This document shows, one piece after another, positions 1 to 64,000 of a DNA stretch of 64,000 nucleotides (position 1 is the first letter of the stretch; each line of letters begins with the position of its first letter). Both the position numbers and the translations under genes were made by a program. The notes beneath the pieces were generated by a model. It ran no database searches. It saw nothing but the letters and a program-made list of their open reading frames with translations, and was not told where the DNA came from. Origin of the DNA: Mimachlamys varia (lineage: Eukaryota; Mollusca; Bivalvia; Pectinida; Pectinidae); NCBI GenBank assembly GCA_947623455.1, contig OX392545.1:26363001-26427000 (forward strand), given 5' to 3'.

Positions 1-420
1 CACGGCAAGTGATGAATATTGGAACAGCTGAAAGATTCGAACAGAGATACGATCATCATTTACTCCGTTTACACGGAGAAAGAACAATCACATGATCAGA
101 GTTACATTTCTGCTGTCATGCAATTTTACGTCAGTAATAATGTAAATAAATGTACCCCCTCCCCACCTTTCTCCAGTCTCTATATTTCTTCTCGTTCATC
201 TTCTTCTTTTTTCCCTCAGTGTGTTATATTAGTTATATTTGGAACTAATGATTTTATATATGTGTGACTGAGCATATGAGTGTATATAACTCTATAACTA
301 CCATTTTGAATATTCAGAAATATATTTGTTGTGTTATGTAAAGGAAATGCTTGATATAATTTGCATATTTTGTGCCCAATCCCGTAGCATTTAAATGCAA
401 TAAAATATGTTTAAACTAAG

Positions 421-585
421 AATATGTGTTTCGGAAGAATAAGCGTCTTCTGCTTTATCGACGACACCCACCATATATATCTAGGTCATTTCCAAGTACA
501 TGTCAGGTCCTCAATTTAAGAACTGTGGCATCATTCTCAATCAAACAAGTATACATACTTAATAAAAGACAAAAGAAACCTGATT
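421..585 (-). repeat. Penelope-associated interspersed repeat (repeat A)
   Basis: This is a copy of the most frequent interspersed repeat in the window, called repeat A here. Read on the minus strand it contains the block GTCGATRAAGCAGAAGACGC followed by TTATTCTTCCG. Other copies are continuous with Penelope-type reverse transcriptase sequence (49976-50463 and 59130-59860), so I take it as the untranslated tail of that element. This copy has lost the far end. Confidence 0.7.
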
Positions 586-607
586 CTTAAGTTCTTAAGA
601 TAATGTA

Positions 608-665
608 TTATAATTTAATTTTGCCTATTCCCGCAATGTTAAACTTTTTCAGGTTATATTGTATA
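608..665. repeat. One arm of a distant inverted repeat (partner 6147-6205)
   Basis: About 50 bases here, including TTTTGCCTATTCCCGCAATG, recur as the reverse complement at 6147-6205 with few mismatches. The two arms flank the PAN exon and the piggyBac-like element. They may be two independent copies of one repeat in opposite orientation, or the ends of a larger composite. Confidence 0.6.
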
Positions 666-765
666 ATGTGTATAGCGGTCTTGTAAATGATATGTCGTAG
701 ATACACTGAATACGTTCTTTGAGTTGAACTATGAAAATAATATATTTTTTTTTTAATGTACACAG

Positions 766-3700
766 CTGTCATTAATGTATCAGTCATGTCCGAATTCCTG
801 CGGTCAGACTGGATCGAGAAAGGAAACTTCATGAAGCAATCCTCAAGCTCACTCCAGCTGACCACGACTACGCCGTCATTGGTCAACTGTGTGGTGACGT
901 GCTCAGAGTGGACTACCAGCGTCACATCAATTTTCAACTCAGGAACAGGGTCATGTGACTGTTACGTTGTAACATTTTTCAATATGAGGGTACAGTCCGG
1001 AAGTTTCCATTGGATACGTACGTATATTATTGAGCTATAGTAAAAACTGCTGTTGGCTAACCCTTAGACTGCCAACGTTTTTATGTCGCCAATTTGAAGA
1101 GTTTACAACCGCTCTGCCAATGATTATGACGTTATGTTAATTATGACGTCATCAATTTTTGACTGTGTACGATGCGTGGCGTTATAACAAGCTCCACAAT
1201 ACGTTGTAGGTTGGAGAATACTGTATGCGAACATTCGGTGTGATTTCTTATAATGTCTCATCTCGATCTCATGCATATATATAAGTAGTATGCAATTGAT
1301 ATGCGCATATTAATTATCGATGTTCCCGATATTCATACAAATGATTACAACTAAAATTACGCAAGGAGATTACAGACATTATCACGTACCATCCATTTAA
1401 TCGTTTATAACAATGGTAAGAAGGTCCATAAGTGTGGACGTGGTTACTGTGGTGCTTACAGTATAGTTAATGTTACGCGGATAACATGACTTTGCATACA
1501 GAATGTGAGTATTTGTTCCAAGTAAAGGTAAAATAATAAAGCTGGGTGTCACAACCGTATTCTAAATGGAATCTATTTTTCATGACATTTTTACCGACAA
1601 CATATATCTGGGGGTAGAGTCGAACAGTCGGCCTATGTATACCGTCATCTGTAAAAAAAAATAATAGAAGTACATGTAGTTTAAACCCGTGTACTGGGTT
1701 GTGACATACGCTGGAAGCTTTAAAATGTAAAATCGCTCTTGCAAATGTTATATGTAAGGTTTGGATTCTAAACGTGTATGATGGTTGGGAAAAATACGAG
1801 TATATTAGTTGGGGTTCATAAACGTGTATGATAGTGTGGGGTTCATAAACGTGTATGATAGTGTGGGGTTCATAAACGTGTATGATAGTGTGGGGTTCAT
1901 AAACGTGTATGATAGTGTGGGGTTCATAAACGTGTATGATAGTGTGGGGTTCATAAACGTATATTTACATTCTGTTTCTTCTCTATATGAACATACCAAC
2001 TGAAAACAACAAACACTAGACTATGAATACATCATGAATACAGTATGAATACATCCATTCACGTGAATAACTTATGACGTAATATATTAGTCTTGTTCAA
2101 TGGGAGTCTTACGGCTCCGCTTCGGATAACATGGAGAACGCCCCCGCGTCAAATGTTCAAATGACTACGGTAGATTATTGGCGCCAATTTTTCGCAAATT
2201 GTGGCTGTTCCGCCTTTTTCGTTTAAAGGACGGCGCAATAACAAACGCAGTTGATTAATCAGTTGTTCAATAAATAAGAAAATAAATTAGACAATTGTTC
2301 AGTAGTAAAAATGTAAATATATGAATTGAATGGCATTTTCATGCCGGTATGAATGCAAATCGGTTAACCGCTTTGCATTCATACCGGCATGAAAATTAAA
2401 AAACGCCGTTCAATGTATGATAGTGTTGGGCAATAAACGCGTATGATAGTTTGAGGTCATAAACGTTTATGATAGTTTGTGGTCATAAACGAGTATGATA
2501 GTTTGAGGTCATAAACGTGTATGATAGTTTGAGGTCATCAACGTGTATGCTAGTTTGAGGTCATAAACGTGTGTCATAGTTTTGGGTTATAAACGTGTGT
2601 CATAGTTTGTGGTCATAAACGAGTATGATAGTTTGAGGTCATAAACGAGTATGATAGTTTGTGGTCATAAACGTGTATGATAGTTTGAGGTCATAAACGT
2701 GTATGATAGTTTGAGGTCATCAACGTGTATATGATAGTTTGAGGTCATAAACGTGTGTCATAGTTTGAGCTTATACACGTTTATGATCGTTTGGGGTCAT
2801 AAACGTGTGTCATAGTTTTGGGTTATAAACGTGTGTCATAGTTTGGGGTTATAAAATTGATTGATATATTGGAATTCTGAGAAGGGATTTATCGAGATTT
2901 ATATATATTGAAAAAAGAACACTAATTTGTCCATTTTTCAGCCGTGATTAGTACCCAAACGGTACCCGTATCATATAGGCTACTGTATGGAATTTGTTTT
3001 TATTTCTGCTAAAGCCCTTGTCACACTTGACCAGATTTGGCCTCCGAACGTGAAACGGGTGACATTTTTTTTGTATATTCCTTGATGTTCGTCAATATTC
3101 ATTTTATATTCGGAGCATTAGGTTCATGACAGGTGTTGTGCGGTGCGTTCGCCTGCATCTGTTAGAAAGTTCCGTGACGAACAAGAATATTCGTTGGTTG
3201 TTCTGTGCATGTCCGTTTTGTCCTGATTATCTCCTGTAATTGTTTGCAATTCCGTACTTGATTTGATGTTTGTGTTTGGGGTCATTTGTTGTCTAATCCG
3301 TAGAGGAAACTCGAACGCATACGTCACGCATTAACACCTAATGTTGACTTTTTTTTCTTACGAGTGCTAACGAATCGCACAAATTCGTAAAAGAACACGG
3401 ATCCTAACGAGTTCGCCACTTTTAAGAGCGATTTAAGAGTTGTTACGAGTTATTGCGAGCTATTTTACGAGTTTTTACGACGTTTTTATGACAAAATGCC
3501 ACGATTTGTTACGAGTTCCAAAGGATAAACACGAACAAGTTATGTGCATTTTACGAGCTTTTTTTGGATTATTACGGGTATATTACGGAATTTTACGATC
3601 CATAGAAGCTATGACGTGTTAGTCACGACCAGCTTACGTTTTGTTACGATTAGTTACAAGTTAGTTACGAGTATTTATTAGTCCTTGCGTATTTTTGGGT

Positions 3701-6700
3701 TAAAATTATTTTCTATGCAGCATCATTTGGCAACTGACCTTTAATATGGAATATGAGAGAAACGGAATACAAAATATACGTGAATCCGCGTAAAAACGTC
3801 AATCGTAAAGTATTCGTTTATATTCGTAATGTACTCGTAACAATACGTAAAGCGCCCGTAATAATCCGTTAAGTCATCGTAACACGACCTGAATGAAAAC
3901 ATAAAGCACTCGTAATAATCTGTAAACAAATCGCAAATTAACCGTAAACAAATCGTAATACAAACTGTTATGAGTCATTTACGGATTCTTGCGAGCAGTT
4001 TACGGATTGTTACGTGTTATTGCGATACTTAAGGATTGTTACGACTTATTTACGGGGAAAAATAATCCGTAGACAATCGCTAGAAAGTTTTTAACATGTC
4101 AAAAAGTTTGCCTCTCCTCTCCCGAATCCTTACGAGTGTGTGCGCGTTAAGGCGAGCTATTTACGGATACCAGCGAGTTATTTACGGAAGCTTGCGAAAG
4201 ACTACGGGGTGGAGATCCGTAAAGACTCATAAGAAAATCATGTCCGTAAGGTGTTTGGTTTATCCGGAATGCATCCTGTAATTGTCCTGTCTGACCGGTT
4301 CATGTTCGTCATTCATTCGGAGACATTAGGCTGATTGAACTGTATCTGTGTGTTACATGTTCGTTATCGGTACATTTCAACCGTTCAATGGTCGGTGCAA
4401 GTACGTGAGCAGTATTTTTTTATGGGATTGGCAGCTTTGACACCGGATGACCAAAATTCCTATGTGTTGATATTCGGAATCTCAATCCGGCTAAGTGTGA
4501 CAGGGACTTAAATGATGTGCCCATTGCAACAAAATATACTGCATTGATCAATATCATGCTGAGCTACAGTTCCATGCAAACAAATATCCACTTTGATGTA
4601 ACACTGTATTATGTTATAAGAAATCAACATGTATATATGCTGAAAATTAACCCATTTAAAAATCTCCGCAATTTCGTTGACACACAGCGTTTTAACTCAT
4701 TTTTCTGAGATGTTCACTTTGCTGTCATCAGGTAGTCGTAAAATGTTCTCGTAAACAAAAGTATTAGATGTTTTTACTGATAAATACATGCACATATTTT
4801 ATAATACTGTCTAAGGAAAATGCTAAAATTATATTTCAAAGTAATTTTCAAACCATTTTTGACCGTGCACCTAACTGGGTAGGGTGCCAGTTATTGCCTA
4901 TTTCTATTCTTTCGCTATAGTAGTTTACCTGCTTGTTTGATGATCAGACATTTCGGAAATATAAGCATGAAATACGCAATCGGTCCAGCGTCTCTCGGCG
5001 GCATGTTATTGAATCTTCGAACTTCGCGAAATGGTTTGCTAATTGGTAACTCTGAAGGGAACACATGCAGCAATATATTCGCCAGTGCTTCATGTTGTGG
5101 CCATGTGCGTTGGCAATATGTATGACGTCATGTCAGCAATGTCGTCATCGCCATGACGTCATGATGCCGTTAATTTCGGCAGGGACGTAGACTCACATAC
5201 GTCCATGATTTCGGAAGTTACTGATCAGAAATGTTTGTGGTGTTAAGTCCGTATTGGTGTTGTATTTTCATAATCATTGATCATATTTAGCTACATCGGC
5301 CCAAATCGGCCTTTGGCAGTCAGGGTCATGTATGATCGGCCCAAATCGGCCCGTTGGCAGTGAGAGGCTTAAAGTCCCCGGAGGTAACAGCCACCTTCAT
5401 GCCACATGTATTTCATTCCAATAGTGGCACGATTCAGAAAATAACACCCACATTGTATTCATTTAAAAATATTCATTATTCGAAAAAAAAAATCACGAAC
5501 TTTATTCAACCAAAGGGCGTTTGAACCTCGCTATCTAGATTTTAACATTTTCGCCGGTTTTGTTTCCACAGTCGCAACCTAGGGTACATTTTTAGGCCCT
5601 TGCTGCTGAGCATCACTGCCGAAACTAGAAGGACAGTTGTATGGTGCAGTTGCATCTATTATTTATCTCGACTGTATCTTATTCCAAGTTATAAAGTTGC
5701 TGTTATTCTCAAATGTGCCTTTTGTGAAATTAACTCGGCTGTAGTAAAAGAAATCATGATTCTTTTCATGATATTTTCTTCTTTCATCTGATAAAAGGAC
5801 GATTAATGTCCAATTGTTTATTGGTGATATTTGGCTTTAATTATTTAAGGAATGACCACAATTTGTTTTACACACAATTTTTTCGGTATATAGCGTATAA
5901 CGCTAAAAAATATTGTGGTCATTCCTTATAATTTAATTTCTAAAGATACACATATAAGACATAAGTCTTATATAATGATTGCGTATTAATTATAACAAAA
6001 ATCGAATGGTTTTGCAAAATACACAACCATGTGCATAAATTTCACCGCAAAACAACTTCAACCAATCAGAAGTTTGATTACAAAACACCGCGCCAAAAAT
6101 GGCGGTATATGACGTCATCACTTTTTGGGTTGTCTGATTTTTGATGTTACACGATATAACCTAAAAACGTTTAACATTGCGGGTATAGGCAAAATTAAAT
6201 TAGTAAAGAATATTCATTTTTGCCATCAGTCTATGATTGAGTGTCTATTGTTCCATATCTTATCAACAGATATTGTCCCCAATGTTGCCTGTTTGAAAGC
6301 GCACATCATTGAAATCACGGTCAAAATACTAAAGTTAAAACATACCAAGTTGTTCTGCTTAAACGTACAATGTAAGGTCGCCAACTCATTGAGAAATATT
6401 CTGTATTTTTAATGATATGAAGTTGGACGTTTTTGAGTATGCTCATTAGTGTGTTTACTTGTTGTGATTGAGGATGATACTCGTTTCTCGTTTTTAGAAC
6501 TTAATGTTAACTTGGTTTGACAAAGATATACATGGAAGGTGTCCTCGATGAAGCAAAAGACGCTTACTCTTCCGGAACACCTGGTCTTATTCTCTTGTGC
6601 TTTTGCAAGAGTCTCCGTGTAAATCTTTCTTTTGTTCCTATTTTGCCTCTAGTTTAATCGATTTTGAGTTCGGATTATGGTTTTGTTGACGCTTTGGTAT

Positions 6701-7557
6701 TCTGTGATTTTATTTTTTTTTTCTCAAATTGTAATGGGTTTTTAAATTGATACTTGAACTTGCAGAAATACCTTCCGGATATGATGGTTCCGCGTCACTA
6801 GACTTCTACGTCAAATTCTTTAACGGATATTGGAAAACCTATGATGAGGCCAACGCAATGTGTGTGCTAGAGGGCGCGAGACTGGTTGTCATAGATACGA
6901 TGGATAAATTCAACTTACTCCCGACTTTGCCAGATTTCACGTGTAAGATTTCGTAGAGACAATTTAAAAAGAATTAAAACCACCTCATACTTCAATTTTC
7001 CTTTGTTCGTATTTTATAGTTCATAACATTATGTTTCTCCTGATTTTACGCCAACACATTAAATATGTCTTTCTTAATTTTTCATTTTTTAGTTTAAGAT
7101 ACACTGTATCCAAAAAATATAATCGTGTGGATCTGTTTTAAATTAAAGAATTATCTGTTTGTTTGAAAATATGGAGAAACCGCTTTCAGATCACTAGTCT
7201 GTTCGTCCCTGTGACCTCATTAATTATTTGTTTTAATAGAAGACAAGCCACATATGTACCTACCACCATTTCGCGCAAACGTCCTAATTTGTCCGTCTGT
7301 CAACGACTTTTCCAATATTCTTGTTTTTATTTTGTTTTTCAGTTAACAAGTTTTACACGGTCGCGGCGACAGATATCTTGCTAGAAGATACTTTTGTGTG
7401 GAGTACCGGAAGTCCAGTGTCACGTGATGCACAGTTATGGCATGAACACCAGCCAAATGACGCAGACGGAAACCAGGACTGTGTAGCATTCAATAAGTTA
7501 AAGTACGACGACGTCACTTGCACAACTGATCATCAATTTATTTGTCAACTTGTGTAG
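766..7557 (+). CDS. Secreted PAN domain-C-type lectin protein, 5' exon missing
   Basis: Three exons join in frame: 766-1017, 6766-6942 and 7343-7557. All junctions are phase 1. The acceptors at 766 and 7343 follow pyrimidine-rich tracts, and the donors are GTACGT (1018) and GTAAGA (6943). Exon 766-1017 encodes a PAN/apple-like domain with spaced Cys in LVNCVVTCSEW and CDCY. The next two exons encode one C-type lectin domain: WKTYDEANAMC, then HQPNDADGNQDCV, YDDVTC and FICQ before the stop. QPN followed by Asn-Gln-Asp-Cys resembles a calcium/sugar-binding loop, with YDDVTC in the place of WND. Such proteins usually act outside the cell in recognition or adhesion. No signal-peptide exon was found in the first 765 bases, so the gene may begin to the left of the window. 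The gene order PAN then lectin is the reverse of the two minus-strand relatives. Confidence 0.7.
1811..1966. repeat. 27-bp tandem repeat, six copies
   Basis: Copies of GGTTCATAAACGTGTATG plus ATAGTGTGG start at exact 27-base steps from 1815 to 1950. They are nearly identical, so the expansion is recent. The length is a multiple of three, which makes both strands falsely open. Confidence 0.93.
1967..2412. mobile_element. Probable MITE splitting a 27-bp satellite
   Basis: This block separates two arrays of the same 27-bp satellite family, so it probably inserted into one array. It ends in a near-perfect palindrome at 2334-2396: arms of 24 bases (TTTTCATGCCGGTATGAATG onward) around CGGTTAACCG. 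Outer arms TTGAATGGC and GCCGTTCAA continue the symmetry. No coding potential is seen. Confidence 0.5.
2413..2856. repeat. 26-27 bp tandem repeat, about 16 diverged copies
   Basis: The unit is close to GTATGATAGTTTGAGGTCAT plus AAACGT. It is the same family as the array at 1811-1966 but more diverged (GAGG, GTGG and GGGG variants), so it is an older part of the array. Confidence 0.9.
3011..4511. mobile_element. ~1.5-kb DNA transposon with terminal inverted repeats
   Basis: The left end AAAGCCCTTGTCACACTTGA and the right end (reading inward AAGTCCCTGTCACACTTAG) are inverted repeats of about 35 bases with mismatches. The interior is built from TTACGAG- and CGTAA-type words that change orientation near 3740 and again near 3970, so it is strongly self-complementary. 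No transposase is recognisable. I could not assign a superfamily. Confidence 0.6.
5590..5670 (+). repeat. Decayed hammerhead-repeat fragment
   Basis: GCATCACTGCCGA...GTTGTATGGTGC retains the two complementary stem I arms (GCATCA and TGGTGC) and the cleavage triplet GTA of the hammerhead repeats at 50848 and 57698. Stem II and the GAAA box are lost, so it should be inactive. Confidence 0.55.
5844..5931. repeat. Hairpin MITE
   Basis: TAAGGAATGACCACAAT and its exact reverse complement ATTGTGGTCATTCCTTA enclose about 50 bases. Confidence 0.75.
6415..6712 (+). repeat. Near full-length repeat A
   Basis: This is one of the longest copies of repeat A. It runs from GAAGTTGGACGTTTTTGAG through the GTCCTCGATGAAGCAAAAGACG block to GATTTTGAGTTCGGATTATG. 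It ends about 50 bases before the acceptor of the lectin exon at 6766. Confidence 0.8.
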
Positions 7558-9870
7558 CAGTATGACGTTAACAGTATAAGACAGTGTCTTGGCTAGCTGA
7601 GAAAAAGTCATAATCATCATCCACAGTTTGGGGGAGGGGGACGGGGCGGGGTGCCTAGGGAGCCGCTAGCCACAGGATGAGGACATAAAGTTCCCAAGGG
7701 TTTTACCGAGGAATGATAGACTTGACTCTTTATAAAATAGCCTCGGTCTAATAACCTAGTCGACGTGTTCGTCAATGCTACTCTAGCATTCCATTACACG
7801 GCGACTCGTTACCAAATGTATTCCAGGGTTATTGAGACCACAGTAACGTCGACTTCAGTACATTCGATCGCGAATGCAACTTTTAAAGGCCCAATATACG
7901 TAACTTTCGACAAAAGTTGAAGCGAAAATCAAGCCTAACAACTTATTATATTTGTAGATTTAGTTAAGATTAACTGATATCAGCAATATTTAAGATGAAT
8001 TCTTCCGCGATTTAGCTCTGCTTTTACAAAATGTAATTTTTCCAAGTCAAGTGCATTCATTTATGCTGGTTGCGCAAATTCAGCCATGTTCTCTGCGCAC
8101 GATGACCCAGCGTCTGGTTAAACGGGACCAATACACGTACATACGTGCACACTGCAATATTTAACACAAGTATCGTCAAAAACGAACATTTAAATATAAA
8201 ATGTGTTATGTAAAATATCTCAAACCGTATAATTTCAAGATTTGTAAGACCGTGATCGCTGATAGCAATTGATAATGATTGACATAAAGACGTGTAAATT
8301 TCAAGAGGACGTCAGCGGTCGTCAATCCCCCTAATGTATTGTAATGTTTATCTTTTGTATGATAAACATCTGTAACAGTGCCCATAACAATGAAAGCTTG
8401 TTCTGCTTGTTTTTTTCATTAAGCTTTCTTTAAATGTTTGGATAAATATTGTGCATTAAAATTTTAATTAAATGTATCAGACTGGTGCATAATAAATTAT
8501 GTACGTAGATTGATAGTGAACGTGGTGGTGGTGTTTTTGTACAAGTTAGTAAGTATTTTTCTTCGTTGGTAGAAAATAACGAACTTCCATACGAAAATTT
8601 GAAATAACTATTTACACAAACAATAGATACACATCATATGACGTCATGTTTTCCTCACATTCTGTACAATGTATATGTTTTGAATTGGTACCAGGTGGTT
8701 ATCGGTAATTTGTAATACTGCATTGTAACTTGCTGTTATTCTAGAAACAAGCCATTAGCATTGGTTTAATAAAATATATCACTTAAATTATTAGTCGATG
8801 TCTAAAGACTTGGAAAAATATATTGACATTGACTTCTTTGCGGTAAATTTCACTTTCAGCCTTTTTTCATAATCACAAAAGTCTCTATATATTTTTTTTT
8901 AATTGTAAATGCCGGAACAACCTTAATTTATACTCACATTAAGTGTCCGCGGGTAATTTATTGTAATATGCAAGTACATGTAATGTAATATTTGTATTTA
9001 AAAAAAAACAAAGTGTCTTTCAAAATTGTATAGAAATAAACATAAATTGAATAATGAATATAATGTGTATAAGTCCATTCTTTAAATTATGTTCGACGAA
9101 ACGGAGGCGAAATAGGAGCGTATCCATGGAAACCATTTAAGAACATCAGGACAACACTGGACGTTCTGGAAACATCTAGACTACTTTGGCAACGACACAC
9201 ATGGTGTCACAGTAGATCAAATCTTATTAAACGTAATATCACGTTCTCAAAGACAGAAACGGGGCCAATATTCATGAGACAGTTCTCATGCTCAAACATG
9301 GATTTTGTGCTCAAAGCAATTTGCTGGTAACTCATTCATATCAAATCAAGCGATCAAAAAGTAAAAAATGAAAACATTGCACACAGGTTTCGGTTTTAAG
9401 TCTCTTTCAATTCAAAGTTATTGCAAACTATTGATCTGATATCAGCCTTCGAGCAGATATCTTCGACCCTCGGACAGATATCAAGGTCTCCGGCAAATAA
9501 AGGCTGCAATATCAAACCTTGACATATAAACCTCAAAGTATTAATCGAAATCAGTATCTACAATGCATAGCTGTAATTTTGTTTATTTTATTTCATGATC
9601 AAAAACTGTTTTTTTTTTTTCAACAAAAAGATGTGTTTAATAGGCAACAATTCCAAACAAGAAATGTACCAAGAATGGAAGGCGAAGCTTATCCCAATTC
9701 AAAATATGTTTATAGAAACTCAAAGTTACACATATTATTGTAGAATACTGAACTGTTGTTCGTTTGTACTGTGTCAGATATACGTATTCCAACCAATAGA
9801 CATTTTGTTAATTATAATGAAAAATAATGAATCACTTTTCAGCAAGCCACATTGTAAGGTGAATTATCAT
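7558..9870. other. Intergenic region between convergent lectin genes
   Basis: No gene is supported here. It contains the 3' flank of the plus-strand lectin (a possible AATAAA near 8490), AT-rich sequence, and at 9262-9410 a diverged fragment of the MITE family found whole at 28562-28827. A possible polyadenylation signal for the minus-strand gene lies at 9582-9587. Confidence 0.6.
9582..9587 (-). terminator. Possible polyadenylation signal of the lectin-mucin-PAN gene
   Basis: AATAAA on the minus strand, 284 bases beyond the stop codon. It is only a hexamer match in AT-rich DNA. Confidence 0.3.
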
Positions 9871-12800
9871 TCATAACCTTAAATAACACGTTGTAACTGC
9901 GCCGACTCCACATCCGAAGGAAAGACTTCCGGTTTTATACAGAGAGCACATTATCGTGCTGGTTTCGAATTTCGAGCCAATGCATTCGTTATCAGAGAGA
10001 CATGTGCGTGCGCAGCTTAAAGCGTTGGGCTCCAGCGTAGCCGATATCAACTCTGCGTTTGTGATAGGTCCGGAGACTTTGCGAATGGCAGTGCATATTG
10101 TTTGTTGGCTTGCTGTCGTTTGTGTTGTCGTTTCCATTGGTGTTGTCGTTGCCATTGGTGTTGTCGTCGCCATTTGTGTTGTCGTTGCCATTTGTGTTGT
10201 CGTTGCCATTGGTGTTGTCGTTGCCATTTGTGTTGTCGTTGCCATTGGTGTTGTCGTTGCCATTGGTGTTGTCGTTGCCATTGGTGTTGTCGTTGCCATT
10301 GGTGTTGTCGTCGCCATTGGTGTTGTCGTTGCCATTTGTGTTGTCGTTGCCATTTGTGTTGTCGTTGCCATTTGTGTTGTCGTTGCCATTTGTGTTGTCG
10401 TTGCCATTGGTGTTGTCGTTGCCATTGGTGTTGTCGTTGCCATTGGTGTTGTCGTCGCCATTGGTGTTGTCGTGGCCATTGGTGTTGTCGTCGCCATTGG
10501 TGTTGTGGTTGCCATTGGAGTAGTAGTTGTTGTTGTTGTTGTCGTCACTATTTTTGTCAGGATAACAATGAAAATGAAATATGAATGTACTTAAAAGCCA
10601 AACGAATCTGATACACAGAAGAATTGAAATGTGGTTTGTTAAAACGTGTACAAATAATTAAGGCTAAGTTGTTTGACAACACAAATAAGTTCAAAGGTTA
10701 CTTTTACGAGATATCAAATATGTCTTTTTCTTTTATCAAGTGAGGAATACAAATGACGTTATCTCGATTTCAAACTAGTTCACCGTATCCTAGGCTTTTG
10801 CATCTGGTATCTGAAACTGCATTGTCCTTCCTACCCTGCTATATTGACAAGGTGTAACACTCCGAAAACCGGAAGTGTGGAGTGGTCTATTTGACTTATA
10901 TCAGTATTTACCAGGGCTATTTGACTTATAACAATATTTACCTGGTCTATATGACTTATATCAGTATTCACCTGGTTTACATGACTTATATCAGTATTCA
11001 CCTGGTCTATATGACTTATATCAGTATTTACCTGGTCTACATGACTTATATCAGTATTTACCAGGGCTATTTGACTTATAACAATATTTACCTGGTCTAT
11101 ATGACTTATATCAGTATTCACCTGGTTTACATGACTTATATCAGTATTTACCTTGTCTATATGACTTATATCAGTATTTACCTGGTCTATTTGACTTATA
11201 TCAGTATTTACCTTGTCTATTTGACTTATATCAGTATTTACCTGGTCTATACGACTTATATCAGTATTTACCTGGTCTACATGACTTATATCAGTATTTA
11301 CCTGGTCTACATGACTTATATCAGTTTTTACCTGGTCTACATGACTTATATCAGTATTTACCTGGTCTATATGACTTATATCAGTATTTACCTGGTCTAT
11401 ATGACTTATATCAGTATTTACCTTGTCTATTTGACTTATATCAGTATTTACCTGGTCTATATGACTTATATCAGTATTTACCTGGTCTATATGACTTATA
11501 TCAGTATTTACCTGGGCTATTTGATTTATAACAATATTTACCTGGGCTATTTGACTTATAACAATATTTACCTGGTCTACTGACTTATATTAGTATTTAC
11601 CTGGTCTGCTTGACTTATATCAGTATTTACCTGGTCTATATGACTTATATCAGTATTTACCTGGTCTATTTGACTTATATCAGTATTTACCTGGTCTACA
11701 TGACTTATATCAGTATTTACCTGGTCTATATGACTTATACCAGTATTTACCTGGTCTATATGACTTATATCAGTATTAACCTGGTCTATTTGACTTATAT
11801 CAGTATTTACCTGGTCTACATGACTTATATCAGTATTTACCTGGTCTATATGACTTATATCAGTATTTACCTGGTCTATATGACTTATATCAGTATTTAC
11901 CTGGTCTACATGACTTATATCAGTATTTACCTGGTCTATGTGACCTATATCAGTATTTACCTGGTCTATATGATTTATATCAGTATTTACCTGGTCTATA
12001 TGATTTATATCAGTATTTACCTGGTCTTCATGACATATATCAGTATTTACCTGGTCTACATGACTTATATCAGTATTTACCTGGTCTACATGACTTATAT
12101 CAGTATTTACCTAGTCTACATGACTTATATCAGTATTTACCTGGTCTACATGACTTATATCAGTATTTATCTGGTCTACATGACATATCAGTATTTACCT
12201 GGTCTATTTGACTTATATCAGTATTTACCTGGTCTACATGACTTATATCAGTATTTACCTGGTCTACATGACTTATATCAGTATTTACCTGGTCTATACG
12301 ACTTATATCAGTATTTACCTGGTCTACATGACTTATATCAGTATTTACCTGGTCTATATGACTTATATCAGTATTTACCTGGTCTACATGACTTATATCA
12401 GTATTTACCTGGTCTACATGACTTATATCAGTATTTACCTGGTCTATATGACTTATATCAGTATTTACCTGGTCTATATGACTTATATCAGTATTTACCT
12501 GGTCTATATGACTTATATCAGTATTTACCTGGTCTACATGACTTATATCAGTATTTACCTGGTCTATATGACTTATATCAGTATTTACCTGGTCTATATG
12601 ACTTATATCAGTATTTACCTGGTCTACATGACTTATATCAGTATTTACCTGGTCTATATGACTTATATCAGTATTAACCTGGTCTATATGACTTATATCA
12701 GTATTTACCTGGTCTACATGACTTATATCAGTATTTACCTGGTCTATTTGACTTATATCAGTATTTACCTGGTCTACATGACTTATATCAGTATTTACCT

Positions 12801-15800
12801 GAACTACATGACTTATATCAGTATATACCTGGTCTATATGACCTATATCAGTATTTACCTGGTCTATATGACTTATATCAGTATTTACCTGGTCTACATG
12901 ACTTATATCAGTATTTACCTGGTCTATATGACTTATATCAGTATTTACCTGGTCTATTTGACTTATATCAGTATATACCTGGTCTATATGACATATATCA
13001 GTATTTACCTGGTCTACATGACTTATATCAGTATTTACCTGGTCTATTTGACTTATATCAGTATTTACCTGGTCTACATGACTTATATCAGTATATACCT
13101 GGTCTACATGACTTATATCAGTATTTACCTGGTCTACATGACTTATATCAGTATTTACCTGGTCTACATGACTTATATCAGTATTTACCTGGTCTACAGG
13201 ACTTATATCAGTATTTACCTAGTCTTTATGACTTATATCAGTATTTACCTGGTCTACATGACTTATATCAGTATTTACCTGGTCTACATGACTTATATCA
13301 GTATTTACCTAGTCTTTATGACTTATATCAGTATTTACCTGGTCTACATGACTTATATCAGTATTTACCTGGTCTACATGACTTATATCAGTATTTACCT
13401 GGTCTACATGACTTATATCAGTATTTACCTAGTCTTTATGACTTATATCAGTATTTACCTGGTCTACATGACTTATATCAGTATTTACCTAGTCTTTATG
13501 AATTATATCAGTATTTACCTGGTCTACATGACTTATATCAGTATTTACCTGGTCTATATGACTTATATCAGTATTTACCTGGTCTATTTGACTTATATCA
13601 GTATTTACCTAGTCTTTATGACTTATATCAGTATTTACCTGGTCTACATGACTTATATCAGTATTTACCTGGTCTATATGACTTATATCAGTATTTACCT
13701 GGTCTACATGACTTATATCAGTATTTACCTGGTCTACATGACTTATACCAGTATTTACCTGGTCTACATGACTTATATCAGTATTTACCTGGTCTACATG
13801 ACTTATATCAGTATTTACCTGGTCTACATGACTTATATCAGTATTTACCTGGTCTACATGACTTATATCAGTATTTACCTGGTCTACATGACTTATATCA
13901 GTATTTACCTGGTCTACTGACTTATATCAGTATTTACCTGGTCTACATGACTTATATCAGTATTTACCTGGTCTACATGACTTATATCAGTATTTACCTG
14001 GTCTACATGACTTATATCAGTATTTACCTGGTCTACATGACTTATATCAGTATTGACCTGGTCTACATGACTTATATCAGTATTTACCTGGTCTACATGA
14101 CTTATATCAGTATTTACCTGGTCTATATGACTTATATCAGTATTTACCTGGTCTACATGACTTATATCAGTATTTACCTGGTCTACATGACTTATATCAG
14201 TATTTACCTGGTCTATTTGACATATATCAGTATTTATCTGGTCTACATGACTTATATCAGTATTTACCTGGTCTATATGACTTATATCAGTATTTACCTG
14301 GTCTACATGACTTATACCAGTATTTACCTGGTCTACATGACTTATATCAGTATTTACCTGGTCTATATGACTTATATCAGTATTTACCTGGTCTACATGA
14401 CTTATATTAGTATTTACCTGGTCTATATGACTTATATCAGTATTTACCTGGTCTATTTGACTTATATCAGTATTTACCTGGTCTATATGACTTATATCAG
14501 TATTTACCTGGTCTACATGACTTATATCAGTATTTACCTGGTCTATATGACTTATATCAGTATTTACCTGGTCTATATGACTTATATCAGTATTTACCTG
14601 GTCTACATGACTTATATCAGTATTTACCTGGTCTATATGACTTATATCAGTATTTACCTGGTCTACATGACTTATATCAGTATTTACCTGGTCTACATGA
14701 CTTATATCAGTATTTACCTGATCTATTTGACTTATATCAGTATTTACCTGGTCTATATGACTTATATCAGTATTTACCTGGTCTACATGACTTATATCAG
14801 TATTTACCTGGTCTATATGACTTATATCAGTATTTACCTGGTCTACATGACTTATATCAGTATTTACCTGGTCTATATGACTTATATCAGTATTTACCTG
14901 GTCTACATGACTTATATCAGTATTTACCTGGTCTATATGACTTATATCAGTATTTACCTGATCTATTTGACTTATATCAGTATTTACCTGGTCTATTTGA
15001 CTTATATCAGTATTTACCTGGTCTTTATGACTTATATCAGTATTTACCTGGTCTACATGACTTATATCAGTATTTACCTGGTCTACATGACTTATATTAG
15101 TATTTATCTGGTCTACATGACTTATATCAGTATTTACCTGGTCTACTGACTTATATCAGTATTTACCTGGTCTACATGACTTATATCAGTATTTACCTGG
15201 TCTATATGACTTATAACAATATTTACCTGGTCTACTGACTTATATCAGTATTTACCTGGTCTACAAGACTTATATCAGTATTTACCTGAACTACTTGACT
15301 TATATCAGTATTTACCTGAACTACTTGACTTATATCAGTATTTACCTGGTCTATATGACTTTTATCAGTATTTACCTGGTCTACATGACTTATATCAGTA
15401 TTTACCTGGTCTACATGACTTATATCAGTATTTACCTGGTCTACTTGACTTATATCAGTATTTACCTGAACTACTTGACTTATATCAGTATTTACCTGAA
15501 CTACTTGACTTATATCAGTATTTACCTTGTCTACATGACTTATATCAGTATTTACCTGGTCTACATGACTTATATTAGTATTTATCTGGTCTACATGACT
15601 TATATCAGTATTTACCTGGTCTACTGACTTATATCAGTATTTACCTGGTCTACATGACTTATATCAGTATTTACCTGGTCTATATGACTTATAACAATAT
15701 TTACCTGGTCTACATGACTTATATCAGTATTTACCTGGTCTATATGACTTATATCAGTATTTACCTGGTCTACATGACTTATACCAGTATTTACCTGGTC

Positions 15801-18800
15801 TACATGACTTATATCAGTATTTACCTGGTCTATTTGACTTATATCAGTATGTACCTGGTCTATATGACTTTTATCAGTATTTACCTGGTCTACTTGACTA
15901 ATATCAGTATGTACCTGGTCTACTTGACTAATATCAGTATTTACCTGGTCTATTTGACTTATATCAGTATTTACCTGGTCTATACGACTTATATCAGTAT
16001 TTACCTGGTCTACTTGACTAATATCAGTATGTACCTGGTCTATATGACTTTTATCAGTATGTACCTGGTAAACTTGACTTATATAAGTATTTACCTGGTT
16101 AACATGACTTTTATCAGTATTTACCTGGTCTATATGACTTATATCAGTATTAACCTGGTCTATATGACTTATATCAGTATTTACCTGGTCTACTTGACTT
16201 ATATCAGTATTTACCTGGTCTATTTGACTTATATCAGTATTTACCTGGTCTACATGACTTATATCAGTATTTACCTGGTCTATTTGACTTTTATCAGTAT
16301 TTACCTGGTCTACATGACTTATATCAGTATTTACCTGGTCTATTTGACTTATATCAGTATTTACCTGGTCTATATGACTTATATCAGTATTTACCTGGTC
16401 TACATGACTTATATCAGTATTTACCTTGTCTATTTGACTTATATCAGTATTTACCTGGTCTACATGACTTATATCAGTATTTACCTGGTCTACATGACTT
16501 ATATCAGTATTTACCTTGTCTATTTGACTTATATCAGTATTTACCTGGTCTACATGACTTATATCAGTATTTACCTTGTCTATTTGACTTATATCAGTAT
16601 TTACCTGGTCTACATGACTTATATCAGTATTTACCTGGTCTACATGACTTATATCAGTATTTACCTGGTCTATATGACTTATATCAGTATTTACCTGGTC
16701 TATTTGACTTATATCAGTATTTACCTGGTCTACATGACTTATATCAGTATTTATCTGGTCTATATGACTTATATCAGTATTTACCTGGTGTACATGACTT
16801 ATATCAGTATTTACCTGGTCTACATGACTTATATCAGTATTTACCTGGTCTACATGACTTATATCAGTATTTATCTGATCTACATGACTTATATCAGTAT
16901 TTACCTGGTCTATATGACATATATCAGTATTTACCTGGTCTACATGACTTATATCAGTATTTACCTGGTCTACATGACTTATATCAGTATTTATCTGATC
17001 TACATGACTTACATCAGTATTTACCTGGTCTATTTGACTTATATCAGTATTTACCTGGTCTATTTGACTTATATCAGTATTTACCTGGTCTACATGACTT
17101 ATATCAGTATTTACCTGATCTATTTGACTTATATCAGTATTTACCTGGTCTATATGACTTATATCAGTATTTACCTGGTCTACATGACTTATATCAGTAT
17201 TAACCTGGTCTACATGACTTATATCAGTATTTACCTGGTCTACATGACTTATATCAGTATTTACCTGGTCTACATGACTTATATCAGTATTTACCTGGTC
17301 TATATGACTTATATCAGTATTTACCTGGTCTACTTGACTAATATCAGTATTTACCTGGTCTATACGACTTATATAGGTATTTACCTGGTCTATACGACTT
17401 ATATAGGTATTTACCTGGTCTATATGACTTATATCAGTATTTACCTGGTCTATATGACTGATATAGGTAATTACCTGGTTCCGTATGTTCACATGTGAAT
17501 GGAAAACAGTTGCTGGGATGCATTTGAGTCCATCCTACATCATCTGCCGTTAAAGCACGATAGGGCCCAACGGAATTGTAGCTATTAAATCGATGACCAT
17601 TCACGATAGGAGTCAACACGAGTTTATCAACCCATTCCCACACCGAATTAGTTAGATCTAACTCCAAGCCCATCCAGAACTGTGTCGGCAGGCTATTGGC
17701 TGAAAAGTAGAAAAAACGAAATTTATGTTCGAAAAAAACCTATAAAAGACAATAACTGGTCTTTGAAAATTTGAATCGAAATTTATATCAGAAAACCCCC
17801 CAGATATAAACATCATCTGAATACCGAAAATCTTTGAGAGTATTGTTGCGCTCACCGAAGAGAAGGAAGGGGGACATAACCACGAGTTTCAAGTCAGATA
17901 ATTACATACTAATGTTATGCTTTCACTTGATTTTTGGTGCCAATACAGCGTTTTCCCAATTAGGTCATGATGATTAAAGGGCCATACATCGAGTTCAGAG
18001 GTCGATAGAGAATCGTTATTTCGAAGGTTTATATCGAAAGAGCAGGGTTATATCGATTGAGACTCGTTATACCGAGTGGGATCTGTTATATCGAGGGAGA
18101 TTTGTTATATCGATTGAAACTCGTTATATCGAGTGGGGTCTATTATATCGAGGGAGAGGCGTTATATCAAGGAGACCTGTCATATCGATTGAAAATTGTT
18201 ATATCGATTGAGACTCGTTATATTGAGTGGAGTCTGTTATATGGAGGGAGATCTGTTATATCGGGTGGGGTTTGTTATATCGATTGAGACTCGTTATATC
18301 GAGTGGGGTCTGTTATAACGAGGGAGAGGCACTATATTGAGGGAAAGGCGTCTTCTCGAGGGAGGTGCATAATATTGAAGAGAGCTGTTATATCGAGGTA
18401 AAGGCGTTATACTGCAGTAGGTTTCCACGTTTTTGGGTAGCTTTTAACCCGTAGGGTTCTACCTCTTTTATCTTGGGACGGCTGGCGACTCTCCTTGTAA
18501 AATTCCTCAAACAAAATACACGAAATTTCAACGTCGCTGATTATGCTGTGTTTGATAAAATGCAACAATTTTACACAAGCAAATTGGGTATCAAAGGAAA
18601 GAACAGATATTTTTTCTACTAACCTACACATTTCATCATGTCACAGAAGTTCGTTAACTAAATGTCGTCACCAATTTATAAACAAGAGGTCAAACAGGCC
18701 CGCATCTGGAATTAATCTAGTATTTGTTACCTTCTAAAGAACACGATATTTAAACATTGATGCCCCGATAACATTGAAGGTTTGTCAAAGTAGTTTTTAT

Positions 18801-21800
18801 TGATGCAAAATGCTCGACGCCTTTCAAGGAAGCTTCCAGTCAAATAGTATGCTTCTATGCCGTTTGGTTAATCAGAAGATGGAATTTAAAGGTCTTTACA
18901 TATTTTAACCCCATAACTTTGAATATGAGTCAATGTCATTTCATTTCGCACAAATTGTCGGGCTTCATCCAAGGAACCTTTCAGCCAAATACAATACTTC
19001 TAGGCCTATTGGTTAATCAGAAGAAGTCGTTTAAATATTGTAACATAGTTGACCATGTGCTCTTGAATATGGCTAATGGTCACATCTTTTCGCGAAATTT
19101 GTCGGGCTACAACCAAGGAACCTTTCAGCCATATACTATGCTTCTAGGTCTTTTGGTTTATCAGAAGAAGTCATTTCAATATTTTAACATAGCTGACCCT
19201 GTGATCTTGAATATGGCTAAAGGTAATTTCTTTTCCCAAAATCTGTCGGGCTACAGCCAAGGAACCTTTATAATGCTTTTATGCTCTTTGGTTATTAAGA
19301 ACATGTCGTTTAAATGGAAAAGCTGACGCCGGACGGACGACGATCAACGGACGGACAGACGGACGCTATACACTGGGCCTTTCGGGCCAGATTGGCAAAC
19401 ACTAACCAGATTCTAGACATACGTTTGAAATTGGCCGCGTCGCGAGATCTCACGATTTTTTTATTTGAACCCTCTACTTTTGACCAGGTGACATTATATT
19501 TTAGACGACGGTTTATTACTTACTTGTAAGCTGTTGATACAACCATCCCTGTTCAGCCGCAGTCTCCAGGTGAACCAGGTGGGTATTTGCCTCATTTTCA
19601 CAGGTGGTCTTTGCCGTGATGTAAATTGCACACTGACTAAACACGGCATAGCTCTTCCCGTTGCTTTGGTCGTAGATCATTTGCGCGTTCGGCATGGAAA
19701 ACCCAACTACACACCCGACCCAGGCCAGAAGTACTGGCAGAGTGGTACATATGCTGTGGAAACAATTTTGTTAATTTTTTCCAATATTAGCTGTGCATGA
19801 AAGCATATTGCTGCCACAACAGTTATTTTATAATTCGAAATTTATCATCATCATCATCATCGTCGTCGTCGTCATCATCATCATGCAGCTGTACCGTTAC
19901 AAGTTATCATCATTATGCTATTCAAAATGTAGTTGTGTTCATTTTTTAACCATTGAATCTAATACAAAGTTAACGGGACTGTGAAATAAATGCTCAATTC
20001 TTTGTCTCATTTAGTACAAAAAACGTGAAAAACATAATTAATTTTCTGAGCAGTACTATTTTGGTACCGATATAAATATCACAGGTTTGTTTTCCTCCAT
20101 GTTTTCAAAACTATCGTTTGTCTTTTTTACAAGTTGGTTTTTGTCTTAACAGTAAACGTATAAATATTGCTTATTTATACGACATGACTAAATGAGTAGC
20201 CAAAGCATGCGTCAAGTCTGTTTGTACACAATTATGAAATATAATTGGTTAAAATTAAACTATGTTGCTTGGAAGAAGATTCAATGGAAAAAAACATGAA
20301 ATTATCATTCAACCATGAAAACATTATTAAAATTATATTAAACCTTTAATACATCCCATGAATTTAACTGCTGAGTGCAAAGAGACGAATGCAACCATAG
20401 TGAGTACATGTATACTTCCATAATGGCATGGGTGGGGGGGGGGTCCATTTATATCTACATTTTGACGATGGCTTCCCATTACCTCAGTGTTAATCTGGCC
20501 CCAGTTTCATCACGGTTCCTTATCTTAAGGATGTACACCTCTGAGAAGTCAAAATTTTCCTGTATCAAACTTTTTTTCTCATATACATTTTTGGATAAGG
20601 GAGTTCAAGGCATGCCAGAAAATTCAAAGACAATGATATGTCAGTGTGATCATTTTTGAGCTATGATCGGTCAAACATACCAATATGACATAATAAGCAG
20701 TTTTAAGTGAATTTTAAGGTTTTGACCAATCGCGGGACATCTTCATACAATATCTTCCGAATTTGTGATCCAAAATGTATGAAAGTTAGCAGAAATGACA
20801 GTGTTTTCTTTTAAGTTATGGAAGTACAATTTCTCTAACTTTATATTTTTACTCAGGAAAGCAATTTGAGTTACCCCTACCCCTTATTTTTTAATGAGAA
20901 AATTATCATTTTTTCACCATTTTTTTGCAGATTAATCGCTTAATAAAAAAAGTTCTGATATCAAACTTTTTTTGATATTTAGCGTAAGAAAAGAAACTGG
21001 GTTTCTCTTTCTAAAACCGTCATAAAAATAGGGGGGTTAGTGTGCTTAATTTTTTGTCCCTGTATTATTTGTGTTATTTTTCAGTTTTGTGTTCAAAAAT
21101 AAAAACTGCTCCAGTTACAATAAATATATGAGAAAAATACTAAAATTGTATAATTATCCACTTTATAGCATAATATTTCTATGAAATTGAACATTATAAA
21201 TTTGAAAAGCAAAAATGAGCTTGCTATAATTATAAATGGCTAAACACTGATGTTTTAAAGAGAGCGATATAGCATCAAAAAGGTGAAATTTTGGCCTTTC
21301 GCGAAGTGCATAAAATAGACAGAAATACGCATATTCAAAATGGCCGCCAAATTGGTAATTTTTTAAAACTCATGTAAAAAAATTCTACAAGCAACAGACA
21401 CTTACATTTTTGACACAATTTTCAGATGCATATTTGCTATTAAAATTGATACTAATTTCTTCAATATAACAAAAAATCTTTAAATGAGACAGAAACGAGA
21501 CTTGAACGTGACTGAAACCTCAGATGTGTACATCCTTAAACAATCTCCAAAGGCAAGCATTACAGAGGAAAACCTTAAGTTAACGAACGTTCCTTAAATT
21601 CTGCAATGCTTTCCTATGGATATATCTCAGCTAATGAATTTCCTAAAGTGAAGGAACGTTAATGCAAGCGGGGCATGGACTATATTTACAGTAGTATAGA
21701 TGGAGTCCGGACCATCAGACAATAGAATGACGTCATGTTGGCGCCATGTTGACCTACGTTACGTCAACGCTTTGCACGTCGCCTCTGATAACACGCGTTA

Positions 21801-22191
21801 TAGCTTTACGTTAATCGTTAAGGTGACTGTGATTTCAAAAGCTCTTCCGGTACAAAAAAACCTTGGTGGCAAACATGAGATGATTATGTCTAACAAAACA
21901 TCTGAAATGTATATATAACAACCGAATGTCTGTCAGATCGTATTTATTGTCAATATGAATGCAATATGTGTGCCAGATAAATATTCATGGCATATTCATT
22001 CATTACATTCATATTAAAAATAAATACAATCTGACAAACGTTCAATGCTAAAAATTTCACAATATATTAAGCTCTAAGTTAACAACATGTTTAAATCTGT
22101 TTAATGTTGCTATATTTGATTTTTAGAAAAAGTGAAATCTGAAGTCGCTTTTGATGAAGAATAGTTGTTATACTCACAAATTCATCCTCAT
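9871..22191 (-). CDS. Secreted C-type lectin with mucin-like repeat and PAN-like domain
   Basis: Four coding exons give 381 residues: 22178-22191, 19524-19753, 17475-17699 and 9871-10547. Junction phases are 2, 1 and 1, with donors GTGAGT, GTAAGT and GTAATT. Start MRMNF plus the second exon (ICTTLPVLLAWVGCVVGFS) forms a clear signal peptide. The lectin domain is split over two exons: THLVHLETAAEQGWLY, then FWMGLELDLTNSVWEW and FPFTCEH. No EPN/QPD or WND motif is seen, so calcium-dependent sugar binding is doubtful. The last exon encodes about 22 TTTPMA/TTTQMA hexapeptides, a likely O-glycosylated stalk, then a Cys-rich PAN/apple-like domain (ALSCARTCLSDNECIGSKF...CSLY). The protein is predicted to be extracellular. 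The last intron (10548-17474) is about 95% 30-bp satellite. The tiny first exon is the least certain part. Confidence 0.78.
10108..10530 (-). repeat. 18-bp coding minisatellite (mucin-like stalk)
   Basis: About 22 copies of an 18-bp unit read ATGGCAACGACAACACCA on the coding strand (Met-Ala-Thr-Thr-Thr-Pro), with CAA replacing CCA in some. The nearly perfect units imply recent length change, so this stalk is probably polymorphic. Plus-strand frames over this region are shadows. Confidence 0.92.
10882..17474. repeat. 6.6-kb intronic minisatellite of a 30-bp unit (~220 copies)
   Basis: The unit on the plus strand is ATGACTTATATCAGTATTTA followed by CCTGGTCTAY. It runs in near-perfect 30-base register with a few 28- or 29-base units (near 11578, 12181, 13917, 15146, 15233 and 15624). 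Variants include CCTAGTCTTT (13215-13610), CCTGAACTAC (15280-15500) and ACAATATTTACC. In the sense direction of the host gene every unit contains CCAG|GTAAAT, a good 5' splice-site match. The outermost unit is the real donor of exon 17475-17699. Since 30 is divisible by three and these frames lack stops, hundreds of codons look open on both strands; they are not evidence of coding. Confidence 0.97.
18000..18415. repeat. Degenerate ~26-bp tandem repeat
   Basis: Alternating units of the type GTTATATCGAGTGGGGTCT, GTTATATCGAGGGAGAGGC and GTTATATCGATTGAGACTC repeat about 15 times with many changes. Confidence 0.85.
18570..18690. mobile_element. Fragment of the foldback element seen at 46746-47807
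   Basis: GGTATCAAAGGAAAGAACAG ... CTACTAACCTACACATTT ... CATGTCACAGAAGTTCGTTA matches the interior of the Mutator-like element (46905-46995 and, inverted, 47150-47250). The terminal repeats are not present. Confidence 0.6.
18790..19330. repeat. 144-bp tandem repeat, 3.5 copies
   Basis: CCAAGGAACCTTTCAGCC-type blocks begin at 18825, 18969, 19113 and 19257, an exact 144-base step. Each carries TTGGTTAATCAGAAGAAGTC and TTGAATATGGCTAAAGGT-like segments. A GGACGGAC-rich end follows. It is typical of repeats common in bivalve genomes. The open frame over it is a consequence of the period. Confidence 0.85.
19832..19884. repeat. ATC/GTC microsatellite
   Basis: Runs of ATC, then GTC, then ATC triplets lie in intron 1 of the lectin gene. 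Confidence 0.9.
20497..21674. mobile_element. Hairpin MITE carrying a second TTAA-flanked element
   Basis: The outer ends (GGCCCCAGTTTCATCACGG and, inverted, near 21674) match the intact MITE at 23220-23416. Inside lies 20529-21535, with inverted ends GGATGTACACCTCTGAG and GGATGTACACATCTGAG, flanked on both sides by TTAA. So a ~1-kb TTAA-targeting element inserted into the MITE. No open frame of note is seen in the inner element. Confidence 0.7.
21925..22043. repeat. Hairpin MITE
   Basis: TGTCAGATCGTATTTATTGT ... ATATGAATG is mirrored by CATTCATAT ... AAATACAATCTGACA. It lies just downstream (in gene sense) of the lectin first exon. Confidence 0.65.
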
Positions 22192-22679
22192 CGAGAGAGT
22201 GCCAATTTCTGTTTTGATCATCAAGGTACGATAAGGTTTCAATCGAATAAACCCAATCTACAAACAAAGATTGTCCATTTTTTTAACATTGTTTATACAA
22301 TGTATACACTTTTGTCAACCATAATCAATATATATGCTAAAATCAATGTTTATTTTCCATATGATACATAAAAATGATCACTAACATACGCAGTGATTAT
22401 AATACAAGATAAACTGAACACTTCATTAAATTTTACAAAAAGCCGAAGGTAAGAAAAAACCCAAACGAGAAATGTTTTAATATCAAAATATAATTAATAT
22501 TTTAAAACGATAAATTATAATAATAAGAAAACGATGCAATAAAACATTAATACAGCATAATATACCATTCATTAAAGTCATTGAGACAAGTTAAAAAATA
22601 CATGTAAAATGTACAAATATTAATTAAGAATTGAAAAATTGTGAATACTTAAAATTGATAAGTCTCTCCATTACCTGCA

Positions 22680-23000
22680 GGTCCAACAACTTGTGACGAT
22701 GGGGCTCCTGGCTGTTGTGTGGTTTATTTTTCGTTTAGAATTCACAAGTATTAATACTATATATTATATAGTATTATGATATGAGGTCAAGTAAGGGGCG
22801 GTTTTTATTGTTGGTTAATAAAAGACCTCACATACAATTTAGTCCAATCTTAAGTCACTGGGCGATGGTACTCCTGGATCGAGTGGTGTTTATTTTTCCT
22901 TTACAATAAGCAAGTATCAATATTTCAGTACTATAATATCGGGTCCAGGTTTAGGGCGTATTTTTTCCTTTAATTAATAAAAGTCCCGACCTAAAATTCT
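22680..23000. repeat. Two diverged tandem copies of a ~165-bp sequence
   Basis: Both halves run: ACGATGG.xCTCCTGG, GGTTTATTTTTC, CAAGTATTAATA, GGxxCAxGTxxGGGGCG, TTAATAAAAGxCC. This is sequence upstream of the lectin gene; no promoter can be named. Confidence 0.5.
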
Positions 23001-23219
23001 ATCAACCTGTAACTGGAACTTGACATGTATATATGTTACAAGTGTATTGACGAAGCAGTTAGCAATTATAATAGGCTAGAAATTCAAAAGATCACCAAGA
23101 CATTTGGAACAAAACAATATATTGATAAAATTGTTTGGTGAACTGAATTAGTTAACACTCATACAATCAACAAAACATGTCAGTGTGAATAACATATACT
23201 CAATTTATCTCCAAAAGCA

Positions 23220-23416
23220 GGCCCTGGTTTCATCAACGTTCCTTAACTTAAGGAAATTCCTTAACTTAAAAATCTCCATAGGAAAGCATTACAGAATTTA
23301 AGGGGAAAATCCTTAGTTAGGCTTAGAACTTTCCTTACATTCTGTAATGCTTTCCTATGGCGATTTTTAAGTTAAGGAGTTTCGTTAAGTAAAGGAACTT
23401 TGATGAAACTGGGGCC
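23220..23416. mobile_element. Intact 197-bp hairpin MITE
   Basis: Inverted halves GGCCCTGGTTTCATCAACGT ... CCATAGGAAAGCATTACAGA and TCTGTAATGCTTTCCTATGG ... GAAACTGGGGCC make an almost complete palindrome. Confidence 0.85.
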
Positions 23417-24245
23417 AGTACAACACAAAGGGTTATAAGATACCTGTACGTTAACATAATACAAACATTCCTGCGTACAAAATCAGGGAAAACGCAACCG
23501 AAGAAATCTGACGTATACTGATAAGCATTGTACATGTTTCAACACTTAATAGTGAGATTCTTTTCGAAGAAGCATGGGGCGTTTATCTTTGGTTATCTGT
23601 TGTTACCAACAATCTAAACTCATTGTTTATGCTGTTATATTGACATCTCTCCCTTCTAGAGCTTAGTAATCTGTGACTGCGAACAAATTAGCGTATGCGT
23701 AATGTAAAAAGGCTCGGCGGATTGATATTTGTTCAAATATGGCGTCGTTCACGCTTCAGAACAATAACTATTCACTGACAGTCATTACTTGGTTCCTTCA
23801 AGATTTTGAAACATGGAACATATATCGAATACCTTTCGTCTGATTATACAATAAATAGTTTCTGGCATACTTTAATTCTAATGATGCCCATTCGAAATTA
23901 TTTGACGGTAACGCAAACATGGCGGCGCCCACCAGTTGTGACGTCCGACGTCGGACCGCGTCACAACCAGATCACTGTGTCGATGCGTGTACATAAGGAG
24001 CGTTATAATAAAGAAATAAATTAAAAGTGCTGGTAATATAATTAAATACCAAATTTACGTATGATGTAATGAAGAAAAATAGTGTTGTTCACTGTTTATT
24101 TTCTAAACTTACCAATATACCGATGAAGATTCAGTGGGACTATATTATCTTAGCAACCACGGCCATCCTTGTTACCACCGTAGCAACATGGTTCCAATGT
24201 TTTATTCGTCGTATAATACTTCAAAATTGATAATGATGTAAACAT
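23417..24245. other. No gene recognised
   Basis: AT-rich intergenic DNA. The only structure noted is a palindrome at about 23935-23967 (TTGTGACGTCCGACGTCGGA then CCGCGTCACAA). Confidence 0.5.
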
Positions 24246-24344
24246 AAGGATTGTCCCTCATTTTGACTGCGTATACGGTTGTATGCCCGCAGTTGGCAAC
24301 GAACATATTCAATATGGAGCGCTAACAATGAGGTACAATCCTTA
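24246..24344. mobile_element. 99-bp MITE
   Basis: Terminal inverted repeats AAGGATTGTCCCTCATTTTG and (right, inverted) AAGGATTGTACCTCATTGTT. The left half recurs at 26221-26300. Confidence 0.8.
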
Positions 24345-24869
24345 TTTAAAATCAATCCTTCATAGCAAGAATAATGATACCTAAAGGTTCTAAAATTCTG
24401 CTTCATCTAAACCTAGTTCTTAGGTCGTCTCAAAGCGGCTCACAAATCATGATCTGTGGTTACATTAAGTGCCTTTGAGCCTAGCCAATAACTTTCGCCA
24501 CTCCCCGAGGAGCATATAGCCGGTGCTGCCATTTCAGTGTAAAAAGCCAGCATTCAACAATGTCAAACACTGCGCAACCACATACTCAGCTACAGCTGAG
24601 TAGACTGGAACAAGCGAAATAAAGTATTTTGATCATGGATAGAACTCGCAACTTTTGGTTAAGGGGGCTATAGTATCAGGATGTAGATATGAATAGACGC
24701 CAAACAAAAAAAAGTCTCGTACAAAAAGCATTCCAACCATTATCCTAAAAAAACTCGCGAATGTCGATATTACAACCTAAGACACCTGGAGCTGATGATA
24801 AGGTGTCATCTTGACCAGACAATAAAAGGAGATAGAGGATATCTAACAGTGTCTTCAGTAGTACCAAAT

Positions 24870-25060
24870 ATATTTCACGAGTGGGGCTAATATTTTGATA
24901 TTTTTCACGAGTGCGCATTTGGTTTTTGATTGGTTAAATCAGAAAAAGTGATATTTTTCACTAGGCCTAGCGAAAAATATCATATTTCTCACAAGTGAAA
25001 AATATCACTTTTATAGAATGAATATTTTTCGATATTTCACTGGTAAAAATGTAATAAAAG
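24870..25060. repeat. Hairpin-forming repeat
   Basis: Multiple copies of ATATTTTTCACGAGTG/GTGAAAAATATCAC in both orientations make a highly self-complementary block. Confidence 0.65.
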
Positions 25061-25689
25061 TAAATATTAGAACAAGAATTCCTCGGAAGTGGACGGGTCG
25101 CCTGTGTGGCAAAAAATAGACATATAATAACGAGTCAGAACATTTTTTAACTAGGAAGTGTTTTTAAGTAAACAGGATTCATAGAGGCGAAAAGGAACTG
25201 TAAAAAAAAAGAAACTCTTAAGTCTGCTGAAATAATATCGCTCTCATTTATGCAAATCGACAGTCTGCAATTCAGGCCACGCTAATATCGATAAAGCTTA
25301 ACAGAATGGAGCTTAATTCTAATTAAAACCTTTTTTAATCAATAAGTCAATAAATCAATCTTCTTTATTCATAACGTTCTTCACACTGCCGTGTTTTGTT
25401 TATTTTATGAACGGTCGCTTATTCAGTTATAAATACCGTCCCGCTATTTCTTGTCGGTCGTTCCTCGATACTCGCTTCGACCAGTCTGAATTTGTTCCCA
25501 ATATCGGTCAAACGTCTATGCAGTGCTTGGATGTATACGTACAGGGGTTAGCGGAGGACTTTTTTACACTCAGAATTTTTACTTGAAACTTACAAACAAG
25601 TTAAAGTTGCAAGCTTGGCAATGAGAGATTGTGTGATTCCTTATTCTCACTCACGTAACTACGAAAGCCGATTAGTACCACATGAAAAA
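25061..25689. other. No gene recognised
   Basis: AT-rich intergenic sequence, with no clear repeat or coding signal. Confidence 0.5.
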
Positions 25690-25925
25690 AATATATTTAT
25701 CTCGTTATAACGAGTTACGCAAAGTCGTTATTACGAGATACGCTTTACTTAAGTCGTTATTACGAGAAACGTTAAGTCGTTATTACGAGATACATTATCT
25801 CGTTATTACGAGATACGCTAAGTCGTTATTACGAGATGCGCTAAGTCGTTATTACGAGTTACGCTAAGTCGTTATTACAAGATACGTTATCTCGTTATTA
25901 CGGGATACGCTAAGTCGTTATAATA
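25690..25925. repeat. ~23-bp tandem repeat with palindromic core
   Basis: TCGTTATTACGAGATACGCT with AAG repeats about 10 times. CTCGTTATTACGAG is itself nearly palindromic. Confidence 0.88.
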
Positions 25926-26220
25926 GTCTTAATGACTATATATATTCGTATAAAAAGTCTTAGTTGTAATGAGGGGAAAATTCGCAGTAATAATTTCTGA
26001 TTCTAAGTCTAGGGATGACAAAGAAAACATATGTCTGATAAGTAATGGCCTTGGAACGCTCACCTATTCCGGTGAGAACATCCACAGGGACATGGGTATG
26101 TGGTACAGCAATTTTTTTTACCTAAACTTAGGTGTTTAGAGAAATTTTACACTTTCTCTCGGGGGAGGGGGGGGGGGGCAATTTTCGATATAAATGCTTC
26201 CATAATGGTCAAAAAAAAAA

Positions 26221-26300
26221 AAGGATTGTACCTCATTTTGACTGCGTATACGGTAGGATGCCTGCAGTTGGAAACAAACATAGTCTATGGTGCCCGCTCC
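26221..26300. mobile_element. Partial copy of the 99-bp MITE
   Basis: AAGGATTGTACCTCATTTTG ACTGCGTATACGG matches the left part of 24246-24344. The right end is diverged. It is preceded by poly-G (26160-26179) and poly-A tracts. Confidence 0.7.
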
Positions 26301-26694
26301 ATAGTGAATATTGTTCTATCCTCTTGTGCATTGAAATTATATTATACCTGAAAGTCATTGATTTGTATTGGCATGTCTAATATCTTCCCGGAGTTGTCGT
26401 TGTTGAAGGAAAGACAACTCTGGTAAATATTGTGGTAATTCCCCTACACTAAAGGGAAGCAACTCATGTCACATTACCCTCATACAAAATGTATATAATT
26501 TACACTGCATTGCTGGTGTCTTTAGCTTACCATTCAGAAACACGTAGCCAGCATTACTTTTAAGGTTCTCTCCTTTGTTCATCATTGTATTCCATACACA
26601 CGTGTATTTTGTACCTTTGTAAAGCACTTTTATGATTGCTGTTTGATTAATAAAATAAGAAAAAAATCATACGAAATCAATTTGTTACTCTAAT

Positions 26695-26940
26695 TCCATA
26701 GGAAGATTTTTCCAGCAGAACGTTGGCAGTTCCATATAAACAACTTAGTCCCTCTCTTTGGCTTCTTGTGTTTGATTTTCATGCGTGGCTGAATTCGTCG
26801 AGGAACTCATCAGTACAAGTAACAACGATTTTGCCAGATCTTTCAATTTTACTTATTAATATATCGACGATGCATGGTCGATAAATAATAATAATAATAA
26901 GTTTGTTGACCATGTCGATCGCTAACCTCGATTTATACTA
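26695..26940 (+). pseudogene. Decayed Penelope-type reverse transcriptase fragment
   Basis: Conceptual pieces are recognisable beside the better copy at 49400-49975: GKIFQQNVG, then AEFVEEL, ARSFNFTY, YIDDAWS and FVDHVDR. Stops, a shift and an AAT-triplet expansion inside the motif interrupt it. It retains the YIDD catalytic motif of Penelope-like reverse transcriptases but cannot be translated. Confidence 0.75.
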
Positions 26941-28499
26941 ACAATATGAACAACAACGACGAAGGCATAACTCGAATGTTTGGACATGGTAAAAGAATTA
27001 AATGTGAAAGGTACATTTTTTAAAATGCAAACTGGCTGTAACGAATTATCAGGTCCCTATGTTCACTGTGCCAGACTTTGTGCCACCACTCTGATCGGCC
27101 AGTTTCTACGATTTAGATCAAAGGGACAATACTGAAAACTATAGTAAATAGCACGGCCTGTGTTTCACAGTGAAGGAATCTGACAACAAACGATTTGATT
27201 GGTCGTTCAATCTCAAGTAGTAAATTGATGGGCGGAGCAAGGTAAAGCTAAACTTCTGTGCAGTTCCCTGTCAATACATTTTTGTGAAGTTCACATAGTT
27301 TTCAAAGATTAAAATTTAAGATTTAACAGACTTTTTTGGTTGGACAAACTAAGGTGAATTTTCACCTAAAAGGTAACATTTTACTAATTAACGTACCGTT
27401 ATCAACATAAAAATATTTTTTTTTTATTGTACATCATTATAGAGAAACCTTCTATTCGTGTATTTTTTTCTAAAATTTTATATTTCCGGTAATATTTCAG
27501 GTTAAACTAGGGACATATGTCCCTGGGCAAAACATGATAACGTAACTTCAAAGCTTTGTCTTGCATTCATCTTACCACAAATTGCAGCATATTTATTTAG
27601 TCTGAGTCAGGATTTGATGAACGTTTTATCAGATAAATATATTAAGAAATATCTTTCTGATAATCGAACTGAAAATATCGGTAAATGTGTTGTTTGGTAC
27701 CGATGAACGAGACTACCTTTGTCACATGGGTGTTCGTCCGATATTTCCTGCTTTAGCTAATATAAAAAATAATATAATTTGCAACATGCAAACTCTTTAT
27801 TGCTATCAGAACTCACGTTAGGGAAAGACAGTTTCACCTCACATCGACTTGGGTTAACCTGCTTGTTCGTTTGTATTATAGAAAACTCCCGATAAGATCG
27901 AAAGCCACGACGTCAAAGCCAATCAGAAATATTGTTCTTTTGTTTCTAGACTCAGACGGGAGATTTTACTTCCGGACTACCGATATAAAATTACAATTTT
28001 GTCGCGATCAACAGTGAGCGCCATTTTTATCAACACGACTTTTGTCGCGATTAACAGCCAAAAGGTTTTAATCAGATGTGAGATTTCACAATCACGATCG
28101 CTGCTTTATATATATTTCAAAGTCTGTGGTTGAAAGCGAACGTTTATACGTCAGCCATATTGGATGGGTTTTCAATTCCTTATATGGGCATTCTGCATGG
28201 TTTTATAATGTTTATTTAAAACATTTAACATTAACGGAAATAGATTTAATTATATGTGAAGTTTATATAAGATTCACGTTAGAAGTGTTCCGCTTGTCCG
28301 TATTTACCCATATGTCCAACAGTATTCTCAACGAAGCACCAGATACTGAAAAAGTTGTCTCCCGTATTTAGAGTAATTACAGAGATTACCGCTAGGTGTC
28401 CCAAACTCCGTATATCCGGTTTTTGACTGGCCCCTTTATGTACGGCGTTACTAATGCCTCCTTAAAAATCCAAATTTTTACTTCGAGGACGTGACATTC
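26941..28499. other. No gene recognised
   Basis: Intergenic DNA. The open frame at 28078-28371 has no recognisable domain. A short direct duplication of TTTTGTCGCGAT-AACAG is seen near 28000 and 28040. Confidence 0.5.
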
Positions 28500-28870
28500 A
28501 GTTCGAAGAGACCTATTGCGGATATCATCGATAAAGTAGATAATGCTAATATTCCCGGAAGACCTGGGCTCGTATTCATAAAACCATTCTCGTACTCAAA
28601 CATGGATTCTGTGCTCAAGCCAGCTTTCTTGAAACTCACCTAGATTTTGTCAAAGATCAAAAAGTCAATTGTGAAATTAGTATTCGGCTCCATGGATCTT
28701 CAATCTTTCATTAAAACTTTGACAAAATAAGAATTATTGAATAAGATATAGACCAAATAAGAGATTAGGCTTCAGCCCAAAATCAATGCTTGAGCATTAG
28801 AATGGTTTCATGAATACGAGCCCAGGTCTTATTCTCTTCAGCGATTGTGAATCATATATGAAAGCTTAGT
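28500..28870 (+). mobile_element. MITE (28562-28827) inside a diverged repeat A
   Basis: The MITE has about 38-base inverted ends starting ACCTGGGCTCGTATTCATAA. Its left flank (CATCGATAAAGTAGATAATG...CCCGGAAG) and right flank (GGTCTTATTCTCTT) are adjoining parts of repeat A, so it inserted at the ACCT|GGTC position of that repeat. Confidence 0.75.
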
Positions 28871-29099
28871 TTCACATTTGTGTGTTATTTTCTGGTGGTT
28901 TTGCCTTTGTATTAGTGTTTGCTCGAATGCTATTGGCATCGCTGTCACCTGAGTATTTTTTTTTAATATTCTTGGTTTAGTGTCTTCGCAACAGTCCTCA
29001 TGTTGTTACGATGCGCAACCAGTTTTGTCTCATTAAGAACTTAAGTTTTGTACTTTTAAAAACCCCCAAACCGTATTTAAAATGAAAGTATAAATGTTT

Positions 29100-29150
29100 A
29101 GTTACATTGAAAAGCAAAAAAAAAAAAAAAAATGAATAAATAAAATTTTA
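29100..29150. repeat. Poly-A/AT tract
   Basis: An A run of 18 followed by AATGAATAAATAAA. It may be the tail of an old retroinsertion, but no element body was identified. Confidence 0.5.
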
Positions 29151-29439
29151 AAAAATATGAGATATATAGGGATACGTGGTGGGAAAGGGGGTACAATAAC
29201 TGCATGACTAAAGAAATATCACAACTGTGTGTGTACTAACTGTTTTATCGTTCAAATGTTTTTTTCCATTTATTGGAGATTTCAATTATTTTTGTCTCTT
29301 TAATTTTCTGTATTTAAAAGGCAGTATCTCTCGATTGTGATGGATGTTCCAAATAAATACATTAATTCTCACGGTCATCGAGCAGACTGAAACATGCATA
29401 TTCAGACTTGTAGTATGTTTAGGTTCTTTTCTCACTTTG

Positions 29440-29660
29440 AGGAGGTTACATTGACTTGACGTTTACTTACATTGCTACTGTTGAAGCAGAAGACGCGTAT
29501 CCTACCAGAACACCTGTTCTTATTCTCTTGTACTTTTACGAGGTATCCATGTAAATGTTTAAGGATCTCTGTGTAAAACATATATTACCCCTTTGTAATA
29601 TCTTTCGAGTACGGATTATGGTTTTGTTGACACTTCAGTTTTCTCTGGTGTTTTTTTTTT
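29440..29660 (+). repeat. Repeat A copy
   Basis: Contains GTTGAAGCAGAAGACGCG, CTTGTACTTTTACGAG and GAGTACGGATTATGGTTTTG in the usual order. Confidence 0.75.
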
Positions 29661-29699
29661 TTACACGGGGTATGTTTTAAATTCAATCCCAATACAAAT

Positions 29700-30170
29700 A
29701 TAAAACATATATATAAGTACAATCGACAATCTTTTGATTAGTTGATACGAACAAAATATTGTGTAAATCGTGTTAAACGCTCATTTGTTTTTTAAAACTG
29801 CCCTCGGTCGCTAGCTTAATACAGATTCCCAAACTAAAAATTTTTGTAAATCTTAAGAAGGATAATAAAAAAATAGATATACATATCACACTGATTAAAT
29901 GTTACAGTTACACTAAAGTCAACAAAAGTTTTAGCAAAACCATAACATTTTATTTAATCATATATTTAAAAACTGCTAAGAAATGAGGTGATATAACACT
30001 TTACAAACAACATTCAATACTACACAAGAAATTAATATAAAGAAGAAATGGTAAATATTGATCGCTATGCTAGATGTACATCATACAGATAAAACAAAGG
30101 CTATGATCACAAAACATGTATTTTTAAGTCTTTGAGCATTTGTTTGTTGTTGTTCGCCATCTTGTTCTTA
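29700..30170. other. No gene recognised
   Basis: AT-rich intergenic sequence without clear structure. Confidence 0.45.
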
Positions 30171-30174
30171 TTGA

Positions 30175-30710
30175 GACCTATTCTTTATCATTGTATGATA
30201 TGAATATAGAATATGCTCGTTAGTATGACTGTTGTGATTGAGAATCATACCTCAGTTCTCACTCTGAGGCTATAGCATGTACTTTGATCTGACCTAGAAG
30301 TACATGGCGCGTGTCGTCGATGAAGAAGAGGACGCTTACGCTACCGGAGCACTTGGGTCCGTACCCATGAAATCGTTCTCACTCTCAAGTATGGATTCAG
30401 TACTCAATTATATTTCTTGTAATTCAATTAAGTCATGTAATACAATCAAAACGTGAAGTGTAAACATTGCAAACAGCATTTGGTTCCTCAATGTGTATCC
30501 AAATTAATGACAATAATATGTTTTATTATTTAACAAACGGAACAAGAAATCAGGGCTGAGCACAAACATGTACCATGCTTAATCATAAGAACGGTTTCAT
30601 AAATACGGGCTGGGGCCTTATTCTCTGATAAGTTTACAAGTGTGTCCATGTAAATATGTCATTTGTTCAAAGTTTGCCTCTAGTTTCGATTTACTTCGTG
30701 CATTTATTGA
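30175..30710 (+). mobile_element. Repeat A interrupted by the same MITE family (about 30354-30614)
   Basis: Repeat A sequence (TCGTCGATGAAGAAGAGGAC...CCGGAGCACTT) is followed by a MITE with ends GGGTCCGTACCCATGAAATC and an inverted partner, then GCCTTATTCTCTGATAAG of repeat A. The insertion point is the same as in the copy at 28562. Confidence 0.72.
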
Positions 30711-31239
30711 CGAGGGATATTTCTGTTTAATGTTTTTGATACATATTTAACACTGTGTATCCCGCCGTCGTATTGATGAGCTTGGGAATTCATCATTTGT
30801 TTTCCAGATGTGAAGAGAACGTATTGTTGATATTGTAAATATTTAATTAAAGACAAATACGTCACCTTTCTAGTATTGCTTTTTCATCGATATATACACA
30901 GATATGTATGTAACTTTCCACGTGTGTTTATTAAGGAAAAGCGTATATTCTGCCTGTATTAAAGTCGCAAACTGTTTCACAAAAAGTTAAATCTCTACCA
31001 AGAAAAATGCAACTTCCGTGATAAATGCTGACTGCTGACAGTCAAACTTATAACACAAGGTTTCCAAGAGATGTAAGCAAATGAAGATTAATTATAGACA
31101 AGGTTTAAGTAGGATATTTCTTTATACAGTATAAACTTCATGGTCGATGTTTTCGATTATGTTCATTAAAAACATGTATAAATTTTATCTATTTTACAAC
31201 AATTATGAAACAAGTTATCCAACTTATATTAATTCATCT
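30711..31239. other. No gene recognised
   Basis: AT-rich intergenic DNA with no coding or repeat signal that I can name. Confidence 0.45.
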
Positions 31240-31416
31240 TGTTGACCCGGACGTTAGCGCATTAGGGGTCTTATTGTGGGAGGAAACCGGAGTATTCCGA
31301 GAAAACCCAAGAGGTCGGGCAGGTGACCCCATACCTTTTCACGTTTGGTCGGGGAATCGAACCCCGATCGCCTTGGTGAAAGGTTAGTGCGCTATCCACT
31401 GCACCACCCGACAACC
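31240..31416 (-). mobile_element. tRNA-derived SINE
   Basis: On the minus strand the head GGTTGTCGGGTGGTGCAGTG shows a box A-like TGGTGCAGTGGATAGCG and a box B GGTTCGATTCC. A conserved core with GTTTTCTCGGAATACTCCGG and TTTCCTCCCACAATAAGACC follows. This head-plus-core plan is widespread in molluscan SINEs. It is not a functional tRNA gene. Confidence 0.88.
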
Positions 31417-31944
31417 CTATGTTCATTACCACCCTATGTTCGTTAGAGTTCCTTGTAGTTTCGTTGTCTAGATGTACGTAAGAAAAAAGCCAAGGTGTAA
31501 CATATGTAAGAATAGAAAACCAATGCGTAAATTTCGGCACACGTGCATCGTTTACAAAAACCTGATTCTTCATTTCTTTGCTGTGATAGGGCGGGACAGA
31601 ATTTCCCGTGACAGAACATGTGACCAATTCGACCAATCAGCAGCTCGAAATATCAATCCCGTATAATGGGTCCAAACTTTATCGAAGTTGCGGTATGGCC
31701 GCGCAAATCTCTTTATTTTTGGCTAGGTTAAGAAACTATACGACAATAGTCCCTTTAATATATGTTAATATTGAAACCATTTTTGAAAGACTGAGAAAGC
31801 GAAATATAAAACAAAGCTGTCAACTGGTTATCGTGACACCATGATTGATTACATGGCACACAAATTGTATGAAATGGTAACTCAATATAATGCGTTCCAT
31901 TTAAAATATCAACAGAGAATCACCCTTATGTTGAAGTAAAACAA

Positions 31945-32290
31945 CCGAACACTTAATAGAAAACAAAATCAGAGAATACCAAAGCGTCAACAAAACCATA
32001 ATACGAACTCAAAATCGATTAAACTAAGGGCAAAGTAGGAACAAAGGAAATATTTACATGGAGACTCTCGTAAAAGCACAAGAGAATAAGACGGGGTGTT
32101 CCGGAAGAGTAAGCGTCTTCTGCTTCATCGACGACACCCGCCATGTATATCTTGGTCACATCCAAGTAAGCATCAATCCTCAAAATGAGAACCGAGTCAT
32201 CATTGTCATCACAACAAGTAAACACACTAACAAGAAAACTCAAAAACGTCCATCTTCATATCACACACAGATACAGAATATTTCTCGATG
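31945..32290 (-). repeat. Repeat A, near full length
   Basis: On the minus strand it reads GAGAAATATTCTGTATCTGT, GATGAAGCAGAAGACGC and GATTTTGAGTTCGTATTATG in element order. It pairs TACATGG with CCATGTA at the ends of its central block. Confidence 0.85.
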
Positions 32291-32790
32291 AGATCAGCAT
32301 CAACGAAAAATATGCTTGTTTAGTCGTTCGCAGTAGGATGAGTAATTATGTAAATGAGTAAATACTACGAAAAGTTTTCCGTCAAAGGCGGTACGTAAGA
32401 TATTTCTAATTACAAGACATTGGTCATTCAGGAAAAATACTTCAGGTGATTCATAAACACAGGTGTTGAAAAATCGCAGTTATGGCGACCAGATTTTAGA
32501 CTGCAATAAGAATGATTGACGTCGATCAAAAGAAGTCTTTCGGCAGAAACGTATTTCGACTGTTTTGTTAGCACGTTGATTTTATTGAAACAACGTACAC
32601 AAGCAAACATCTCTGATAAGTAGGCAACGCTCTAAATTAAACCCGTAGTTACGGTGACGAAGCAGAAAATGCATAAAACGTTTTAAATTGTTATACAGTA
32701 CTACAGTGACGTCCGAAGAATTCTTTCATTGTTTCAATGTCAAGCAATGACTTTGTGTCAAAGTCATAATTAATTCCTGTAAATAAAAGA
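32291..32790. other. No gene recognised
   Basis: Intergenic DNA between repeat A copies. The short open frame here has no recognisable domain. Confidence 0.45.
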
Positions 32791-32794
32791 TAAA

Positions 32795-33640
32795 AATATT
32801 AGAGAATACCGCAGGGTAAAAAAACTATGAACTGAACTCAAAACCGACTAAACAATGGGCAAAATATGAACAAAAGAATGATATGCTTGGAGACTCTTTG
32901 TAAAAGTACAAGAAAATTAGAAAAGGTTTTCCGAAAGAGTAACCGTCTTCTGCTTCATCGACGACACCAACCATGCAAATCTTGGTCGTATCTAAGTAAC
33001 CATCGAATCCTCAAAACAAGAAAGCACACTGACGAGCTTACTTAAAAACGTCAATCGTCTTATCACACAACGATACAGAATATTTCTCAATTAGACAAAG
33101 ATAGCCACTAAAAAAATTGCCCATCTTTCTGATCAACCTGCATCTCTTGAATCCTTGTGTTGTACATTTTGGTCAATAACAAAGGATATTTTTTAAAATA
33201 TGATTCGCTGTCGGCTTGTATACTTGTATACCACAAATCATTCGGAAGGATAAGCGTCTTCTGCTTCATCGATGACACCCGCCATGTAAATCGAAATGTA
33301 CTCCAGGTTCTGACATATTCTCATACCGATAACTTGAGTAGAGACAACAAAACCACAGGACACTTTAATGAGTATAATAGAAAACATCGACCTCTATACT
33401 GCACACATAAACATCATATTTCCCTGTCCATAGTCTCTTCATCCTCTTACATCTCTTGAGAACCTTGTGTTTGTACTCTATGTCAGCATTCGGCATCTAT
33501 CACTGAACACGTGATATTCGGAACAAGCTCTTACGTACAGATAAAATAGAGAATACCGAAGCGTTCCAAAAATCATAATCCGAGCTCAAAATCGATTAAA
33601 CCAGGGGCAAAATATGAACAAAGGAAAGATTTACATGGAG
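32795..33640 (-). repeat. Cluster of three repeat A pieces
   Basis: Minus-strand copies at 32795-33160, 33235-33420 and 33545-33640. The first two each carry the GATGAAGCAGAAGACG block; the last is a terminal piece ending about 130 bases from the next lectin gene. Confidence 0.75.
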
Positions 33641-33719
33641 GCAGAATCAGCTATTACAGTACATGTAAACACCAGATAGGTGATGCAGGGATGATGATTA
33701 AAACACCAGTGTCATTTGT

Positions 33720-33725
33720 TTTATT
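33720..33725 (-). terminator. Likely polyadenylation signal of the two-lectin gene
   Basis: AATAAA on the minus strand, 43 bases beyond the stop codon at 33769. Position and hexamer are both typical. Confidence 0.5.
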
Positions 33726-33768
33726 TTGTGCTATATACAATATGTTAAATATAAATAAGTATGACATG

Positions 33769-36700
33769 TCAAACAGTAAAAAGAACACACATTCCTTTGA
33801 TGTCGTCGTATTGCATTTCCGAACATGAATTGACATTTAAACAAAGCCTTGCGCACCTAATGGCTGATGACGTCATTACTACGTTATAGACACGATCGTT
33901 GTTAGCAGGGTACTCCTGTCGGTGAAACGATCGGCAACTTTGGTCACATGACGAATTACGATTGAAAAATGCGTAAATTGGTCCTTCGGCGGATGGTGTA
34001 GACATCGTCGAAGACGCGGCAGCTGTAATTGTTGCTGATGAGAGCGTGGCAGTAGCTGCTGATAGCGAGGCTAATGCTTGTACAGTCATTGTCTCGGGAA
34101 ATCCCGTTGACACAGTTGGTGATTGAGGAGTCACATCAGGTGTAAAAACAAGGCTGGTTTCTGTTGCTGTCGAAGTATAATCAAAGGAGGAAAACGAAGA
34201 GGAGTAATGGTCAGCTGACGATGGAGAAATAATAGCAGGGGACATGTAGGAACTATTTAAATCCGGTGTATTATTAAAGGAGGAATTACTTGAAGGTGGC
34301 GTAGTGATAATCGTAGACGTTGTACTATGGCTGAGGGACGTACTACTTTCCGAAAGTAAAGAATTCAAGGTTTGAGTGTTTGAATAAGAAGACATTTTTG
34401 AAAAAGGAACTGAACTAACAGAAGGTGAGGAAATACCTGTTGTCAAAGATGACAAACTCGGAAACAGAGTTGGATTGATAGAGGCTGAGTTTGCGTCTGT
34501 ATCAATGGGGGTTACACTCGGAAACAGTGTTGAATTAATAGATAATGAATTTGTGTCTGTGGTCATGGAGGATGAACTTGGAAATAGAGATGAATTAAAG
34601 GCGGCTGATTCTGTGCCCGATGTCATGGAGGATAAACTCGGAAACACTGTTAAATTGATAAAGGCTGAATTTGTGTATGTTGTCATGGAAGATAAACTCG
34701 GAAACAGAGTGTAATTCATAGAGGCTAAATTTGTGAGTGTTGTCGTGGATGAAATGTTAGAAAAAATAGTTGAATTAATAGAAGCTGAATTTGCGTCTGT
34801 TGTCATGGAGGATGAACTTGAAAACAACTTAGAAGTAATAAATGGTGAAGCTGTGTCTGTTGTATTGGAGGATACACTAGGAAACAGAGTTGAATTCATA
34901 GAGGCTGAATTTGTGTCTGATGCCATGGGGGATGAACTCGGATTCAGAGTTGAACTAATAGAAGCTGAATTTGTGTCTGCTATCATTGAGGATAAACTCG
35001 GAAACAGAGTTGAATTAATAGAAGCTGGATTTGCGTTTGTTGTCATTGAGGATAAACTCGGAAACAGAGTGGAATTCATAGAGGTTAGATTTGTGTATGT
35101 TGTCATGGAGGATGAACTCGGAAACAGAGTTGAATTCATAGAGGTTAGATTTGTGTATGTTGTCATGGAGGTAGCACTCGGAAACAGAGTTGAATTAATA
35201 GAAGCTGAATTTGCGTCTGTTGTCATGGAGGATAAACTCGGAAACAGAGTGGAATTCATAGAGGTTAGATTTGTGTATGTTATCATGGAGGATGAACTCG
35301 GAAACAGAGTTGAATTAATAGAAGCTGAATTTGCGTCTGTTGTCATGGAGGATAAACTCGGAAACAGAGTTGAATTAATAGAAGCTGGATTTGCGTCTGT
35401 TGTCATTGAGGATAAACTCGGAAACAGAGTGGAATTCATAGAGGTTAGATTTGTGTATGTTGTCATGGAGGATGAAATCGGAAACAGAGTTGAATTAATA
35501 GAAGCTGAATTTGCGTCTGTTGTCATGGAGGATAAACTCGGAAACAGAGTTGAATTAATAGAAGCTGAATTTGTGTCTATTGTCATGGAAGACATACTTG
35601 GAAACAGAGTTGAATTAAAAGAGGCTGTTGAATTGATCAGGGAACTATTTGTTGGTGGAACTGTACTCGAGGCTGTCGTGGTTTCAATGGTAGACTGAAC
35701 TGAAAAATAGAATCGAAATTCGTTAAATACATTGATCATTATTAACTCAAACAAATATGATACATTGCTACATACATTTGAAGCATAATTATGTTCCATA
35801 TAATGACGGCATAATGATAATATCATTTGGCTCTAGAACAGCGTGGTTTTCCACATATTCACAAAACGTTTATACTATTTGAAAACAAGAAATGTTCTCA
35901 TCTCGCTGTTAGATTATGAGACTCAAGATGATTTTTTTTTATTTCATCTCATAAGCTATCAATTTAAAAAAAAAAGATACAAAAAGCAAACGCAATGGCA
36001 GCTTAAGTTGGAAGCGCAGGGTTCAAAATTGAAACGACAGTTGTGGTATCGCACAACGTTACACGATGTGCGGTGTGCGCACGATGAGTGAACGGTGTGT
36101 ACACGGTGTGGGCACGATGTGAGAACGATGCGATCCTGGGCGATTATTTCTTACCCACAAGTAGGCGCACGATAATCTAACATTGTGCGGTGACAATCGT
36201 GGTCGGTGTAAATTGAGAAATGCTTAACAATATATACGGTCTAGTGCTAGTTGTTTTAAGCTTATTTCTACAATTTATCTACATACATAAGCTGATCTTT
36301 CTATGAAAATTCATCTTCAAATTGGAGCTGGACTTTTGGTAGTTTTTTTTTAAACAAACCAAATAGACACTGTCAACTTTAAACACAAACTAACATGTTC
36401 TCATTCAAGTTAACATTAGCGTTTTTTTTACCAAGTTATACCTGTATATAGAGCATATATTTATACATCTGTGGCCCGGGACACTTATACATAACTTGCC
36501 TTTGTGTAAAACACAGATGATTGAAGGGGTTGGGTACAAATAACAACATTGCTCATTATAAGCGGCGATTTCTGCTTTCATAACGGTCACACGTTAGCCA
36601 TCGCGATTATTAGCCGTGGCGTTGCCAAAGACCAAGCAAAACTCCGGCATGTAGTTTTTATTTACCTGTTCTGTTTTGTTACCTGGGAGCTAAACATGTC

Positions 36701-39700
36701 CTTGACTGTCTTATGGTCACTGAAATACAGTTTATTGTATACTGTAAAATTAACATGATCCCAATTAATATGATGATAATTTACTTAGTGTTTCGACAAG
36801 AGGGTTCCGTATTATATGTATCGACCAACTATACAAAATCGTGCCTGAGTGCGATGAAAATCGCACACATGAACGCACGATCTTTAGATTGTCCAGCTGT
36901 ATGCACCATGGGCGAACGATGTGTGAACGGTGTGCACGATGTTCGCACGATGAACGCACGGAATTTTTAGTGCGTTGTGCCTTACCACAACAATTTCACA
37001 TGGCTGATAAGTCGTATTACATTAACTAATATGACTGGGTGGCATCACTAAATAACACATTACATATTATAAATCCTAAAAATATGAAGTCGAACATCGT
37101 CATTTGAAAATCGACGGAACCATGTGAAAACTTCTAGTTATCCGAGTTGAGCGAGATCTATTCATTGGTATGAAATATAGCCGGGACCGATCAGATACTT
37201 AGAACTAAACGTGATTTTCGAATTATATAAGTTCGGGATAACGGGATTTGTCTGTATCATAATGATGAATGCAACAGATGATTGATATTCAAACAAGTTT
37301 ATACCATTCCATGTAAACCACGCCAAAAATGGCTCAGCTAGAATATCATAGCCAAACTCGGGCACTGACATTCGATTCACTTACTTTCGGTTTCGCATAT
37401 AAAATTCCGTAATTCTGTTTTCGCTGATGCCTTCCACATGCCGTATTCGCTGTATGCGTAGAGTTCTGGAGTAGGCGTGGTCCATTGGTCAAAGTTGGAC
37501 TCGTTCATTGGCTGAGTAACGTTGTCTGGATACACCCAGTACCAATTGTCGGCAACATAATTTCTCCTGAGGCCGATCCAGTAATTATTGGTCAACGATA
37601 ACTCTGTTAATAGATTTAAACATTATGATTGTCTCTTGTTACACCTTAATAATTAAGGAATACGATCATTTACCATATTGTAATTATATGTCATGTCATA
37701 TTATGATGTCAACTACACCAATGGATGTTAAATAAACACAACTTAAATTTATCTCCAATAAACCCAAATGGACAACCTGCCTTTAAATAGAAATTGTTAC
37801 AAGAAATCGAGAAAATCGACATATATGTTGTGGAAGTAAATAAAAGGCTTTAAAACGAGATCGCCTTTTTCGTATTATGTTAGAGACTGTCATTTAATTG
37901 AAAAAGGCCAGCAGGCACCAGTGATACATATACCTAGTAAACGGCCAGATTATTTCGCAATTACTGTATATATGTAAGGGAAGTAACTCTGATGTAAGAT
38001 CATGCTGAACTGTATTTTACAGATTTCCAGTATGAGATAAAGACCATCCACTAAAGATGGATATATATAAACGAAATAGAATTCAACATCGACACTAGGG
38101 GCCAAATATGAACACAAGAAGTGATTGCACGAATACATTTGAAAAGGTAAAAGATAACAAGACCATATGTTCTGGAAGTGTAAGCGACTGCTACTTTATC
38201 GACGCCACTTACAATGTTCATCTGTAAGTCTAAGTGTCATTCGAGCTAATATCACGTCCTCAAAATGAGAAGTGAGGTACTATGTTCAATTATAGCAACT
38301 TAGCATACAAATGATCATATTCGTTTCATTTTCAAGAAATTTAACATCAGTCCTTTCCTAAATGTCGATTTATCATGCAAAAGCAATATTCCTGTGTGGA
38401 TAAAACGACGTAAACATTTCGTATATAAGTTGTAGGATTATTAGCATGGGTACTAATAAAAAAACCAATTTGGGACGGCCTACGAGCTCTACTGTAATAA
38501 AGCAATCAAACCTGGAATTACTAAAGTACCACTGTTGTTATATGTTTACTTGGAAACGACCAAGATTTACATGGCGGGTGTCGTCGATGAAGCAGAAGAC
38601 GCTTACTCTTCCGGAATATCTGGTCTGATTTTCTTGTACTTTTCAAGAATAGTTGTGCTAATTTGTCTTTTGTTAATTTTTTTATCTCTAGCGTAGTAGC
38701 TTTTGATTTCAGATTATGGTCTTGTTCATGCTTTCAGTACTATCTGATGTTTTTGGTCCTTTATTCATTATATGTGTAGTTCGGATTATGTTTTTGTTGA
38801 CAATTCGGAATTCGTTATTGTTTTTTCTCACCTCCAAGTAGAGTTGAAAGCCAAGTCCATTCAGTACTCGACTCCAAATTGATCACGTGTGTGTTAGGGT
38901 AGGACTCACAGACTCGAATGGCAGTGTCAATGTCAGATATGTCCGACATGTAGTTGTAAACATTAGTCCCTTGGCTCTTGTAGAACGTGGCTGATGTATT
39001 GTCAAAGCAGTATCCGTAAAATGGTGCACCTGTTGAAAACAAACATGATCAACATAACTATAATGATTGTATTCTTTGAGATATCACAATTTTCCCGACT
39101 GCTAAAATAGCAACATTTGTCTTCCAAACATATTTATCTCTCAAATAAACATCTTAAATTTGTGGACACAATCGAAACAAGCCAATTTAATCAATTAAAA
39201 CAAATTCAATATAGAAAACAATTTTTAATTTTTCAAAAAGTCGACCTCGGTCAAAGTATTTTGACATTTTTAACGATATCATTGCAACGTAACTACCCTT
39301 AACTGTTTCCCTTAATTGGTAACAAAAACTAAAAACGTTAGAAATAACTATGATTAATTTTGAACTCATCATTCATATTACTATTTTTCTGCATGAGCAG
39401 TCACTTTCAGATACCAGATATCAAATAAAGCAATTCAGGCTTAATTGTTTACATGAAAATATTCAAAATATTTATTATGGTGACGTAACAACGAAGTTAT
39501 GGTTGCTAATGACAATGTTCATATTTACCTTCGGTTTCACAAACAAAAGGTAGAATTGAGGTGTTCTGGTATGACATTATATTTCCATACGCTGCCACTG
39601 CTGTGTTGTATGGCTGAGTAGGAGAACTCCAGCGGTCTGTTAGGTTGGTTGCCATGGTGCTCGAACTGCCAGATACCCAGTACCAATCTGAGGTATTGTC

Positions 39701-42381
39701 TACAGCCTTCTCCAAACCGATCCAGTAGTTTCCAGCGTTCATACCGATACCTACGGGGATGAGTTTAGAATAATTAAGTAACTACCATCCTCGATATCCA
39801 GGAATGTCATGTACGTTCACCTATACTATCTACATCGATGTAATAAATCATGGAAAAACTGAAGGCACGAAGATAGCAGTTTGATTAGTTTCAGGTAAAA
39901 AAATCCCTGAGCAATATCTAGACTGAAGCCTGTTCTTTAAAGATTACAAAAGAGCAACAACCGACTTCAAAGCCTGTCCAGTTTTACCATGATGTGACCG
40001 GGAAATTCTTTTTATATACATGAAAAGTTCTAACAAGTCGTCTTGCCTCATCAACAAGGTGTGGCATACAGGTCCTAGAATTATTGACATGACATTTTAC
40101 AGGGGTGTAGAGGGTAATATGAACGTAACTCCTAGATATCCAAGATAAGCTACTATATTTACCAACCTTTTTGTAAGATGCCTTTTTAATGCGATCTATT
40201 TTGTACACCAGTACCAACATATCTAACATAAACAATGAAATGTTTTATAGAATAGAAGTAATCATAACACAACCAGTAGGAGGTTAAGTGTGACGTTTCT
40301 ATGACAACGCTGTCAACGTCATCAGCCATTAGGACGTATGAAGTGTACGAAGTTGTAAGGAATTGACCGCTCATTTATCATGAATATTCCTGTGTAGAAA
40401 ATAGTGTGACGAGATGTTATAAACCGTTTACAAGATGGAAGCATTGTATTGTAGTCGATTCGGCTACATAAAACATAACAATTTTACTATTTGTGTTAAA
40501 ATAACTTCTATTCAAATGGCATTATCAACCCGAAGAAAATAAATGTTTTTTTGTACAAAAAAAGAGAGAAATGTGTGTTGCTTAAACTATGTTTAAGACC
40601 ACAAACAGTAGCATAGACGTGTCATTATTATGACGGACAGTAAGTAAGGATCGTGATTATGTAAATATGGACTGTTTATGTATTTGTTGGAATACAGAGA
40701 TAGAAAATCGAAGTACTAATATTTTAAAAAACGGTTTCTATTCCTCTTTTCTTATATATGTGTATATGTATAACAACGTCATAAGTTATAACTTAATTCA
40801 TATTAATTCATACCCCCCCCCCCCAAAAAAAATCCCTCCTTCATATGAATGGTACACATATATGTAATAAGTAATTGATATCCACTGGAAAGCGGTAATA
40901 ATTTAGGCTGTTCTACTGTACGTGTTATAACATCAGCTTACTCATAAACTTGGTATATAGCCAGGCTTGTTCTGAGGCCGTCTCTAGGTGAACGACATAG
41001 CCCCCAACTGTCTCCTCACACCGTGACCTTGCTACCGAAAGTGTGACGTCATTTATCATATTTCTATGGTAACCGCGGTCACCACTGCAGAACAAGATGG
41101 TGGTATTTCCAACCAGATGCTCTGTAAAAGAAAGGTGAAAATACAATATTATTGTTTACGTCAATTTTATCTTACTTAACGCTGATTTGATTTGTTTTAG
41201 AAAGTGTAAATTTACTTACTATGTGATAAAGAAAAGAAAGAAAATGGAAGGGGTAGTAAGCAAGGTGCAACCACAAACATCCATACATAAATAGTTGAAT
41301 AGGATACTTAAACACAAGAACATGGCCTTATTCTCTTGTACATTTTCAAAGGTATCCATTTACATATTTCCCTTGTTCATATTTTGCCCCTAATTTAATC
41401 GATTTTGAGTTTGGATTATGGTTTTGTTGACGGGTCGATATTCATTATTTTTTTTTTACTTTATAGAGCGTATCAACAATAACTTTCGATCATGTCTAAT
41501 CATCTTCATTTCTCAAATCCACGGCTGCGCGTTTGCTTGCTAGTATGCGGTATCAAACATGAAAAGCGTCATTAAATAATACTCACCATAGAGAACAACA
41601 TTTAGATATAAACATTTATAGAAATAAGGGACAAGTTGATATCCAAAGGATACCCACTGTGAACAAAATAAAATCTATAAACATAGTCAAAACACTCCAA
41701 TCTGATTAAAATGTAATTACTTTCCGTTACTTAAGGATCTGACAACATCTCATAAATGGTCATGTTCTGATGACATTTGCATCCTCTGTTCTTCATATTC
41801 AAGAACTGCCTAACTGATGATGTCATCTGTAGGAAGAAAATACGTCATGACAGGAAAATTAGCCTGTTGTGACGAAATGGAAACGCACATTTATGATTAT
41901 GCAAGCTTTTTCGTCTACCAACATTCCCCTTGTAAGACCCTGTAAGCGGTGATTTGATTGGTTAACGCAAAGATTCACCAGAACATGGACCTTTATTGGA
42001 TGTTGTCAGATTCTACGTATACAGAGAGGTACGGAGCGACAATTAGATCTGCATCTTACATGGCGGGTGTCGTCGATGAAGCAGAAGACGCTTACTCTTC
42101 CGGAACACCTGGTCTTATTCTCTTGTGCTTTTACCGGAGTCTCCATGTAAATATTTCCTTTCTTCCTATTTTGCCCCTTGTTTAATCGATTTTGAGTTCG
42201 GATTATCGTTTTGTTGACGCTTTGGTATTCTCTGATTTTTTTAAAAATCAGATTGATAGTATTTAATAAGATTAAAAACAATTAATATCCTCCTCAGACA
42301 CCTACCGTGGGGAGCAACCACTGTCTGGATCAGGACGAATATTAAACCAATCAGCGTAGAGATGACTTCCAATAGGCTCAT
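33769..42381 (-). CDS. Secreted protein with two C-type lectin domains, Ser/Thr repeats and PAN-like domain
   Basis: Six exons give 941 residues: 42306-42381, 40942-41121, 39529-39750, 38832-39029, 37385-37603 and 33769-35699. Every intron is phase 1 with GT-AG ends. Exon 1 encodes the signal peptide (MSLLEVISTLIGLIFVLIQ...). Exons 2+3 and 4+5 each make one lectin domain, with YVVHLETASEQAWLY, NYWIGLEKAV and FVCETE in the first, and HVINLESSTEWTWL, NYWIGLRRNY and FICETE in the second. Neither shows EPN/QPD or WND, so ligand binding is unclear. The last exon encodes about 18 twenty-residue units of the type STLFPSLSSMTTDANSASIN, probably heavily O-glycosylated, followed by a Cys-containing PAN-like domain (IRCARLCLNVNSCSEMQYDD). 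The layout matches the gene at 9871-22191 with one lectin domain added. An extracellular immune or mucosal role is inferred. Confidence 0.83.
34430..35630 (-). repeat. 60-bp coding minisatellite (Ser/Thr-rich stalk)
   Basis: About 18-20 units of 60 bases are in phase with the exon, each encoding variants of STLFPSLSSMTTDANSASIN. Units in the centre (35000-35600) are the most alike and alternate between subtypes, showing recent block duplication. The plus-strand open frame here is a shadow. Confidence 0.9.
36030..36150. repeat. GCACGATGTG-type short repeats, first cluster
   Basis: Imperfect repeats of CGCACGATGAGTGAACGGTG-like sequence, related to those at 36840-36965. Both lie in the intron upstream of the mucin/PAN exon. 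Confidence 0.55.
36840..36965. repeat. GCACGATGTG-type short repeats, second cluster
   Basis: GAACGCACGATC, GGCGAACGATGTGTGAACGG, TGCACGATGTTCGCACGATG and GAACGCACGG follow one another. The two clusters may be the ends of one inserted element of about 0.9 kb. Confidence 0.5.
38070..38290 (-). repeat. Diverged repeat A copy
   Basis: Minus-strand ATAAAGTAGCAGTCGCTTACAC and flanking blocks match repeat A with many changes. Confidence 0.55.
38540..38830 (+). repeat. Repeat A copy reaching the lectin exon donor
   Basis: Contains GATTTACATGGCGGGTGTCG and TCGATGAAGCAGAAGACGCT. Its end abuts the 3' edge of exon 38832-39029, so the insertion lies right beside the splice donor. Confidence 0.8.
39783..40150. 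repeat. Possible short transposon fragments
   Basis: TCGATATCCAGGAATGTCATG and ACGTAACTCCTAGATATCC resemble the block at 58620-58690 (GCGTAACTCCCCTGATATCG). Ends cannot be fixed. Confidence 0.4.
41315..41460 (+). repeat. Truncated repeat A
   Basis: Begins within TTATTCTCTTGTACATTTTC and ends GATTTTGAGTTTGGATTATG. Confidence 0.7.
42045..42250 (+). repeat. Well-conserved repeat A copy
   Basis: TTACATGGCGGGTGTCGTCG through CTCCATGTAAATATTTCC, then GATTTTGAGTTCGGATTATC. It lies in intron 1 of the two-lectin gene, just after the signal-peptide exon. Confidence 0.85.
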
Positions 42382-42779
42382 TCTGATAATAAAGCAGTGG
42401 CCACAACACAACGTTACTGTGAAAAAACAAACAGTGAAACAAAGGCAAATATCAGCATGTGTCCTATTCATTAAAGCTTGTATGTGTTTCAATCTACTAG
42501 ATAGAGTAAATGTTTTATTTGATGATCATAAACAAAAAACAAATAGCATGGACTGGTACATGTAGCTATATGTATAGACGGACATGAATGCATATTATCA
42601 AGCTTAAATTACTCCAGAAGTTCATATTATAATGTGTTGTCTTTGACAATCTCATTACATCGGTTCACAGTTCATGTATTACGTTGGTTTGTTAGTTATA
42701 AATAATGTATTCTTAACGTTTAAGCCAAACTGAATGGGCCTTTAGAGAAAATAAAATGTAGGGAAATAACGTTATCCCG

Positions 42780-42930
42780 AACTCGCAGACCCTGTATAAC
42801 TCGAAGTATTTTGTCGGTCCAGGCCAAGCTCTACACCAGCATTCAAATTCACGTAACTCGAATACTCGGATTACTCGAACCTTTCCATTGGTTCTGTCGA
42901 CTTCGAAATAACGAGATTTGACTGTATGTA
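42780..42930. mobile_element. Terminal fragment of a pogo/Tigger-like DNA transposon
   Basis: Repeated ACTCGAA words end in CTTCGAAATAACGAGATTTG ACTGTATG. Inverted, this reads CAGTCAAATCTCGTTATTTC, typical of the ends of pogo-type elements. The other end was not found. Confidence 0.45.
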
Positions 42931-45284
42931 GTATGAATTTAATAGATTTTCTAGGGTGTTATTTTATATACTAAATAACCAACACGTGTGGACAGCATTC
43001 ATCCCGATACCAATTCATATATAACCTATTAATCAATACGGACAACATGAAACGTGAAAGGTACTTAGCTTTCAAAGAAAAATATTATTTAGAAAACTAT
43101 ACTGCAAACCAACTTATTATCCCGGCAACTTAATTTGCCGTTTCATAAGCAAAATCAAACTTCAGTTTCACCTTTAACACGAAATTACTAGTGTTTGCGT
43201 TCTTGTTCTAGCGCACTCAAATTCAAGCGAATAATGAACTTAGAAGTACAATGGTGTATTGGCGCACTTACAATACTTGCTGTTAAATGTAATATACAGT
43301 AACTGTTATTAGCGCAATCATAATTTAGTGCTTTTAGCGCGAAAATCCCTAAAAATAACCGCAAAAATGTGTACGTTTACAGTTTTATATTCTAGGTTTC
43401 GAGGAATATTCACTACCGTAATACATAGGTATAAACATATGTAGAACAAAGATAAGTTACATGATAACCAGCATTTTTGAAGCATACATTTATATAGCAT
43501 CTGTATTACTCATACAATTATTATTGAAGATTTTATCTATAACATTTTGTACTTACATTGGTGTCCAGACTTCAATGCTGTACTTGTCGATAGATTATGT
43601 TTGTTATATCTGATTTATTTCGGATAAAGAAAATAATTTCTACATAGTCGTCAATATGTATCCATAGACATGCTACCGTGTAGAAACTGCACAGAAAATT
43701 TAGACTCATAAAGCCACAAACCCTGTAAGTGTCTCTAGCGCTGCGGTCTAAATAAAAGAAGTAGCACGATTTATCTGTGGTAAAGTAACAACGTAGATCA
43801 CGCCCAGGTATTTCAGTTCCCCTTCACTAAAGATATTTAAATAATCCGTCAAGCAATCGTTTAATTGACCACTGATCAATGCTATGTCAGAAATGATTTT
43901 TTTTTTTTGCAGCGATCTGTATCATTCACAATAACGTGACCTCTTTTGAGCAACCTAACGGTAGAAACTATTCATAGAAAATTTCCCCACAAGATATAAA
44001 ACACCGGGACAGCAAATCCATATGAACTTACTGAAACGAGTACCAAAATGACCAATTCATAGCTCTTATCAATGAATTGATAAACATACAATAAAAATCC
44101 ATGCTTCTGAAGAAAATTTGTTTAAACATTTAGGATATGTCAACTAATAAGAGCCAGGTATGAATTATTTATTAAAGAGTTTATTTAATGGGGCGAATGT
44201 CTTTTAACTGTGACGTTGTAATGATCGACAAATCTAATTAAAAACCCGCTAAATATCGTATATACGTGTAAATATAAGTATTTGTAAGTTCAAAGACTGC
44301 TTACAGTATTGATCGCTTGTAAATGCTTTATATTGTGCCGCCTTACAAACCCGTTATCTTGACATCGAGCAAATTCGAAGGAAACTCCCAAAAGATTGGA
44401 TCATTCGCTTTTTGGTCGATTTGAAATCAATTACTATTCTTTCTCAAATTTAGCATACATCATTATTTCAACCTCAAGATTCAAAATTACTTACTGTTTG
44501 TCGGAAATGTTGCAATCACCAGTACAAAGCATCATGATTCGAAATTCCTTACTGTTGGTCGCTAAATGTTGCAAGCATCAGAACAAAAACTTTACGATTT
44601 GAATTCACGTATCGTGTTTTTAAATGTAACATCAAAAAGGATTGCTGTATAATAAGAGAATAATCATTATGTTTATTGGAATTCTTATTTTAAAACCGAA
44701 AAACTAATAAATCAATTCTTAAATGAAAATAGGAAATGAAATTTTGACAAGAATAATATTCTATCATTATAAAAAATCTTTCTTGGTTAGACCCAATTAC
44801 ATACTTTGTGTATACCATATCTTAAAATTTGCTTGTCAGATTTGGTTCGTATTTACACCACCGCATCATGCACTTGACTATTGCTTGATGGTCATCGTTC
44901 ATGATTTAAGGGTCATTAGCCACACTTGATCACTTTGTGGGGTGGGATTGGAGGGTGTATGTCTATGTGAGCCCCTAGTCACTTTGTTGTTTTTTTTTAA
45001 TTTTTATTTTCTTTATCAATTGGGTTTTTTTTCAGTACATTTGACAAAGGCGAAAATGTTTTGAAGGCAATCAAAAATATTGTAGTCAATTATTAACAGC
45101 ATCGATCACTTAATATAAAATAAAATATTTATGAGAGTCACGTTGTGATGAGACATAAACAAAGTACTTAGTAGTTTTAGACAAGGAGAAAGTAATCCAT
45201 AATGTAAATATGTTGATATATTTCAAGGTCAAATTGACATTTCATTGAAAACGAAATCGTTTTAAGACAGTTGTGTTTTGTATC

Positions 45285-45600
45285 TTTGTATGATATAAAG
45301 GTGGACGGTTTTAAATATGCTCATTAGTATGCCTACTTGTGAGGATTGACCATGATGATTCAGTTCTCCCTTTGAGGCCATGACATTTACTTAGATATGA
45401 CCTGGATTTACATGGCGGGTGTCGTCGGTGAAGCAGTAGACGCTTACTCTTCCGGAACACCTCGTCTTATTATTGTGTACTTTTTAAAGAGTCCCCGTAT
45501 TACTCCTTCCATTGTCTATATTTTGGCCAAAGTTTAATCGATTTTGAGTTCGGATTATGGTTAAGTTGACGCTTCGGTATTTCTCTGAATTTTAATGTAC
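45285..45600 (+). repeat. Full-length repeat A copy
   Basis: Runs from GATATAAAGGTGGACGGTTT to TTAAGTTGACGCTTCGG, with GTCGGTGAAGCAGTAGACGC in the centre. Confidence 0.82.
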
Positions 45601-46062
45601 AATAATGTGTATGTGCAATAACGGTTCCACTTGCTCAGTGATGGTTCAAATAACTTTTGCCTTCTTTCATCTGTTGGATCAAATCGATGTAGTTTATAAA
45701 GGAAAAGTTCTTTACTTGTCACCTATAACCCAATATATTCATGCAACAAGAAGACAGGTAACAATTATCTTTCAATGGATAGCCAGTTCTATTTTATAAA
45801 TATTGTATTACAAAATAAAGCAACCGCAAAGCGTTTTTTTTTATTCATTTGTTTTAATTATAAAATTATAAAAAACATTTGATATACCCCTCTAGCTATC
45901 TAGCTAACATATTCCACTCTATAGCGCTTTACAGTACATGAATATACATTTCTCATACAATCAATACACTTAACACAAACAGTTCTATCATATACAATTC
46001 TGGGGAGTTGTTGGAGTGGTGAGGGCAGGAGAAACTCACGTTCTTTTAATGTTCCATGCGTA

Positions 46063-46148
46063 TGACAATTACGGGGATCGGGACAATTACGGGGATCGGA
46101 CCCCGGCCGCCTGCATGGAAGACCGGATTGTTAACCAATCCACCAATT
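46063..46148 (-). mobile_element. tRNA-like SINE head fragment
   Basis: On the minus strand TGGTGGATTGGTTAACAATC (box A region) is followed by GGGGTCCGATCCCCG (box B). A short duplication of ACAATTACGGGGATCGG lies at its end. Confidence 0.6.
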
Positions 46149-46472
46149 TTTAACTTGGTTGAAGGCTTCGTTTGATTACAAAAATATGATATATCTAGAA
46201 TAACAAGGGTAACCATTATGCATAGTATTTCCTGATCAGATTTTGAACGTCTTGCTCTCATCTTTAAATTCAGATCCAAAGCGATTTTTTTGTATAACTC
46301 CTCAATCAAAACGAATCGTGCGTATACATGTATTGAAAAATGTTTGAGCGAAACTAAGCGATACTGTTTGTATTCGAGGATTACAAAAAAAATGCATACA
46401 CTAGATAATGTCAAATTAGAGAAACCTGATACAAAAATGATGTGTTATTGATAAAACAACACTGGATACAAT

Positions 46473-49400
46473 CTAACAACTTGTCACGTTCAACTTCCGC
46501 CCAACATGTTCAAAAGCGTCCACTGCTGTGTCCACCTCCCGTTCTGTATGGTCAGCTGATATCTGAACTTGAATCCTTGCTTGTAATATTGAAATGGTTG
46601 TACTTTTATTTACTATGAATGGTTTGTTGTCCAGTGAATTTGCTCGTGTAATATGTTTTGCATGTGTAACCAGTGGAATAAACCATAACGCAAATAGGAT
46701 TGGCTTTTAGCTTTTATTGTGTTTATTGTGACGTCACACCTAAGATAGTCCGAAGGGTTCTGACTCTCTGGCCCGCTAAATATTTTGACGACAGGCGGGT
46801 GCGTGAGTCAGAATGCCTCAGTAGTTAAAAAGTGGAAATTTTACCGACCCGCCCACGGTTCGACTTTTAAGCTGAGTTTTAACGTTTTCGATCACATGCA
46901 AATCAGGTATCAATGGAAAGAAGTGATATTTTCCAACTAACCTATCCCTTTACTCAAGTCACAGGAGGTCGCTAACTAACTGTCGCCATCAATTTCTAAA
47001 AAATAACCAGTTTCCTGACATCTGTTTGAAAATGGCCGCCGCCTAACGTCACGTGATCAGAAACAAATATGTCATAAAGAAATCTTGCGGGATCTCGCGA
47101 CGCGCGGCCATTTTCAAACAGATGTGAGGACACTGGTATTTTTTTAGAAATGGGTGCCAACAGTTTACGATCCTGTGACTTGATCAAATGTGTAGGTTAG
47201 TAGAAAAAGGTCTGTTCTTTCCATTGCTACCTATTTTACATGTGATCGAAAATGTTTCATATTATAATATTTACAGTCTACTCTGACTTTCACTCGATAA
47301 CCATTGCACTGCAGACTAGAGTTATTTTCCAATAACTATACTTGAGAACGTGCAAACATTTTATGACGTCGACAACAATACATGTGGGCGGAGCTATGCA
47401 AATTATCCCGTTCGAATCACAATTGTATGGCGTCATTAACAGCTGACATGTGCGGAGCTAGCAACGGCTTGTGCAAACTTCATGCTGTTATATTTATTGA
47501 ACCGTTTTCACGTTTGTAAGTTTTGAAATGAAATATATGTCCGCAGATGGGGCTAAATTGAACAGAGAAGTTATGACCCATTTACAGAAAAATACTGTAA
47601 ATACGCAATTTACCTCGTGCTCCATTGGATTTATGATCTCATAAACTAAACAAAATCAAAGGTTAATCCTTAAAAAAACAGCTTAAACAGTGACCCGTGA
47701 ACGGGTCCGTAAAATTTCCACTTTTTAACTACTAAGGAATTCTGACTCTCGCACCCGCCTGTCGCCAAAATATTCAGCGGGCCAGAGAGTCAGAACCCTT
47801 CGGACTACACCTAAGACAACTACATGATGTCATTGACGTCTACACTTTTGTCAAATGGCGTTGTTTTAACATTTCCATGGTGTATGCAAATTGACGTTTA
47901 CACGAATTAACACCACAAAGTTTGATCATATAATAAAATAGTTTTAAATTAATCTGTTTACATCTAATATTATGTTCGATGCTTCGGGGAGTTTTAATTG
48001 TAAATCTCTATATTAGCATGTAAACTTCTAGATAGGCAATGGCTTCAGGTTGGTAGTATACAAACATATCAATAAATATAATTATTTCAAGATTCACGAC
48101 CCTTCAAAACAGAAATAGTTATTAGGACCTTGAAAAACATCACATAAACAAATGCGAATAAATTATTAAAGCAAACGTGAAGGTAAACAAACCATTTTGA
48201 CATCACGAATATGCTTAGGCCTGCATCGTGGATGATAACAAAAATGGCTTCGAAACCGAAGTGCAGTCTGTCTACTAATATATCTGTGGCTAAAGTAAGA
48301 TATTTTTTGGAAGAGGAATGAAAATATTTATGCTACTTTTTTCCATGATCTGAAGGGAGAAATATTATTTTCTTTTATAGTAAAAATGAATGAATACATT
48401 ACCTTTCGGCACCACAGGAAAACTGACACCAACCACATATATTCCACTCCCTGGAAATAAAAAAATGACGATTCTTTACTTGAAGAATATATATTCCGAT
48501 TGGTTTTCTTTATGTACAAGATTTGTTTTTATTTCGTTACCAATTTCCATTTACATTTTATAGCAAACAACATTTTCCTTTAAGCACGCGTAGTACTAGC
48601 ATACAAATCACAACTTTATCTTGAATTGTTATTTGATTCGTTCAAGTTTAGTGATTTACTCAAATGTAAAGTCAAATGTTCAGATAATAAATTAGAGAAA
48701 ACCGAGACTCAAAATCTATTAAACTAGTGGCAAAATATGAATAAATGAAAGATTTACAAGGAGGCCCTTGTAAAAGTACAAAGAGAATAAGACCAGGTGT
48801 TCCGGAAGAGTAAGCGTCTTCTGCTTCATCGACGACACGTAAGTAAACATCAAGTTCTCAAAATGAGAACCGAGTATCACTGTCAATCCCCACAAATAAA
48901 GCAACATATCTTGTTATATCCAATATTACTGTCGGGACGAATTCGCACCCAAAGTTCCATATTTGTTACAGTTGTTTGAATATAGATGAATGAAGATTGT
49001 ATCGTCATAAGTATGACTTCAACTTTCACGTTAATCAAAACATTGGTTAAACGGTTAAAATGTACTTACCCAACATCTCATCTGCAAAAGCGCTAGCTAG
49101 TCTGGCGTCACCGAAAATTACTGGACAAATAGGGTGTGTAAGTTCTCCCTTTAAGGAATGGAAAACATAAATAAAACAAATATTATGATAATATGATATT
49201 GCTAATGCAATATATGTCCAACAACGGCCCCACTGTCTATTACACTGTAATATTTTACAAAGGCGATGATCGCACTTATCCTATACAGTATGGTCCTTTG
49301 TTAAAGTGTGAAGTTTAATCAAAATCCCTTATAAAAAAATCAATATACCCGCTGCCCTTGGTTTTCTGAAAATGGTAATTCTGACCCTGACTTTAATTCT

Positions 49401-52400
49401 CAGTATCATAAAATCAGGGATTCAGTCGTATTGTGACACTGTATACTCCAGAAGTGGAATTAATGGGATGTGGATTTTGAAAAACTCGAAAGATTTTCTA
49501 TCAAAACATTTGATTTTTCCACCCTGTACACTACCATACCTCATACAAAATTGAAGGAACGTCTCCGATCTCTTGTTATGAAAGCTTTCTTTTCCAAGAA
49601 AGGCGGACGACGATACAAATATATGGTAGTTAGCTATCATGGAGCGTACTTTGTCAAAAACACGACAAAAGCTAAGAGGAAATATACTGAAGAAGATGTA
49701 GTAAGGATGATTGAATTCCTTATCGACAACATTTTTGTTGAGTTCGAAGGAAAGATTTTCCAGCAGACTGTTGGCATTCCCATGGGAACAAACTGTGCCC
49801 CACTCTTAGCTGACTTGTTTTTGTTTTCATACGAGGCTGAATTTGTGGAGGAGGTAACAAAAACCTTGCCAAATCTTTTAATTTCACTTTCAGATACATC
49901 GCCGATGTGTTGTCTATAAACAACAAGAAGTTTGCTGACCACGTCGATCGAATGTACCCTTCTGAACTTAAAATAAGTTCTAAAAACGAGAACAGAGAAT
50001 CATTGTTAATCTCAACAAGTAAACACACTAATGATTTTACTTAAAACGTCCATCTTCATATCACTTAAAGATACAGAATATTTCTCAAAGAGACAAAGAT
50101 GGCGACCATAAAACTTGCCAATAGTTCTGATCAACCTGCATCTATCGAATCCTTGTGTTGTGAGTTTGTTTGTTAGCAGTGGACATCGATATAGAACATC
50201 ACGATACCTAGAGCAAGCCCTAGACTATCGAATCAACTGCAACATGTAAACACCATAGGTTGGAGAAGCAGGGTTGTTACATTTAAGACATGGAAAGATC
50301 CCGATCGGAAAATTGAAATCATCACTTTATCGTATAACTTAGTAGTAGGCTTTCCATGTCGGTCGAAGTTTAAGTAGAGATCGAGGTAAGGAGCTGATGA
50401 AGATGAGTCTGTTGTGTCCTTTAATTCAAGTTCAGAAAGGTATATACGAGCGACGTGGTCCACAAATCAGTACACTGTTATTATGCCGATTGGAAAAATA
50501 AGTATTCAACTCTCAAACTTACTTCAACAGTGAAACCAGCGTTCCGCATCTTTGTTCGGAACCGCTTGGTGTTTGATTGGAGCTTTATAACGAGGTCCTG
50601 GTTAGCTATCATCAGGTCTAGTGCCTAAACGAAATACGAGAGTAACAACATAGAACTAGTAACATCAGATATAGTGTTAATGTGTTATAACTGTGTCACG
50701 CTTGTAACGAATATATTATGAACTATATACTTTATTATGTAGGCAGCGATTAGATTAAAATACGCGTTTATCTATGAAATAATCGCATCCATACCAAGAG
50801 TTATAAACTAACATTTGAAAATTTCGATTTCCACCTTTTGGCCCCTAGCATCACTGACGAGTCCTTCAGGACGAAACAGCTGTATGGTGCAATACAATTT
50901 CTTTTTTCGGCATTATCTATCACGAAATTTACAAGGTGCATGATGTGCGTATGAAAGATAACACAACACACACATATGCTGCACCTTGTGTATGTTACGT
51001 CATCTATTAAGTTGAGGAAAGTGAAAAGTAACAATAATTTGGATTAGTTGTTTATGACGATCACCTTCCGTCCGTTATGCTCAAACAATACCATCCAGAA
51101 ACAGTTTTAACTGTCATCTAAGCTCATTGTATGTAATGACAGCCTATTGAGGCAAAGGGTAGCACTCATTATTGGCCAAAAGGTTGGAATCGATATTTTC
51201 GATATTAATAGACAGAAAGGTTAGTACGTTAAACCTTTTTAATTAATGAATAAAGAAAAACAAAATAGTACTTACCTTGTTAGCACACGCCACAACTACA
51301 GGTGCTAATGCATTAGAGTATACATAAGGCTTCGACCTCTGACGAAGCAGACTGATCAGTTGCTGTGGCCCCGTTGTGTATCCACCTTATATACACAAAG
51401 CAAGATGATATGATTAATATATAAGAATAACAAGAAAATGTTAATTTTAGGTAGTAATGCAGGCAATATTTTAGTGTAATCAGATGTTAAAAATTAAGAA
51501 GTTGGTTTTATGAAAATATGTCATACCTGTCGTATTTAGTGTAGTAAATGCATTTTTGGCGAATTCTTATGTAAACTTTCCACGGTTGTGCATTTGGAAC
51601 ATTTTGTTTATAGTGAGGTATCGTTCGTCCCATTTACAAGAATAGCACTACAGGTAAAACCAACTTTGAAAATTAAGAAAGATCCGCGGACACCACTTCT
51701 CAGATAACAGGGAGAACATTCCACCTGGGTACATTTGTATCACAATGTAGCATGTACAACTTTGGACCGAGGAGAACCTACACAAAATGGAAGTTGAATA
51801 AAGATATTTCTTGCAGTACTTCTAAAAAATACAGTAATGGCAATTCTGAACTGTCGCTTTTCATTTATCGGGTAGCCTGAACACGATAACAAAACAATTG
51901 CTGGTAAACGGAAGAAAAGCCGATGAACCATGAACAAAGGATGGTTGAGGAGCGCACATTCTGAAGCTAGTCTGCTGACAAACGATATCTTTTAAAATGC
52001 TCTTAGCTTATTTAGCCTACCGTATGAAAGACTGGCAAGTAATGTATGTGTCAGAATGCGAATATGTCATTAGAATAAGTTGTATTTGAAATTAAGATAT
52101 TTAAATTTTTTGTGTTAGTTTTGCTATTGAACCAATAATTTTAATCTTATCGGAAATATATTGCAGGGCATCCATCATATCCGCCATCGCACCTTATCAA
52201 ATTTACTGACCCTCTATGACTCTATAGAGTGTCAGTAAGTGATTATATAACGAATTTATCGCATCGAGGGTCCTTTCTACATACACTTAATAGAAACAAC
52301 ACTTGCATCATCAGTAATGTCGTTCATTGTATATAACAAAACAACTAAAATACTAAACATAAACTCTATATTTGCTTTTTGTTTGTTTTTCTTCATATGT

Positions 52401-55400
52401 TAATTGTAATGGTTACAATAAAGATAGTACAGGTGAACCGAAATTAACTTTACGATTCCAGAGGCCATTTTCAAAGGTACAAGCTAATTGATTTCCGAAA
52501 CGGTGGAAATTGCCGCAGCCATTTAATCAGACTGGCGCTCTATTTACCCTATTGCGTCCTCTAACGTAACAATGTGACTCTCTGTAGACAAATAGAGGGT
52601 CACCACGTGACGTCTCTCGGCCAATGATATCAGGACATTTTAGTCCGAGGTGCGATAGGGTAGTTAGATTACTCACCAGCAGCTCCTCCTAAGGCCTTTC
52701 CCAGGGTAGAGTTGATGATATCTGGACAACCGTCAATTCCGAAATATTCCTCTGTTCCCCTGAACAAAGATATGACCGTTAAGTTTAATTTAGATCTTTA
52801 ATTCGAGGTCTGAAGGACAAACATCAGGGTCACTGTTACTTTAAATATAAGTAACGACTGACCAACAGTTTCCATGCGATAAGTTGAGTTATCTTAGATT
52901 ATGATTTTGTTAACGCTTCGGTATTCTATTATTTATTAGACAATTTATATGCAATTGTTGCTTATCTGCAAAAAAATAAAACAAAATGTCTGACTTAAGT
53001 AAATCTTTTTGTTGTATCATTAGAACGAAAGAGAATGAAAGAAAGAATTATTTGAAGTTTGAGAAAGGAAATGCGTAAAAAAGGAGAATGAAGTGAAAGA
53101 GAAATCCTTGCTGAGGTAACATGATGTCAGAGGGATAACCCAAGGGCACCCAACCCTGGCATCGCTAAAAAAGGGGGGAATCAAAATATCATTTTGACCT
53201 TAAAATTCTTTATGTATAAAGAGGATATGAGAGCATGATTGTGAACAGTACGATTCTTTTATTAGCGAAATGTATTTAATGTGGTGTGGACGCTTATGGA
53301 AAATGCAGCAATTGATTATTAGTATCTGTGTTTTCCTTAGAAATAAATTATGTTATCATAGAAATATCGTTTGGGTTGGGCTGAAATGCTTACCTTCCTG
53401 TGGGTCCAAATAAGCCGGTGCTGTGATTTTCGTCAACAAACACCACAGCATCATATTTGTTTGCCAGTTCACAGATTTCCCTGAAGAACAAAACATTAAC
53501 AGAATATTATATAGCACTTTATATGCCTCTCTCCTAGAGGTAAAATGCAATAATCTGGGGTAATTATCCATAAAAAAAATGCATGTAATGTATTCCGCAA
53601 ATACGAAAATAACATTTAAGTTATTCTTTACAAAATCTTCTTGCTCTTTTGTAAGATCAAATTTATGATAAAGTAATATTCAAATGTTACTACTGATCCT
53701 GTTTCGCTGATTTTTTTATCTGTATCAGAATTTTCCGTTTTATACAAAACATCCATATATTTTAGCGTTCTCAAGTACTGTTCAATATGGTAATACATAA
53801 ATTCGTAACAGAACAGATAACAAAAACCTAAATACTGAGGTTACGGTGTAAAAAGACACAATCTGGTACCGATAATTCATAAGTAAACTGCATACTTTGC
53901 CAACCGCAAAAGTTCAAAATTTAATTAGTTTCTTTTCATCGATAACAATAATACGTCCATTTAAATGATGTACTCTATCTGATTTACGAAAGTTATTTGT
54001 GATTCTAGGCATAACGATCAAGCAGTTGATCAGTAAAATACTATCACATTCTGCTAGTGGATTTTTTAGTCCCCGAGGTTTGCTGGAGCCTCCAAAGCCA
54101 CAGTTAATCTCATTTGAGTAGTGTCACGGTACATAATATACACATTTTCGTAGTACACGATTTCAAATTATACAGAACTAATTTAATTTTACTTCTAAAT
54201 TCAAAAATTAAAAGGGTTTTACGCACCTGACCCTTCTGCTTCTACATTAGTTTAGAATTTTTTGATTCCTACCTTTTGGCCCCTAGCATCACTGAGGAGT
54301 CCTAGGAGGACGCAACAGCTATATGATGCAGTTTAAATCATTTTTTCGGCATACTGTATCTATAACTAAATTTTAGAGGTGCAGCATATGTGTGTGCTAC
54401 GTCATCTTTCATACGGCCATTTAAAGAAAAATGGATAGTGACAGGACAACAAGAACAGCTGACCTTCTACACATTATTGGAGCAATAAACAAACCAATGT
54501 CAACATAGTATTGATGAATTTCATCTATAAATATCTTAAAGGAAAAGCAAAAAAGACGATATATATGCAAAGAAAGCTGATGGAAATACCCTTCAATAGC
54601 ATCTTACTTACGATAAGGGCGCGACATCTCCATCCATACTGAACACACCGTCCGTCACCACCAGCTTAATCCGGCAGTGTCTGGCATTTCGGAGCTGTGC
54701 TTCCAAATCTGATATAGTGAATACATTTTTGTATTATCATACACTGTAGTGACCCAAGTACGAGTTAATTAATCAAGATTTAAAAACCTCAAATGATCAT
54801 TCCTTTTGGTTCATATAGAGGTAACACAACGAGTGGTTGTTGGATATGGAATGTATTTCACTCGAGTTCTATGTTTGAAAAGTTACAAAAGACACGAATT
54901 TTTATCTTTTGAAAATTATTGAACGAGAGTGAAATGAATACCATAACCATCAGCCAAGAGTCGTGTGATCTGTTTCTACCGAAAGTTTAATTGAGAACTT
55001 CTGAAAAGTGACTTGTTATGTGTTTGTGGACAAGACTGGCATAGTCACATGAACCAGATGTAAAACATTTCTATCAAAAAATGACTTTATTCATAATATT
55101 ATTTTTAATGTTATTCGTTCGCCAATTACTTCAGTACAAAAAGAAAGTAAATGTTACAGTACTTCATTATCATAAATATAAATGAACCGCGGACTATATG
55201 GGCAGGAAATTATCGTGTAGTATATTCCCGCCAGATGATGACGTCGTAAACAATAAGCACGTGCAATTGAACCACGGGATAATAAAATAGTTCTGGTTTA
55301 CAATGTAAGTAGAAATAACTGCTAAAAAACTAGCATAAAAAAAAACATTTAAGTTTTCAGAAAAAAATATTGCATCTAATTAGATAGCACAGGTACAATG

Positions 55401-58400
55401 ACACTTTAAAACTCTCGATTGTTCTCCAAATGTTAGTAAAGAATACATGTAGCCTGATACAATGCAAGCATAGCGATCCGTTATTATACCTACCTTTCAT
55501 GTCGCGGTGTTTGTATAATAGTTTATGTGCGTTAGACAGACGAATTCCGTTAAAGATTGAAACATGGCTCAATTCGTCTGATATCACAGCGTCCTCAGGA
55601 CCAAACAATGCCTCGAAGATCCCCGCGTTTGCGTCGTAACCATTGGCGTATAAAATGGCGTCTTCACGCCCGTGAAAACGGGCAATTTTCTGTTCTAACT
55701 CTACGTGTAGGTCCTATTGAATTGAAAAAATAATTTATGATTTCTATGTTAAATATTATCATATCATAATCATTATTAATCAGAACTTAACGGCCTATCA
55801 ACATCAGACAGGTGATTTTCGGCCAACAAGAGCAAAATGTAAAACAAAATGAAAGCTTAAGACAGCATCGATTTGAACAAGAGCTGTAGCTCGCCTATGC
55901 ATATTGCATTCAGTATAGTGACACAGTCTAATGTCGGGGATTGTATTGCATATGGTTCCTACACACTAATGTGGCTTTTCCTTACGCATTGATTGTTAAC
56001 AATTTGGATACGACTGATCAATCTCGTCAAAACGCCTCTCTCTGAAGCTTGGTTGTCATCCGCTGACTTATGCTTTAATAGTATGTTGTTTGTTATCTTT
56101 GTAATGATTTTTATTAAATTAACGCGGTATTTGATGAATATGTTAATACAGCAGTTTGAAATCAGCAAAATGATTTTCAAAATCAACAAGTGGGGAAAAA
56201 AATCCACTATTATGTGAAAGTAATAGTGTTGCTTGCCTGGTACCTGAACACAACCGATTTCGAGGTAATATTATATACTACTATTAAGATAAGGATATTC
56301 TTCAATTATTTTGCTAGGAGCTGTGTAGAACATATATATTCACAATACACTAACATTAATAACCTCAGCTTCTGCAAAAAATGTGCATGGGGCAGTTGGC
56401 ATCCAACAGTAGCATATTTCGCTTTGTTTTTTTATATATTAACATTTGCGCCTAGCGGGCTTCATTCAATATGGATAAACCAGCTTACCTTTCATAGCAC
56501 TATGAAAGTTAAAAAATGACTTTCAATCCTTATGTAGTTCTTATTAAATATACACGTATGTAGATTATGTTTTGAAGTATGTATAACATTATGGTTTATT
56601 TTGACGTTCAACACACTTATCGAGAAAATCAGAAGTATCCCTTTTTTTTAAATAAACGTCGATTTTTTTTTTCAAAACATTCGTCTTCCGAAAACCTTTG
56701 TTTATACTTACAGTGGTACCGCAGATATACCGCGCAGAGCTGACACCTGACCCTGTGGTTTGTAAGGCTCTTGTGCCAGCTTTTATGACCTGTGGGTGAC
56801 TCTGTTAATAATATTAAACGCACACAATTATTCCAAAATGTAGTCATAAAATGTTTTTTATGACGCTTTTTAGATGTCAAAATCAATATCTACTTATATG
56901 ATTAATCTTTCGTCCAACAGAATAACGACCATAAATAAAATTATAATATTTTTTTGACATTCACTGAGAATTTATGTCAACGTAATTTGAAATGTCTTGT
57001 AACTTCTATCAGGGTATAAATACACAAAAGTGCATTGTTTCTACGAAGTTAATATTCTCTTGACACAAAACTGTTTTTGATGCAAAAACGTACAGAGCAA
57101 AAGAGGAGATAATTGGTACTGAATTGAAATCATAGACACTACAGACTGTTCCACATAAGTTGTTTACCGCGATCGTATTTTGACATTAAAGGGACTAAAT
57201 AGATGATAAAATTCATGGTTAAAAAAATCGTATTTAACGCAACCTTTCCTGAAAATAAATCATAAAACTTACACTTTCAGACAATACCACAAATTCAAAT
57301 TTTCGGAAAAACGCTGCTAATAATTACTCTTAAGTATCGTCAAAGAATTATTCGACTCGTTGTAATTCATATATTACCTTTCGTTAACACGCCCTTGTCC
57401 CATCCTACCCAAGCGCATGATTCAAGCACATGGCGGACAGTATATATACGTACCAGTACACAAAAGGCCGAAAACGAAATTATGGCCAATGACAGTAAGT
57501 TTTACTATGGAATCCTGTTGATTTCAAGAATTATGATGGTAGTGGGGTGGTGGACCTACCATTTATGCAAAATGCGAAATTTCATCCCCGAAGGCATCCT
57601 CGATATTCAAGGGTTACAATCACCTACCCTCTCCAACCCCATACATATGCCATACTGAAGGCACGCTTGAGGAAAAATACCTTACCAATCACTAAGCTGA
57701 TGCAGTTTAATTCATTTTTTCGGCATACTGTATCTATAACTAAATTTAAGAGGTGCAGCATATGTGTGTGTTACGTCATCTTTATGATAGGGGGTGGCAG
57801 ACTCTACTGGTGGATTTTTTAGTCCCCGAGGTTTGCTGGAGCCTACATAGCCACAGTTAATCTCATTTGAGTAGTGGCACGGTACATGATATACACATTT
57901 TCGTAGTACACGATTTGAAATTATACAGAACTAGTTTAATTTTACTTTTAAATTAATAAATTAAAGGGGTTTTACGCACCTGACCCTTCTGCTTCTACAT
58001 CAGTTTAGAAATTTTGGATTCCTACCTTTTGGCCTCAGCATCACTGAAGAGTCCTAGGAGGACGAAACAGCTGTATGATGCAGTTTAATTCATTTATTCG
58101 GCATACTGTATCTATAACTAAATTTAAGAGGTGCATCATATGTGTGTGTTACGTGATCTTTATGATAGGGGTGGAAGACTCTGCTGGTGGATTTTTTAGT
58201 CCCCGAGGTTTGCTGGAGCCTACATAGCCACAGTTAATCTCATTTGAGTAGTGGCACGGTACATGATATACACATTTTCGTAGAACACGATTTGAAATTA
58301 TACAAAACTAGTTTAATTTTACTCTTAAATTAATAAATTAAAGGGGTTTTACGCACCTGACCCTTCTGCTTCTACATAAGTTTAGAAATTTTGGATTCCT

Positions 58401-60783
58401 ACCTTTTGGCCTCAGCATCACTGAAGAGTCCTAGGAGGACGAAACAGCTGTATGATGCAGTTTAATTCATTTTTTCGGCATACTGTATCTATAACTAAAT
58501 TTAAGAGGTGCAGCATATGTGTGTGTTACGTGATCTTCAAAGCTAGTCATTTTTACCGTTTTGTGACCACGAGATTCTTTTGATGTACATTAACAAAGTG
58601 ATGCACACGGACCCTTTCAGTTTTGCCATGACGTATACCAGGGGTGTAAAGAGCGTAGGTTAGCGTAACTCCCCTGATATCGAGGATGCCCCCGAAATAA
58701 AGTAAACAGGATTTGCTCCGTGGTTCACAACAAATAGGGATTTAAAGGAAAACTGACGGACGGACGCCAAGGCTCAGGTGAGTTAAAAACAAATTATACG
58801 TTTGCATTAACTTACAGACAACCCCAGGTAATTGTTTGCGCAGAAGTTGAGTATATCTGACTTCTGACCCTCGACCTTGAGTGATTGGGCTTGTCTAGAT
58901 ATGATGACCCTCTCAGATTTCCACGTTCCAGCCTTTTGAATATCATCCAGTTCCTTGTTCAGAATTTTCCGGGCTTTCTGCCAAGCTACAGTCCCAGTGG
59001 CGTGGACACATCGGTTATCATTAAGAGCTGTTGATAGAAAATATGTTATCATTTATCTCATACGAGTAGTGGCACGGTTCATAATATACACACTTTGGCA
59101 GTACACGATTGGAAATTATACAATACTAAAAAATAGAGAATACCGAAGCGGCCACAAAACCATAATTCGAACTCACAATCGATTACACTAGGGGCAAAGT
59201 ACGAAAAAAAGAAAGATCTACATGGATACCCTTGCAAAAGTTCAAGAGAAAAAGACCAGGTGTTCCAGAAGAGTAAGTGTCTTCTGCTTCATCGACGACA
59301 CCCGCCATATAAATCTTGGTCAAATCCAAGTAAACATAAAGTCCCCGAAATGAGAACCGAGTCACGTCAATCAAAACAAATAAGCATACTAATGAGCATA
59401 CTTAAAAAAGGACCATAAAACTTGGCCATAGTTCTGATCAACCTGCATCTCTCGAATCACAAAGGAAATATTAACAAGAAGGTCATTGTAATTGTGCTTC
59501 GAAAGAGTAACTTTTCTGCTTCATCGACGACACCCGCCATAAAAATTATCATTGTCATCAACCTGCATCTCCCGTATCCCTGTGCCGTAAGTTTGTTCGT
59601 CAGCAGCCAACATAATGAAAATCTCGATATATATTTGTATAGAGCAAGTCCTAGAATGAGGAATTAAGTACGACATGTCTACATATAAGCTGGAGTAACA
59701 AAGATGCTACTATTAAGAAAGGGAAAGTTGACGATCGGAAAATCGAAAATGTCATGTTTATCGTATAGCTTAGTAAAAAGCTGTCGTTGTTTGTCATAAC
59801 TAAAGTGGACAAGTAAATAAAAGTTTGTTATGTCATTGATGTCAAGTTCAGAATGGTATTGCGATCAACTAGGTCAGCAAACTAATTGTTATGTACATAC
59901 AACACATCGTAAGTATACCTTCAAATCACATCCAAAGTTTGACAAAGATGTGTATACCTGTCCTGATAAGCTCCTTGACCCAATTAAGCCTAGTATAAAG
60001 GTGACAACATCTCAACTAATAGTGGAGAACAGAATACCAAAGGTCTGCAGGAGAATCTTTCCTCTTAACTTAGCTTAAGATATTGTCAAACAGGAAGCCA
60101 ATAATTATTTCTATATTTTCTTCAGTATATTTCTACTCAACTTTTGTTCTCAATATATGTTCAAAGTTATCTCATTATATTTATATCGTTAATCAAATTT
60201 CTTGGAAAAGAAAGCACTCAAAATGAAAGATCGAAGACGTTCTTACAGTTTGGTATGGAGTATAGTGTTGAGAAATAAAAGGTCTTGAGAGACGAAACTG
60301 TTTTCAAGAGTGGGTGCGCAAAATTAATAAGAAGAAATTCCGACTCTTTTAACATCTACTCACCATTACCCCCTGATTTAATTGTATTAAGACTGGTACA
60401 TAATGTAGTTAGACATTTTGATAAAATCGGGGTAGATCAATTAGCATAGCCAACGATAAAAGTTGCCTGTAAGGGTCCTTGCTTAGTTTTTGTTTAATAC
60501 GTAAGTATCAGCAAGTCAAAATTAGTATATAGTATATAAATTTCACTTACCATTTAAGTTTTACTATTGCTAACGTTTCCTCGTGTCAAGTTCAAGTATC
60601 GTCTCCGGTACATATGCATGCATACAAAATACAAATGGATGTGTCCTTGTGGATCAAAATGAAATCAAAGGAAATCTTATAAATATAGAAATAACTCTGA
60701 AGTTAAACCTTCGTCAAGCTGACTATAAATTGTGAATACTTACCAGTCTTCGGCAGATGCGAACGAAAGCGAAATAGTTTCAT
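46473..60783 (-). CDS. GCAT: Glycine C-acetyltransferase (2-amino-3-ketobutyrate CoA ligase), mitochondrial
   Basis: This PLP enzyme makes glycine and acetyl-CoA from 2-amino-3-oxobutyrate in threonine breakdown. Twelve exons give 424 residues, close to the usual ~420: 60744-60783, 58816-59027, 56712-56801, 55494-55713, 54612-54708, 53394-53480, 52677-52759, 51276-51385, 50523-50624, 49070-49148, 48403-48450 and 46473-46579. All junction phases agree with GT-AG ends. The start [13 protein letters not shown] looks like a mitochondrial presequence. Family blocks follow in order: [70 protein letters not shown] (the Lys binds PLP), [24 protein letters not shown] and [12 protein letters not shown]. 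At the last junction the usual GK after PVVPK is missing. GCAT is recognised from the complete set of blocks. Confidence 0.96.
46746..47807. mobile_element. Mutator-like foldback element with 9-bp target duplication
   Basis: Inverted arms of about 107 bases begin TAGTCCGAAGGGTTCTGACT at both ends and are about 95% alike. The element is flanked by identical CACCTAAGA (46737-46745 and 47808-47816), a 9-bp target duplication as made by Mutator-like elements. A second, diverged inverted repeat lies inside (46900-47020 against 47110-47250). No transposase. It sits in the last GCAT intron. Confidence 0.82.
47817..48402. other. GCAT intron 11 remainder
   Basis: AT-rich intron sequence without recognised repeats. 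Confidence 0.5.
48690..48900 (-). repeat. Repeat A copy in GCAT intron 10
   Basis: Minus-strand TCGATGAAGCAGAAGACGCT, with flanking TTGTACTTTTACAAGGGCC. Confidence 0.82.
49400..49975 (+). pseudogene. Penelope-type reverse transcriptase fragment
   Basis: Recognisable pieces in order are [51 protein letters not shown] and [12 protein letters not shown]. These match the reverse transcriptase domain of Penelope-like retroelements. The first part (about 49400-49510) and the last part (after about 49870) are shifted in frame. The catalytic YIDD appears as YIAD, so the first Asp is lost. It lies antisense in GCAT intron 9 and breaks off at 49975, where the next fragment starts in the opposite direction. 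Confidence 0.85.
49976..50463 (-). pseudogene. Inverted 3' part of a Penelope-type element with repeat A end
   Basis: On the minus strand it begins [18 protein letters not shown], continues [16 protein letters not shown] and later [16 protein letters not shown] with frame changes, then passes into the first part of repeat A (GATGGACGTTTTAAGTAAAA). This links repeat A to the Penelope-type element. Its first codons repeat the last codons of the plus-strand fragment, so the two are halves of one element family joined head on. Confidence 0.82.
50801..51012 (+). mobile_element. Hammerhead-bearing repeat (repeat B), partial
   Basis: Matches the last ~190 bases of the 377-bp unit at 57698-58537, from TTTCGATTTCCACCTTTTGG to ATGTTACGTCATCT, with an extra segment near 50940-50980. 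It lies antisense in GCAT intron 8. Confidence 0.8.
50848..50890 (+). ncRNA. Type I hammerhead ribozyme, intact core
   Basis: Stem I GCATCA (50848-50853) pairs with TGGTGC (50885-50890) through one G-U pair. CTGACGA (50854-50860) is the conserved CUGANGA box. Stem II is GTCC/GGAC with loop TTCA. GAAA is 50873-50876. A short stem III (AC/GU around AGCU) leads to the GTA cleavage triplet ending at 50884. All core positions are kept, so self-cleavage of a plus-strand transcript is predicted. Confidence 0.85.
52885..52945 (+). repeat. End fragment of repeat A
   Basis: GATTATGATTTTGTTAACGC TTCGGTATTCTATTATTT matches the far end of repeat A, in GCAT intron 6. Confidence 0.55.
54048..54420 (+). mobile_element. 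Single full-length repeat B unit
   Basis: Runs from CTGCTAGTGGATTTTTTAGT to GTGTGCTACGTCATCTTT, about 370 bases, matching one unit of the dimer at 57698-58537. It lies antisense in GCAT intron 5. Confidence 0.85.
54286..54329 (+). ncRNA. Hammerhead ribozyme with mutated core
   Basis: Stem I arms GCATCA/TGATGC, CTGAGGA and stem II GTCC/GGAC are kept. The GAAA box reads GCAA and stem III is weakened (CAGCTATA), so activity should be lost. Confidence 0.75.
58038..58081 (+). ncRNA. Type I hammerhead ribozyme, intact
   Basis: GCATCA (58038-58043) pairs perfectly with TGATGC (58076-58081). CTGAAGA 58044-58050, stem II GTCC/GGAC with loop TAGGA, GAAA 58064-58067, short stem III, and cleavage triplet GTA ending at 58075. 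Every core position fits. Confidence 0.9.
58415..58458 (+). ncRNA. Type I hammerhead ribozyme, intact, second copy
   Basis: Identical to the ribozyme at 58038, 377 bases downstream. The predicted cut is between 58452 and 58453. Two cuts would release one unit-length RNA. Confidence 0.9.
58545..58795. repeat. Bivalve-type interspersed repeat end
   Basis: AGCGTAACTCCCCTGATATC and ACTGACGGACGGACGCCAAG GCTCAGGTGAG are like the ends of repeats common in bivalve genomes. It fills the space between the dimer and GCAT exon 2. Confidence 0.6.
59052..59125 (+). repeat. Fragment of repeat B
   Basis: CTCATACGAGTAGTGGCACG GTTCATAATATACACA matches the first part of the repeat B unit and stops where repeat A begins. 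No ribozyme is included. Confidence 0.7.
59126..59870 (-). mobile_element. Penelope-type 3' remnant with repeat A
   Basis: On the minus strand decayed coding pieces ([29 protein letters not shown]) from about 59860 to 59440 pass into repeat A at 59400-59130. A small second piece of the GATGAAGCAGAA block at 59510-59540 shows internal rearrangement. It lies in GCAT intron 1 in the sense direction. Confidence 0.78.
59871..60743. other. GCAT intron 1, 5' part
   Basis: AT-rich intron with no recognised exon or repeat. Confidence 0.5.
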
Positions 60784-61889
60784 AGCACCGATCATGTTGC
60801 ATTGAATCTCCAACTCGAAGTAATTTTATGTTTTATGTTGTTACTCGTCCCCGTACTTTGTTCAACACGTTATGCTTCAGTAATTGTATTTACATGACGC
60901 GATATGGTCATTGCTGATTTCATGGATTAAAATCCTTAAACAGCTCTCAAATTATACATACTAAGTTTGTTTACTTTTCTATAATATCACCAAATGTTTT
61001 ATTAAATTGTAGTTCGGTAATCCTTGTGAGTCATTCATAGCAATATTTTGACAAAACGTGTTTTCCATGCGTTTTTCAATGAATAGTAAATGGGGAAATC
61101 CTTAATCGTCCAACCCATGCAAATGAGACATATGTTTACAAACATCTCTGAGCACTCTGACCCCATAGAGCATACGTGTGTTCAGATTAACAAATTTCCC
61201 TTCAGAGGGCCCCTGTGTGCGAGAGCCTTCAATAATATCTGCATTTGGTTATTTTGAAGTATACCAACACAATGTGTCGTGGAATCAAATAATAATATTA
61301 TATATCATAGTTGTTGACAACATATTTTGTAAATCTAGCTAACATACCTTGAATAAAGTACGTGTGAAATCAAACTCTACGTGTCGTCACGTCAAACTGT
61401 TTACAACACACATACATGTGGTTGCGCCAGGTGGTGCGGTTATTTCGTGCTATATTTTGATGTCGCTATATTTGGCGCGGTCTTTCCCAATAATCAAACT
61501 GACCACATTGGACATCGGCTACATGATATCTAAGTATCAAGTACGGATTCCTTTGTCTGGTATTTTTTATTCTAATTAATTTCTTAAAAACGCAGATTCA
61601 CTTAATTGCCTCTTTAAGCCCTTTATTCCAGAATGATATTGTCCAAATACCATCGCCTGATTACCCAGAAGTCGTTGTTTAAGTTTTAAACATATTTGAC
61701 CCCTTTAACGTTTATATATATATTTATACATTTAAACATATTTAACGTTTATATATATATTTATACATTTATTTGAACAAACTTTGTAGCCTTTGTCCCT
61801 GTATTTTACTGACCAATAATCACCGCCTTAGACCTCTTGGTTTATCAAGATATAAAACTCCTGTTACCTTATATGTAATCAATGTAATT

Positions 61890-62013
61890 AATTAAAGATT
61901 ACGTAACACACACAAATGCTACACCTCTTAGATTTAGTAATAGATACAGTATGCCGAAAAAATGAATTAAACTGCATCATACAGCTGTTTCGTCCTCCTA
62001 GGACTCTTCAGTG
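61890..62013 (-). mobile_element. Repeat B fragment with truncated hammerhead
   Basis: On the minus strand it has CTGAAGA, stem II GTCC/GGAC, GAAA and GTA^TGATGC (62011 to 61974), all intact, down to the usual repeat end at about 61890. The 5' arm of stem I is replaced (GACTCA for GCATCA), because homology stops three bases before the core. Confidence 0.8.
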
Positions 62014-62214
62014 AGTCGTTATTGGCTTACAAAATTGTGCTACAGTGTATCGCCTCATAACGTAATCAATGGCGTCACCATTTGTAACGTCGCGTTTGAT
62101 TTGCTGATTTATAAGGGGAGATAATCCCATAATAAAAGTTGCTTTTCACAGGGATTATATTAAATGATTAAATGATAAGGATTAACTACAATGTATTTTT
62201 ATGTTATTTAGCCA

Positions 62215-62295
62215 TAACACAAAAAAGGAGTGTACTCTAACCATAAACCGCTTCGCAGTTTATTTAGAGTACACTCCATTTTTTATGTTATGACT
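62215..62295. mobile_element. Hairpin MITE
   Basis: CATAACACAAAAAAGGAGTG TACTCTA and its inverted partner TAGAGTACACTCCATTTTTT ATGTTATG enclose a short AACCATAAACCGCTTCGCAG loop region. Confidence 0.85.
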
Positions 62296-64000
62296 CAATA
62301 AAAAATAATTGGAGTAAACCCTTCAATAATTGCCCAGACATCTTTCATTTTTAATATCAATCAAAAGGAAGTCAGGCTTTAAATGGGAACCGTGAACTCT
62401 TCGAACTTTAGACGTCCGCCGAAGGTCGAATCAGTCTTGATAGATGTATTTAGCTTAAGCAGTTATAACCCCATATAATTTAATCTATACCCTGCGAAAA
62501 TCCACTTGTAGATTAAAAACTATTACAAATTAATGCGCTGCTGCATCAGCCAATCAAAAGCGACGTTATAAACGGCGACGTCATTTTCTACGTTATGGGC
62601 GGATAACATAATTTTTTTAACCAATAAAAAAGCTTGTTTCAACAAGATTAAATTAGTCAGCGATAACACTGTATGTGATTGTACTTAACCTGTCAGAGTA
62701 TGAAATATCTTGTACACAAACATTTTATTTCCAGATCTACAGTGGTCAACGGTGACCTTAAACAATAATATATTCTGTACGCATGCTTTTCATTCCAAAA
62801 GTGGTCAACAGCGACCTTTAATTGACCTTTCACCCTTAACCTTAACCGATGTTCACCAAAATCTATTCAGGTGTAGATCCTGATAGTGTGATGTAATGGT
62901 GTAAATATGAAATACGTTTTTGGAGGGGTTTCTGCTCTTCTATTTACGCCTGGGAGGGGGTAAAATTTGATACGCTTAATAAATAAAGATATCTCTTTTT
63001 TATAAATGTATCATAATACTATTCAAACTAATTTAGAATTCTTATCATGTGATTTTAAATTGATGTTTTGATAAAACTGGGACCACCAGGAATATATGTC
63101 ATTGGCTGACCTTAGCTATGTAAATAATATACACATTGTGCTAAATAAACTGAGATAAATAGTATCTTTTACAGTATAAATAGCAAGACATGCACTAAAT
63201 ACGTCAGCGAGTCATTCGACTCCTAATGTCCTGTATCATAATTCAACATGCTACACCATAAAATCGTAAAGAATGCGTTGTCAACAGCTAAGGTTATTCA
63301 AGGACGTCATCCTGGTGTAAGCGATGAGCGTGTATTTTGGGTTGAGTGCGAATGTAATTGGGCCACTGCTACACACTCGTGAATAATACCAAAATATTAG
63401 CCACACTTGTGAAAGATATTTCGTATTACTGAAGGTTCATTTTTATGTTCAAACCATGGGACTGACCTCCGAAGGCCTAAGAGACAGTGTCGAATTAGGA
63501 AAATGAAAAATAAATAAAACCTTCTTTTTTGATTAAATGAAGTATTCCTTGGACAAATAGGAATAGATTGTGTATTAACAGTGGGAACTGACTACTCGGC
63601 CTCAAGTGGGGAGTGCAGAACGCGGTCCTATAGTGGACAATAAATAAACTCTTTAAAATATTAATTCCTCCCAAGTATAACAGATAATATCCTTATTTCA
63701 TCTGAAACATCATTTAGAAAAGGAGATTCAGTTTTGTATTAACTGAGGGTCAGATTCCGTTTGGGTTAAGTGGCCGTGCCAATAAGGGAATCGTTTCTTT
63801 GTCATCTTTTTTTCGTATGAATGACAGGGTATTGACCAAGTCTGGTCTGAAGCTTTCTCGGGTAAAGATGAATCAATTTTGTAGTAACGGTGGGTGTAAC
63901 TCTTTGGTGGCCGATGGGCCAAATAAGGGATATTTTGTAGTTTCTTTGAATTCGATAGCCAATGAACATTGATAATGAACAGGTACAAGGTACTTTATCT

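Follow-up and report, generated by a model that had tools for sequence, protein, structure and literature searches.

How does a tandem array come to begin at the very edge of an exon? The question arises in a 64-kb stretch of Mimachlamys varia DNA (the window), where a 30-bp minisatellite starts at a predicted 5' splice site. On balance I think that the minisatellite likely grew from that splice site and that its first unit would be the working donor.

The host gene and its neighbor

All features described here lie on the minus strand. The exon that touches the array (17475..17699; 225 nt, phase 1-1) is predicted to encode the second half of a C-type lectin domain. The first half is assigned to an upstream predicted exon (19524..19753; donor CAA/GTAAGT, the slash marking the border), which also holds a likely signal peptide; the signal peptide was judged by eye, and the 5' limit of the exon is a predicted acceptor. 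The predicted introns on either side of exon 17475-17699 measure 1,824 and 6,927 bp. The longer one (10548..17474) contains the array and leads to the predicted last exon (9871..10547), with a threonine-rich 18-bp repeat (TTTPMA), a PAN-like domain and a TGA stop.

The protein joined by hand from the predicted exons matches the Pfam C-type lectin domain (PF00059) at 29.3 bits, against a gathering cut-off of 22.6 (E 1.5e-06). Its match to PAN (PF00024), at 16.1 bits, falls below the cut-off of 21.4, and the domain is called PAN-like only. The second lectin exon by itself has no Pfam match, and a protein search with its 74 residues found no homologue. The 261-residue joined protein drew 381 candidates, all of them with E above 0.001. 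Among solved structures one match lies below 0.001, a chain of NKG2-D at 2.8e-4, compounded from two stretches of 2.5 each; lectin-like molecules make up 16 of the 18 other structure matches up to E 10. The host is likely an animal lectin gene. Elsewhere in the window, four other open reading frames have no Pfam match, and a search of the whole window against Rfam found none.

Then there is the neighboring gene, which has the same exon plan. Two of its exons are homologous to exon 17475-17699: one at 39529..39750, with predicted donor GAAG/GTAAATATG, and one at 37385..37603, with predicted donor GAAA/GTAAGT ahead of a 1,685-bp intron for which Tandem Repeats Finder lists no array. They are called homologous by order, phase and motif, the similarity found by tblastn alone being weak (E 0.31 for the first and 0.068 for the second). 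Both end just past the last C-E of the domain, in the phase of the array-gene exon, which is two codons longer than either (TGTGAACATACGGAACCAG vs TGTGAAACCGAAG). Since the predicted donors of the neighbor stand at the matching phase-1 position, and one of them reads GTAAAT, the position of the donor probably predates the array.

The array and its donor-like sites

Tandem Repeats Finder places the array at 10883-17479, with period 30, 220.1 copies and 93% matches, which agrees with the ~220 intronic copies claimed by the first-pass annotation. The unit reads GTAAATACTGATATAAGTCATGTAGACCAG in the sense direction, and the array overlaps the last five bases of the exon, ACCAG. As that annotation also described, the exon runs ...GAA CCA G into GTAATTACC, and GACCAG/GTAAATACTGAT stands 30 bases on; the predicted donor is indeed the outermost unit, in that unit 1 (17445..17474) begins at the predicted exon donor, GTAATT. 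Followed unit by unit, the array has 220 starts, the first at 17474 and the last at 10911. The perfect 30-base register that had been claimed is exact across the first 62 of these, but of the 219 steps only 213 are of 30 bp, five being of 29 and one of 28 (6/219 in all), so that across the whole array the register is near-exact rather than perfect. The array fills 6,592 bp, or 95%, of the 6,927-bp intron.

Hundreds of donor-like sites had been described and about two hundred are present: GT occurs in 213 of the 220 units and an exact CAG/GTAAAT in 181. Strong donor-like sites reach 28 per kb in the array and 0.51 per kb of each strand outside it. In 185 of the 219 other units the U1 duplex is slightly better than that of the predicted donor (-8.3 or -8.4 vs -8.1). 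A donor as strong as that of the modal unit, judged by U1 duplex energy, was found in 70 of 6000 random 30-bp units drawn from the window and made tandem (1.2%), and in none of the consensus units of six other window arrays, read on both strands (the test comprises these six, the remaining Tandem Repeats Finder rows being left out). So strong a donor hardly arises in an array unit through chance.

It had also been claimed that GTAAA is specially kept. Column counts reject this. In the 213 full-length units the mean number of changes per column is 4.6 over the five of GTAAA and 4.45 over the other columns from 6 to 27, leaving out the very variable columns 21-22 (10.6 with them included). In the 55 distinct units both classes average 3.0. 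The donor columns are as variable as the others.

Tandem repeats with donor-bearing units have a precedent. The minisatellite of human IFI6 (6-16, G1P3) reportedly supplies more than one splice donor (Turri, Cuin and Porter, 1995). According to PMC4526556, two downstream repeat units are used as donors, giving three mRNA species. The M. varia array resembles it in carrying donors in register with the exon, here from the predicted exon-intron border onward. It differs in its unrelated gene, in its size (30 bp x 220 copies, filling an intron, where the IFI6 unit has about 12 bp and a copy number in the tens), and in that unit use in IFI6 is shown in mRNA while the array units are predicted donors. 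It differs also in the in-frame TGA of unit 2 (17415..17444), because of which a single further donor, that of unit 2 itself, would yield a productive message, with 10 in-frame residues added.

That TGA bears on whether the array might be an exon for a decapeptide repeat. Open frames are long on both strands, up to 823 residues, but a stop-free frame of a 30-bp unit stays open at any copy number, and the lectin frame stops in unit 2. The decapeptide is rejected in the lectin frame, and I give this reading almost no chance.

How the array may have arisen

The first duplication would have been a slippage event, pairing the ACCA(G) of the exon end with an ACCA(G) 30 bases on. Unequal exchange would then have enlarged the array and homogenized its interior. 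Because gain or loss of units in register still leaves CCAG/GTAA at the edge, an array of this kind can abut an exon. Its 219 further copies would go mostly unused as donors.

The array starts exactly at the exon edge, and ACCAG is common to the ends of exon and unit. Units 1 and 47 are the two most remote from all others, their nearest relatives lying 3 differences away. Units 81-180 differ from the consensus by a mean of 0.68-1.1 per unit, and the 20-unit bins flanking them by 1.1-1.95. The distinctness of unit 1 is what one would expect at the edge of an array or in its seed. A five-unit block (units 60-64) recurs 16 units further along; an array-wide higher-order repeat was not seen, the best lag giving 6 matches where 300 shuffles average 4.38 and reach 7.

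That the array grew out of the donor, as the first-pass annotation suggested, is the best reading because the predicted donors of the neighboring homologous gene occupy the equivalent phase-1 site. The direction of growth is inferred, however, and the unit is poorly matched in the homologous introns. Among 634 GTAA sites, itself counted, the intron beginning at 39528 ranks 7 in likeness to the modal unit and 26 to unit 1, and it tops the 36 GTAAATA sites; shuffles do as well in 31 of 300 cases for its first 60 bases and in 34 of 300 for the whole intron. The intron beginning at 37384 does not resemble the unit (rank 266 of 634; shuffles as good in 249 and 82 of 300). Similarity to the unit beyond the donor core is thus weak in the first intron and absent from the second. 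Nor does the exon hold a trace of the unit beyond ACCAG, shuffles being as good in 248 of 300 cases for its last 60 bases and in 113 of 300 for all of it.

One might suppose instead that the donor was captured: an array from elsewhere in the intron reached the exon, and a unit replaced the older donor and contributed the CCA codon. The exon is, after all, longer than its homologues by two codons and ends in the array's own ACCAG, and the modal unit makes a slightly better donor than unit 1. But capture requires that a unit hold a strong donor by chance (the 70 in 6000 above) and that the join fall in exact phase, and unit 1, as one of the two most distinct units, is no fresh copy. I consider capture possible but unlikely.

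Tandem duplication of an AGGT segment is a known route of intron gain (the Rogers model; ATP2A1), and in fission yeasts multiple tandem 24-bp duplications containing AGGT form introns (PMC4974935). Since each unit here runs GT...AG, every intact unit border likewise reads AGGT. Unlike those cases, the duplicated segment is not exonic, the exon sharing only ACCAG with the unit, and the intron is not new, for an intron of phase 1 is predicted at that place in the neighboring homologous gene.

Bivalves also offer mobile elements of the Helentron type (HINE), which, according to PMC7492417, scatter satellite-like arrays in oysters and carry in their right flank a palindrome, within a ~60 bp segment past the last repeat. 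Could the array be the core of such an element, inserted at the donor? Like those arrays it has short units, and a short predicted hairpin stands close behind (10857..10878, immediately past the last unit; fold -8.8 kcal/mol), which may be a counterpart of the palindrome. The left module, a subterminal repeat plus microsatellite, is absent and indeed impossible, since the exon touches unit 1. The insertion site differs too: the same source gives T-rich sites as preferred, as against CCAG/GTAA at the array edge. Within the 64-kb window no match to the unit outside the array exceeds 11 bases. I regard insertion as highly improbable. The 3' flank has no second copy elsewhere in the window, and it holds no decayed units beyond what shuffles give (shuffles did as well in 86 of 300 cases over 330 bp and in 151 of 300 over 90 bp).

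Which donor would be used, and a possible role for U1

Splicing would choose unit 1, or unit 2 with its additional residues, since the introns on both sides are long and the donor nearest the upstream acceptor is favored by exon definition. The exon-centric rule holds for long flanking introns, according to PMC9225289. Donors past unit 2 would take in its TGA, giving a shortened lectin or a decayed message. Under exon definition units 1 and 2 alone should matter. Strength pulls the other way: the same paper has the stronger donor used in 86% of events, and the downstream donor in about 60% before strength matching. With most other units slightly stronger, and strength so weighty, unit 1 would prevail only if position settles the choice between sites of almost equal strength. 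The exon edge and first units fold better than shuffles (z -2.41), and local folding predicts low openness for each of the 20 donors tested, unit 2 scoring 0.109 and unit 1 0.032.

U1 bound at nearby copies may aid the weakish GTAATT donor. According to PMC5933811, a donor can be used more when U1 binds a little way downstream of it, as at the U1-dependent enhancer downstream of PAH exon 11. As in PAH, a U1 site lies next to the donor, close to the start of the intron; unlike PAH, with its one intronic region, the array has 219 further repeated sites, as read from the sequence. It is a further step to suppose that the array is kept as a working platform, its U1 sites raising exon inclusion, blocking early polyadenylation or retaining the transcript on chromatin. 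The density of strong sites and the PAH precedent suit this idea, as does the absence of AATAAA and ATTAAA from the 6.6 kb of sense array, where 7.5 and 8.0 would be expected from the rest of the strand. That absence follows trivially from the repetition of one unit, however, and rarer hexamers do occur (TATAAA 3 times, CATAAA 6). The donor columns are no more conserved than the others, so no selection on donors is visible. I find such a platform distinctly improbable. A more elaborate version seems to me quite unlikely as well: a donor turned satellite, in which the array copies, feeds and repairs its parent donor, has given the exon its final codon, and serves as a U1 platform of ~200 sites over 6.6 kb that keeps the first donor used despite slippage.

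How a donor is chosen among equal sites is an old question, framed in proximity rules and in exon and intron definition. The array would offer a natural ladder on which to pose it, ~200 near-identical donors in 30-base steps, each with a readable outcome. It also suggests a way for introns to lengthen from their very first bases without harm to the gene.

The array and its host gene

On its minus strand the window holds a predicted gene of lectin-like type, in which exon 1 (19524-19753, minus) and exon 2 (17475-17699, minus) together make up a C-type lectin domain and exon 3 (9871-10547, minus) contributes a Thr-rich repeat with an 18-bp unit as well as a PAN-like domain. The exons are predictions from reading frame, splice motifs, domain match and a homologous neighbouring gene. 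Joined by hand, they yield a protein that scores 29.3 bits against Pfam Lectin_C, where the cut-off is 22.6. Exon 2 searched alone gives no domain match, and the PAN-like domain, at 16.1 bits, lies under its Pfam cut-off of 21.4. Both exon joins used are in phase 1.

Between exons 2 and 3 lies a predicted intron of 6,927 bases (10548-17474, minus), of which 6,592 belong to a 30-bp tandem array, in the sense direction GTAAATACTGATATAAGTCATGTAGACCAG. Tandem Repeats Finder places it at 10883-17479 (period 30, 220.1 copies, matches 93%), a copy number that depends on the assembly. The array can be walked as 220 units, the first starting at 17474 and the last at 10911, in 219 steps, 213 of them 30 bp, five 29 bp and one 28 bp. 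There are 59 distinct units: the modal form occurs 75 times, a variant with A at column 22 39 times, and others account for 106. The first base of the intron is the start of unit 1, and the final five bases of exon 2, ACCAG, are also the final five of the repeat. Units 81-180 lie on average 0.68-1.1 changes from the consensus; for the 20-unit bins flanking them the range is 1.1-1.95. Units 1 and 47 are the two most distinct, unit 1 being three changes from its nearest. That distinctness, with the higher divergence outside units 81-180, would be as expected for an array edge or seed.

Other repeats lie nearby. The exon following the array intron is a coding minisatellite at 10122-10545 (18 bp x 23.6, TTTPMA/TTTQMA), so that one gene has a coding array next to a non-coding one. 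The upstream intron holds two further arrays, 18047-18327 and 18825-19269 (19/38/57 bp; 144 bp), and its 19-bp array includes GATATAAC, which bears a loose likeness to GATATAAG in the 30-bp unit. Directly past the last unit is a short predicted hairpin (10857-10878); the right flanks of bivalve HINE elements, Helentron-type elements that scatter satellite-like arrays in oysters, carry a palindrome after the last repeat, to which it may compare. A HINE origin of the array is unlikely, the left module being absent.

Donor or array first

GT is kept in 213 of the 220 units and CAG|GTAAAT in 181. Against the 5' end of U1, the computed duplex energy is -8.1 kcal/mol for the predicted donor and -8.3 for the modal unit; among the 219 other units, 185 surpass the predicted donor while 34 fall short of it. 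Since the full consensus reaches -14.0 kcal/mol, the units are middling donors, departing from that consensus at position +5. The predicted donor sits within a perfect 10-base palindrome (17466-17475, GGTAATTACC), which the modal unit (GGTAAATACT) lacks.

Inside the array, sites that equal or exceed the modal unit in strength occur at 28 per kb; in the rest of the window the figure is 0.51 per kb and strand. When random 30-bp pieces of the window are made tandem, 70 of 6000 contain a site of this strength, and the six other arrays of the window that were tested, both strands taken, contain none. It is therefore unlikely that unit and donor arose independently, although the random-unit test was chosen after the array had been seen.

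The neighbouring gene (33772-41121, minus; about 41.1 to 33.8 kb) is built alike and lies on the same strand: its lectin domains are split, one exon is a Ser/Thr-rich repeat, and the end is PAN-like. It includes a 60-bp coding repeat present in about 20 copies (34437-35627) and is likely a tandem relative. In tblastn the first-half lectin exons of this gene are recovered at E values of 3.2e-07 and 0.002; for the second-half exons the values are no better than 0.31 and 0.068, and their homology is based additionally on order, phase and motif. The exon at 39529 ends TGT GAA ACC GAA G|GTAAATATG and that at 37385 TGC GAA ACC GAA A|GTAAGT; exon 2 of the array gene ends TGT GAA CAT ACG GAA CCA G|GTAATTACC. 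GTAAAT is thus the predicted donor at one homologous site. Because phase and position agree to within two codons, the donor probably predates the array. The array may nevertheless have overwritten the end of exon 2: the exon is two codons longer than its homologues, and ACCAG is common to exon end and unit.

Beyond GTAA, the first homologous intron (39529 exon) resembles the unit weakly: among 634 GTAA sites it ranks 7th when the modal unit is the query and 26th when unit 1 is, and 31 of 300 shuffles score as well. The second (37385 exon) shows no likeness (266 of 634 sites; 249 of 300 shuffles). Farther along the window are an open frame at 49464-49919 (plus), without a Pfam match, whose words we take to be reverse-transcriptase-like, and a 377-bp unit repeated 2.2 times at 57698-58537 (match 97%), likely a recent duplication.

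Persistence of the array and choice of donor

The first-pass annotation held that GTAAA had been kept despite many other changes. The counts do not bear this out: GTAAA columns vary as often as others, at 4.6 versus 4.45 changes per column among 213 full-length units when the very variable columns 21-22 are excluded (the others average 10.6 with these included), and at 3.0 versus 3.0 among 55 distinct units. Per-column change counts thus give no sign of selection on the donor motif. For most arrays that reach up to an exon, loss of the exon's donor would be the expected outcome. In this one, as the sequence shows, CCAG|GTAA stays at the exon edge when units are gained or lost in register, and slippage that always leaves a donor there could explain why the array survives.

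Splicing from the unit 1 donor would give CEHTEP-V-TTTT, and splicing from unit 2 would insert GNYLYQSYRP without a change of frame. The further donors that were computed, 3 to 6, all meet the TGA of unit 2; donors beyond 6 would likewise meet it, because their exon would take in unit 2. Intron retention would give the same short tail. In human genes, according to PMC9225289, exons between long introns favour the upstream of two donors of similar strength; without matching for strength, about 60% of events use the downstream donor, and 86% use the stronger one. The predicted introns flanking exon 2 are 1,824 and 6,927 bp. If the human rule can be carried over, near-equal donors between such introns would lead to use of unit 1, perhaps unit 2. 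Taken together, exon edge and first units form a more stable fold than shuffled sequence does (z -2.41), and local folding predicts low openness at all 20 donors tested, with a maximum at unit 2 (0.109; unit 1, 0.032).

No comparable case of such size was found in the open-licence papers searched. Introns made by AGGT duplication share the AGGT border, but the array intron, unlike them, is not new. Another parallel is the donor-providing minisatellite of human IFI6, in which, according to PMC4526556, two downstream repeat units serve as donors and three mRNA species result. The array would work alike, its donor use being predicted, and the IFI6 case fits the predicted choice between units 1 and 2. 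A donor can be strengthened by U1 bound just inside the intron, according to PMC5933811; the many further copies of the array may strengthen the donor in this way, or they may do nothing.
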